NCBI GenBank assembly: GCA_039654915.1 | Contig: CM077594.1 | Location: 47,135,001-47,199,000, forward strand | DNA from: Aquilaria yunnanensis | Taxonomy: Eukaryota > Streptophyta > Magnoliopsida > Malvales > Thymelaeaceae | Direction of reading: 5' to 3' | Length of the DNA stretch: 64,000 nt | Position numbers and translations under genes: made by a program | Part shown: positions 1 through 64,000 of the stretch, piece by piece | Position numbering within the stretch: position 1 is the stretch's first letter | Layout: the number at the start of each line of letters is the position of its first letter | The notes under the pieces: generated by a model | What the model saw: the letters and a program-made list of their open reading frames with translations, nothing else | Told to the model about the DNA's origin: nothing | The model's database searches: none

Positions 1-1583
1 AAGACTTTATTGGAACATCAGCTTTATGCTGAATTATCCAAGTGTGAATTCTAGATAAGGGAAGTGTCTTGCCTAGGAAACATCATAATGCACAAGGCCT
101 TAAGGATGACCCTGAAAAGGTTAAGGCAGTGTAAGAGTGGGAAAGACGAAAGACTGGAAAGGATATCAAGAGAGAAAAAAAGTTCCTTGTATGAATCGTT
201 TGCATATAAGCAAGGATTACTGTATTTCAAGGACCGAATTTATGTGCCTAAAGAAGCAAAGCTCAGGCATGAAATAGTTGAAGAAGCTCATACAAGCAAT
301 TTGAACATCCATCCAGGAAGTGAGAAAATGTATAAAGACTTGAAGACTCACTTCTAGTGGCTAAACATGAAAAGAGACATAGCTACTTATGTCTCCTAAT
401 GTGCCACATGCCAGAGGGTAAAGGTACAGCACCAAAAGCCAGCTGGTACCCTACAAACTCTACCTACACCAGTGAGGAAGTGGGGCAACATAACCATGGA
501 CCTTTTAACTGGGTTACCTATGATGAGATTAAGGCATGATACAATTTGGGTCATTGTGGATAAGCTAATCAAATGTGCACACTTCTTACCTATGAAACTC
601 ATAGACTCATTGGAGAAGTTAGCTTAGAAGTATGTCTAGGAGATAGTGAGACTACATGGAGTGCTAGACTCCATTGTATCTAATAGAGATCCAAGATTTA
701 TGGCTCAGTTTTGGAGTGCTTTTGATAAAGCACTAGGAACCAAAATCCACCTCAGTACTGCTTATCATCGTCAGATAGATGGGCAATCTGAAAGGGTGAT
801 ACAGATACTGGAAGACATGCTCAGGAGCTGCGTGTTGGATTTCAAAGGTGAATGGGATCAACACTTGCCATTGGTGGAATTATCATATAACAATAGTTAC
901 CAAAGCACCATTGGCATGGCACCCTATGAAACATTATATGGAAGAAGGTGCATGACACCCCACTGTTGGGTGGAAGCCTCAAACAGGCTAGAGTTGGGTC
1001 TTGAAATTATTGAAGAGACAACTTCCAAAATCAAGAAAATTCAAGAGAGATTAAAGGTAGCCAATGAAAGGACCATAGCCTATGTGAACAAAAGAAGGAG
1101 GGACTTGGAATTTGAGGTTGGTGACATTAATGTTTGGCTGAAAGTTACACTAACCAAAGGCACTATTAGATTTGGCAGAAGATCAAAGTTAGCTCCAAGA
1201 TACATAGGTCTTTATGAAATCATGGACAGAGTTGGTAAGGTAGCATACAGGTTAGCTCTACCACCGAGTATGTCAAGTATTGATAATGTTTTTCACATCA
1301 GTATGCTTAAGAAATGTCTATTAGACACAAAGCATGCTATTGTGGTAGAAGACATACAGTTGGAACCTAACTTGACAAATGAAGAGAAACCTATAGCTAT
1401 CTTAGCCAAGGATACCAGAAGGTTAAGAAACAAACTTATTCCCATGGTTAAAGTTCAATGGTCACACCGTTCTAAAAGAGAAGCAACTTGGGAAACTAAA
1501 AAAGACCTTAGGGAAAGGTATCCTGAAGAATACCCAGAGCTAAAGGCTATTTTGGAGGACCAAAATTTTTAAGGGGGAGAGGA
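1..1583 (+). pseudogene. 3' part of Tekay/Del-like Ty3/gypsy pol (RT end, integrase, chromodomain)
   Basis: The first 130 bases encode the end of a reverse transcriptase. A deletion then joins this to the zinc-binding part of integrase, so RNase H is missing. The integrase core follows (about 400-1330) and ends in a chromodomain-like tail (about 1385-1560) with the chromovirus pattern of W-T/S-x-R..EATWE residues. Frame breaks occur near 355, 398, 540 and 625, and the longest open piece is 646-1572. The second catalytic aspartate of the integrase (normally SDRD) reads SNRD, so the core would be inactive. The coding end lies just before a polypurine tract and the LTR at 1585, as expected for the 3' end of a Tekay element. 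The 5' part lies outside the window. The family assignment is from motif recognition only. Confidence 0.8.
1571..1583 (+). other. Polypurine tract before Tekay-type LTR
   Basis: A purine run AAGGGGGAGAGGA ends one base before the LTR start TGTTACC. This is the usual plus-strand priming site for LTR retrotransposons. A similar G-rich run precedes the related LTR at 8501. Confidence 0.75.
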
Positions 1584-1584
1584 T

Positions 1585-4071
1585 TGTTACCACCACACAA
1601 AAATGGGATAATTACATGTGTGTCATAATGGCTAAAAACCATTATATTTTGTAATTCTCACCATAGTGATTGAAGTGTGGGGGGTAAAGGGCATGATCAA
1701 GACCACCTTAAAAGTGTTCCAACTTGGTAACTTGGCCCTAAAAAAAAACCTTAAGGATTCCTTGTTTGTGAAACAACCCATGGACTTTTTTTGTAAGGTT
1801 TTGGAAATTTAGGTACCCAATTACAAAACTTTCAAAAAAGAGCTTTCGAGAGTAATGGGAAGGATATGAATGATATAAAAGTGCTATTGGAGGACCAAAT
1901 TGCTCATGGAAGACAAGGACAAAGAAAACACAAAAAGGCATATAGGACCTAATTGTTCTAATATAGGTCTCAGGATGTGTATGTCTTTCACTTAAGTAAA
2001 ATGAAGCAAATTGGAGTTTTTCCATCATGGCTGAGGCAGCCAAGGCTTGATAAATGGGTCAAAAATGGTGAGCACATGTGTATCAATGAGTTTAAGACAA
2101 AGATACCGTAATTAGTGAGAAGGAAAATGACATAAATCAAGGGTAAGCTTGTTAAGTGTGTTTTGTGCCCTTAAGCTCATTTAAGGCCATTTAAGTTGCC
2201 AAATCACTTATCCCTCTCCCCATTTCATCCTCTTCCTACCCAAGAACATAGCCACACTTCCTCTATAGCCACCACACCTTCAAACTTGCAATTGATCGAA
2301 ATTGAAGGTGAAAGGAAGCAATTGGAAGCAAACTAGAGCTATTGCTTGGATACTACAAGGATCAAGCTTGATTTTTAGCCTACCCACTTTGGTAAGGGTT
2401 CTCTTGCTCTCATGGACTATTTTTTGCAATTTTCAAACATCCATGGAGCTAGGGCTAAGCTTTGAAGAGAGCCATGAGCTTGATGGACCAAGCTTAGTTA
2501 GGGGAGTGCACTTATTGAAGGTTTTGTGACCTACTGTCATGTGTACAAAGATGGCGGTGAAATGGGGTTTCTAGAGCCCAAAGTTAGTACTAACTACTAT
2601 TAAAATGCTCCTAAGACCAAGCGTTAGCTTGTGGAGGGCTTCCATAGTGATTTATATATGTTTATTATGTGTTTTATGCACTAACCTATGGTTATTGTTA
2701 CTGCTACATTTCATGTGTTTGTTGGTTGTGAATGGCTGCTGCATTTGGTTGTTATATCTAGTATATATGCATTGTGCTTTTTGTGTTTTAGTGTCTTTGG
2801 ATGTAGGTTTTGATGATGGTCACATTGCCTATTGAATTCAAGTGTTACCTTTACTAAGTTTCTCAATGAAACTTACTCCCCTCAATTCTATCATTTCAGG
2901 TCCAGTGGAAATATCTCATTCAAACTAAAATTTTTTGTTTGAGTTTTGATCTAAAATTTTAGGTACATGAACTTCCATATGTCTAGTTAGGATCTAGAAA
3001 TTTTGGTAATTTTAGGAGCACATTTGGTATTTTTAATGGTGGTACTTATTGTGTTGTGCAGTAGCTGTCCACCATCCAGTTCTTGAGTGCGTTGTGTCTT
3101 AGGCACTCCTGTAACTTAGGGTCTGTATTTAGCTTAGTTAAAACCATTGCATAGCACATTTATGCATGTACATGTAGTGTATGTAAAATGATACAAGTAT
3201 GTTAACATTTGAGTAATGTTTTGTCTATGTAAGTGATGCGGTGCAAAGCTTCCTAAGTGTGAATGATGGGCTACTTACTTGTAAATTCTGTTTTAGCTAC
3301 ATATGGTTGTTAAATTCAAGGTAATGTATTTTCTATGTGTAATGTACATAAATGGGATAACCTTGGAGGGATTTTGCCTTGTGAATGAAGTGTTTCCACA
3401 GTTATGAAATTTTGTATGGCTAGAATGGTCATAAAGTGACTAGAATTTTGACTTTGCACTTAAAGTTCTATATCTCCCTGTGTAAAAGGAATATTTCTAT
3501 GAAATTTTGACCACGCCTAAAGAACATCCAGAGGTTGAACTTAGATTTTGAATTTCTAAATTTAGAGTCCTGTACCCAAAGATATGAATGATGAAAAATT
3601 AGCTAAGTAACTGTTCATTTGGTGAGAATTTTGTAACCAACTTAAAAAATCCATAACTTGGTCCATAGGTGGGCTATTGATGTAAAAGAGAATTTTTTGG
3701 GTTTCTCTAAGTCTCTACTTGATAATGGAGTAAAAAAAATAGGGGGTACGCAGCTAGAATGATACAGTTTATTAGTGGAAGTTATAGGTGTAGTGGCTAG
3801 TCACTAGAACTTAACAAGATTGCCTAATGTATGGTAGCCAAGATTAAGACTTGTGCTAGTGTTTTCCTTCTTTGCTGGCATAGTGTGCATGAAATGTGAA
3901 TATGTGTGTGATGGTTGGACCAATATGCATGTGTTCACATAGTGCCCAAGAGGGCCACTTGGGTATGCGTACAGAGGGTAGTGTTCTGATGGCCTACAGA
4001 ACATTACCAATCCTGGGAGTTTAAATGCAGAAATTTGGCACCATCATTGGACTACCCCGGAGTGGGTAACA
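1585..4071 (+). repeat. Tekay family-1 LTR, copy 1 (2487 bp)
   Basis: The LTR starts TGTTAC and ends GTAACA, a perfect 6-bp terminal inverted repeat. It aligns along its full length with 8501-10980; the first 200 bp differ at roughly one base in eight by eye. It follows the chromodomain and polypurine tract of the pol fragment at 1-1583, so it is the 3' LTR of that pol. No primer-binding site follows it at 4072, although decayed gag sequence of the same family does. It may therefore also have served as the 5' LTR of the next unit. Short open frames inside it (for example 2302-2529) look incidental. Confidence 0.85.
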
Positions 4072-4151
4072 ATGAGAGTAAGTACTTTCCCAATGGAACA
4101 GGGGAAAGTAATCAGGCAAGGGGCAAGTAGAAGAAGCCACCACATGGTAAG
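4072..4151 (+). pseudogene. Short gag-linker remnant between two LTRs
   Basis: These 80 bases lie between the Tekay LTR end and a Tat-type solo LTR. One frame reads as a basic, Gly/Lys-rich linker with one stop, like the region before the gag zinc knuckle at 4990-5070. The assignment is weak because the piece is short. Confidence 0.35.
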
Positions 4152-4960
4152 TGATAGCCAAGGTGCCGATCACCCTCCGAACCCACTGGCTCAGACAAAG
4201 CACCAACCTCAGAAAGGAAACCACCTGCCATGGAAAGAAGGATGCCCGACCTCCTGAATTCCAGCCTCGGCATTTCTCGATTCCTGGAAATAATAATGCC
4301 AACCTCGGGAGAACGAGTAAGCCATCCTTAGAGGTGGGGGTGCCTCCGAGAAAGGTCACCCTCGGGAAATATACTCCTGCGATACTAAAGTGACCTCGAA
4401 GGACAAGATCTCTAAAGAGGCCTCCTCTACCAAAAGGGACCTTGGGAGTACGACATAAGCATTTAAGGAGCCTCTAACACATCCCCGATAATCCACCCCG
4501 GCCATGCCCTGACACGTCATTTGCAGGGACACTCTAGCACGTCACTCTCGGGTTGATTAGACTCCTAGCCCAGAGGCCCATGCACTGCTAGGAGTCCCCT
4601 GTTGACCAAAAGACATGGAATGCATCCCGCCGAACACGTGTCATGATCTGGGCTGGCTACACGAGAAGAACTATCACTATTCGCCCCTCTATATGTACTC
4701 AGTAATTTTTCCAGGTAAGGGGGGGACGTTACTTGAGATAAGATACTCCTTTACTCTTGAAATCATCTCATTACCTCCAAAATACTCACTTGGGCGTCGG
4801 AGGCTCCTCCCCGAAAAAACACTCCGAGGACATCCTAAGCTTTGCTTCCTGTGACTTTTAGGTGATCTTCTCAAAGTACATTCATCCTGGACCTTTCTCC
4901 ATTTCCATAAGCCCCTGCCACCTTCACCATGACACACGAAGGAGATGCCGAAAGGCGTCA
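4152..4960 (+). repeat. Tat-type solo LTR (809 bp) inside Tekay gag
   Basis: It starts TGATAGCC and ends GGCGTCA, like the other Tat LTRs in this window (39151, 59135, 62346). The conserved near-terminal block ACTTGGGCGTCGGAGGCTCC lies at about 4788. No Tat primer site follows: the right flank returns to Tekay gag sequence, so this is a solo LTR. Flanking pentamers GTAAG (4147-4151) and ATAGG (4961-4965) match at three of five bases and both differences are transitions, so a decayed target duplication is possible but unproven. Confidence 0.75.
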
Positions 4961-5096
4961 ATAGGGGAATTGCCTAGAATTCTCATCTTGGTGGTAAGGG
5001 CAAGGTTAAAGGGAAGTTCCCTGGCCTAAGGTGCCCTAAATGCAAGAAGTTTCATGGGAAGAAACCTTGCTATTTTGGCACCCAGACAGCTCTAAG
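4961..5096 (+). pseudogene. Tekay gag zinc-knuckle fragment
   Basis: One frame encodes a CPKCKKFHGKKPC segment, matching the cysteine-rich region just before the CCHC knuckle of the intact Tekay gag (about 44770-44820). The frame is cut at 5096 by a copia solo LTR and resumes at 6513 with residues resembling the rest of the knuckle (C..MNHW..). Confidence 0.65.
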
Positions 5097-6512
5097 TGTT
5101 GGGTTTCGGGAACCAAACAGTGCAGCGGAATTTAACCTAAACCCTCCGGGATCCAAGTGAAACGGGGTAAACTGGGTGTTCAAAAATTTTCATACCTAAT
5201 TTTCGGTTGAGAACTCTCACTCAACTGTAGAGTCAAATCACAAAAGCTGAACAGTTGACGTGTTCAAGCTCTCTATGGTATCCACACGAGCCTCTCGAGA
5301 TCACCACACTTCCACCACGTCCCGGCAGATGCGTTTCTCTTGCACTCGCAATGCTAGCTTGCGTCCTCCAAGGAATTGCAAGAGAAAAGTGTAGCTGTCC
5401 TTTTGGGAGGCTAGGGCAAGGAGACCTACGAATTTCTCACTAGAAGTTGTATTTATAGTGAGACTCAACTTCCAGGCCTAATGGTTTTCAAAGCCCTAAT
5501 CCAATTAGGCTTTAATTTTAGGCTTAATAATGGCTCAACTATTGGGACCATTATTAATATGAAATTATTGTGAAACCAAAACCCAAATTGTTAGCCCATG
5601 GACTCTAATGATCCAGTAGCTCTATGTGTGTGACCCAATAGGCTCTTACCATATTGGCAATGGTCATAAATCATATTTATGATCATAAGTAATGAGCAGT
5701 GTCTAGCAACACATCATTGCTACCCAAGTGACAAGATTGGCGGTGATTTGATGAAACCTTTATGATCATCAACGATATATGCCATTGTCCCTTTGTCCAA
5801 GATATCAAGACTAAGCACGAGACATAGAATGTGTCACTCTTGTATAGCCCAATCTTTCGTTTCTTGATTACCGAGTAGGCCAACTTAAACTGATGACATT
5901 GATATCGTATATCAACTCATTCGAGCATGGCCATGCATTTTTCTAAGTCTTACTCTATCAAGGGGCCCGAAGATATCACTCCCATTACATAGGAGGGACA
6001 AATCCCATCTTGATCATACAAATCCCTCCGTATGATATGTGACATACCCAATGACCTCCTTCAAGTTCACTCAGTTATGAGCAACAAAGGAAAGTATCAA
6101 AGCATGTGACTCAGATGTAGGGAACCTTGATGATCTTAGGTCAAAGGACTACATATACCATGATCACTATGAGAATCACTTATGACACTCATATAACGAT
6201 CCATGAAGTGTTCTCATGGTGGGTCGGTCTAGTACACAAGTTCTCCAACTTGTACCCATATGTAGACTACATATCTCATATTAGTCTCCACATATGCTAG
6301 TCATTATGTATTATTGCAACCCGCTCCACAATAATACTATACTAGGGACATTTAAGAATATCATTATTCTAGGGTTACAATTATGTTTATTACGTTACAT
6401 GGAAGCAAAACAACAAACATAATTGCTGGATTAATGCCTCAATAAAATATCATGACTCAATGTGCAAAAATACAATCATCTCATGATTGGATTTTTGGGC
6501 ACAACACTAACA
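5097..6512 (-). repeat. Ty1/copia solo LTR (1416 bp), reverse orientation, TSD CTAAG
   Basis: This is the reverse complement of the LTR of the copia element at 32634-61296: it starts TGTTGGGTTTCGGGA and ends ACTAACA. Its length equals the 5' LTR of that element (1416 bp). It is flanked by exact 5-bp repeats CTAAG at 5092-5096 and 6513-6517. No internal copia sequence is present. The gag frame of the host Tekay element continues across it. This is a well-supported solo LTR from a complete insertion followed by LTR-LTR recombination. Confidence 0.93.
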
Positions 6513-8490
6513 CTAAGATGTGAATCCATGAATCATTGGATCAAAACTTCCCGCAGGCTCAAAGGAGTCCAGAATTTGTGCATCTGTGTCTATAGTGGCT
6601 ATGAAATTTGTTGATGCCATGAAATTGCCTACTGAAATCATGCCTAGGATATCCTTAGTGAAAACAGTAGGTAGTCAATGTCTTTTCACTAATGACCTAG
6701 CTAAGGATTGTGAGCTAGTAGTAGGAAAGACAAAGGTTATGACTACTCTACTAGTGTTGGACATTCCTAAGTATGATTTAGTGCTGGGTATGAATTGGCT
6801 TGCTGTGCATCACATAAGAATTGATTGTGCTAAAAGGGAAATTACATTGCCTGATGGTGAAGTGCATGCATTAGTCAATTCTAAGGAATTAGTGTATGAA
6901 ATGCATGGCATGGAGTTAGAGGTACTAGATGAGATACCTGAGATTTCTGAGGATGATTATTGTTATGCATTGAATCAATTGCACTGTGAAGAAGAAGTGG
7001 ATAGAATACCTACAGTGAGAGACTTTTCACAAATTTTTCCTATAGACCTGGCAGGTATTCCTCCACAAAGGGAAAGTGTGTTTGAAATCAAACTGCAACT
7101 AGAAGCTAGCCCAATATCCTTACCACATTTCAGAATGGAAATCACAGAGATGAATGAGCTCAAGAAACAACTTGATGAACTTCTTGAAAAAGTGGTTCAT
7201 AAGGCCAAGTGTTTTACCATGGGGAGTTATTGTTCTCTTTGTGAAAAAAAGGGATGGATCCTTGAGACTATGCATTGACTACAGGAAGCTCAATGCAGTG
7301 ATTATCAAGAACAACTATCCACTCCCTAGGATTGAGGATCTATTTGATCAACTCAAGGGAGCTAAGATCTTCTCCAAGATAGATTCGAGATCTAGATGCT
7401 TCCAGTTAAGAGCAAAGTAAGAGCACATTCCTAAGACTGCATTAATTAGCAAATATGGGCATTATGAGTACACAGTCATGCCATTTGGTTTGACTAATGC
7501 CCTAGCTGCTTTCATGGACATGATGAATAGGGTGTTTAGACCACATCTGGATATATTTGCGATTGTGTTCATTGATGACATCCTAGTGTATTGCAAGGAT
7601 GAAAATGAACATGAGCATCATCTGAAGATTGTCTTGAAGACTTTGTTGTAGCATCAGCTTTATGCCAAGTTATCCAAGCATGAATTCTAGATAAGGGAAG
7701 TGTCTTTCCTAGGACACATCATAGATGCACAAAGACTTAAGGCAAACCCTGAAAAGGTCAAGGCAGTGCAACAGTGGGAAATACCAAAGACTATGAAGGA
7801 AATCAGAAGTTTCCTAAGATTAGCTAGATACTATAAGAGATTTGTATAAAGCTTCTCCATGATTGTGTTAGTTGTTACTCATCTAACCAAGAGGGCTCAA
7901 AGATTTGAATGGATTGAGAAATGTGAAAGGATTTCAGGAAAGGAAAAAGGTTCCTTGTATGAATCCTTAGCCTACAAGCAAAGATTACTGTACTTCCAGG
8001 ACTGAATCTATGTGCCTAAAGGACCACAACCTATTTCAACGAAAGAATGAGAGACTTGGAACTTGAGGTTCGCGACAATGTTTGGCTGACAGTTGCACCA
8101 ACCAAAGGCACTGTCAAATTTGGTAAAAGAACCAAGTAAGCTCCAAGAGACATGTGTCGCTATGAGATCTTGCACAGAGTTGGCAAGGTAGCATATAGGT
8201 TAGCTCTACCGCCAAGCATGTCAAGTGTTGATAATGTTTTTCACATCGGTATGCTTAAAAAGTGTTTATTAGACACAAAGCATGCTTTGTAGTGGAAGAC
8301 ATATAGTTGGAACGTAACTTGATATATGAAGAGAAACCCATAGCTATCTTTGCCAAGGATACCAGAAGGTTAATAAGCAAACATATTCCCATGGTTAAAG
8401 TTCAGTGCCCACATCACTCTGAAAAAGAAGCAACCTGAAGAATACCTGAAGTGAAAGGCTATTTTGGAGGACCAAAATTTTTAATGGGGG
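6513..8490 (+). pseudogene. Tekay-like gag end, protease, RT and C-terminal pol remnants (element B)
   Basis: After the gag knuckle remnant the frame enters retropepsin just past its catalytic Asp-Thr-Gly (ASVSIVA at about 6577), so the active site is deleted. A protease-RT linker follows, then reverse transcriptase (about 7190-7700). The palm motif FIDD lies near 7572 and a [16 protein letters not shown] block near 7240. There is a frameshift near 7190 and stops at 7418, 7648 and 7688. The frame then jumps from the RT/RNase H boundary (about 7925) to the pre-integrase spacer, so RNase H is absent. At about 8030 it jumps to the chain after the integrase core. Part of the tail that precedes the chromodomain is visible (8040-8460). 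Confidence 0.8.
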
Positions 8491-8500
8491 GGGGGAGGAA

Positions 8501-10980
8501 TTTTACCACCACACAAAAATGGGAGAATTACATGTGTGTCATAATGTCTAAAAGCCATTATTTTATGTATTTCTCACCATAGTGATTGAAGTGTGGGGGG
8601 TAAAAGGAATGATCAACACCTCCTTAAAAATGTTCGAAGTTGGTAACTTGGCCCCCAAGAAAAACCTTAAGGATTGCTTGTTTTTCAAGCAACTTATGGA
8701 CTTTTTTGTAAAATTTTGGAAATTCGGGTACTCAACAGCAAAACGTTCACAAAACTGATTTGGAGAGTTATGAGAAGCATATGAATGGTATGAAAGTGCT
8801 ATTAGAGGACCAAATTGCTCATGGAAGACAACTAAAGACAAAGAAAACACAAAAAGGCATAAAGGACCTAAGTGTTCTAATGTAGGCCTTAGGATGTGTA
8901 TGTTTTTTACTTAAGTCAAATGGAGCAATTTGGAGTTTTCCCACCATGGGGAAGGAATCCAAGGCTTGTTAAATGGGTCAAAAATGGTGGGCACATGTGT
9001 ACCAATGAGTTTAAGACAAAGAAACCATAATTAGTGAGAAGGAAAATGACATAAAGCAGGGTTAAGCTTGCTAATTGTGTTTTGTACCCTTAAGCTCAAT
9101 TAAGGCCGTTTAAGTGGCCAAATCACTTATCCCTCTCTCATTTTTGTCCTCCTCCAACCCAAGAACATAGCCACACTTCCTCCATAGCTACCATACCTTC
9201 AAACTTGCAATTGATTGAAATTGAAGGAAAAATGGAGCAATTGGAAGGAAACTAGAGCTATTCCTTGGATGCTTCAAGGATCAAGCTTGATTTTTGGCCT
9301 ACCCACTTTGTTAAGGGTTCTCTTGCTCTCATGGGTTGTTTTCTATATTTTTCAAGCAACCATGGAGCTAGGGCTAAGCTTGGAAGAGAGCAATGTGCTT
9401 GATGAACAAAGCTTAGTGAGGGGGGTGCACTTATTCAAGGTTTTGTGACCCATTGTCAAGTGCATAGAGATGGCAGTGAAATGAGGGTTTCTAGAGCCCA
9501 AGGTTTGTACTAACTACTATTAGAATCCTCCTAAGACCAAGAATTAGCTTAAGGAGGGCTTCCATAGTGATTTATTTAAGTTTATTGCATGTTTTACAGA
9601 CTAATCTATGGTTATTGTTGCTACCGCATTTCATGTCTTTGTTGGTTGTGAATGACTGCTGCATTAGGTTGCTATATCTTGTATATATTCATTATGCTTC
9701 TTTTTGTTTTAATGCCTTTGTATATAGGTTTTAATGATGGTTATGTTTCCTATTGAGTCCAAGTGCTACCCTTACTAAGTTTCTCAATGAATCTTACTCC
9801 CTTCAATTCTGTCATTTCAGGTCCAACAGAAAGATCACCTTCAAACTAACCTTTGTAGTTTGATTTTTGATCTGAAATTTTAGGTCCATAAACTTTCATA
9901 TGTCTAGCTATGATATGGAAAGTTTGGTGATTTTAGGAGCACATTTGGTATTTTTAATGGTGGTACTTATTGTGTTTTGTAGCAACTGTCCAGCATCCTA
10001 TTCTGGAGTTCATGCTGTCTCAGGATCTCCTATAACTTAGGGTGTATATTGAGCTGAGTTAAGACCATTGTGTAGTGCATGTATGCATGTACATGTAGTG
10101 TATGTAAAATGAGACAAATATGTGAACAATTGAGTAATGTTTTGGCTATGTAAGTGATGTGGTGCAAAGCTGCCTAAGTGTGAATGATCTTCTGGTTACT
10201 TGTAAATTCTGTTTTGGCCACATAAAGTTGTTAAAATCAAGGGAATGTAATTCCTATGTGTAATGGACATATATGGGACAGCTTTGGAGGGCTTTCCCCT
10301 TGTTAATGAAGTGTTTGTACACGTACGAAATTTTGTATGGGCAAAATGGTCATCAAGTGACCAGAATTTCAACTTTGCACTTAAAGTTCTATATGTCCCT
10401 ATGTAGAAGGAATCTTGGTATGCAATTTTTACCTCACCTATAGAACATCTAAAGGTTTAAGTGGGATTTTTAATTTCTGGATATAGAGCCCTGTAGCCAA
10501 GTTATGATGTTGGAAAATTGGCTAAGTTACTGTTCATTTAGTGAGAATTTTGTACCTAACTTAAAAAATCCATAACTTGGTCCATAGGTAGGCTATTGAT
10601 GTAAAAAAAAATTCCTTGATTTTACCTAAGTCTCTAATTGATAATGGAGCAAATAAAATAGGGGGTTACATGGCTAGAATGATACAGTTTATTGCAGGAA
10701 GTTTGGGTGCAATGGCTGAAATTTTTGAATCTAGTAAGAATGCTTAATGTGTGAAAGCCAAAACTAAGACTTGTGCTAGTGTTTGTCTTCTTAGATGCCA
10801 TAGTGTCCATAAATGTGAATATGTGTGTTATGTTTAGATCAATATACATGTATTTACATAGAGCTCAAGAGGGTCACTTGAGTACGTACACTAGGGCTGT
10901 TGTTCTGATGACCTACAGGACACACCAATCTTGGGAGTTTAAATGCACAGTTTAATTGGATTACCCTAGAGTGGGTAACA
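8501..10980 (+). repeat. Tekay family-1 LTR, copy 2 (2480 bp)
   Basis: It aligns end to end with 1585-4071. The terminal TG is mutated to TT, while the right end keeps GTAACA. A polypurine tract rich in G (8486-8499) precedes it, which makes it the 3' LTR of element B. The flank at 10981 is Tat antisense-gene sequence. Confidence 0.85.
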
Positions 10981-11290
10981 ACACATACACAGGAAGGCAT
11001 TAAAGTAGGTGTAGGACTTTGGGGGCACCTGATTGATGGCTATGCCGTGGAAATAATAGAAGTCCGAGATGACCCTCAAAGGAGGATAACACATACCTAC
11101 CTTTAGTTGCGCTCTGAACATTGTAACCTCCTTCGGCCGAGGAAGGTAGCTCAGTTCACTATGACTGGGCAGCCTAACTTTTGCAAAAGAAGGAACAAAG
11201 TACTTTAGTCTCCACTTCTTCAACTTTCTTGACGTCGTACAGCTTATGTGGGAGTTGAGAAGGATCTAACTCTCGGGAATGGTGGTAACC
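10981..11290 (-). pseudogene. 5' fragment of Tat antisense accessory gene, copy 3
   Basis: The minus strand reads a protein start homologous to the gene at 58425-55973: a KKWR..YFVPSF segment, then FHGIAINQVPP and YFNAFLCMC, ending where the Tekay LTR cuts in. One stop falls in the N-terminal part near 11255. The matching segment belongs to the 'putative gypsy type transposon' (PF04195-like) region. This is the third copy of the gene in the window. Confidence 0.7.
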
Positions 11291-12129
11291 TTGGGTTGTT
11301 CGACCGGCATCCTTGGTAACTAAGAGCCTAACCCTGAATCGATGAAGGAAAAGGAAAAGAAAAAGGAAGAAGAAGAGCAACTCCGGAGGGAAACCTACCT
11401 ATTCAAAAAATTGGGGATACTTTAGAAAACGCTACAAAACTTGCTGAAAATCACTCCACCGCAAACACCGCCGCAAGGAAAAGTTGGAAAGTGAGAAAAA
11501 GTCAGAGAGCAAAAGGAATGAAAGTAGAAGAAGTGGGGAAACTCTGAAATAGAAAGGCTTTATATAGACCGAGGGAGGCAAGCAAAGCATCGCCATAATG
11601 ACCTTTGCAAGCAAAGGGACGTAACCGATGTAACAGATGTGACTAATAACCAATGATCTGATGACACATGTCACATGATGCAAGAAACAAGGGCATGCCT
11701 TCTGGCACTAGCAGGCCTATATTGCCTATCCCGTAGTGATGCAACTACCTGGTCAGAAGATAGGATGGTTCATTGGCATAAGGCAGGAACAAAAAACCTT
11801 GAGGGAAAAATGGCTCCTCGCCTTCGAAGATACAACCTCGGTTAAATCAAGAATTTAGCTTAAGGATAAAATATCTTCTCATATTCCAAAGGTGCAATCT
11901 CAGCAGAAGTAAGAACACAAATAAGGAGTCCCAGAAGATGCCGAAGATACTACATCAACAAAAGGAAAAGCCTTGGGCCAAGAAAGCTAGTTGCGCAGAG
12001 AAAATGACCTCGGATAAAAGAAGTCACTACCAAGGACAGCTGTAGCTTCCTAAATGATGGATTCTAGTAAACATGATCCTAAATGATTAGTACTGAAGAT
12101 ACCATTTTGGTACTCCGAAGGGGGGCATG
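11291..12129. other. Tat 3' spacer between antisense gene and LTR
   Basis: No coding frame is supported. It holds the upstream region of the antisense gene, including a TATA box at 11559-11566 on the minus strand. It ends in a G-rich polypurine tract followed by CATG just before the LTR start at 12130. The equivalent spacer of the minus-strand Tat (31042-31767) has the same tract in mirror image. Confidence 0.6.
11559..11566 (-). promoter_or_regulatory. TATA box of Tat antisense gene, copy 3
   Basis: TATATAAA on the minus strand lies about 270 bp upstream of the antisense reading frame. The same motif occurs at the same relative place in the two other copies (31514-31521 and about 58661-58671). 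Confidence 0.55.
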
Positions 12130-12653
12130 TGATAGCTGAAGGGCTGCCACCCACAAAGACCTTCTCCCTCGGAGGAATCTAACACCACCCTCAAGGCTTT
12201 ATAACACCAACCTCAGTAGGAATCTCTCCACCACCCTCAATAATACACATGGTTGAATCCGGGAAAAAGGCTCCTTGCCACCCTCGGAGTTGCACACTAC
12301 CAACGTCGGGATTATAAGTCCACCACCCTCGATAGAGAAAAAGGTCTGCCGAAGATGGTTTTCCATTCCAAAGGGCCTGCCCAATTAGCCCTCAGGGAAA
12401 ATCCATGCCCGGAGCGGTCTCACACTTCCAAAAATGACAAACACAGTTAAGGGATCTCTGACATAGGAACCTTGCACACGCCCCTGCCCTTTGGCCAAAA
12501 CTGCCTACGACCAGCTAGAGATGCCTGTCTTTGAAGGTATGGATTAGATCCAGCCATACATGTGTCCTAATCTAAATAGGTCCTGTAAAACACCCTTGTC
12601 CCCATCCTCCTATAAAAATTCGGGAGGCTCCTAGGTAAAAGACATGGGACTCT

Positions 12654-14154
12654 TGATAAATGTTAATTTTGTGGTCAAACATGTTGACTTTTTGTCAACT
12701 TTGACCACAATTTTCTACCTTAACCACTCAATATTTTTGGCCGATTCTTGCTTTGATCCTTCATTTTGTAGGTTGGAGAAGCGGACCATAGCATTGGAAT
12801 GGCACCGGCACGAGCGGAACGAAAAATGGAAACGCAAAAGTCATAGGAAATTATAACTGTGAGGCCTAGGCCCCAGGAGTGAGGCCTAGGGGCCACAGTA
12901 AAAAAGTTCTCTGCCAAAAAAAATGAGCCTGGAGGCCTAGGTGCCCAGGCACCCCCTCTTGAGGCCTAGGCGCCAGAGCACCCTCGAGCCTGGAGGCGTA
13001 GGCGCCCAGGCTCCCCCTCCTAAGGCCTAGGCGCCAGTCACCCGGGAAAGTGGTCCCCTACCTTAAATTTGAACTCAAGCTTGCTATTGGCCAAGGATTT
13101 CTATCCAATTGGTTTGGTGAGTGAAAGGGACACCTCCAAAGGGTAGAAGGATCTGGAACTAAGCAAAAAGGAAGGGAGCTTCATCTTCATCTTGGCTTCC
13201 TATAACTAGTTTGGATATATCCACCATTGTTAGATTTTTTGTTTTTCTTATTTTTTTCTTGGTCACCATTGGAGCTAGCTTGGAGATTGCTTGGAGTGCT
13301 CAAGGAAACTAGCTTGGAGACTTCAGATTCAAGATCTTCTAGCCATCTTGGGTTTATTCTTTCATCTTCCTTGTAGTTCTTCATGGATGTTATTATGTTT
13401 ACTTTCATGATTATGTTTTATTTAGTTATGGAGTAGTCTTCTTTTGCACTTTCTATGGATGCAGCTACTTGGATTGATTATGTTCGATGAATTCATGGTT
13501 ATGTGATGTTAGTTTTCTACCAAATGTATGTTTATTCTTCTCTTGAGCTTAATGTTGTGTTAGCTAGTTGATGGCCACAATTGGTTGCACTATAAATTGC
13601 CTCTAAACTCTTGGAAAAGATTAGAAGTAATTGGACCTAGGAGAAGAATTTAATGGCTATGGACTTGTAGGAAAATTAGTCTATGTCATTAGGTAAAGGT
13701 AAATTGAGCTCTAATGCCTCTTTCTAAGCTTGTAATCGGATGGAAATCCATTTAAGTTTAGAATAGAGGGATTAATTGTTTCACTTGGAAAAGTAAGAAT
13801 TTAGTTGAATAACTTTATCAACATACGTTGGAAATTAACCCACTCACCTAAGTTCACCAACAAATCAAGACAAGTAGTGAACCCATATGAAGTGTTCTTT
13901 CATGATTTGATAAAAACTAGAATTTTTGCATTGCATACTTGCACTCTAGGTTAATAGTATTCCTTTTAGCTAAGGTTAGTCACTTGTTTAAGTTGCCTAC
14001 ATTTTCAACCAACTTTGGTTGTTTAGCTAAAGTTTACTTTGATTAGTGGTACTTGGCAATCAATTTAATCAATCTTCATGGGAACGATACCCACTCACCC
14101 CATCTACACGTCTACCGTGCACTTGCGGAATAGTGGTTTCAAAGTTTCACTACA
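12654..14154 (+). repeat. Solo LTR of an unassigned family (1501 bp), TSD ACTCT
   Basis: It begins TGATAAATG and ends CACTACA. It is flanked by exact pentamers ACTCT at 12649-12653 and 14155-14159, and the Tat LTR resumes on its right. It has no gag or pol. Near its right end is a GGGAACGATACCC..CCGTGCACTTGCGG stretch of the kind I associate with some plant gypsy LTRs, but I cannot name the family with certainty. It contains a GC-rich palindromic repeat array at 12865-13038. Confidence 0.8.
12865..13038. repeat. GC-rich palindromic repeat array in solo LTR
   Basis: Six units contain GAGGCCTAGG or a close variant, several extended to GGCCTAGGCGCC. They alternate with GCCCAGGC-type units. The surrounding LTR is AT-rich, so the array stands out strongly. 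Confidence 0.8.
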
Positions 14155-14348
14155 ACTCTATCATTCATACTCTCTGCTTTTAAAAAACTTCTCTTCCATA
14201 TACTGACTTGGGCGTCGGAGGCTCCTCCCTCGAAAACACACTTCAGGGAGCTCATAACCCACTTTTTTCAAGATCTTGTAGACACCCTATCACCGAAAGC
14301 CTCTCTTAGGCCTAGCATGTCATACAATGAAGATACCATCAGTCATCA

Positions 14349-14985
14349 CTACGAAATGGAAAGTAGTAGATTCCTTGCATAGGTAGGCCAACCTATTAAG
14401 GAATTTGGAGCTTTATGTGTACTAAAGAACTAATGGAAACAAGAATTGAACTAACCTAAGTGTGTACTTGCTAGTGCCCTTTAGGCTGAGTCTATGGCTA
14501 AGGTTTATGGTGTGTGTGTTGCTTGCTTTGGTGATTTGGATACATGTGCTGACCAATATTAGTTAGATAATTAATATGTTATTATAAATATGTGTGTGTG
14601 GTTTTCCTTGTTTCCATGTTTTAATTGCAGGTGCATTGGAGGTTAAGTTTCAGCTTAACTAAATAGGCTTTGTAGCCGTGTGAATCCTTTCTAAGATACG
14701 CAATATAACTTATGCCCTGTATGAACCTGTATGTTTACGGGAAAGGATATTGAGCTTGAGTAACCTATGGGTTAGGAGTTGTGGTTTCGGTGGTGCTGCT
14801 AAGGTATGAACCCCATCTAAGAAGTAAGCTCAATAAGTGCGAGTTCTAGTCTTGTCTAAGTGCAAGCTAATAAGCATTGCAATTCTTGCAGGCTTTGTGA
14901 GTAGGTTATGGGAATAGTCTACGGGTATGGAAACATGCTCTTAGGCATTAGTGATGTGGATGGCCTTGTTGATCATGGGTGTTGT
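14349..14985 (+). other. Unassigned AT-rich, LTR-like stretch
   Basis: No reading frame is convincing. The sequence around 14624-14671 (GCAGGT..GGAGGTTAAG..CAGCTTAACTAAATAG) matches the reverse complement of about 16040-16100. This suggests a fragment of a related LTR family in the opposite orientation. A (TG)n-rich stretch lies near 14500-14600. Confidence 0.35.
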
Positions 14986-16859
14986 TGTCACACCTCACTC
15001 AGGCCCTGGCCCATAAGTTCCAAGGTTTAACTCCCAAACCCACTTTAACACTAAAGACTTCAATTCGGCCAAACAAGCAATGGAAACCTTAAATCTTATT
15101 TTCTTAAGGTGAGAAGCCTGGGAGGTGGCCCAGGAGGCTTTTAAACAAACCCAACAGTTACCTGCAGCAAAGGCAAGGCCCAATACCACTATCTTGCACA
15201 ACAAGCAAGGCTTTAATTGATTACTTGCATCTCAAGCAAGGCAACACTTAATGGAGATTTAAGTGCATAATTGGTGTGCAATCATGTGTGCTACTTATAT
15301 GACAACCAAAAAGCCACATTATTGGTTTAGATTTTGAAGACCACAAGTTACTATGCACCTGATGCTCTCGGCCAACTCACAAGCATATAGTAGTGCACCA
15401 CATTTCCATAAGTTTGGGCTCATAACTATTCACATAAAAATGTCAACATTGGCCCAAAACATTCAACATCCAAGTACAGGCATACTGCCATCCATAAGTC
15501 ATACATAACTTGGCATACAAACCCAACAAAACCAACACAAGTCTAGGCGTCAAGGACTACATATATGTACACAAAAGAGTAGTCTACTTAGTGGCCAACA
15601 TGGCTACATGCCATGAATCCCAAGCTAAACATGCCAAGTTATTACATACCAAGACCACTAATGGTCAAGCATAACCTTGAGTATGCCATACAAGAGTACA
15701 CACTGCAACACCAACCCAATTGCCTGGTTCATTGTCATGAAAGTAAATACTATGATCAGAGCCAAAGTCCAAGTATCCATAGCCTTCCTAGACAAGTCTC
15801 CAACTACAGCCTGCAAACTTAGCTCATAAGCCTTGGCCAACCATACATATAAGACTTGTAATGAACCTAAAACGATAAGCCAAGCACACATTGGCACATA
15901 CCTTGGAAACTAAGCAAATTAGTGCAAAACACAAGCAACAAGCAAGCTAGCACTACTCAGGCCGAATGTCCTTGCCTGAAATAAAAGGATGGGCAGTGAG
16001 TATAACTCAGTAGGATTCACTTATGTATATTCAACTCTAAAAAGAGTCTATTTAGTTAAGCTGAGTATTCACTCAAAGCTTAACCTCCCATTAGCAAGCT
16101 TTACCTGCAAAACAAACACAAGAAAAAGAAACCAAGCATATACATAAACAAGATAATTAACCATAGCAAATAATCCATAGGTGGGGTTAGCAAGCACATG
16201 GAAACACAAAAGCACACAAGTACACACACACACTCCACATGTTTGCTCTCGGCCATAATGAACCATACATGTACCCAGGTGCACAATGCACACAATTCAC
16301 CATCAAACAACTTACTTCCACATAGAGCTCCAAAATGTCAAGCAAACAGGCCACATTTACTTGCATTTCTAGTACATGTACACTAGTCGATTAGCTAATC
16401 AACAATTCAATCGAGTATAAACTTTAAAGCCCATCAAGCAACTAAGGTCATTTGGCAAATTTTAACCATCACTTAGCCACTCTAAACACTTGAACCATGG
16501 CACATTACCAAGCAACATCAAGTGTTAGTGAACCCTACCTCAATAGCTCTCGGTTACAACCAAGCTTCAAGTATCCAAGTGTTCCTCAATCACAATGCCT
16601 ACCAAAACAATCACATAGGCATCAACATATTCACTCATGGACTAACTACCATGATTCACATGAAGAACACTAAGATATACATACTTAAGCTCTCGGCCAA
16701 AAAGGCCCAATTTTATATACATGTGCTACCCATCATCCTAACTCACCACATGATATTCTAATCATCAATGAACATCATCCATGGCATTATTACCAAGTAA
16801 CCAAGTGAAATGCACCATTTCACACTACTCCAAGCTTTTGGCTGAAATTGCCCATCTCA
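14986..16859 (-). repeat. Probable LTR of a gypsy element, minus orientation, family uncertain
   Basis: Read on the minus strand it ends GAGGTGTGACA, a common 3' LTR end in plant Ty3/gypsy elements. Internally it has GAGTTATACTCACTGCCC followed by TTTCAGGCAAGG, a familiar mid-LTR block. It carries no pol. No primer site is found at 14985 and no matching target duplication was found, so the ends are provisional. Confidence 0.5.
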
Positions 16860-16869
16860 CATTATATAG

Positions 16870-17355
16870 TTTTGATGCTAACCAAACGTTCTCCTTGAAA
16901 CTCCTTGCTGCAAAAGACAAAAAGTTAAAATTCTTTTCGGCCAAGACAAGAAAACTAGTGAAATTGGCACAATTTGAAGCAACTTTTTGATACCGAAACT
17001 TCCACAACTTGGATCCTTCTTTTTTTGGTGTTTTCTTGACTCTAGGATGCTGGAAACAATGAAAACAAGAAAGGTTAACAAGGCTGGACATGAAACAGAA
17101 AGATAAGAAATAATCAGGAACAAACAATTTGAAATTAAGAAAACTAGACAACACGGATTGACTTCTTTTTGTTGTTTTTGTGATTTTTGGACTTGAACAA
17201 GGATGGAATAAAAAGAACAGACCTAAAACAAGAAGAAAACAAATTAAAATCGAGAATTAAAACACGAAAATTACTGGACAGAATTGAAAGAAAAATGAAG
17301 GGAAACAAGAACACAAGATATGTCCTTCAATGGAACTTGTGGCTCTGATACCAAC
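16870..17355 (-). repeat. Tandem remnant: leader and primer site of a second CRM-like unit
   Basis: This 486-bp stretch is nearly identical to 23228-23713, the leader of the CRM-like element. Like that copy, it abuts an LTR through a primer-binding site (TGGTATCAGAGCCAC on the minus strand, about 17339-17353). Here it lies beyond the 3' LTR, where a single insertion should show flanking DNA. It is best read as the start of a tandem second copy that was later truncated at 16870. Confidence 0.7.
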
Positions 17356-18341
17356 TGATGCGAACCCCAATGGTATAAAGACCATGAAACGCGCCCAAGA
17401 TGTTTTTCAACCTCCACAAGAGATCAAAGAGACTAGATTTGAAACCCCCACCCCTAATCAACCTGTGATTAGAAATGAGAAGTATAGAACTCCAAGAACA
17501 CAAGCACACTTGTGCACCAAGGCAGTCCACAAAGAACCAAAGAGAAAACCTCTTCAAAGAGCAATATTATTTCAAAATTTTTCTGTGTCTTTACATCCAA
17601 AATATGTGCCTTTATATAGGCCTAAACTAGGGTTAAAATCTGGGCAAAATTCGCAGCCTAAATCCCTTAGGAATCCTAGGTACAAAGACATAGGAAATCC
17701 TAGTCAAATTAGGACTCTAATTCCTAGTTTGAACAAGTTTAATGAATGCAGCGTATGCCACTTGCCCAAAACGATTTAAAACTATTCCATAGCCTAAATA
17801 ACTTCCTAAATAATGTATCTAAATAGGATTTGAACGAAAATAAAATATAAATACAAGATTAAACCCGAAAACTCCCAAATAGCCTTTTTGGGTGCATTTT
17901 GGGCACTTTAAGGTTCTCTCTTGTATCTTCAGCTCCAAGCTTGAATCTTTGAGTTCCAATGGCATGAGTCTTCATCTTAGATGTGGTAATGAAGTTCTGG
18001 AAAGTTAGAGCTCAAAAATCCAGCTTATGGACACAAAATGCAATAAAAACACTTAAGGTGGCTCAAATGGTGCACTTTGAGTGGTGTCCTTGGTGTCCTT
18101 GTTTTGTGACTTATCTAAGCACTCCAGAACTGAGTACCAAGCATATCAATCATGTCCATATCGTGTCTTGAAAGTTCCAGCAGCTCCTTGTGAAGTTTCA
18201 TGTCCATTCTCCATGAAGAAACTTGAAACAAAGCCTTGTAGTGCACTTGAGAGCTCCTTAGCTTTCTTCCTTGTCATAGGTCCACTAGAAACCTTCAATG
18301 GGTCCTTTCCTTCTCCATGTGTGCCTTTCTTGATCATATCA
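17356..18341 (-). repeat. CRM-like element 3' LTR (986 bp)
   Basis: In plus orientation it starts TGATGCGAACC and ends ATCATATCA, and it has exactly the length of the right LTR. A TATATAAA box on the minus strand (17611-17618) is conserved in both LTRs. The pol reading frame continues about 65 codons into this LTR (to 18146). Confidence 0.88.
17611..17618 (-). promoter_or_regulatory. TATA box of CRM-like LTR (3' copy)
   Basis: TATATAAA on the minus strand lies within a GGCCTATATAAAGG context, in the same place as in the other LTR (23969-23976). Confidence 0.55.
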
Positions 18342-21090
18342 ACTCCCCCCTCCTTAGAAGGATTCGTCCATGAATCTGCATGTTCAAATAGAGACAAATC
18401 AGAAACATTAAAAGTAGCACTCACATTATACTCACCCGGCAAGTCTAGCATGTATGCGTTGTCATTGATCTTTTTAATGACTTGGAATGGACCATCTCCT
18501 CTTGGATGAAGCTTAGTCCTCCTTGTAGCTGGAAATCTTTCTTTTCTCATGTGTAACCAAACCCAATCTCCAGGCTCAAACACAACTCTCCTTCGGCCTT
18601 GATTGGCTTTTTTAGCAACTTGTTGATTTTTTAGTTCAATTTGTTGCTTAACCTTCTCATGCAACTTCTTGATGCTCTCGGCCTTCTTACTACCATTCAA
18701 ACTAGATACCTCATGAGTAGGTAATGGTAAAAGATCCATGCAGTTAAAGGATTAAAACCATAAACAATCTCAAAAGGTGACAAATTAGTAGTAGAATGCA
18801 TGGATCTATTATAAGCAAATTCTACATGAGGCAAACAATCTTCCCAAGCTTTCAAATTTTTACCAATGATAGCCCTAAGCATGGAACCTAAAGTCCTATT
18901 AGTTACCTCAGTTTGCCCATCAGTTTGTGGGTGACAAGATGTAGAAAACAAAAGCTTAGTTCCCCACAAAGTCCTCCAAAAGTGGCTTAGAAACTTAGTA
19001 TCTCTATCCGAAACTATTGTTCTAGGAACACCATGAAGTCTAACAATTTCTTTGAAAAACAATTCAGCCACATGAATAGCATCATGAGTTTTATTGCATG
19101 GAATAAAATGAGCCATCTTAGAAAACCTATCAACAACAACAAAGATTGAGTCACGGTTTCCTTTAGTCCTAGGCAATCCAACAATGAAGTCCATAGAAAT
19201 ATCTACCCATGGATGACTAGGTGTAGGAAGTGGTGTGTATAACCCATGTGAAGTGTGAGTGGATTTTGCCTTCCTACATGCAATGCATTGCTCACATACC
19301 TTCTTCACATCCTTTACCATATTCGGCCAATGGTAATGTTCCTTCAAAGTATGCAAAGTCTTGGCTTGTCCAAAGTGACCCATAAGTCCTCCACAATGAG
19401 CTTCCTTTGTGAGCAATTCCCTCAAAGATCTCTTTGGTATGCACAACTTGTTTTCTTTGAAAAGAAAGCCATTAACTTGGTAGAACTTCTCAAAAGCAAA
19501 CTTAGAACACTTAGAATAAATCTCACCGAAATCATCATCACTAGCATACAAATCCTTCAAGTGTTCAAAACCCAAAACTTTTGCATCTAAAGCCGAAAGT
19601 AAAGCATACCTTATTGAGAGTGCATCCGCCACTATATTATCCTTACCTTGCTTGTATTTGATAACATATGGGAATGACTCAATAAACTCTACCCATTTAG
19701 CATGCCTTCTATTCAACTTACCTTGCCCACTAAGAAACTTAAGGGCTTGGTGATCAGTGTGAATCACAAACTCTCTTGGCCACAAATAATGTTGCCAAGT
19801 CTCCAAAGCTCTTACCAAAGCATAGAGCTCCTTGTCATATGTGGGATAGTTCAAGCTAGCACCATTCAACTTCTCACTAAAGTATGCAATGGGGCGGCCT
19901 CCTTGCATCAACACAGCTCCAATGCCTATACCTGAAGCATCACACTCAACTTCAAAAGTATTAGCAAAGTTAGGCAAAGCTAAAAGTGGTGCATGGCATA
20001 ACTTGTCTTTTAACAACCCGAAAGCATCTTCTTGAGCTTTTCCCCACTTAAATCCCACATTCTTCTTTATAACTTCAGTTAGAGGTGCAGCAATGGTAGA
20101 AAAATTTCTAACAAACCTCCTATAGAAGCTAGCTAACCCATGGAATGATCTCACCTCAGTAATGGATGTTGGCGTCGGCCATTCTTGTATGGCTCTCACC
20201 TTCTCTTGATCTACCTCAATTCCATGTGAACTCACAACAAATCCAAGGAAAACAACTTTGTCAACACAAAAAGAGCACTTCTTCAAGTTAGCATACAACT
20301 TTTGTCCTCTTAAGGTGCTTAGTACTTGTGTGAGGTGTCCAACATGCTCTTCTAAGTTCTTGCTATATACTAGGATATCATCAAAGTACACAACAACAAA
20401 CTTTCTGATGAAGTCACGCAAGACATGATTCATAAGTCTCATGAAAGTACTAGGAGCATTAGTTAGTCCAAAAGGCATAACTAACCATTCATAAAGTCCA
20501 AACTTGGTTTTGAAAGCAGTTTTCCATTCATCCCCTTCCCTCATTCTAATTTGATGGTACCCACTTTTTAAATCAATCTTTGAAAACAAAGTAGAACCAT
20601 GCAACTCATCAAGCATATCATCAAGTCTAGGAATAGGATGTCTATACTTTACAGTGATCTTGTTGACAGGCCTACAATCCATGCACATGCGCCATGAGCC
20701 ATCCTCCTTTGTCACCAAAAGTACAGGCACGGCACAAGGACTCAAACTTTCCCTCACAAGGCCTTTGTCCAACAACTCCTTTACTTGCTTCTCAATCTCT
20801 TTAGTCTCCTCGGGATTGGTTCTATAGGCTGGCCTATTTGGAATTGGTGTTCCCGGGACTAGGTCTATTTGATGCTCAATGCCTCTAATTGGAGGCAAAC
20901 CCCTCGGATCTTTAGGGAAAACATCTTCAAAGTCCTGCAACAAAGACACAACAATACTAGGAAGATGTGTTAGATCATTGACAACAAGTAAAGATTCTTT
21001 GTAAATTAAAAGAAACACTGGTTTTTGTGCTTGAATGGCTTTCCTCACATCACTCATTTTAGCAATATAGCACTCTTTTTTGCCACTCAA
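18146..21090 (-). pseudogene. CRM-like pol: RT, RNase H, integrase and C-terminal tail
   Basis: The minus frame 21090-18697 (797 codons) contains a linker, reverse transcriptase with YFDD at about residue 235, RNase H (ECDASG near residue 390) and integrase. The integrase has an H-H-C-C zinc region and all three catalytic acids: the D of MDF, the D of SDRD and the E of GQTE. A 1-nt deletion near 18738 shifts the frame, and the same protein continues in 18739-18146. That tail has a GDWVWLH..-type barrel segment and a C-terminal GPMTRKKAKEL motif, and its last part is encoded inside the 3' LTR. The ATG at 21090 is only the first in frame: the upstream gag frame leads into it across another 1-nt shift. 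Apart from these shifts the protein looks intact. Confidence 0.88.
18343..18359 (-). other. Polypurine tract of CRM-like element
   Basis: On the minus strand the sequence AAGGAGGGGGGAG lies next to the LTR start TGATATGATCAAG. This fits plus-strand priming at the 3' LTR. Confidence 0.75.
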
Positions 21091-22823
21091 CTTCCTCTCA
21101 TTCTTTTCTCTCGGGAACTCTCCACTCTTCTTCCCTCATGGTCACTCACCTCACTTGTTCTCTCATTTTGTCTCTCGGCTTTCCCCTCTTCACTTTTGCC
21201 CTCAACTTTCCCCTCATTTATTTTTCTCTCAACCTTACTTTGAAGTTTCCTTTGATCCTCCAAAACTTGTTGTGGTGAAAGTGGGCTAAGTGTAACCGGC
21301 CTTCCTTCATGGAAAAATGAGTACAAGTTTTTCTCTCCATCATGTGTGACCTTCTTATCAAATTGCCACGGCCTTCCAAGCAAAATATGGCAAGCATGCA
21401 TAGGAACAACATCACAAAGAATTTCATCATGGTAAGTACCAATTTTGAATTTAACCGAAACTTGCTTTACCACTTTTACCTCCCCGGCATCATTCAACCA
21501 TTGAAGCTTATATGGTTGTGGGTGTTTTTGTGTTGGAAGCTTCAATTTCTCCACCATGGTTGAACTTGCTACATTGGTGCAACTCCCTCCATCAACAATG
21601 AGGCTGCACACTTGATCTTTAATTCGGCATCTAGTGTGAAAGATGCACTCCCTTTGATTGGCCTCCTCCTTGGCTTGCACACTTAGAGCTCTCCTAGCAA
21701 CAAAAGCAAAGTCACCCTCCTCGGGCTCAAGTGTGTCTTGCTCATCCTCCTCCAACGGTGGGGTCTCCTCCATGGCATCCTCCTCCTCGGATGTGATCTC
21801 ACCATCATCTTTGAGAATCATCACCTTTTTGTTAGGACAATGTCTCATGTAATGCCCCTTGCCTCTACACTTGAAGCACTCAATCTCCCTTGACTTTGGC
21901 ACATCTTTGGGTGGCACCTTGGGCTTGTCTTGTTGAGGCTGAGACATGCTTCCCTTGGTAGCCTCCATTCTTGGCTTTGGTGCCTCCTTGCTCCATGTTC
22001 CCCTCCATGTGGAACTCCCTCCTTGAGCCATCTTGGATGCCTTAGACCTCTTGATGATTCTTTCGGCCTTGGTGGCATGGTGAAGCAAATCCTCCATGTT
22101 GACATATGGCACCATCTCCACTTTGTTGGTAATCTCATGGTTAAGGCCATTGATGAATCTAGCAATGGTTGCCTCCTCATCCTCAATGATATTGGCTCGG
22201 GTTAGTGTCATCTCAAAGTCCTTGTGATAGTCCTCCACACTCCTTTGGCCTTGTACAAGCCTTTGAAGTTTGAGGTGTTGATCTCTATAGTAGTAACTTG
22301 GGATGAATCTCCTTCTCATCATGGCTTTAAGAGCTCTCCATGTATTGATGGGTTCCTCCTCATTCCTCCTTCTAGAAGTGATAACCTGGTTCCACCATAC
22401 AAGAGCATAATCAGTGAATTCAATAGTAGCCAATTTAACTTTCTTTTCCTCAGAATAGTGATGGCACTCAAACACCATCTCAATCTTTTGCTCCCACTCC
22501 CAATATGTATCCGGATCACTCCTCCCTTGAAAAGGTGGAATGGACAATTTGATGGAGCTTAGATTGTTGTCCTCCCTTGGCTCCCCCCTCCTTGGAAGCC
22601 CATGGTCATGCCAATGTCCTTCTTCCTCCTCGGGTTCTTCTCTCCTTGGACCTCTCCTTTGTTGCAAGATGGGATTTGGTCTCCTTGGCAACCTCAAATC
22701 AATGTCCTCAATCCTCCCAACAAGTCTATCGAGAGTTTCTTGAAGCTCTCTTATGGTTGGCTCATCATTGTTCCTCACTTCCACTCCTATCCTCTTGGCC
22801 CTCCATACTCCTAAAAATAACAA
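21087..22823 (-). pseudogene. CRM-like gag and protease
   Basis: The frame encodes an acidic N-terminal region and a retrotransposon gag domain with W-x-W-E-Q and RFI..YY blocks. A CCHC zinc knuckle (CFKCRGKGHYMRHC, about residues 320-335) follows, and then a retropepsin-like segment whose active site reads VDGGS. The apparent start at 22823 is a TTG, not ATG. The only nearby ATG (22806) is in another frame that closes after 13 codons, so the true start has probably been separated by a 1-nt indel. The frame ends at 21087 and pol resumes one frame away, near 21095-21105. I cannot tell whether that shift is decay or a programmed frameshift. Confidence 0.82.
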
Positions 22824-23713
22824 AGATCCTCACAACCACTCACCTCACGTGTTTCACTCAAAAGATGAACACTCAAACACTCAATTTGTTAGTGAGATAT
22901 TGCTATTCAAAGAGTTCTCAAAAGTTCTAAGAAAACTATCCTCAAAGCACACAAGAAAACTTGAATTTTTGAAGAACTATTTTGACTCCAAAAGAGGTGG
23001 GCTAAACAAAGCTTTAAAAGACTCTAAGAAGCTCTTGCAATTGATGATCACAAGAACCACACAGAAAGCTTTTTGGCTTAAAAACAATAGGATAGGTTTT
23101 GGGGCGCAAAACTTTCAACACTTTGAGAAAACTTCTTTTTGCAAGCTCTTTTCTTTTCTTTTCTTTGCTCTTTCTTTTTCTTTTCTTTTCCTTCCTTTTT
23201 TTTTTCCTCCATTTTTTTTGCTTGCTATTTTGATGCTAACCAAACGTTCTCCTTGAAACTCCTTGCTGCAAAAGACAAAAAGTTAAAATTCTTTTCGGCC
23301 AAGACAAGAAAACTAGTGAAATTGGCACAATTTGAAGCAACTTTTTGATACCGAAACTTCCTCAACTTGGATCCTTCTTTTTTTGGTGTTTTCTTGACTC
23401 TAGGATGCTGGAAACAATGAAAACAAGAAAGGTTAACAAGGCTGGACACGAAACAGAAAGATAAGAAATAATCAGGAACAAAAAATTTGAAACCGAGAAA
23501 ACTAGACAACACGGATTGACTTCTTTTTGTTGTTTTTGTGATTTTCGGACTTGAACAAGGATGGAATAAAAAGAACAGACCTGAAATAAGAAGAAAACAA
23601 ATTAAAACCGAGAATTAAAACATGAAAATTACTGGACAGAATTGAAAGAAAAATGAAGGGAAACAAGAACACAAGATATGTCCTTCAATGGAACTTGTGG
23701 CTTTGATACCAAC
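22824..23713 (-). other. CRM-like leader (5' UTR) with pyrimidine-rich tract
   Basis: This stretch lies between the primer-binding site and gag and holds no supported gene. 23148-23220 is almost pure T/C on the plus strand (a purine run on the element's strand). 23228-23713 is duplicated at 16870-17355. Confidence 0.7.
23697..23711 (-). other. Primer-binding site (initiator Met tRNA type)
   Basis: TGGTATCAAAGCCAC on the minus strand lies two bases after the 5' LTR end, differing by one base from the usual TGGTATCAGAGCCAC. The second unit at about 17339 keeps the canonical form. Confidence 0.8.
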
Positions 23714-24699
23714 TGATGCAAACCCCAATGGTATAAAGACCATGAAACGCGCCCAAGATGTTTTTCAAGCTCCACAAGAGATCAAAGAGACTAGATTTGA
23801 AACCCGCACCCCTAATCAACCTGTGATTAGAAACGAGAAGTATAGAACTCCAAGAACACAAGCACACTTGTGCACCAAGGCAGTCCACAAAGAACCAAAG
23901 AGAAAACCTCTTCAAAGAGCAATATTATTTCAAAATTTTTTTGTGTCTTTACATCCAGAATATGTGCCTTTATATAGGCCTAAACTAGGGTTAAAATGTG
24001 GGCAAAATTCGCAGCCTAAATCCCTTAGGAATCCTAGATACAAAGACATAGGAAATCCTAGTCAAATTAGGACTCTAATTCCTAGTTTGAACAAGTTTAA
24101 TGAATGCAGCGTATGCCACTTGCCCAAAACGATTTAAAACTATTCCATAGCCTAAATAACTTCCTAAATAATGTATCTAAATAGGATTTGAACGAAAATA
24201 AAATATAAATACAAGATTAAACCCGAAAACTCCCAAATAGCCTTTTTGGGTGCATTTTGGGCACTTTAAGGTTCTCTCTTGTATCTTCAGCTCCAAGCTT
24301 GAATCTTTGAGTTCCAATGGCATGAATCTTCATCTTAGATGTGGTAATGAAGGTCTGGAAAGTTAGAGCTCAAAAATCCGGCTTATGGACACAAAATGCA
24401 ATAAAAACACTTAAGGTGGCTCAAATGGTGCACTTTGAGTGGTGTCCTTGGTGTCCTTGTTTTGTGACTTATCTAAGCACTCCATAACTGAGTACCAAGC
24501 ATATCCATCATGTCCATATCATGTCTTGAAAGTTCCAGCAGCTCCTTGTGAAGTTTCATGTCCATTCTCCATGAAGAAACTTGAAACAAAGCCTTGTAGT
24601 GCACTTGAGAGCTCCTTAGCTTTCTTCCTTGTCATAGGTCCACTAGAAACCTTCAATGGGTCCTTGCCTTGTCCATGTGTGCCTTCCTTGATCATATCA
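23714..24699 (-). repeat. CRM-like element 5' LTR (986 bp)
   Basis: It pairs with 17356-18341 at the same length and about 98% identity by eye. A TATATAAA box lies at 23969-23976 on the minus strand. To the right, 24700 onward is Tekay-like gag. Confidence 0.88.
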
Positions 24700-26140
24700 A
24701 TATGTGTGTGTATGTGATCTCCTGTTCAGGATGAGAACCTAAGGCAATGATAGAGGAGTTCTTAAGCAAGATGAGGTTAGGGCAGCCTATCTGAGGGATG
24801 GACAACCTACCTATGAGCCTGACAGACTATAGGAGACTTTAGGGCCTGTTGGGTCTGAGGGGCTTAATGTCAGGGATAACCTACCTGGACTAAGTAGAGG
24901 CAAATAGGAGAAGATTGAACAGCTCATGGAAGCTCTGCAAGCCACCATTTCTCAGCCGGTTGTGGGCATGCAAGCATTGGCTAGAGGCTAAGATCAGACA
25001 CATGACAGTGTTGAAGAAATTGGAGAAGTTGAAGAAGGGCAAAGAGGCAAGAGGCCTGGCAAAGAGCCAGCTCATCATAACCAAGCAAGTAAGAATGTGA
25101 AAAATGGAGATGAAGATGAAGGTAAGGATGAAAGGAGGCATCTAAGAGCAAGAAGAGTCAAATATGAGGTGAGGCAGGAAACAAGAGTGGAAGTGGAAGA
25201 AAGTCCAGAGGTGGAAGAACTAGACACTGAAATGGTTTAAAGGAGGACTGAGCCTTCTATGGAGGTTGCTACAAGAGGAGGGCCACCAAGAAGTGGAAGC
25301 TAAGACACTAAAGGAGGAAGAAGAAGACTTGTAAAAGGTGGACTTAGGGAGGGCCAGTTGGAAGGATTCCTGGCATTAAAACCTCTTGTATTCAGGGTGG
25401 GTGTGACCCTGAAGAAGCAAAATTCTGGGTTTACTAGTTGGAGAAAATTTTTGAGAGGATGGAGGTGTCCTTTACACAAAAAGTCTTACTAGCAACCTTC
25501 AGACTTGAAAGGAATGTAGAGCTCTAGTAGAGAGCTTTATAGAGGACTTATGAGAATAAAAATTAGAGAAGGCCACCTAATAGAAGGAGGTCTATAAGGT
25601 CAGCTAAATTCCTCCAAGTCTTTTGACAACAATATGTAAGTGAGGACCTGAAAGATCAAAAGCAAGTGGAGTTTGATCAACTGGAGTAGGGACGCTTCAT
25701 GTGATGGAGTATGAGCAGAAGTTTAATAACTTGATAAGATATGCCCCACAGTATGATAGGCAGGAGAAGCTTAGAACCAATAGGTTGTTGAGGGGTTTGA
25801 GGCCTGAACTGATGCAAATCCTTAGAGCTATGGGTGCTAAAGAGTACTACCAAGTAGCACAAAGTGCCATAACACTTGAGCAGGAGTTTAAGGAGCAGAC
25901 AAAGAGTAGGCCAGGAAATGTGAATGGTACACGCAAAGGGCATAAGAAGAGGGTCAGAGAGGAGGGCAAACCTATGAAATGGAGAAGAGAGGCTAAGAAA
26001 GAAAGGGGACCTCAGCAAGATGGACCCTAGTGCACCACTTGTTGGAAGTTCCATGGTAACAAGCCATGCTTCAGACTTTCCAATGCTTGCTTCAAGTGTT
26101 ATGGCTCTCCTAGTAGCAAGCACTCCTGAAGGAGCTTAAG
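24700..26140 (+). pseudogene. Decayed Tekay-like gag (host of CRM-like element)
   Basis: Several frames with many stops encode gag. The clearest part is 25701-26030: an EYEQKFNNLIRYAP segment matching [14 protein letters not shown] in the intact Tekay gag at 44470, then ALTLEQEF-like and basic linker blocks. A cysteine-rich segment with a KFHGNKPC core follows to about 26100. It is cut at 26140 by a solo LTR. Confidence 0.75.
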
Positions 26141-28529
26141 TGTTCTAAATTAAGTTTGGAACCTAATTTTAAGTTTACATAGCAAGCATAGGCAAGTTTA
26201 GCAAAGTTCACTAAGTTCCGAGAAAGATAAGGCACTAAATGAGGTTCAGGGGCAAAATGGTAATTTTGCATCCTGAATAGCCGTGCGTGGTCCCGAGCGG
26301 TTAAAATGAGTTTTTATAACTTAACTTTCAACCTTAACCCAAACTTGAAGAAATAAACAAGAATTAATCAAGAATAACTAAGTTACCAAAGGATGGGGGT
26401 TTAATTGTATTAAGCTTAATACTTTGGTGGCTTGGACGTTAGGTGAGGCTTTAAGAAGGGGAAAGTGAGGCTATGGCTACCATAATCTGATTTCCAACCT
26501 TCTCACTTCCATTTTTTCTCTCAATTCAACCTTGAAATTAAGATTTCTTGGTGCCAAGAAGAGCTATCAAGAGTATATAAGTTAAGAGGAGCTCATTTCA
26601 AGCATTAAACCATTTTTTAGAGCTTACAAGTGTGTTTTCTCATATCCTCTATTTTTTATACGAGGTAACCACTGTGTTCTTGATTGAATTCATGTTATTT
26701 GGTTAGTTTGGAGCTTGAGTTTTGGTTAGGAAGCAAGGTTTTGATGTTTAGTGTTTATGTTTTTTATTGGAACTTAGGTGACACTTTGTTGAGCTTAGTA
26801 GATTGGAAAGGAGGTTGATTATTGCTTGTTACTTGAAGTTGAGGTATGGGAGTTATGAGTTGAAGACCAATTAATGATATTGACATGAGTTTGCTTGAAG
26901 AATTTGAGTGATTCTAGTAATAGCATTAGTTAGAGGATTTCGTTGAATTGTGGTGGACTACGAGGTTTGAGAGGATTTGGATGATGTTACGAGACATCAT
27001 AGATTGGCTTGTGATAGTTGGTTATGTTCAATGCAACATGGTCTATGTGTGTGTGAAATTTGGAGGCTTTCCAATCATGTTTACTATGTTTGCTAAGTTT
27101 CCAAAGCTCATAGCAGTAAAATGCATGCCAATTCTACTGATTCGTAGATTGGCGATGCGTCGCCAATTTTGTGCACCAGTTCGCGATGCGTCACCAATTG
27201 TGCAAATGTGGTCTGAACGTTACGAACTGTGGTGATGCGTCACCACAAGCAAGATGGCAGAATTTCTCACATTTTGCTAGGGTGATCGAGGTGAGACATA
27301 GGGGAGTTCTTAGGGTGATTTGGGGCCTAAGTATACCGGTGGTACTCCGAGACTTCCAAAAGTCCCTCAAGACTTAAGCGTTTCCTTAAGGTTTGAAAGA
27401 TTTTATGGTTGCTTTAGCCATAAGCAAGGAAACTAGTTACAAATGAGCATAGCTAAGTACCATTAGCTTAGGTGAAAGGTTTAGAACCCTTGGCGACCTA
27501 ACCATGCCATAGCCACAAGGTTGCAAGCTGAAACATTAGTGCACCTAGTCTACAAGGTCTAAATGACCTAGTCTACAATAGTCCCACCATAATTCCCCTG
27601 CATAACATACTAAGGGAGAGGTTCAACTGGTGATTTATCACTAGTTAGGGTAGCAAGCACAGCTTGCTAGTAGGCAAGCCAATGCCTTGTAGTTTAAGGA
27701 CAAGGATGAGGAGAGGTCTCAAGGGACCTAAATATATGCATATAGTAGACCCTCAGGCTGTATGAGCTCATAGCAGGTTACATATGTTATCATATGTGGT
27801 GTCCTTAGTAATTTTCTTGCTGGTACACTGAAGAGCCCTTACTGAGAATGTTATGTTCTCACTCCCTAGTGATGTTGTGCAGATTCAGAAGTTGTTGGGC
27901 CGGGTAACTGTTGAGGGTTATTGCAGTAGTGGCTTTTTGTGCACAAGTATTGCACTTGAGAATCCTTGTGATTCTAGTCTACATGAGTATGCTTGAGTAG
28001 TTTGTTGGTCAACTAACAGTACTAACTAGAGTATTCCTTTGGCTGCAGAGCCTAATAGCACTGGACAAGGGTTTTTTAGACTTGCCACTGTGGAATTCAC
28101 ATCGAAGGTGGGAGTTAGTTAAAGAAGATCTCGGTAGAGGCTTGTATATATATAGTACTCTAGTTTCCTCCATAGTCTATGTTATGAAGAGTCCTAGACT
28201 CTAGGGTTGCTCTTGGGTGAGGGTATTAGTCTACTCTATGTATGAATGCTGCCACGAGTTGTTATGTGTAGTAAACTCACATAAATGTTGATTTTGTATG
28301 CTTTGGCTATTTGTACTTATTTTCTGTAGAAATTACTTGGCCAAGTTAATGCTTCATGTTTTTATTCATCCAAGTCAAAGCATGAAGAGCATGAATCCTG
28401 CATATTCTAGGATAATCAACTGGTAACATGGGATTTTAATCTGCACACATATACAACTAGCCAATTGTAACCACCGTGAGACCAGCTCTCACAGGGCTTC
28501 CTAGGCAGAGGCCAATGACGGCTATGTCA
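26141..28529 (+). repeat. Old solo LTR of Tekay family 2 (about 2.39 kb)
   Basis: It is homologous to the 2509-bp LTRs at 41109 and 48443: shared blocks include AAGTTCACTAAGTTCCGA near the left, the GC palindromes (27148-27246), a CCCCTGCATAAC block and the right end ACCGTGAGAC..GTCA. The first about 40 bp are partly deleted. The right end CTATGTCA corresponds to CGTGTCA. Gag of the host lies on both sides. The flanking duplication is unusual: see the finding at 26092-28547. Confidence 0.8.
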
Positions 28530-30165
28530 TCAAGTGTGGAGCTTAAGACCATTAGGTGAAAAATTGCTGAGCTAAAAGAGGTGATAGGGCCTTTAATCCC
28601 AGGTGGGCTAGGGGAGAACCATCAATGAGAGGCCAGAATGTGCCTAACCTGGTAAGGGATCAACTACCTAAGCTGCCACTTTACCAAAATGAACCAGAAT
28701 CCACCTGTAGAAAGGGTGTTTCAGCTTGAAACATCTAAGAGGGTGCAGAATGCACTACAAGTAAAGGCAGTAGAGGATGAGGCTGGCCAACAAAGGTTGA
28801 GCAGAAAAGCCTTGACGGGTACCAGTCACCTTAATGGCCATCTTGTTTCTGCCTTATTTGATACTAGAACTTCATTGTCTATTGTTTGTTCTAAGCTTGC
28901 AAAAGAAACGAATTCAGAAATAAGAAACATGACATGTATATACATAGTCAAAATGGCTGGTAATGAAATTATGTTCACTAACCACATTGTTGAAAACTGT
29001 GTGATAAGACTTGGTGAACTTGAGCTTAAAGCCAACCTAGTAGTCTTGGAAGTGTATGATTATGGCATAATACTAGGAATGAATTGGTTGAGTGAAGATA
29101 AAGTGGTAATAGATTGCTATGCAAGCCAACTCATATTACCTAAGGGTGAACCATATAAGCATGAAAGTAAACTTGATATGGTCTCGGACTGTCAAGTGGA
29201 CAAGCGCAACAAATACCCATAGTTGATGAACATGAGTTTATAGGACTGAATGAAGATCGAGTAATGAATGAACCAGGTAGAATACCCATTCTGCAAGAGT
29301 ATCCATAAGTTTTTCCTCTATACTTGCTTGGACTGCCACCTACTAAGGGAGTAGAGTTTGAAATCAAACTAGTTCCAGGTGCAACACCTATATCTATTGC
29401 TCCCTATAGAATGGCCATACCTAAAACTGTAGAGCTTAAGAAACAACTAAATGAGTTGTTTGAGAATGGGTTCATAAGATCTAGTGTGTCTCCATGGGGA
29501 GTACTTGCCTTGTTTGTGATGAAAAAGGATGGAACCCTCAGACTCTGTATATATTACAAAAAGCTTGATGGCTTAACTATCAAGAACAAATATCCTCTCC
29601 CAAGGATTGAGGACTTCTTTGACTAGCTGAAAGGAGCAAGAGTGCTGTCGAAGATAGACCTTATGTCTGGTTACTTTCAACTTAGAGTTAAGGAAAAAGA
29701 CATACCTAAAACTGCTTTTAGAACTAGGTATAGACACTATGGGTACACAGTGTTGGCATTTGGGCTCACTAATGCACCTGCCTTCTTTATCGACCTCATG
29801 CAAAAAGTGTTCAAGGCATATGTAGAACACTTTCTAGTGGTGTTTATTGATGATATGCTGGTGTACTTGAAAGATGAGGAAACCCATAAAGAGCATTTGA
29901 GGCTTGCACTTGGCTTGCCCCAAGAACACAAGTTATATGGAAAATTGAGCAAATGCAAGTTTTTGACCCCGGAGAGTGGACTTCTATGCCATGTGATTAA
30001 TGATCAAGGGCTAGTAGAAGACCCTAAAATGGTTAAGGCAATTTTGGATTGGAAGCAACCCTAAAATGTTAAAGAGGTTAGGAGTTTCTTAGGGTCAGTA
30101 GCTCATATGACTTGACTGACAAGAAAGGACCAGAAGTTTGTTTAGGAAAGTGATTGTGAAAATAG
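28530..30165 (+). pseudogene. Decayed Tekay-like gag end, protease and reverse transcriptase
   Basis: The CCHC knuckle resumes at 28530 (KCGA..DH..KNC with stops). A protease follows at about 28850 with DTRT in place of DTGA, and then a GMNWL block. Reverse transcriptase spans about 29440-30060 with [11 protein letters not shown] and VFIDDML (palm motif near 29850). Frame breaks occur at about 29220, 29310, 29623 and 30063. The sequence stops in the RT/RNase H connection at 30165, where a minus-strand Tat LTR begins. RNase H and integrase presumably lie beyond the right end of the window or are lost. Confidence 0.8.
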
Positions 30166-31041
30166 TGATGCTCGTTGGCATCCTCGTTGTATGACATGCT
30201 GACTCAGAGGAGAGACTTCCGACGTAAGGGTGTCTGAAGGAGAGACTTTCGATATGAGGGTGGCTGCAAGACTAAAAAAGAAAAGGGTTAGAGACTCACC
30301 GGAATGTGTTTTCGGGGAAGAGCCTCTGAAGCCCAAGTTAGTGTTTGGGGAATAAGGAGAAGAAAGTGGAGAGCAAAGAGTAGAGAGTTCTATGTCATCC
30401 TTACCAAGGTTACTCCCAGGTATTTAGGAGGGCGTAGGAAGGAGGCCGTTTGACACAACCCACTTAGATCATGACACGTGTTCGGTCGGATGTGATCCGT
30501 ACCTCCGTAGATGGGTATCTCCTAGTATCCTTAGCCTGTTCTGGCCAGAGGTCAGGGCCATGTGGGAGGTCTTCGTGTTAGGGGCGTGTCTAAGGTACTT
30601 GTGTCAGAGGCTCCTTAACCATTTTTTTCATGTCTTTGTGAGACCCCTTCGGCGAATGAGACCCTTTTGGTGTATAAGGCTTCTTTGGAATAGGAAGTCC
30701 CCTTCGGTCGGCTATTACGACCGAGGGCTGTTTGGGGAACCCTTCAGCTAAGTGGGGCACCTTTAGCAGACGCTGTTCCTTACCGAGAATGGCTATATAC
30801 CTTTCCAAACTCACTGTGTCTTCCATTCCGAGGGAGGTAGTGCTCAACCTTTCTGAGGTCAGTCCCGCTACTCCCTGAGGGCGATGGTTGGTCACCGAGG
30901 TCAAGGGATAAAGGATAGTGTGGGCCCCCTCTTTCCCGATGTTGGGTACTCATCCTTTTCGAGGGTGGTGTTGGTCATTCCCGAGGGTGGTGCTCACTAA
31001 ACAACCTGGGAATTCTAAGGGTAATAGCCCTTTGGCTATGA
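30166..31041 (-). repeat. Tat LTR in reverse orientation (876 bp)
   Basis: It is the reverse complement of a TGATAGCC-type LTR: the right end reads GGCTATGA (start TCATAGCC on the minus strand). Internally GACACGTGTTCGGTCGGAT mirrors the ATCCGACCGAACACGTGTC block of the other Tat LTRs. The left end TGATGCTCG mirrors the usual ..GATGC..CA end. The C-rich run at 31045-31052 is the polypurine tract in reverse. Confidence 0.8.
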
Positions 31042-31513
31042 CATGCCCCCCTCGGAAAGCCAAAGTTGTATCTTCGATATTCGAGCTTTTGCAAGTGTCT
31101 TGTGGGACTATGGTAAATGATCGATGTCTTCCCAAATATTAGCTGACTTTTTGACTGAGGTTACCTTCTTCGATGAAGGTTCCTCTTCGGCTCAGAACAC
31201 CTCTTTCAACCAAGGTAGTAGTAAGAGCTTTTGGTGTTCTTGTGGTTACTTTTTCATCCGAAGCGTATACTTGTCTCTTGAGTTTTTTTTTTATCGCCTG
31301 CCAGTGAATTGTCACATCTTCTAGACAGATAGACGCGCCGTCTTGGGAAAGACTTGCCTAGGTCTGGCAGCTGTCAGGAAGTGTACCTTCGTTTCCCGTA
31401 TCAGGTGATGCGCGTCACCTGGCGACTGGCGAACAGTCGCATCTGTTACATTAGTCGTGCCTCTGCGCCTTGGAGGGTTCATTATGGCGATGCTTCGCCT
31501 GCCTCTTTCGGCC

Positions 31514-31521
31514 TATATAAA
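31514..31521 (+). promoter_or_regulatory. TATA box of Tat accessory gene, copy 2
   Basis: TATATAAA in a CGGCCTATATAAACCC context lies about 250 bp before the accessory-gene ATG at 31768. The neighbouring GGCGATGCTTCGCC stretch is shared with the copy at 58710-58733. Confidence 0.6.
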
Positions 31522-31767
31522 CCCTTCCTCCTTAGTTTTTTCACACTTCTGTTCTTTTGCTATCTTTTGTTCTTGAATTTTCCTCCTTTCTTTTCTGGCG
31601 GCGGTGCTAATGGTGGAGCAATTTCCAGCACTACCTACGGTGTCTTGCGAAGTCCTTTCCTTGTTTTGAGATAGGTGGGTCTTCTTTCCGAAGTTGTTCT
31701 TCGGTAATTTTTTTGTCTCCCCCATTCTCTTTCACTTTCCCGAGGTTAGACTTATTTTTCCCGAACA

Positions 31768-32627
31768 TGTCTACTCCAGTCCCGCTTATGTCTATTCAAC
31801 CTATCCCCAAGAGTTGGCTTCCCCTTATCTCTCATCCAAGTTGAGCTACTTCGGAGAAGTTAGAGAAGTGGGCAGCTAAATTCTTTCTCCTTTCTTATGT
31901 TGTTACTAGGCTACCTAGTCCCGGTATGCCTATTTACATGAATCATTTGGACGAGGTTACCATTTTTTAGGCCCAGCTGAAGGCTGGACTTCAGTATCCT
32001 CCGCCGAAGATGGTTTGTGAGTTTTGCCAATTCCATGGCATAGCCGTGAATCAACTTCTTCCGAACTCCAATTCTTACTTCAACACCTTCCTCTGCATGT
32101 GTGGGGTCTTCAAGATAGAGCCTCACTTCATCTTCTTCATGCAATACTACAAACTCCACCCCGTCTTGAAGGCTGGGTTCTACTTCTTGCTTCCTCGGGG
32201 ATCTGCGAACAGGAAGTACACGTTCACCTTCGGGATAAAGGACAGTTGTCAAGGGTGGCAGAAGAAGTTCTTCTTTTGAAGGTGGATGAGTAGTGGAAGC
32301 ACATGCCAACCAAGTGGGCTTGGGGGACTTTGGATATAGATGTAGTCGATCCACGGAAACTGCTAACCTTAGAGTTAGAAGCCCAGTTTGAGGAGTTCGA
32401 CAGCCGCATTTGGGCTGTTGTGGACTGGGATGCCGAGGTCCCTCTGCGTTCATTCTACGGCTTTCTTATTAGATGGAACGTCATGATCGAAGAGGTCCTT
32501 CGGGAGCTGGGGGTGATCAAGGAACACGTTACTGACAGCAACATACTAAAGCCTCCTTTCAACGGGAAGAAGGCGTTGTTGGTAATGCTCATTCGGAGCA
32601 AACTCACGTATCCAGCCCTTCAAGAGA
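31768..32627 (+). pseudogene. Tat accessory gene copy 2, exon 1 (PF04195-like region)
   Basis: From the ATG at 31768 the frame matches the start of the gene at 58425 (P.PKSW.PLISHP, then AAKFFLLSYVVTRLP). It continues through QLKAGLQYPPPKMV, FHGIAVNQLLPNS, YFNTFLCMCGVFKIEPHF and FYFLLPRGS. Stops at several points, including about 32277, mark it as decayed. It ends at GAGA followed by GTAA, which aligns with the splice donor of the other copy. The copia element is inserted five bases into that intron. The order and wording fit the plant 'putative gypsy type transposon' domain. Confidence 0.7.
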
Positions 32628-32633
32628 GTAAAC

Positions 32634-34049
32634 TGTTAGTATTGTGCCCAAAAAGCCAATCATGAGATGATTGTATTTTTGCACATTGAGTCATGATATT
32701 TTATTGAGGCATTAATCCAGCAATTTTGTTTGTTGTTTTGTTTCTACGTAACGTAATAAACATAATTGTAACCCTAGAATAATGATATTCTTAAATGTCC
32801 CTAGTCTAGTATTATTGTGGAGCGGGTTGCAATAATACATAATGACTAGCATGTGTGGAGACTAATATGAGATATGTAGTCTACATATGGGTACAAGTTG
32901 GAGAACTTGTGTACTGGACCGACCCACCATGAGAACACTTCATGGATCGTTATATGAGTGTCATAAGTGATTCTCATAGTGATCATGGTATATGTAGTCC
33001 TTCGACCTAAGATCAGCAAGGTTCCCTACATGTGAGTCACATACTTTGATACTTTCCTTTGTTGCTCGTAACTGAGTGAACTTGAAGGAGGTCATTGGGT
33101 ATGTCACATATCATGCGGAGGGATTTGTATGATCAAGATGGGATTTGTCCCTCCTATGTAACGGGAGTGATATCTTTGGGCCCCTTGATAGAGTGAGACT
33201 TAGAAAATGCATGGCCATGCTCCGATGAGTTGATATATGATATCAATGTCGTCAGTTTAAGTTGGTCTACTCGGTAATCAAGAAACCAAAGATTGGGCTA
33301 TACGAGAGTGACACATTCCATGTCTTGTGCTTAGTCTTGATATCTTGGACAAAGGGACAATGGCATATATCGGTGATGATCATAAAGGTTTAGTCGATTC
33401 ACCAACAATCTTGTCACTTGGGTAGCAATGATGTGTTGCTAGACACCGCTCATTGCTTATGATCATAAATGTGATTTATGATCATTGCCAACATGGCAAG
33501 AGCCTATTGGGTTGCACACATAGAGCTATTTGGATCATTAGAGTGTATGGGCTAATTATTTGGGTTAAGGTTTCACTTTAATTTCGTATTAATAATGGGC
33601 CAAGGAGTTGAGCCATTATTAAGCCTGAAATTAAATCCTAATTGGATTAGGGCTTTGAAACCCATTAGGCCTGGAAGTTGAGTCTCACTATAAATACAAC
33701 TTTTAAGTGAGATATTCGTAGGTCTCCTTGCCCAAGCCTCCCAAAAGGACAGCCGCACTCTTCTCTTGCAATTCCTTGGAGGACGCAAGCTAGCACTACG
33801 AGCGCAAGAGAAATGCATCTACCGGGACGTGGTGGAAGCGTGGTGATCCCGAGAGGCTCATGTGGATACCATAGAGAGCCTGAACACGTCAACTGTTCAG
33901 GTTTTGTGATTCGACTCTACAGTTGAGTGAGAGATCTCAACCGAAAATTAGGTATGAAATTTTCGAACACCCGGTTTACCCCGTTTCACTTGGATCCTGG
34001 AGGGTTTCAGTTAAATTCCGCTGCGCTGTTTGGCTCCCGAAACCCAAGA
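32634..34049 (+). repeat. Copia 5' LTR (1416 bp)
   Basis: It starts TGTTAGTATTGTG and ends CCCAAGA, where the 3' LTR ends CCCAACA, so the terminal CA is mutated. A TATAAATA box is at 33689-33696. The same LTR occurs as the 3' LTR from 58996 and as a reverse solo LTR at 5097. Confidence 0.92.
33689..33696 (+). promoter_or_regulatory. TATA box of copia LTR
   Basis: TATAAATA in an ACTATAAATACAAC context is conserved at 60936-60943 in the 3' LTR. Confidence 0.6.
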
Positions 34050-34050
34050 G

Positions 34051-34063
34051 TGGTATCAGAGCT
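34051..34063 (+). other. Copia primer-binding site
   Basis: TGGTATCAGAGCT, complementary to the 3' end of initiator Met tRNA, begins one base after the 5' LTR. Confidence 0.85.
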
Positions 34064-35461
34064 ATTGGTGAAACCCTAAATCGGGATTGAGTGTTGAATG
34101 GCATGATGCTATGTGTTCGATTGGTTTTCGGCCATGATTAATTAGATTGATTCATAATGCATGAAACCGGAATTCGTAATGAACACATGAGATATATGAA
34201 GAAACGACACAAATTGGTTAATGAGATTAACCCGAAATTGATAGGTATGAGATACCTATATGGATTAGGATTCTTGCAATAGTTGCAGAAACCCTAGGTT
34301 TGTTCGGATTCGGCCTGTTCGGGCACCGAAAGTAAGGTATTTTTGGTGGCTCGAATGGAGGAGTCTCGGGTGCCTACTTTCTCGAAATAGAAGATTTGAC
34401 CGGCCAGTGGGACCGCCGTATGCGAAGCGCCACATAAATAAAAACTGGTTAATCAACACGTGAAAATTGGCATGCATCTTTGTTGAATGAGATTTGACAT
34501 GATATGCTGATTGGTGTTTGAAGCATGGTGCATGGTTATAGCCCTTGATTGGTTGTACTTGTAAATACGGCCTGCGAGTCGTGCCTTTTCTTATCACTCT
34601 CATTGTACATTCTCTTCTCACCTTACTCCCCTCGAATGTAACTCGAGGTTTCTATTATTGATGTAATGGTGCATTATGGGATCATCCAAGGTGGTATGTC
34701 CAAGGAGGTGACAACAAAAGGGCAACCAAGAAAGGAAGAGAAGGAGCTTGTGAAGACTCTTTTCTTTTCTTAGGCTTTTATGATATTCTCATTGGCTTGA
34801 GAATATCGCATAGTTTGGGCTATAACCATGTCACATTTATTTCCTGTAAGCATGAGATGCATGTTTTATATTTGTATGTGATGCATGTATAAAACAACCG
34901 GAGATAGCAAATTGGTGAGATCAAAAGAAAAAAAAACCCCTCAAACAAATATTAAGTCATTAAATGTGATGTCTTCCAAATGTTGGCACTCGTCAAGACT
35001 TTGATCAACATTAGGTGGGTTTGCCAAAGCAAAGCACCTATGTTCATCTTGGTAAGGCGTGATGGGATAATAGTGATATCCAAACTGCTAACTTTGGGTT
35101 CGACTTAACTAAGTCATCCTAATAGGATTAGGGACTTAGAGGCATAGAGTTGGGCTTAAGTTCATGAGATGAGCTTGGACAAGTGTTGTTCACCCAACTA
35201 TCCAAGAGTTGCATAAGATGCAATTGGCAAGGAGTTGCCTACCTAAATAGCTGTAACTTGAGAGAAAAGCCAAAGCTGACTCAGGTTGTGGTCAAATATG
35301 GATCTTGGCCCACTAGAATACCTTAGCGCCGAGGTGTTCCGAAATAATATCGAGGGTTATTATTTTGAGGAAAATAGTGGGAGTATCGTTTAATAAAAGT
35401 CCTTATTAAATGAATTAAAATACATGACTCTTACACTGCATATTTACTATTGTAGATAACC
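34064..35461 (+). other. Copia leader, no gene seen
   Basis: These 1.4 kb between the primer site and the gag ATG hold no supported reading frame or repeat. A long untranslated leader is plausible for this family. Confidence 0.6.
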
Positions 35462-38400
35462 ATGGCACAAAACACATCGACACTTTCGTTGCGATCGATC
35501 CTTGAGAAGGAAAAACTGAATGGGACCAACTTTCTCAAATGGTACCGAAACTTGAGGATAGTCTTCAAACAAGAGAGAAAGGCCTATGTCCTAGAGCAGC
35601 CCATTCCGAATGAGCCTGCTACCACTGCCCCAAGAGCTGAAATGGAGCTCACAAGAGGCATTCTGATGATGCTTTGGATGTTGCATACCTCATGCTTATT
35701 ACCATGGAATCTGAGCTTCAGAAGCAACATGAGAACATGGGGGCGTTCGATATGATCAAACATCTCAAAATGCTTTTCCAAGAGCAAGCTAGGCATGAGA
35801 GGTTTGAGACCTCGAAGGCATTGTTTCAGTGCAAAATGTCTGAGGGAAGTCCCGTGGGTCCTCATGTGCTCAACATGATTGGGTACATTGAGAATCTTGA
35901 GAATTTGGGATTTGCTCTTCAGAAAGAGTTGGCTATTGATGTAGTCTTGCAATCGTTACCTGAAAGCTACAGTCAGTTCGTCATGAACTATAACATGAAC
36001 GACCTTGACAAGTCCCTCCCTGAATTGCTCAACATGTTGAGAACTACTGAGCAAAACCTTAAGAAGGCTAAGCCCATTTTGATGGTTCAAAAGGGCAAGG
36101 GAAAAGGAAAAGCCAACAAAAAGAAGGATAAAGCTAATGGAAAGTCCAATGCTAGTTCTTTTTCAGCTGCACTGAAACCAAAGGGTGGTGTGGAAAAGGA
36201 AGGGGAGTGCTTCCATTGTAAGCAACCTGGACACTGGAAGTGCAACTGTAAGCTCTATCTTGAAGAACTTGCTAAGGAAAAGGAAAGTAAGACTTCCACT
36301 TCAGGTATTTTTGTTATAGAGGCTAACTTTTCTACTTCCTCATCTTGGGTATTGGATACTGGATGTGGATCTCATATTTGTGCAAATGTGCAGGATCTAA
36401 GTAGAAGTAGAAGATTGGCCCGAGGTGAAGTGGACCTACGTGTTGGAAATGGAGCAAGGGTTGCTGCCTTAGCCGTAGGGACTTATGTTCTCACTTTACC
36501 TAGTGGATTAGATTTAGAATTAGACAACTGCTACTTTGTGCCTACTGTTAGTAGAAATTTGATTTCTATTTCTTGTTTGGACAAGAAAGGTTTTTCATTT
36601 ATAATAAAGGACAAGTGTTGTTCTATTTATTTGAATGAAATCTTTTATGGTAGTGCTCAACTTAGCAATGGGTTGTATGTTCTAGACCTTGAAGATCCAA
36701 TCTATAATGTGAATACCAAGAAGGTCAGATTAAATGATTCAAACTCGACCTATCTCTAGCACTGTCGCTTAGGCCATATAAATGAGACCCGCATATCCAA
36801 GCTCCATAAGGATGGACTCTTGGACTCATTTGATTTTGAATCATATGAGACATGTGAGTCATGTTTGTTGGGCAAGATGACCAAAGCCCCATTCACAGGG
36901 CAAAGTGAAAGGGCTAATGACTTACTAGGACTCATACATAGTGATGTATGTGGCCCTATGTCTACACAAGCTAGAGGAGGTTTCCAATACTTCATTACTT
37001 TCACTGATGACTTCAGCAGATATGGCTATGTGTATCTTATGAGACACAAGTCAGAATCCTTTGAAAAGTTCAAAGAATTCAAGAATGAAGTAGAGAATCA
37101 ACTCGGGAAGAGTATCAAAGTGCTTTGATCAGATCGAGGTGGAGAGTACTTGGATCGAGAATTCCTTGACTATCTGAAAGAGTGTGGTATAGTATCACAA
37201 CTCACTCCACCAAGCACACCTCAATGGAGTGGTGTTTCTACAAGGAGAAATCGAACTCTGTTAGACATGGTTCGCTCCATGATGAGTCAAGCTGACCTTC
37301 CAAACTCCTTTTGGGGACATGCTCTAGAGACAGCCGCTTTTATACTAAACCGAGTTCCATCTAAATCGATTCAAAAGACACCATATGAGATATGGAGTGG
37401 GAGGCGTCCCAATTTGTCTTTTATGAAGATTTGGGGCTGTGACGCTTATGTAAAACATCAATCCTCTAACAAACTACGGCCCAAATCTCAAAAATGTCTT
37501 TTTGTTGGGTATCCCAAAGAAACAAAGGGTTAATATTTCTACAATCCCTCTGAGCAAAAAGTGTTTGTTGCTCGAACTGGTGTCTTTTTGGAGAAAGAGT
37601 TTATCTCTAAAGGAACTAGGGGGAGGAAAGTAGAACTTGAAAAAATTCAAGAACAACAAGGAGACATCGAACCTAAAATGGAACCTGAACAGACACCACA
37701 AGATGTTGTGGTTCAAGAGTCTATTCCTGTAGCACAAAGCCCACGTAGGACTGGTAGGATTCGGCGTGAGCCCGAGAGATATGGATTTCTCATGACTCAC
37801 ACCGGTGATGTGATGCTCATGGATCAAGATGAGCCCACAACCTACCAACAAGCTATATCGGGGCCTGACTCTGAGAAGTGGCTAGTGGCCATGAAATCCG
37901 AGATGGAATCCATGTATGAAAACCAAGTGTGGACTTTGGTTGACCCACCTGAAGGGGTAAAACCCATAGGGTGCAAATGGGTTTTCAAGAAGAAAACTGA
38001 CATGGATGGTAATGTGATTACCTTTAAGGGACGATTGGTCGCAAAAGGTTTCAAGCAAATTCATGGTATTGACTATGATGAAACTTTTTCACCAGTTGCT
38101 ATGCTTAAATCCATCCAAATTTTGTTTGCTATTGCTGCACACTATGATTATGAGATATGGCAAATGGATGTCAAAACTGCATTCCTAAATGGAAAGCTAC
38201 TTGAGAATGTGTACATGACACAACCTGAGAGTTTTGTCACTCCTGGGAATGCCAATAAAGTGTGCAAATTGCAAAGGTCCATTTATGGATTGAAGCAAGC
38301 TTCTCGAAGTTGGAATCTTCATTTTGATGATGCAATCAAAGAGTTTGGTTTTATCAAAAATGAAGATGAACCTTGTGTCTACAAGAAGGTTAGTGGGAGC

Positions 38401-39150
38401 GCTATTGTCTTCTTGGTGTTGTATGTAGATGACATACTACTCGTCGGGAATGACATTCCTGAGCTACAGTCTGTGAAGACTTGGCTAGGGAAATGTTTCT
38501 CTATGAAGGACTTGGGTGAAGCAGCCTATGTGTTAGGCATCAGGATCTATAGAGATAGATCTAGAAAGTTTCTTGGCCTAAGTCAAAGTACATATATTGA
38601 CAAGGTGCTAAAGAGGTTTAGCATGCAAGATTCCAAGAAAGGATTCTTGCCCATGTCACATGGTATCACTCTTTCCAGATCTCAGTGTCTGAGTACAACC
38701 GAGGAGAGAGAGCGCATGAGCAAGATTCCATATGCCTCAGTAATTGGATCTATCATGTATGCCATGATATGTACTCGTCCCGATGTCTCATATGCTTTGA
38801 GCATGACGAGTAGGTACCAATCGAACCCTGGTGAAAGTCACTGGACAGCTGTTAAGAACATCCTTAAGTACTTACGAAGGACTAAGGATGCATTCTTGGT
38901 CTTTGGAGGTGAAGATCAGCTCGTTGTAAGGGGTTACACCGATGCAAGCTTCTAATCCGATAAGGATGATTTTAGATCGCAATCTGGTTATGTGTTTTGT
39001 ATTGGTGGTGGTGCTGTGAGCTGGAAGAGTTCAAAGCAAGAGACAGTAGCTGACTCTACAACAGAATCTGAGTACATTGCCGCCTCTGATGCTGCGAAGG
39101 AGGCAGTTTGGATCAAGAAGTTCATCACTGAACTTGGAGTGGTTCCAAGC
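35462..39150 (+). pseudogene. Copia gag-pol polyprotein (first part)
   Basis: ATG at 35462 opens a UBN2-type gag (LNGTNFLKWYRNLR). A frameshift near 35665 moves to the frame used from 35674 onward. Domains in order: CCHC knuckle (CFHCKQPGHWKCNC, about 36210); protease with DTGC (about 36357); integrase with an H-C-C zinc region, SDVCGP and SDRGGEY; and reverse transcriptase with YVDD (about 38428). RNase H follows from about 38925 up to the Tat insertion at 39150. Stops lie at 36757, 37126, 37531 and 38953 in an otherwise single frame. The integrase glutamate position (normally GV..ERRNR) reads GVSTRRNR, so the catalytic triad lacks its Glu. RNase H resumes at about 58735. Confidence 0.88.
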
Positions 39151-40123
39151 TGATAGCCAAAGGCTATTGCCTCCTCGGTAGTAACTCCCTACCAGAACAT
39201 TGGCCGAGGAGTCTGACGTCACCCAAGAGAGGATCTTTTCACTCACCTCGGAAGGTGCGAAGTCAAACACTATGAGCTCGAGACTTTGGTTAGCTCGTCA
39301 GGAATTCCGAGGACAACACCATCTCCATCGAGGGGCCAAACTGACCGTCTTCGGGTAAGAGAGCCATCTCTCTGAAGCAAGGAAGAATCTCCCTGAAGGC
39401 AGAGGCCCCGAAGAGGATCTTCCCCGAACAAGAAACACTTGAACAAGGGAATCCCCGAACTGTGGGTGTGAGTCCCGAAGAAGGTGTTCATCAAGGGAAC
39501 TCCCAGAACTATGGGATAGATCCTGAAGGAGGTGCTCGCACCGAAGGACGGATAGAATCCGAAAAGGGTGCACGCACCGAAGGGCGACCTCGCCCAGGGG
39601 ACCTCGGGAGTACGGTATGAGCATTTAAGGAGCCTCTGACATGTCGCCCACAAGCCCTACACGTCACATCAGAACGGCGAACTGACACGCCGCAGCCGCC
39701 CCAATCCTGACACAACTTGTCCGGGTCCAGGGGCTAAAGGAGGCTGCAAATGGCTGCTTGTCCCCTAGGTCCGAAAGCACAGATCAAATCCGACCGAACA
39801 CATGTCATGATCTTAACGGACCACCTACTCCTATAAATACTAGGAAAGGGGACTGGGCAAAGGATGGGCATTTTCCTCCCTCTGAGAAAACACAAAATAG
39901 GCAAGACACTTGATCCCTTAGTGTTCTTCCTCCACTTTCACTTAGAAAACTGACTTTGGCGTCGGAGGGTCTTCCCTGAAAAAGCAAACCGGGGACCTCC
40001 TAACCTCTTCTTTGAGCTTTTCAGGCACACTCAGCTGGGAAACCAAAGCTCCAGGCACTCGCCTCCTCAGGAAGTCTCTCCACCTGTCAACATGACAGCA
40101 AACGAAGATGCTTTGGGGCGTCA
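39151..40123 (+). repeat. Tat 5' LTR (973 bp)
   Basis: It starts TGATAGCCAAAGGCTAT (a short inverted repeat) and ends GGGGCGTCA, directly before the primer site. A TATAAATA box lies at 39832-39839, and the GGCGTCGGAGG block near 39958 is common to all Tat LTRs here. Confidence 0.85.
39832..39839 (+). promoter_or_regulatory. TATA box of Tat LTR
   Basis: TATAAATA lies downstream of the CCGACCGAACACATGTCATGA block. The equivalent TATAAAT occurs at 62911-62917 in another Tat LTR. Confidence 0.55.
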
Positions 40124-41108
40124 TTTGGCGCCGTCTGTGGGAACCTACTCCCAGGTAGCTGTTGTCGAAACTCGGCATTCGAAGGACAAAGGACTCCCGA
40201 AGTCCCCGTCCGCGCCTGAGACCCAACCAGCTACCGAACAAAGTCCCCCAGAGACTTCCTTGCCTGAAGAGGAACGCCCTCTTGTCATCACCATGGGTTT
40301 TTTACGAGACTTTCAGAGGTCTGTTGTGGCTGAAATGACACAACAGATAGACCGAAGGTAGCCGCAACCAGCCCAGGCGCAAAAACCCACTTCGCCAGCA
40401 CGACCTCGGGAGAAAAGCCCAAGGGCAACCCATCATAGCTCAGGAAGTGGGGAGCCACGGGAAGAGTCCTCGACAGATAACTTGCCCCTCGGAGCACGGC
40501 TGGCGGAAAGAGCGAGGTCTGAACGACCCGAAGTCCCGTCCAGAAGAAGTTTGTCCCCAGAGGCAAGGTCCCCCTCACCTCGGTACCGAAGTCGCTCCCC
40601 GAAGAGACGGCAACAGTCCTCTTACCGAAGAACCTCCAAGCACCAGGAAGAGGAGCCCAGTGCTACACTCCTCCAGGAGAAAGTCTTGGCAAGGCTGGAG
40701 ATAGTGGAACAGCAGGTGGCACGCAAGCCTGTTTGGGCCAGGCTAATTGAAACCGTCTTTGGAGATGAAACTCCTTTCTCCTGAACAGTGGTCGAGGCGG
40801 CCATGCCAAGTGACTTCAGGCTACCTCGGTTGGAGACCTATGAGGGTCGGACTGATCCCCAGGCCCACCTAACAAAGTACAAACGCAGCATGGTGCTACA
40901 CGGGGCTGATGATGCTACACTATGCAAGGGCTTTGAAGTCACCCTCGCAGGACCAGCAACTGCCTGGTACAATTCCCTGCCTCCCGGAAACATCAGGGGG
41001 TTCTAGGAGCTGTCCACAGTGTTCACCTAACAGTTCATTGGGAGCAAGCCCACGGCGAAGATGCCCGTCCAGATGTTTGACATAGCACAAAGAAACGGGG
41101 AGACCATC
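40092..41108 (+). pseudogene. Tat gag, N-terminal part
   Basis: The frame opens with an ATG inside the LTR end (40092) and runs through the primer site into gag. It has an Arg/Ser/Pro-rich region (RSLSPEARSPSP), then the gag core (FRLPRLETYEGRTDP, AHLTKYKR, ATAWYNSLPP). In-frame stops lie at 40359 (TAG), 40782 (TGA), 41004 (TAG) and 41028 (TAA). The frame is cut after codon ATC (41106-41108) by the Tekay insertion and continues at 50957. The true start codon is uncertain: the frame crossing the LTR is conserved in the copy at 63166, but that copy lacks this ATG. Confidence 0.78.
40126..40142 (+). other. Tat primer-binding site
   Basis: TGGCGCCGTCTGTGGGA starts two bases after the LTR end. 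It differs from the Met-tRNA type used by the other families here. The matching site at 63202 reads TGGCGCAGTCTGTGGGA. Confidence 0.75.
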
Positions 41109-42136
41109 TGTTACGGCCCTTCTAGAGGGAGGTAAGGACTTTAGAATTTAGTGTAGAATTTTAATTTAAGTTTGCCTAGCAAGAATTAAGAAGTTTGCCA
41201 AAGTTCACTAAGTTCCGACAAGAATAAAGCTCTGAACTAAGTTCAGGGGCAAAATGGTAATTTTGCACCCTGAGTGGCCGGGACGAGTCCCGAGTGTTTT
41301 AAAATGAATTTTTAGAACTTAACTTTTAACCTTAACTCAAACTCAACAAATAGACAAGAATTTAATCAAGAACTGTTAAATTACAAAGATGGGGGACCTA
41401 ATTGCACAAAACTTGAAACCTTGGTGGTTTGAAGGGTTAAGTGGGGTTTAAGAAGAGGGAAGAGGGGTTTGGGCTGCCATAACCCGTTTTCCAGCTTCTC
41501 AACTCCATTTCTCTCTCAAATTAAGCTTGGAATCAAAAGCTTTTGGTGCCAAAAGGTGTGGTTTGAAGTGTTCAAGCTTGGAGAAGTGATTTTCAAGCTT
41601 GAATCCATGTTTTTGAGGCGTGGAAGAGTGTTTTTCTCCATCCCCTGTTTTTGAACGAGGTATGATTCATGTTCTTGATTGAATTCGTGTTATTTGATTG
41701 ATTGGAAGCTTGGGTTTTGGTTGGAAGAGGTGTTTTTGATGTTTAGGAGCTTTGTTTTGGTTTGAATTTGTGTAGAACTTTGGAAGCTTATTTGGAAGAG
41801 GAAGGGTTCGAATTCTTGCTTGTTCTTGGTGTTAAGGTAAGGGAGAAAGTGTTTTTAAGTTGTTGGATTGCTTTTGAATTGAAATGGATTGAGAAAGTTG
41901 AGTAATTTTTGGTTATGGTATGAAGAAACGTTTTGGGAATTATGATGGACTAGCTATGTTCGAAGCATTGGTTTGATGCTTCTAATGCATCATAGTTTGG
42001 CTTTGATAGTTGGTTTTGTTCCTTGCAACATGTACTTCATGTGTATGAAATTTGGTAACTTTTGATGCTTGTTTGCTATATGTATTTGGTTGCCAAAGTT
42101 CGTAGCAGCAAACGGCCGAATTCTGCATTTCTGCAG

Positions 42137-42264
42137 AATTGGCGACGCGGCGCCAATTGGCCCGAAAATTGGCGACGCGTCGCCAATTCAATTTTTCTTC
42201 ACAGAGCGTTTGTTCGTCGGCGACGCGTCGCCAATTCCTTTTGCCTTTGGCGACGCGGCGCCAA
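42137..42264. repeat. Four GC-rich palindromes in Tekay LTR
   Basis: Units built on TTGGCGACGCGTCGCCAA lie at 42137-42158, 42167-42188, 42217-42236 and 42247-42264. The second is a perfect 22-bp palindrome, and the first and fourth carry GCGGCG in place of GCGTCG. The same array is in the 3' LTR (49471-49598), and a diverged array sits in the old solo LTR (27148-27246). Confidence 0.9.
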
Positions 42265-42699
42265 CACAAGAAAATGGGGGGTTTGACTTTTTGCTGCGTT
42301 GACCCGACCGAGACTACGGAAGGTTCGGAACGTGCCTAAGGGTCCGAGGATCCCGATGGTACTCCGAAACTTCCGAAAGTCCCACCGGAAGTATGAGTTT
42401 TCTTGAACTGTTTGAGGTAAGTAAGTTGCTTAGGCAACAAGTAAGGAAACGAATGTTGCAATTGAACTTAATTAGCTATCAATAGCTCAGGTGAGAGGTT
42501 TAGAACCCTCGTCGGCCTAGCCGTGCGGTAGCCACGAGGCCCCGAGGCGAAACCTTGTTCATCTAGTTTACATCAAAGAGGCCCTGCGGCCTAGTCTACA
42601 AGTCCCGTCATAAATTCCCCTGCATAACAACTAGGTGAGAGGTTTTATGTTTGAATTAGGCTTGCTAAGGTTCGCCCTTGAGCCATATGATAGGTTGCT

Positions 42700-42795
42700 A
42701 AGTGATAGCGCTTGGCCTATATGTCAGGTTGCTAAGTGATGGCGCTTGGCCTGTATATGTGTCAGGTTGCTAAGTGATTGCACTTGGCCTGATAC
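42700..42795 (+). repeat. Three tandem ~35-bp units in Tekay LTR
   Basis: Each unit contains AGGTTGCTAAGTGAT followed by a CGCTTGGCCT-like end (CACTTGGCCT in the third). The copy in the 3' LTR lies about 7334 bases to the right. Confidence 0.8.
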
Positions 42796-43624
42796 AGAGG
42801 ACTACTTGAGGAGAGGTCTACCGGCCTAGTATATATATATATGACTAGTACCCTCATGCTGTGTGAGCTCGCAGCCAGAGTCCTAGCTTTTTCTTGCAGG
42901 TACATCGAAGACCCTTACTGAGAATGTTGAATTCTCACTCCCTGTTTGTTATGCAGAGTCTGGAGTAGCAGGACCGGATAATCGCTGAGGATTATCACGG
43001 TAGTACCTTTTTGTGTGTAAAGGTACGGTAGTTGAGAAACTTTAAGTTTCTAGCTTGCTTAAGTGTTTAATTGGTCAGTTGGTCAGGCTGTGGTACTAAC
43101 TTGCTTCTTCCTTTGGCTGCAGAGCCTAGTAGCACTTGGCACAGGACTTGTGAGACTCGCCACTGGGACAGGAGTCCAAAGTGGGAGCTAGGGTAAAAGA
43201 TCTCAGCAAAGTCTTGTATTTTGATACAGTACTTTATTTTGCCTCCGGTATTTATGTTATAAAGAGTCCTTGACTCAGGGGATTGTTCTCTGGGTGAGAG
43301 CATTAGTTACTTATGTATAAATGCTTTCACGAGCGGTGTATGTGTAGTTAATCACTCAAAGGTTGATTTTGCTATGCTTTGGCATTTTGTATTTATTTAT
43401 ATAGAATTTTACTTAGCCGGCTAAATGTCTAAATGTTTAAATGTTTTATGGTTTTAATAAACCAAGTCAAAGCATAAGTGCATACATATTGCATTTCTAG
43501 GTTAATCAACTAGTAGCATTGGATTTAATCCACACACATAACCAGCTAGCCAATTACAATCCACCGTGAGACAAACGCTCACAGGGTATCCCGGGCAGGG
43601 GCACGGGGATCGTGTCAGTGTTTT

Positions 43625-43637
43625 TGGTATCAGAGCT
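43625..43637 (+). other. Tekay primer-binding site
   Basis: TGGTATCAGAGCT (initiator Met tRNA type) lies seven bases after the 5' LTR end. Confidence 0.85.
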
Positions 43638-43760
43638 AAGGGTTTTATTTCATGGATATTGGAGGCTTAGACTGAGATCTAGTAGTAAAGTCCAAGTGCT
43701 AGGAAGTTAGTACTGACCAACATCTGGGGAAATGTTGTCTGGTTGTGGTTGCAGGTTATT

Positions 43761-46700
43761 ATGGTTGATACGAGGTCTGGAACTTCGAGGGGGACTAGGG
43801 AACCTGGTGAAGGTTCTAGTGACCCAGTTGTGGCGAGGTTGGATGAGATATCCAGAGTGCTACAGGGTTTGACTGAGACTATGGCTCAGGTGGCACAGGG
43901 TATGAACACTCTTGTAACAGAGATGTTCAGAGATTATGGGGACAGAGGTGTTGTCCAGGAGGAAGTTGAGCCACAACAGGAACAGGAAAGGCATGCTGAG
44001 CAACAGCAAGTGCCTAGAGCTCAGGAACCCAGAAATCAAGTTCTTGAGGAGGTTGAGGAACCAGAAATGATGGAGGCTCCAAGGAGGGGAGACACTCCAC
44101 ATCAGATGAGGTTGCTGGAAAAGTTTAAGACAGTTGATCCACCTAGCTTTGACGGGACAGGAGATCCTGATAGAGCAGAGGATTGGTTGTCTGTTATGAA
44201 CAGACTCTTTACTTGTGGTGGCTATGAGACAGAGCAAAGGATGGTTCTAGTACCTTTCTTTCTGAGAGGGAGAGCCAGTCTTTGGTGGGACGACGTGATG
44301 GAGTTATTGAGGGAGAGTAATGGCACTCGTCCAGAGCACAAGAAAAAGGTGCTCAAGTGGTCAGACTTCGAGAAGAAGTTCAGACAGGAGTATATCAGTG
44401 AAGCTGCACAGGATCAGAGGAGGATCCAGTTTGAGAATCTGACACAGGGGGAGATGTCAGTACGAGAGTATGAGCAGCGATACAATTCACTTATCCGGTA
44501 TGCTCCATACATGTTGGGTAATGATGAGCTGAAAGCCAAGAAGTTTTCCCAGGGCCTGAAGCCTATTTTCAGGAGGTATATGGCGACAGTTGACATCAGA
44601 AGTTATCGCCAGATGGTTCAGAAGGCATTGGCATTGGAAAGGGAATTCGAGGATTCCAGGGCACCTATGAAAAAGGTGGAAGCTGGGCCATCTAACTTGG
44701 GGAAAAGTGCTGGAAAGCGACCAATGGTAGGGAACCAGGATCCATCTAAGAGGAGGAGGACAGGTGTGTGTCCTAGGTGCAGACGGTTCCATGGTGGAAG
44801 ACCATGTACACTGGGCACAGATATTTGTAATGTCTGTGGTCAGAGAGGGCATTGGGCCAGGGACTGCCCAAGAGTTCGATCAGTTACAGGTCCATCTTGG
44901 GCTTTACCTCCAGTACCGCTTGCTATTGGGAACCGGCCTGGAGTAGTTGCTGCAGCAGTGAACCCAAGAGTCTTCGCTTTGACGAACCAGGCGGCTAGAG
45001 AACCGCCAGCTGTACGAGGTAATTTTACTTTTCTGAGCAGTAGTGTTAGAGTGCTTTTCGATACGGGAGCTACTCTTTCAGTGATATCTTCTGCCTTGGT
45101 AGATAAGCATAGTTTACAGCGTGAAATTGCGGGTGAGTTGAGACTCATCAGGACTGCAGGGAGAGGTTTTATTGTGACCAATGAAGTGGTTACTAGGTAT
45201 CCTTTGCAGTTAGGTGATTATGACTTTTGTTGTGAGTTGTGGGTGATTGAGTTGAAATCATATGACCTGGTGCTAGGAATGGATTGGTTGAGTAAGCACA
45301 AGGCACAAATTAACTGTGAGAATCACTCAGTTGACATCATTGATGCTCATGGAGCTAGAGTGACTTGCACAGGAGGGTTGGCATCTAGTGCTAAGAGTTT
45401 ACACCTTAGACTTGTAGATACCATCCCTGTAGTTGGTGAAGAGGAGTATTACTCGTTGAATGGAGTAGCTATAGAGGAAGAGTTGGGAAGCATTCCTGTA
45501 GCTAATCAGTTTCCTGAGGTGTTTCCAGTGGAGTTACCTGGGTTACCACCTAGGAGGGATACTGAGTTTGCTATCCATCTGCAACCAGGGGTTGAGCCTA
45601 TTTCTGTACCACCTTATAGGATGTCGGCTCCTGAGATGGATGAGTTGAAGAAGCAGTTGGAGGAACTGCTAGGGAAAGGTTTCATAAGACCGAGTGTATC
45701 ACCGTGGGGAGCTCCAGTGGTATTTGTGAAGAAGAAAGATGGGACTTTTAGGTTGTGCATCGATTACAGGAAGTTGAATGCAGTGACAGTTAAGAATAAG
45801 TATCCACTTCCTAGAATTGATGATTTGTTTGACAGACTCAGAGGAGCGAGGGTGTTTTCTAGGATTGATCTTCGGTCTGGGTATTTTCAGATCAGAGTTA
45901 AGGAGGAAGACATTCCGAAGACTGCCTTCAGGACAAGGTACGGACATTATGAGTATACGGTTATGCCTTTTGGTGTGACTAATGCTCCAGCAGTGTTTAT
46001 GGAAGCTATGAATCGGATCTTTAAGCCATTTCTGGATCAGTTTGTTGAGGTCTTCATCGATGATATTCTGATCTATTCACAGTCTACAGCAGAGCATGAG
46101 GAGCACCTTAGAACGGTTTTGCAAGTGCTGAAGGATAATCAGTACTATGCAAAATTTTCTAAGTGTGAGTTTTGGTACGAGAGGATTCAGTTTTTGGGGC
46201 ATATTATCAGTGCTCAAGGTTTGTCAGTTGATCCTGAAAAGGTTCAAGCAGTGGTTGATTGGAGGAGACCGACTACAGTTACAGAGGTCAGGAGTTTCTT
46301 GGGTCTAGCAGGTTACTACAGACGCTTCATAGAGAAATTCTCTGTGATAGCTACGCCGTTGACAGCATTGACCAGGAAAGATCAGAAATTTGAGTGGACA
46401 CCGAAGTGTGAAGAAGCCTACATGAAGCTGAAGGAAAAGTTGACCAGTGCACCCATACTTGTGTTACCAGACCCGGACAGAGCCTTTACAGTTTATACTG
46501 ATGCGTCAGGTTCAGGTTTAGGTTGTGTTCTACATCAGGACAGTCAGGTAATTGCTTATGGTTCGAGACAGCTGAGGCCTAATGAGTTGAACTACCCTGT
46601 TCATGATCTTGAGCTTGCAGCAGTGATCTTTGCACTGAAATTATGGAGACATTATTTGATGGGAAGATCGTTCAGAATCTTCACTGATCACAAGAGTTTG

Positions 46701-48485
46701 AAGTATTTGTTTACTCAGAAGGATCTGAACATGAGACAGCGGTGATGGATTGAGTACATTAAAGACTATGATTGTTCGATCGAGTATTGTGCTGGTAAAG
46801 GGAACGTGGTAGCGGATGCTTTGAGTCGGAAGTACACAGGAGTGATCTTGTCCAAGGATCAGGCTACAGATTCTTCAGAAGGAGCATTGAAGGATTGTTT
46901 CTTAGCTTTGCATGAATTATGGCAAAGTCGAGAAAAATCCTTAGTCTACGTTTTGGAGATTCAGACGGCTTGGTTAGCCAGAGTCAGAGAAGCTCAGTTG
47001 AAAGATCCATTGTTGAAGAAGATTTCAGGTGAAGCTAAGACTGGTGCTTTGAAGAAAGAGTTCAAGTACAAAGATGGAATACTGCATTATGGTGATCGAC
47101 TCTATGTGTCGAATGTTGAGGGACTTAGGCAGCAAGTCCTACAGAAGGCACATAGTAGTACATTGAGTATTCACCCTGGTGTTAGTAAGATGTATCAAGA
47201 TCTGAAGACACATTTTTGGTGGCCAGGACTGAAGAAAGATGTACGAGGACATGTGGCAAAGTGTTTGACATGTCAAGTGGTGAAAGCTGAACACCAGAAA
47301 CCAGCAGGCACACTTCAGAGTTTATCTCTACCAGTGAGGAAGTGGGGATCCGTTGCTATGGATTTCCTAGTGGGGTTACCGACCACCCGGAGTCAGCATG
47401 ATGCTATTTGGGTAGTGGTTGACAGGTTGACGAAGTCGGCACACTTTATACCGATCAGAGTCACCTATACATTGGAGAGGTTGGCTCAGTTATATCTCAG
47501 GGAGATCGTGAGACTCCATGGGATACCAGATCAGATCATATCAGACAGAGATCCACGATTTACATCACGGTTCTGGAATGCTTTTCAGGAAGCATTGGGC
47601 AGTAAAGTTAGCCTCAGTACTGCTTTTCATCCACAGACTGACGGACAGTCAAAGAGGGTGATTCAGACTTTGGAGGACATGCTACGCATGTGTGTCATTG
47701 ATTTCAGAGGTGATTGGGATCAGCACTTACCACTGATCGAGTTTGCCTATAATAACAGTCATCAATCTGTTATTGGAATGGCGCCCTATGAAGCTTTGTA
47801 TGGGAGACGGTGTATGACACCTCATTGTTGGGCAGATCCGACAGACAGAGTGGTCGTTGGACCTGAGATCATAGCTGACACTACAGCTAAGATTAAGTTG
47901 ATTCAGCAGAGAATCAAGACAGCTAATGACAGACAGACTAAGTATGCAAACAGAAGAAGAAGAGAATTGAGTTTTGAGATTGGTGACAAAGTACTTCTGA
48001 AAGTGTCGCCCATGAGAGGAGTTAGTCGTTTTGGACAGAGGGGCAAGTTAGCTCCAAGGTTCATTGGACCTTATGAAGTGTTAGAGAAAGTTGGGAAAGT
48101 TGCTTATCGGTTGGCTTTACCGCCTAACCTTTCTCAAGTGCATAATGTGTTTCACGTTAGTTTACTCAGGAAGTGCACAGTTGAGCCCGGACAGGTAGTA
48201 AATCCTTCAGTGATACCCATTCAGGAGGACTTGACTTATGAAGAGAAACCAGTTCAGATTTTGGATAGGCAAGTCAAGAAACTACGGACTAAGTGGATTC
48301 CGATGGTTAAGATCCTTTGGTCTAACCATAGTGAGGAGGAAGCTACCTGGGAGACAGAGCAGGATATGCTGAAAAGATATCCTGGTGTTTTTCCAGAGTT
48401 GCAACGGAATTTGGGGGACCAAATTCCAGAAGGAGGGGAGAATGTTACGGCCCTTCTAGAGGGAGGTAAGGACTTTAGAATTTAG
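43761..48485 (+). pseudogene. Tekay gag-pol polyprotein with chromodomain (one internal stop)
   Basis: I start at the ATG at 43761; an upstream in-frame TTG (43743) is less likely. Domains by codon from that ATG: gag core (about 115-250); CCHC knuckle [14 protein letters not shown] (about 356-369); protease DTGA (434); RT with [10 protein letters not shown] (palm Asp pair at about 767); RNase H (YTDASG at about 912); integrase zinc region (about 1115-1165) and core (1190-1400); and a C-terminal chromodomain (about 1490-1545). A TGA at 46743 interrupts RNase H; an original CGA would give Arg as in the family. In integrase the DGQSE glutamate reads DGQSK (AAG at 47652-47654). The stop codon at 48483 lies inside the 3' LTR. 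Without the TGA the frame would be 1574 codons, typical of full-length Tekay elements. Confidence 0.93.
48428..48442 (+). other. Tekay polypurine tract
   Basis: AGAAGGAGGGGAGAA directly abuts the 3' LTR and lies inside the end of the pol frame. Confidence 0.85.
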
Positions 48486-50951
48486 TGTAGAATTTTAATT
48501 TAAGTTTGCCTAGCAAGAATTAAGAAGTTTGCCAAAGTTCACTAAGTTCCGACAAGAATAAAGCTCTGAACTAAGTTCAGGGGCAAAATGGTAATTTTGC
48601 ACCCTGAGTGGCCGGGACGAGTCCCGAGTGTTTTAAAATGAATTTTTAGAACTTAACTTTTAACCTTAACTCAAACTCAACAAATAGACAAGAATTTAAT
48701 CAAGAACTGTTAAATTACAAAGATGGGGGACCTAATTGCACAAAACTTGAAACCTTGGTGGTTTGAAGGGTTAAGTGGGGTTTAAGAAGAGGGAAGAGGG
48801 GTTTGGGCTGCCATAACCCATTTTCCAGCTTCTCAACTCCATTTCTCTCTCAAATTAAGCTTGGAATCAAAAGCTTTTGGTGCCAAAAGGTGTGGTTTGA
48901 AGTGTTCAAGCTTGGAGAAGTGATTTTCAAGCTTGAATCCATGTTTTTGAGGCGTGGAAGAGTGTTTTTCTCCATCCCCTGTTTTTGAACGAGGTATGAT
49001 TCATGTTCTTGATTGAATTCGTGTTATTTGATTGATTGGAAGCTTGGGTTTTGGTTGGAAGAGGTGTTTTTGATGTTTAGGAGCTTTGTTTTGGTTTGAA
49101 TTTGTGTAGAACTTTGGAAGCTTATTTGGAAGAGGAAGGGTTCGAATTCTTGCTTGTTCTTGGTGTTAAGGTAAGGGAGAAAGTGTTTTTAAGTTGTTGG
49201 ATTGCTTTTGAATTGAAATGGATTGAGAAAGTTGAGTAATTTTTGGTTATGGTATGAAGAAACGTTTTGGGAATTATGATGGACTAGCTATGTTCGAAGC
49301 ATTGGTTTGATGCTTCTAATGCATCATAGTTTGGCTTTGATAGTTGGTTTTGTTCCTTGCAACATGTACTTCATGTGTATGAAATTTGGTAACTTTTGAT
49401 GCTTGTTTGCTATATGTATTTGGTTGCCAAAGTTCGTAGCAGCAAACGGCCGAATTCTGCATTTCTGCAGAATTGGCGACGCGGCGCCAATTGGCCCGAA
49501 AATTGGCGACGCGTCGCCAATTCAATTTTTCTTCACAGAGCGTTTGTTCGTCGGCGACGCGTCGCCAATTCCTTTTGCCTTTGGCGACGCGGCGCCAACA
49601 CAAGAAAATGGGGGGTTTGACTTTTTGCTGCGTTGACCCGACCGAGACTACGGAAGGTTCGGAACGTGCCTAAGGGTCCGAGGATCCCGATGGTACTCCG
49701 AAACTTCCGAAAGTCCCACCGGAAGTATGAGTTTTCTTGAACTGTTTGAGGTAAGTAAGTTGCTTAGGCAACAAGTAAGGAAACGAATGTTGCAATTGAA
49801 CTTAATTAGCTATCAATAGCTCAGGTGAGAGGTTTAGAACCCTCGTCGGCCTAGCCGTGCGGTAGCCACGAGGCCCCGAGGCGAAACCTTGTTCATCTAG
49901 TTTACATCAAAGAGGCCCTGCGGCCTAGTCTACAAGTCCCGTCATAAATTCCCCTGCATAACAACTAGGTGAGAGGTTCTATGTTTGAATGAGGCTTGCT
50001 AAGGTTCGCCCTTGAGCCATATGATAGGTTGCTAAGTGATAGCGCTTGGCCTATATGTCAGGTTGCTAAGTGATGGCGCTTGGCCTGTATATGTGTCAGG
50101 TTGCTAAGTGATTGCACTTGGCCTGATACAGAGGACTACTTGAGGAGAGGTCTACCGGCCTAGTATATATATATATGACTAGTACCCTCATGCTGTGTGA
50201 GCTCGCAGCCAGAGTCCTAGCTTTTTCTTGCAGGTACATCGAAGACCCTTACTGAGAATGTTGAATTCTCACTCCCTGTTTGTTATGCAGAGTCTGGAGT
50301 AGCAGGACCGGATAATCACTGAGGATTATCACGGTAGTACCTTTTTGTGTGTAAAGGTACGGTAGTTGAGAAACTTTAAGTTTCTAGCTTGCTTAAGTGT
50401 TTAATTGGTCAGTTGGTCAGGCTGTGGTACTAACTTGCTTCTTCCTTTGGCTGCAGAGCCTAGTAGCACTTGGCACAGGACTTGTGAGACTCGCCACTGG
50501 GACAGGAGTCCAAAGTGGGAGCTAGGGTAAAAGATCTCAGCAAAGTCTTGTATTTTGATACAGTACTTTATTTTGCCTCCGGTATTTATGTTATAAAGAG
50601 TCCTTGACTCAGGGGATTGTTCTCTGGGTGAGAGCATTAGTTACTTATGTATAAATGCTTTCACGAGCGGTGTATGTGTAGTTAATCACTCAAAGGTTGA
50701 TTTTGCTATGCTTTGGCATTTTGTATTTATTTATATAGAATTTTACTTAGCCGGCTAAATGTCTAAATGTTTAAATGTTTTATGGTTTTAATAAACCAAG
50801 TCAAAGCATAAGTGCATACATATTGCATTTCTAGGTTAATCAACTAGTAGCATTGGATTTAATCCACACACATAACCAGCTAGCCAATTACAATCCACCG
50901 TGAGACAAACGCTCACAGGGTATCCCTGGCAGGGGCACGGGGATCGTGTCA
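48443..50951 (+). repeat. Tekay family-2 3' LTR (2509 bp)
   Basis: It has the same length as the 5' LTR. The five differences I find are near 48823, 49979, 49997, 50319 and 50927 (four transitions and one transversion). Confidence 0.95.
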
Positions 50952-50956
50952 CCATC

Positions 50957-51600
50957 CGTGACTATGTCGAGAGGTTCAACAGAGAGGCCCTCAGTGTTCC
51001 GGACTTTCATCCCGAAATCCGCATCCTCGCCATGACGAGGGGCCTCCGGAGGGATTCGCACTTGTTTTATGAATTCTCCAAAGATCCCCCGGACACGCTG
51101 GGAGAATTCTACCGAAGGGCTGAACAACATATGACAGCCGAAGAGCTGAGAATGACTTGACCGAAGGCTGACCATATTCACGCTCGTGGCGAAGGGTCCA
51201 GCCAGCAAGCCCGGTGTCCAACGGAACAGTTAGGCCGACCTCGGAGAATGCGAGTAGGAGGAAGGAAGCCCCAAAACTTTACACCTCTGAGCACCACGAG
51301 GGCTAACGTCCTCATGGCGTTGGAAAAACAGGGGGCTGAAATCCAACGACCGAGGGGCATGACTGCTGACAACAGAAGGAACATGAAGAAGTTCTGTCAG
51401 TTCCACCGTGATCACGGTCATGACACCGAAGACTGCTTTCAGTTGAAAAAGTACATTGAATCACTGATAAAGCAGGGCCAACTTCGGTGTTATTTGAGAA
51501 TGCCTTCCCCGAATTGGAAAAAAGAGGAAGAAGGAAAGCCCGATGACGAGGATTACGATTCAGACAGACGAAGGAACCGAAGTCCGAGAAGGCGTCCTCC
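50957..51600 (+). pseudogene. Tat gag, C-terminal part with zinc motif
   Basis: The gag frame resumes after the Tekay insertion in the same phase. It encodes IRDYVERFNREAL, a FYRRAEQHM segment, a TGA stop at 51158, and the Tat-type zinc region CQFHRDHGHDTEDCFQLKKYIE (about 51393-51460). An Arg-rich linker leads into protease. Confidence 0.85.
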
Positions 51601-54600
51601 ACCTTCGGCAGGAGTAATACAGATGATCACAACCGGACTTCCATCCTCGGAAAGAAAAAGAAGGGCCAGAGAGATAGCGGTGATGGAATATCAGAGGCCA
51701 ACGAAAAAATTGGCCCGCGAGGATGGCTCCACCATCGTATTTCCCCATGACGATCCATTGCTGATAATCGCGAGGATAGGAAACTGGGACATCAAGAGGG
51801 TACTGCTGGACGATGGGTCAAACGCAGACGTCTTGTTCTCATATTTGCTACCAAGCTTGGGCGTATCCAGGAGCGACCTCAAGGCTGTTACTTCACCCAC
51901 GTTCGGCGTAGGACCATCTGAGCTACCTGTCCTCGGGTGGATCAACCTCCCCTTGATGATGAAAGGAACTTCGGAGAAAGGAACTGCTGAGTTGTTCGCC
52001 TCTACCATGGCAAGATTCATAGTCAATGAGGTTCCTTCGTCATACAATGCCATCCTCGGCAGACAGACACAGGGAAATTTGCACATTCGCCCTGATGTAA
52101 AGTACTTGACCGTTACCTTCGCCACCAAAGAAGGAGACGCAAAGATCTTCATTGATCAAGGCGAGGTGAGAAAGGTGTTCATCAGAGGACGAAAGGCTCT
52201 AGCAAGCAACCTAGCACATGCTGTAGAAGCAAAAGAGCTGGGAAGGGGCGAGGCAGAAGATCCCACAAAAGCGGAAACAGAAGAAGTAGAGCTTGTCCCA
52301 GGCCATAGTACCCGAATAGGGAAAAGCATGGCCGAAGGAGACAAGGAAAAACTTATATCTTTTTTGCTTGCAAATAAAGATCTGTTCGCCTACTCGCCGA
52401 AGGACATGCCAGGGGTAGACCCTCGCGTAATCCAGCATAGCCTCAAAGCGAGTCCGGAAATAAAACCTGTCTGGCAAAAGAAACGGAGCATCTCAGCTCA
52501 TAAAAGTAACTTCGTCAAGACCGAAGTCCAGCGTCTGATAGACGCTAGCGTTATCCGGGAGGCAAACTACCCCGAATGGCTAAGCAACGTGGTAATTGCC
52601 ACAAAAGAAGGAAGTAGTAAGCTCCGGATGTGCATCGACTTCAGAAATTTGAACGATGCTTGCCCGAAAGATTCATATCCTCTTCTGCCAATAGACCAAC
52701 TAGTAGACTCAACTGCCGAGTACGGGCTCCTAAGTTTCCTGGACGCTTTCAGTGGCTACCATCAGATAAGGATGGACCCCGAAGATGAAGAGAAGACTGC
52801 CTTCATCACCGAGGGAGGAACATATTGCTATATTAGGATGCCCTTCGGGCTCAAGAATGCAGGGGCCACCTACCAGAGGCTGATGAACAAGGTCTTCAAA
52901 GACCAAATGGGGAGGAACATGGAGGTGTATGTTGATGATATGATAGTCAAAAGCAAACTGCCTGGCTACCACGTTGCAGATTTAGAGGAAACCTTCCAAA
53001 AACTCAGAGCCTTCGGGATCCGCCTTAATCCTGAGAAATGCATCTTCGGGGTAACCTCGGGAAAGTTCCTTGGGTACATGGTATCCGAAAGAGGCATCGA
53101 TGCTAACCCCGAGAAGATTAAGGCTCTACTTGAATTCTGAACTCCTGCCACAGTCAAAGACGTGCAAAGAATCACCGGAAGAATAACCTCTCTGAGCAGG
53201 TTTATTTCCAGGTACGGAGATAGGTGTCGACCCTTCTTCAAAGTGCTCACAAAGGCAGCAAAGATGGAAGGCGACCTCGGAAGGAATGGTCATCCTTGGG
53301 ATGAAAATTGCCAAAAAGCCTGGGAAGAACTCAAAGTCTACTTGGCTAGCCTGCCGACTCTGCGGCAACCTCGGGAGGGAGAGCCCCTCGTATTATACCT
53401 CGCCGTCACAAAAAAAGCTGTGAGCTCGGTCCTCGTGAAAAAAGAAGGGCCAAAGCAATGGCCGGTCTACTATGTCAGCAAGTCCCTGCATGGCGCCGAA
53501 GTCAGGTACCCTTTGCTCCAAAAAGCTATATATGCCTTAGTGCTTGCAGGGAGAAGGCTGTGGCCATACTTTCAGGCTCACCCCATTATCGTCCGAAGTA
53601 CCCTGCCTCTACGGGATGTTATGAGGAAAGTTGATCACTCGGGAAGGCTTTCCAAGCGGTGTATAGAGCTTGGCGAACACGACATCACGTATGAACCCCG
53701 GAAAGCTATAAAAGCTCAAGCTTTGGCAAACTTCATCGCCGAAGTACCAAACACCGAGGAGGGACATTCATTTTCGGGCGAAGATGAGCCAGAATGGACG
53801 TTATATGTTGACGGGGCCTCAGGATCCGAACACCAGGGAGCTGGAGTGATTATCAGAGGCCCCGAAGGCCTAGAAGTAATGAAGGCCATCAAGTTCAGTT
53901 TCAACGCCAGCAACAACATGGTCGAATATGAGGCCCTCATAGCAGGATTACGCCTGGCCAGAAAAATTGGCGTGAGAAACTTGAAAGCCCATAGTGATTC
54001 CCAGCTGGTTGTTCGGCAAATGGCAGGGGACTATTGCGCGAAAGACCCGACCTTGGTGAAATACCATGAGTTGGTAACAAAGCTTATTCGGGAGTTCGAC
54101 GTCGTGAAAATTGAGAACGTACCCCGACGAGAAAATGCTGAGGCAGACTGTTTGGCGAAGTCCAAAACTTGCACCGAAGTGCTAAGCCACCCCAGCATCG
54201 CGATGTTAAGCATAGAGACCTCAGGGAAAGGATGGAAAGAACCAATCAAAACGTATCTCGCAACCAACACACTCCCCGAAGACCCCAGCGAAGCCGCAAA
54301 AGTGTGAAGGCGCTCCGGACGTTTCTTCTTAATTGGAGAAGAACTATATCGGCAACGATATGCAAATCCACTACAGAGGTGTGTTAGTGAAGAGGATACT
54401 GAAATGATCCTCGAAGAAGTTCACGAAGGTGCCTGTGGTTCGCACATCAGAACCGACGCCCTGGCAGCAGTGATACTTCACCAAGGATACTTCTGGCCTA
54501 CCCTGAGAAAGGATGCCAAGCAGTTCGTCCAGAAATGTGGTAGTTGCCAGAGACATGCGAACATCCAAAGAACACCCTCAGAGTTCGTGACCTCGGCAGA

Positions 54601-55520
54601 CTATCCTTGGCCCTTCGCAGTTTGGGGCATAGATCTCATTGGGCCACTCCCAATGGCGCCTGGAGGCGTAAAGTTCTGCGTAGTAGCAGTAGACTATTTC
54701 TCTAAGTGGGTCGAGGCAGAACCTCTGACAACTATCTCGGCAAAAGAAGTGCAGAAGTTCGTATGGAAAAACATCGTATGCAGATTTGGCATACCGAGGG
54801 TACTCGTAGCGGACAATGGATCCCAGTTCATAGACAAAGGATTCCAAGAGTTCATTAGCGACCTCGGGACAAAAATGCACTTCGCCCCAGTAGCTCACCC
54901 CCAAAGTAATGGGTAGGTGGAAGTATCTAACAGGACCATAAAAGATGGTCTGAAAAAGAGACTGAGGGAAGCAAAGCGGAAATGGCCGGGAGAACTCCAA
55001 AGCGTGTTATGGAGTTATCGAACAACACCCCGAAGAGCCACAGGGGAAACGCCTTTTTCACTCGTCTTCGGTACAGAGGCCATCATCCCTGTCGAGGTAG
55101 TACAACCGTCAATACGAGTCCAAGTGTTCGATGAAAAAGGAAATGACCTCGGCCTGAGAACCAAGCTCGACCTCGTCAGCGAACACAGAGAAGTAGCCGA
55201 GCTGAGAAGAAAAGCTTTCCAGCAAAGAGTGGCAGCAGCCATAAACCTCCGCGCTAGGCCAAAGGGAATAAAGCTGGGAGACCTCGTTCTCTGAAAGGCT
55301 GAATTTGCACCCCGAAAGCCGTCCCACAGGGTACTTCGCGCAAATTGGGAAGGACCCTACCTGGTACTTGCCGAAGTACGAAAGGGAGTTTATAAGCTCC
55401 GCGATGCCGAAGGCATAGAATTAAAAAACACTTGGCACTCAGAGGCCTTGAAAAAAATTCTATGCCTAAAAAGTTTGGTGGGAGAGTTGTATTGCACAAG
55501 TTGGACAAATTTGTCTAAGT
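51600..55520 (+). pseudogene. Tat pol: protease, RT, two RNase H domains, integrase
   Basis: One frame, continuous with gag, carries: protease (LLDDGSNADVL near 51806); RT (about 52440-53000, palm motif YVDDMIV near 52930); a gypsy-type RNase H (about 53390-53740); a second, archaeal-type RNase H (LYVDGASGSEHQGAG near 53802, with HSDSQLVV near 53990); and integrase (zinc region about 54420-54560; core Asp residues in GIDLIGPL and VADNGSQF). The tail has a WEGPYLV segment. In-frame stops lie at 53138 (TGA), 54305 (TGA), 54914 (TAG, just beside the integrase Glu) and 55292 (TGA). No frameshift is seen. The second RNase H is the known signature of the Tat lineage. The frame ends near 55520. Confidence 0.9.
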
Positions 55521-55569
55521 AAAAAGTTCTGAAGAAGTACAAAACAAGAGTCTCACGAAAGCAATCGCC

Positions 55570-55850
55570 AAGGAAAGCAAAAGTATAGTTTTCCGAAGTC
55601 TCTTGAGTGAATATGTTCGGGACAAAGGAAAGCAAGAGTATGGTTTTCCGAAGTCTTTTGAGCGAATATGTTCGGGACAAAGGAAAGCAAAAGTATAGTT
55701 TTCCAAAGTCTCTTGAGCGAATATGTTCGGGACAAAGGAAAGCAAGAGTATGGTTTTCCGAAGTCTCTTGAGCGAATATGTTCGGGACAAAGGAAAGCAA
55801 AAGTATGGTTTTCCGAAGTTTCTCGAGCGAATTATGTTCGGGACAGTGGG
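55570..55850. repeat. 55-bp tandem repeat array, about five copies
   Basis: Each unit contains GAATATGTTCGGGACAAAGG, AAAGCAA(A/G)AGTAT and GTTTTCC(G/A)AAGTCTCTTGA. Unit starts fall at about 55609, 55664, 55719 and 55774, plus a fifth with one extra base. It lies between the end of pol and the end of the antisense gene. Tandem arrays in this position are known for Tat/Ogre elements. Confidence 0.92.
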
Positions 55851-56695
55851 AAACAAAGGAATCTGGCAAAAATACTTAGCCAAATTTTTATCTATTGAGC
55901 CAAAAAGTGCTTACAGAGAAGAAAGTTGCTGAAAGACTACAAAAAAGAAGAAGAAAATGAAGACAAAAGGCCCTAGTACAAACTAAGGAACCTCGGCGTC
56001 TTGAGAACTGCCAGCCTCTGTGCTTTTTTGTCAGCAGCCTTCGGCGCCGGGAAAGAAGGAGGCAGTTTCAAGTGCTCGATCTTGGACCAAGTCCACCGAG
56101 GCTCCTTCGGGATGTTCATGCCTTCCAGGAAGGAGACGTCAAAATCTGGGAACTTCTGCAGAATATGGTGCCGAACAAGACAGAAGCCGTCTTGAAAGCC
56201 CAACTTCGTCATATCATCGGACTCCCGCTTCTTGACCTCCAAATATGCATAGTCCTTCTCCTGATCCGCGTAATCCTTCTCCAGATCCTTGAGCTTTCTC
56301 TTCAAAGACTTCATCTTCTTCTTCTCTTCTGAAGGCTTCTTCAGAGATGCGACCTCGGCTTCGAGCTGGGCCTTTTCCTCGAGCGTCTTCGCAAGGATTG
56401 CGTCACTTTCTGACTTATCCTTTTGAATCGTTTCTACGATCGAAGTCAGCTCCGCCATCCGAGAGCCGATGTCGGAAAGTTTCTGGGAGGTGCCTTTCTC
56501 AAGTTCCTCTTTCTCTTTTATGAACCCCTCCCGAAGTTCAGCAATTTGCTTCTCTGAAGACTGCTTCAGCTGAGCATTATCAGCAGCCAACGCCGAACAC
56601 TGGGCCTTCGTCTTGGTGTAAAGGTCCCAGAGTGACGCCCTCCTTTCTGACTCTCGCGCCACCCGAACACGGAGCAACCCGGCATACCCCATCAG

Positions 56696-56778
56696 CTGCA
56701 AAAAAAGCAAACAAAGGGATAATGATGCTAAGTAAAAAGCAAAGGCGAAATTGGCACTAAGGAAACAGTAAAGCGTAC
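56696..56778 (-). other. Intron 3 of Tat antisense gene (83 nt)
   Basis: The donor is CCCAG|GTACGC and the acceptor TTTTTTTGCAG|CTGATGG. The junction falls between codons. The Tat copy at 62139-62223 has CCCAG|GTAGAC and TTTTTACAG|CTCTTGG at the same place. Confidence 0.78.
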
Positions 56779-57038
56779 CTGGGCGGCATGTTCAGTGAGT
56801 TTGGCGGCCAAAGAGATGTCGCCTGGGTAAGCCTCAGTAAGGGCCTTGTAAGAGGCCTCAGTAAAAACCCCTTTGCACATCTGCCTGGCCATCTCGGGAC
56901 AGTCCTCGGAGTACATATTCATGTCCTCCGTGAACGTCCAGAAGGGCTCCTTCGGAACTTTCCCTGCTGGGACTTTGGCATCCCGAAGGGCCCTCTTGCG
57001 GGCGTGTTCGGCAACCCAGTCAGGAGCGGCCGCCTCCG

Positions 57039-57123
57039 CTGCACAACAAAGCAGAAAAATTGTAAGGCCAGAAAACTCTTAAGGATTTACAAGAGAAAAA
57101 AGGTTCTTCGACAAAATACAAAC
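57039..57123 (-). other. Intron 2 of Tat antisense gene (85 nt)
   Basis: The donor is CCAGCAG|GTTTGT and the acceptor TTTGTTGTGCAG|CGGAGG. Splicing joins G to CG and keeps the frame into the AAAPDW segment of exon 3. Confidence 0.75.
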
Positions 57124-57521
57124 CTGCTGGCACCTCGGTAACGTCGTCGTCAAGGATCGACGTCACCTCAGTAGAGATCCCCTTGCCTCTTATTTGGCAC
57201 CGTTCCTTGGCAGAAGGGGTCTCCTCCCCATCGCCCTCCAGAAGAGCATGCGAAGGCATGGGGCTTTGAGGAAGGACATCGAAAGAAGGGACGTCGACAG
57301 AAGGAACCTCGAGAAAGGGGCAGCAGGGTGTTCTGGCTCCTCGCCTACCTCCTCCGGAATTTACGGAAGAGAGGAAGGAGCAGCTTTCTTTGCCCATTTG
57401 GAAGGAGGGCCGCCCGAAGTCTGCTTCCGCCTCCGAGAGGCGGCCTTCTTTGTCTGTTCACCCCTCTCGGCCTGCCCGGTAAAAAGAGCCTTGTAGAAGG
57501 CAGCCGCGTCGTCGCCCATCT

Positions 57522-57594
57522 CTGAAAAGAGGAAAAGAAGATCAGTGTAAGTCCAGGATGAAGTTATGAAGGAAAAAATGAGAAAGTAACTTAC
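57522..57594 (-). other. Intron 1 of Tat antisense gene (73 nt)
   Basis: The donor is ATGAGA|GTAAGT and the acceptor TTTTCCTCTTTTCAG|AGATGG. The copy at 32627 keeps GAGA|GTAA; its acceptor region near 61362 reads GCAAAG and appears mutated. Confidence 0.78.
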
Positions 57595-58660
57595 TCTCAT
57601 AAAAAGACTCATAAGTCTCTTTCCCCCGAAGGAGTTTCACGAGCCAGGAGTCCTTCCCCGAAGAAGCCAGTTTCGGCATGTTGAGGTCTGTCGCATGCTC
57701 CTTTACCACCTTGAGTTCCCGAAGGACCTTTTCAGTCATGAGCCTCCAGTTGATCGGAAAGGGGTAAAGGGCACGAGGAGAGACCTCGGCAGCCCTGTCA
57801 GAGACGGCCCGGATGCGCCTGTCGAAGCCCTCAAAGATAGGTGCTACGTCGGCGTCTAGCAGTATCTTCGGGTCAACAACATCCATCTTGAGCCTCCCCT
57901 GAGCCCACTTGGTCGGGACGTGCGACCAAGCCTCCGACTTCTTCAGGAAAAAGAATTTTTGTTGCCACCCTCGCCAGCTGTCTTTAGTGGCGAAGGTGAA
58001 CGTATACTTTTTGCTCCCGGATCCCCGAGGTAGCATAAAGTAGAAGCCACCCTTCGGGACCACGAAGAGCTTGTAGTACTGAAGAAAAACTACAAAGTGA
58101 GGTTTTATTTTGAAAACGCCGCACATACAGAGGAAGGCGTTGAAATAGCAGTACGAGTTCGGTGGGAGTTGGTTAACGGCAATGCCATGGAAGTTGCAAA
58201 ACGCGCTAACCATCTCCGGGGGGAATACCGAAGTCCGGCCTTCAGTTGGGCTCGGAAAACGGTGATTTCATCACTTCGGTTGGAGAAAGGAAATTGGTCA
58301 GGACGGGGCAACCTCATCACAGAGTAAGAGGGTAAGAAAAACTTTTTCCTCCACTTCGCTAGTTTTGCCGGAGTAGTGCAGCAAGGGTGAGAAAGAAGAG
58401 GTTGCCAACTCTCGGGAACAGGCATGATGAAAAGGAGTTCGGGAAAAACAAGGAAAACGAGTTCGGGAAAAACAAAGAAGAAGCTTTGAAAAAAGCAAAA
58501 GGACTAAAACCCACCAAAGGTCTTGCCGGAATCTGGATTTCTGGAAGCCGTCGTGAAAAGTGGTCGGAAAAATGCCTGAAAAAGGAGAACCGCCGTGAAA
58601 AATCTGGAGAGAATTAGAAGGCAAAAGAAAGCAAAAGCAGAAAGAGGGTTATGACAGGAC

Positions 58661-58671
58661 TGATATATATA
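58661..58671 (-). promoter_or_regulatory. TATA box of Tat antisense gene, copy 1
   Basis: CCTATATATATCA on the minus strand lies about 240 bp before the ATG at 58425, in the same CTCGGCCTATATA context as in the minus-strand Tat at 31514. Confidence 0.6.
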
Positions 58672-58734
58672 GGCCGAGAAGGCCAGGAGAACCGTCGTCA
58701 TTAGTACCCCTCGGAAGGCGAAGCATCACCATAA

Positions 58735-58983
58735 CTGCTCTATTGTGACAACAATGGAGCAATCGCACAGGCTAAGGAACCTCGATCTCACCAGCGATCC
58801 AAACACATACTCCGACGCTATAATCTCATCAGGGAGATCATCGAGAGGGGTGATGTAAGGATATGCTGGACTTCGACAGACAGCAACATTGCTGATCCAC
58901 TGACAAAACCCCTTACGCAGCAGAAGCATGATAGTCATTCTAGGTCCATCGGTATTAGATACATGGATGATTGGCTTTTAGTG
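58735..58983 (+). pseudogene. Copia RNase H, C-terminal part
   Basis: The copia frame resumes with LYCDNNGAIAQAKEPRSH. Conserved blocks RSKHI, REIIERGDV and NIADPLTKPL follow up to the end of pol. It directly follows Tat DNA. By comparison with the family about six codons are missing between 39150 and here. Confidence 0.85.
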
Positions 58984-58995
58984 CAAGTGGGAGAT
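58984..58995 (+). other. Copia polypurine tract
   Basis: A purine-rich AAGTGGGAGA run immediately precedes the 3' LTR start TGTTAG at 58996. Confidence 0.7.
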
Positions 58996-61296
58996 TGTTA
59001 GTATTGTGACCAAAAAGCCAATCATGAGATGATTGTATTTTTGCACATTGAGTCATGATATTTTATTGAGGCATTTATCCAGCAATTTTGTTTGTTGTTT
59101 TGTTTCTGCGTAACGTAATAAACATAATTGTAACTGATAGCCAAACGCTATCGTCTCTATCTGGCCGAACTCCCTGCCACAATGATGGCCAGAAGAAGCT
59201 GGCGCTACCCGAGAAAAGGTGCGATCAGGCACCTCGGAAGATAGCCGAAGAGCTCCGAGCCCGGCACGCCAGGAAGCCCCGAGGACACTATTCGCCCCCC
59301 AAGGTTGTGAACATATCGCCTTCAGAAAAGCGGCACCAGACATAGCGAGCCGAACATGATATCCCCGAAGGCGGAACTCCCTGAAATTGGGAACCCCCGA
59401 ACTAAGGGCTTGTTTCCCGAAGAGGCCCTGTCCGAACTAGAGGACGACCTCACCCAGGGACCTCGGGAGTACGGCAGGAGCATTTATGGAAGCATTTAAG
59501 GAAGCCTCTGACACGTCCTTTCGCAGACGTCATAAAGTCGCCTGAATAGGCGCTCTGACATACGGACGCCATCAGAATCACATCATGGCCCATCTCAGCA
59601 CGTGGCTCAGGACAACTTGCTACCAGTTATCTATCTCCTACGCCCAGAAACTCAGGGAACATCCGACCGAACACGTGTCGTGATCTGAACGGGCTAGGCA
59701 CTCCTTTAAATACCAGGAATTAATACTGGGCAGGAGGCTGGTTGGTTGGCCAAACACGGCTCCCACACTCTGAGAAAGCTATCAGGCGAGACCCTTCAGC
59801 CCTTTGTTCTATTTCCTCAGCCTTTTCTCAGCCACCACTGACTTGGGCGTCGGAGGCTCCCCCCCCCCGGAAAAACACTCCGGGGGCCTCCTAACCCTTT
59901 GTTTATGAGCTTTCAGGCACTCCTCTTCGGGCTGTCCATTCCACCAGACGTTCTTCCTCCCAGAAGTCTCTCCACCAGTCACCATGACTATAAACGATGA
60001 GGCCCCTGGCCATCAATAACACTAGAATAATGATATTCTTAAATGTCCCTAGTCTAGTATTATTGTGGAGCGGGTTGCAATAATACATAATGACTAGCAT
60101 ATGTGGAGACTAATATGAGATATGTAGTCTACATATGGGTACAAGTTGGAGAACTTGTGTACTGGACCGACCCACCATGAGAACACTTCATGGATCGTTA
60201 TATGAGTGTCATAAGTGATTCTCATAGTGATCATGGTATATGTAGTCCTTCGACCAAAGATCAGCAAGGTTCCCTACATGTGAGTCACATACTTTGATAC
60301 TTTCCTTTGTTGCTCGTAACTGAGTGAACTTGAAGGAGGTCATTGGGTATGTCACATATCATGCGGAGGGATTTGTATGATCAAGATGGGATTTGTCCCT
60401 CCTATGTAACGGGAGTGATATCTTTGGGCCCCTTGATAGAGTGAGACTTAGAAAATGCATGGCCATGCTCCGATGAGTTGATATATGATATCAATGTCGT
60501 CAGTTTAAGTTGGTGTACTCGGTAATCAAGAAACCAAAGATTGGGCTATACGAGAGTGACACATTCCATGTCTTGTGCTTAGTCTTGATATCTTGGACAA
60601 AGGGACAATGGCATATATCGGTGATGATCATAAAGGTTTAGTCGATTCACCGACAATCTTGTCACTTGGGTAGCAATGATGTGTTGCTAGACACCGCTCA
60701 TTGCTTATGATCATAAATGTGATTTATGATCATTGCCAACATGGCAAGAGCCTATTGGGTCACACACATAGAGCTATTTGGATCATTAGAGTGCATGGGC
60801 TAATTATTTGGGTTATGGTTTCACTTTAATTTCGTATTAATAATGGGCCAAGGAGTTGAGCCATTATTAAGCCTGAAATTAAATCCTAATTGGATTAGGG
60901 CTTTGAAACCATTAGGCCTGGAAGTTGAGTCGCACTATAAATACAACTTTTAAGTGAGAAATTCGTAGGTCTCCTTGCCCTAGCCTCCCAAAAGGACAGC
61001 CGCACTCTTCTCTTGCAATTCCTTGGAGGACGCAAGCTAGCACTGCGAGCGCAAGAGAAACGCATCTGCCGGGACGTGGTGGAAGCGTGGTGATTCCGAG
61101 AGGCTCGTGTGGATACCATAGAGAGCCTGAACACGTCAACTGTTCAGGTTTTGTGATTCGACTCTACAGTTGAGTGAGAGATCTCAACCGAAAATTAGGT
61201 ATGAAATTTTCGAACACCCGGTTTACCCCGTTTCACTTGGATCCTGGAGGGTTTCGGTTAAATTCCGCTGCGCTGTTTGGCTCCCGAAACCCAACA
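58996..61296 (+). repeat. Copia 3' LTR, interrupted by a Tat solo LTR
   Basis: The LTR parts are 58996-59134 and 60021-61296. Together they are 1415 bp, against 1416 bp for the 5' LTR. It starts TGTTAG and ends CCAACA, with a TATAAATA box at 60936-60943. Confidence 0.92.
59135..60015 (+). repeat. Tat solo LTR (881 bp) in copia LTR, TSD GTAAC/ATAAC
   Basis: It starts TGATAGCCAAACGCTAT and ends GGCCATCA. Flanks GTAAC (59130-59134) and ATAAC (60016-60020) differ by one transition. The uninterrupted target is visible in the copia 5' LTR near 32770. The ACTTGGGCGTCGGAGGCTCC block lies near 59840. Confidence 0.92.
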
Positions 61297-61301
61297 TAAG
61301 C

Positions 61302-62345
61302 TACTTTCCATATTTTTAATATATCTTCTTTTATACTTACACAGATGTTCTTCTTTTTGCAAAGATGGGTGACAAGTTGCTACCTTCTACAAGTCTCTCT
61401 TCCTCGGTCAGGCCGAGAAGGGAGAGCAACAGAGAAATAAGGAAATGGCAAAGAGGAAGAAAAACCTAGGGGGACCATCTTTGGCCCTGAGGTCAAAGAA
61501 GACTAAGGAAGACCACCTTTCCCCCGCCGCCCGAGGACGAACTGGGGGCTATGGATCAGACCCCCGTTTGGGTGGACCCACCTCCGAAGCCCGCCATCTG
61601 TTCAACTCCCCTAAGTCCAAATACTATGGCGGAGACCTTGCGGACCTCGGTCGGGGCTTTTCTACCGAGGAGCTTGAGGAGCGCTGAAGGAGGAAAGGCA
61701 AACACATTTCTGCCGAGGTCCTCGAGGTTAGTGACTCCGAGGGTGATGACGCCGAGGTTCCACCAAGTTTGTCCCTTAGCCATTCTTCTATGAGTTTGGG
61801 AATTTTTCGTATTTTAGACATTGTAGATGAGTGGCTAAGGGATAACGTACTGATAGAACTTCGGCGTGATTTTGCAAGCAAAGTAGTGTAGGCTCCCTAG
61901 GTCGAAGATCACGCCCGAAAGAGGGCCCTTCGGGACACCAAAATCCCGAAGGGAGAAGGTTTCCATGGAGCCCTTCTGGACCTTTATGGACGACATGAAA
62001 TTGTTCTATGAGGATAGCCAGAATATGCCTCCTCAGATGGCAATGGATGTCATCACACACGCCACTTTTCAGTCTCTGACTGAGGAGTGTCCGAATTAGG
62101 AGATCCTCACCGCGAGGATGAGTAAATAGGCTACCCAGGTAGACTTCTACCCTTTAATACTTAGGAATATTCTGTGCTGTTGTTTGCCTTTTGTTCCTTA
62201 CTTGGGGTCTTTCCTTTTTACAGCTCTTGGTGTACACTGGGTACTTTCGATCTTGGGCAGCCAAGCAATCTTTGGTTCGCAGTTGGTCTGAGGAGTCCTT
62301 GACAAAGGCCAAGGAACTCTTGGCTAGCTCTGTTGTCAAGTAAGG
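61302..62345 (+). pseudogene. Tat accessory gene copy 2, exons 2-4 (after copia insertion)
   Basis: This continues the gene begun at 31768. The intron 1 remainder runs to about 61362, then the exon 2 equivalent starts MGDKLLPS (compare MGDDAAAF in the other copy). The exon 3 equivalent lies at about 61886-62138 with RKRALRD and FYEDSQNMPPQMA matching RKRALRD and MYSEDCPEMARQM. Intron 3 is at 62139-62223, and exon 4 starts LLVYTGYFRSWA. Several stops mark decay. The exon is cut at 62345 by the next Tat element. Confidence 0.65.
62139..62223 (+). other. Conserved intron 3 of Tat accessory gene, copy 2 (85 nt)
   Basis: Donor CCCAG|GTAGAC and acceptor CTTTTTACAG|CTCTTGG lie at the same codon boundary as in the copy at 56696-56778, although the intron interior has diverged. 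Confidence 0.7.
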
Positions 62346-63199
62346 TGATAGCCGAAGGACTATCGCCTCTCTCACCTCGTGCCTCCTGCCGAAAACAAGG
62401 TAACCGGAGAGCTTAATGTCACCCAAAGGAGGCACTATCACTGACCTCGGAAAGAGGAAAGTCAAGACGTGTCAAACTCGGGACTTCGGCTAACACCTCA
62501 GGGACTCCAAAAACGTTACCAGCTCCTTCGGGGGACCAAACAGATCACCTTCGGGACAGAGGCCCTTACGAGCAGTAGAGAATCCTCCTAAGGCAGAACC
62601 ACCGAACTAAAGGACTCCCAGAACTATGAGCATAACTCCCGACGAAGGGCATCCATACCAAAGAATGACCTCGCCCAGAAGACCTCAGGAGTACAGCATG
62701 AGCATTTAAGGAGCCTCTGACATGTCGCCCACAGGCATTACATGCCGCCCCAAACGGCGGTCTGACACGCCGATGCCATCCAGGTCTTGTCACGACCTGT
62801 CTCGGTTCAAGGCTCAAGGAGCCTGCCACCGGCTACTTGTCCCTTACGCCCAGAAACTCAGGGAACATCCGACCGAACATGTGTCGTCATCTGAACGGGC
62901 TGGGCACTTCTATAAATGCCAAGGAACAGACCCTGGCAAAGGGTTCGACTCCTCCTCCTTGAGAAGACACACACAGGCAAGGCCACTAAAACCTTTAGTG
63001 CTCCCCCTTTACCTTCTCAAGAAACTGACTTGGGCGTCGGAGGCTCCTCCCCGGAAAAATACTCCGGGGACCTTCTAACCCTCTCTTCTGAGCTTTTCAG
63101 GCACGCTCCTCTGGGAAATCTGGGCCCCAGGCATTTTCCCTCTCAGGAAGTCCCTCCAGAAGTTACATTGTCACTCAACGAGGATGCCTCGGGGCATCA
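62346..63199 (+). repeat. Tat 5' LTR (854 bp)
   Basis: It starts TGATAGCCGAAGGACTATCG and ends GGGGCATCA before the primer site at 63202. A TATAAAT box lies at 62911-62917, and ACTTGGGCGTCGGAGGCTCC near 63029. Confidence 0.88.
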
Positions 63200-64000
63200 T
63201 TTGGCGCAGTCTGTGGGAAAGCACTCTGAGGTCGCCGTTGTTGAAACTCAGCGTTCAAAGGACAAGGGACTCCTGAAGTCCTCGTCTACGCCTGAAACTC
63301 AACCGGCAACTGATCAAACCCTTCCAGGGACTTCCACGCCGGAGGAAGAGCGTCCTCTGGTCATAACCATGAGTTTCCTGTGCAACTTTCAATGTTCTAT
63401 TGTGGCTGAAATGACACAGCAGATAGATCGAAGGTGGCCGCAACAGACTCAGGCCCAAAGGCCTCCCTCGCCAGCACGCCCTCTAGAGAGAAGCCCCAAA
63501 CCAACCCACCGTAGTTCGGGAAGCGGAGATCCGCATGAGGAGTCTTCAACAAAAAATATGCCCCTCGGGGCACGACTTACAGAACGAGCTAAGTCCAGGC
63601 GACCCGAAGTCCCACACCGAAGGAGCTTGTCACCTGAGGCGAGGTCCTTGTCCCCCCAACGCCGAACTCACTCCCCGAAGAGACGCCGGCAATCTCCCTT
63701 CCCAGAAGAAGAACCTAGTGCCACGATCCTTATGGACAGGATACTAGCAAGACTAGACAGGGTAGAAAAACAGGTAGCCCGCAAGCCCGTCTGGGCCAGA
63801 CTGTCTGAAACCTTTTATGGGGATGAGTCCCCGTTCACTTAAGCCATAGTCGAGGCTGCCAGGCCTGGCGACTTCAGAGTACCTCGGCTCGAAACTTATG
63901 ATGGCCGTATTGATCCACAGGCCCATCTGACTAAGTACAGACGCAGGATGATGATGCACGGTGTCGACGACGCTACCTTGTGCAAATGGTTCGAGGTCAC
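63166..64000 (+). pseudogene. Tat gag, second element, partial
   Basis: The frame is open through the LTR end and primer site, then reads the same gag as at 40092: VAEMTQQIDRRWPQQ, RSLSPEARSLSPQ, EKQVARKPVWARLSE, then a TAA at 63840. After the stop it continues with FRVPRLETYDGRIDP and AHLTKYRR to the window end. The stop lies at the same codon as the TGA at 40782 in the other copy. Confidence 0.8.
63202..63218 (+). other. Tat primer-binding site, second element
   Basis: TGGCGCAGTCTGTGGGA starts two bases after the LTR. It has one change from the site at 40126. Confidence 0.7.

Follow-up and report, generated by a model that had tools for sequence, protein, structure and literature searches.

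A Tat element and the sequences nested around it

The window analysed here, a stretch of 64,000 nucleotides of Aquilaria yunnanensis DNA (contig CM077594.1, positions 47,135,001 to 47,199,000), holds a retrotransposon, element A, which carries a gene on the strand opposite to its own. We identified the 5' LTR of element A at 39151-40123 on the plus strand (TGATAGCC...GCGTCA, with boundaries drawn by eye), followed by the PBS-like TGGCGCCGTCTGTGGGAA. The gag region, named from its position, reaches about 41109, and pol occupies four ORFs at 51248-55294 on the same strand. Pfam matches on three of these ORFs were RVT_1 on one, RT_RNaseH_2, RT_RNaseH and RVT_3 on another, and Integrase_H2C2 and rve on the last, with no protease match in the three ORFs scanned. 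Within the ORF at 53162-54307, RT_RNaseH_2 and RT_RNaseH lie within residues 46-170 and RVT_3 at residues 217-334 (E 1.7e-20), and the integrase ORF, which opens at 54404, comes next. We take this RVT_3 match to be aRH.

The criteria described for Tat elements include an extra RNase H (aRH) between RH and INT and a PBS other than the tRNA-Met type (PMC6317226). Both were found in element A, where RVT_3 lies between RNase H and integrase and where the 5' LTR is followed by TGGCGCCGTCTGTGGGAA, unlike the TGGTATCAGAGC of the copia element described below. Element A is thus a Tat element, and the first-pass annotation, which had placed the gene inside one, was right on this point. The TGGTATCAGAGC of the copia element is presumably of the tRNA-Met type. 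No 3' LTR of element A was found in the window; the element stops at about 58733, where copia sequence resumes, and we read the missing second LTR as damage and not as a family difference.

The gene lies downstream of pol, toward the lost 3' end, and runs antisense to it (minus strand, 58425-55973). A 55-bp tandem repeat of five copies (55570-55845; TRF, 93% matches) separates the two. Tandem arrays were reported in 32 PRARE internal regions, most frequently between pol and the 3' LTR (PMC11963269). Judged by its tandem repeat and its antisense TRP28 gene, element A probably belongs to the Retand lineage rather than to Ogre.

Element A itself invaded another element, a presumed Ty1/copia element at 32634-61296 (LTR about 1.41 kb) that we assign from its PBS TGGTATCAGAGC and from copia-type RNase H motifs, read by eye, that extend to about 58940. 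The invasion took place within the copia RNase H region. The copia LTRs (32634-34047 and 58996-61296) are 98.5% and 97.8% alike in two matched stretches and are bordered by the target-site copies TAAAC/TAAGC. We considered these two repeats as Tat LTRs and rejected this, as they flank the Ty1/copia element that contains element A. Sequences similar to the 5' LTR of element A do occur at 59135-60015 and 62346-63199. The former is apparently a solo Tat-type LTR within the copia 3' LTR, with target-site copies GTAAC/ATAAC.

Two further repeats were noted in the window. A Ty3-type element at 41109-50951, with 2509-bp repeats (LTRs) that are 99.8% identical, interrupts the gag region of element A; its gag-pol is held in two long ORFs (43743-46745 and 46806-48485), with what we take to be a chromodomain-like end. 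In addition, a 1473-bp direct repeat (16870-18342 and 23228-24700, 98% identical) possibly represents the LTRs of another recent element.

Exon-intron structure of the antisense gene and its copies

In element A (copy A), the gene is divided into four predicted exons by three U-rich GT-AG introns, all on the minus strand. Exon 1 (57595-58425) encodes a TRP28-like N-terminal part, exon 2 (57124-57521) a linker with basic clusters seen by eye, and exon 3 (56779-57038) is followed by exon 4 (55973-56695), which encodes an E/K-rich, coiled-coil-like C-terminal part and the stop. Intron 1 (57522-57594), intron 2 (57039-57123) and intron 3 (56696-56778) measure 73, 85 and 83 nt, exactly the lengths given for them in the first-pass annotation. 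T content is 48-49% in the three introns and 18-26% in the four exons. The gene strand has 426 spans of 65-120 nt that open with GT and close with AG; 8 of them reach a T fraction of at least 0.47, and all eight begin at most 40 nt from a predicted donor; on the opposite strand, which is the sense strand of gag-pol, none of 564 such spans does.

The same annotation held that every junction keeps the reading frame. Taken junction by junction this is correct: the frame of the minus-strand ORF that opens at 58213 runs across junction 1 into the start of exon 2, and junctions 2 and 3 link the end portion of exon 2 to exons 3 and 4 in a common frame that runs to the stop codon at 55973. It fails for the gene as a whole, as no single open frame spans the four exons. 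The frame from the ATG at 58425 terminates at 58105, and from about 58213 onward the conserved protein is read in a different frame. Exon 2 opens in the frame of later exon 1 and hits an in-frame TAA at 57363-57361, and the stretch leading to intron 2 is in a frame that differs from that of the exon 2 start. The end of exon 4 also differs from that of its closest relative, a protein designated P0001 (94% identical). Because of these frame changes and the in-frame stop, copy A looks like a pseudogene of a formerly functional spliced gene, and the claim of an intact gene was not upheld.

We also found a second copy of the gene, copy B, on the plus strand. By homology to copy A, its decayed exon 1 (31767-32627) ends at an intron-1 donor at 32628, and the Ty1/copia element is inserted in its intron 1. 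Beyond the copia element, copy B resumes at 61297-62345 with the remainder of intron 1, followed by exon 2, intron 2 (placed by homology at 61767-61877), exon 3, intron 3 (62139-62223) and the start of exon 4. A third copy is represented by fragment T (10981-11644, minus strand), which comprises the start of exon 1 and the promoter region. Exon 4 of copy B is interrupted by the LTR at 62346-63199, which belongs to a further Tat-type element (PBS-like TGGCGCAGTCTGTGGG) with a gag-like ORF next to it. This plus-strand ORF at 62916 was considered as part of copy B and rejected, since it begins in and follows that LTR; it had no Pfam match.

Copies A and B can be aligned across all three introns, whose positions are common to both. 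Identity is 67, 52, 61 and 44% in exons 1-4, the exon 4 figure coming from 96 nt compared, and 61, 52 and 46% in introns 1, 2 and 3, so that exon 2 is no more alike than the introns are. Copy B has kept all three GT donors and one of three acceptor AGs (acceptor 3; acceptors 1 and 2 are lost). Intron lengths in A and B are 73 and 67 nt for intron 1, 85 and 111 nt for intron 2, and 83 and 85 nt for intron 3, although the lengths in the decayed copy B may have shifted after decay. The differences of 26 nt in intron 2 and 2 nt in intron 3 are not multiples of three and would break an unspliced frame; intron 1 differs by 6 nt, a multiple of three, and the argument from length therefore rests on introns 2 and 3. 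Given that the intron positions are common to two diverged copies, splicing of the antisense gene looks both old and selected, and the first-pass reading of an antisense, intron-bearing gene inside a Tat element is supported by copy B as well as by the anatomy of copy A.

Selection, promoter and relatives of the gene

In all six exon segments compared, copies A and B differ most at third codon positions of the splice-predicted frame. Third-position mismatches make up 37 of 67 in exon 1a, 94 of 205 in exon 1b, 21 of 39 in exon 2a, 41 of 66 in exon 2b, 47 of 87 in exon 3 and 24 of 32 in the part of exon 4 compared, and the excess gives one-sided Fisher p values of 7.4e-11, 0.0027, 0.00046 and 0.0075 for exons 1-4. 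Introns 1 and 2 also have uneven phases at their few sites (13 of 23 and 9 of 28 in one phase). NG86 estimates covered segments 1a, 1b, 2a and 3. For exon 1b, dN was 0.27 and dS 1.25, with dN/dS about 0.22 (204 codon pairs; one with a stop excluded), for exon 2a 0.25 and 1.68, with dN/dS 0.15 (25 pairs), and for exon 3 0.385 and 1.678 in the spliced frame, with dN/dS 0.23 (81 pairs; four excluded). In these three segments pN exceeded pS in both shifted control frames. In exon 1a dS was saturated (65 pairs; two excluded), and one of its two control frames also had pS above pN (0.475, 0.365). Fragment T compared with copy A likewise had a third-position excess, with 40/67 versus 31/68 and 20/68 in one comparison and 22/31 versus 4/31 and 7/31 in another. 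On this sequence comparison, the exons evidently were under past purifying selection in their splice-predicted frames.

These data bear on the question of whether the blocks are exons at all. Antisense TRP28 and Smc domains have been found in ORFs called by ORF Finder (PMC11963269), and the ORFs 58213-57542 and 56710-55973 each stand alone in the window, as would be expected if a TRP28 ORF and a coiled-coil or Smc-like ORF were separate and unspliced and the GT-AG gaps were spacers. However, no ORF of at least 90 aa is listed in the frame of exon 3 (86 codons), although purifying selection acted on this exon in the spliced frame; the supposed spacers are rich in U, with GT and AG at their ends at positions common to A and B; and two of the three differ between the copies by lengths that are not multiples of three. 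We therefore consider separate ORFs quite unlikely, and we are highly confident that the antisense gene has a true four-exon spliceosomal structure, as predicted from its sequence.

The selected product may in principle be the antisense RNA, as a dsRNA or siRNA regulator, with coding secondary; a role of this kind was raised as a possibility for antisense aORFs (PMC7264820). Against this, the third-position excess in all four exons and dN below dS in exons 1-3 argue that amino acids were selected, which makes a primarily RNA-based role very unlikely, although an RNA role and a protein role can coexist.

A TATA box lies at 58664-58671 on the minus strand, 246 nt upstream of the ATG at 58425. 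The box (TATATATA or TATATAAA) is common to copies A and B and fragment T, at 58671, 31514 and 11566; measured to a single homologous position within exon 1, the distances are 252, 289 and 285 nt, respectively. This is consistent with the promoter of its own that had been suggested for the gene, and would fit a promoter like the one described for Grande gene23 (PMC7264820).

Protein searches, two of the three limited in scoring to about 8000 candidates sharing most words, found a single relative for exon 4 (P0001) and five for exon 1 (P0002-P0006) among the candidates scored. P0001 is 94% identical over 53% of the 418-residue query. Similarity of P0002-P0006 to the window ORF continues to the intron-1 donor, and the proteins then end 17, 49, 2, 17 and 17 residues past it. 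Pairwise identity among these five and the window ORF is 441/600 over the final 40 columns of the exon but 39/95 over the 12 columns past the donor codon, so that the place where the relatives' ORFs drop in similarity is the position of intron 1. P0003 reads through past the donor and then enters exon 2 in the wrong frame; by hand count from the protein, its intron 1 would be 94 nt long, which differs from 73 by a multiple of three.

PF04195 (Transposase_28), the family of 'putative gypsy type transposon' proteins to which the first-pass annotation had also pointed, matches in the N-terminal part. Among the five relatives scanned (P0001-P0005), the family was found above the cut-off in two of the four exon-1 relatives, P0002 (27.9 bits) and P0003 (30.6 bits), with no match in P0004 and P0005, both of which are without the N-terminal part, or in the exon-4 relative P0001. 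Copy A itself fell below the cut-off (19.5 bits against 26.2, E 0.0012), its match being split by the frame change. P0001 had SMC-like NCBIfam matches far below the cut-off, which amount to coiled-coil similarities. No relatives were found in viral contig scans with exon 4, exon 1, alignment A1 and RT, in genome contig scans with A1 and RT, or in plasmids by tblastn with P0003. A PDB sequence search with P0003 gave weak matches only (best E 0.051, ThsA), and AlphaFold on six exon-1 sequences gave no usable fold (mean pLDDT 32). P0004, from a 10446-bp contig filed under Agrobacterium sp. ST15.13.040, is 74% identical to the exon-1 ORF and probably stems from plant DNA contaminating a bacterial assembly.

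Proposed mechanism and comparison with known systems

Our strongly favoured, sequence-based reading is that the gene is very likely a decayed copy of an antisense TRP28-type accessory gene of a Tat, probably Retand, element, and a real four-exon spliceosomal gene. Its mRNA, opposite in sense to gag-pol, would start downstream of the TATA box, splicing would remove the three introns, and the translated protein would combine an N-terminal domain of the TRP28 type with a basic linker and a long coiled coil. Passage through RNA is expected to strip LTR retrotransposons of their introns. The antisense gene would escape this loss: reverse transcription copies genomic RNA of the other strand, on which the splice signals go unread, and the introns of the gene would therefore persist. 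The first-pass proposal that antisense introns survive reverse transcription fits well with the retention of all three intron positions in two diverged copies. The mirror case is provided by retrotransposition reporters, from which introns in sense orientation are spliced out (PMC12786077). Function is the weakest step of this reading: the most likely role of the protein would be in the nucleus, on the DNA or transcription of the element itself, as has been proposed for Grande gene23 and TRP28 proteins, a role that we put forward by analogy and with clearly less than even confidence. A DNA-binding function has been predicted for TRP28 (PMC11963269).

As to origin, antisense capture of genomic or pre-mRNA sequence by one element would bring introns along, and the copies in the window are decayed, as a functionless passenger taken from a host gene would be. 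The presence of two diverged copies and a third fragment, and the selection signal between A and B, stand against such a passenger, as do the reports that antisense TRP28 is encoded by 61 of the 63 clusters that have ten or more copies and has no similarity outside TEs (PMC11963269). Capture by one element is thus very improbable, and a recent capture of a host gene is already hard to hold. Since the gene has introns, an origin from cDNA is also unlikely, unless the introns were gained later. The intron positions offer a handle on where the accessory gene came from.

Tentatively, and with somewhat less than even confidence, we suggest that Retand-type elements generally carry one ancient multi-exon spliceosomal antisense gene, in which the reverse orientation shields the introns and the antisense strand provides a stable home for intron-containing genes. 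If this is true, ORF-based surveys have divided what is a single gene for TRP28 plus coiled coil, and the introns may help the gene to be expressed or to evade silencing. If it is general, what has been read of the TRP28 proteins of a widespread plant retrotransposon lineage would be fragments, the full-length protein comprising a TRP28 domain and a coiled coil.

Antisense extra ORFs of Tat-lineage elements, to which the first-pass annotation had referred, are already described and near-universal in Retand, where antisense TRP28 ORFs were reported in 97% of clusters (Vicient 2025, PMC11963269). That survey describes single ORFs, whereas the blocks found here would be exons of one three-intron gene. 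The word 'intron' does not occur in the main text of PMC11963269 or in PMC7264820, the authors of which call for a search for spliced antisense transcripts, and in the sections of PMC6317226 drawn on here introns appear in two places, both on Ogre. Among the results listed in searches of the open-access literature, no report of introns in antisense Tat or Retand genes was found. Within that scope the intron structure of the antisense TRP28 gene appears to be unreported, the antisense TRP28 ORFs themselves being known.

Several known systems resemble the gene in part. In common bean, some Ty3 families are described as carrying downstream extra ORFs (211-939 aa in the passage drawn on here) as single ORFs (PMC4093653). 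Their ORF2 proteins, such as that of pvRetro13, resemble the product of the gene here as downstream extra proteins, some with an SMC-type match, a likeness drawn by description; they are single ORFs, and 'intron' does not occur in the sections of PMC4093653 drawn on here. The pvRetro13 ORF2 protein is called antisense in PMC7264820. Given these single ORFs, introns may not be general among such antisense or extra genes. Another such system is gene23 of maize Grande (Gomez-Orte 2013, via PMC7264820), which is antisense, lies downstream of pol, has its own promoter and encodes a nuclear protein. The gene described here is likewise an antisense accessory gene downstream of pol, as far as a comparison by description goes. 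Ogre of pea and Medicago is a Tat-clade element with a spliceosomal intron, as is the case here (PMC6317226, PMC12786077). Unlike the Ogre intron, the antisense introns of element A would need no balance of the kind that the Ogre intron requires.
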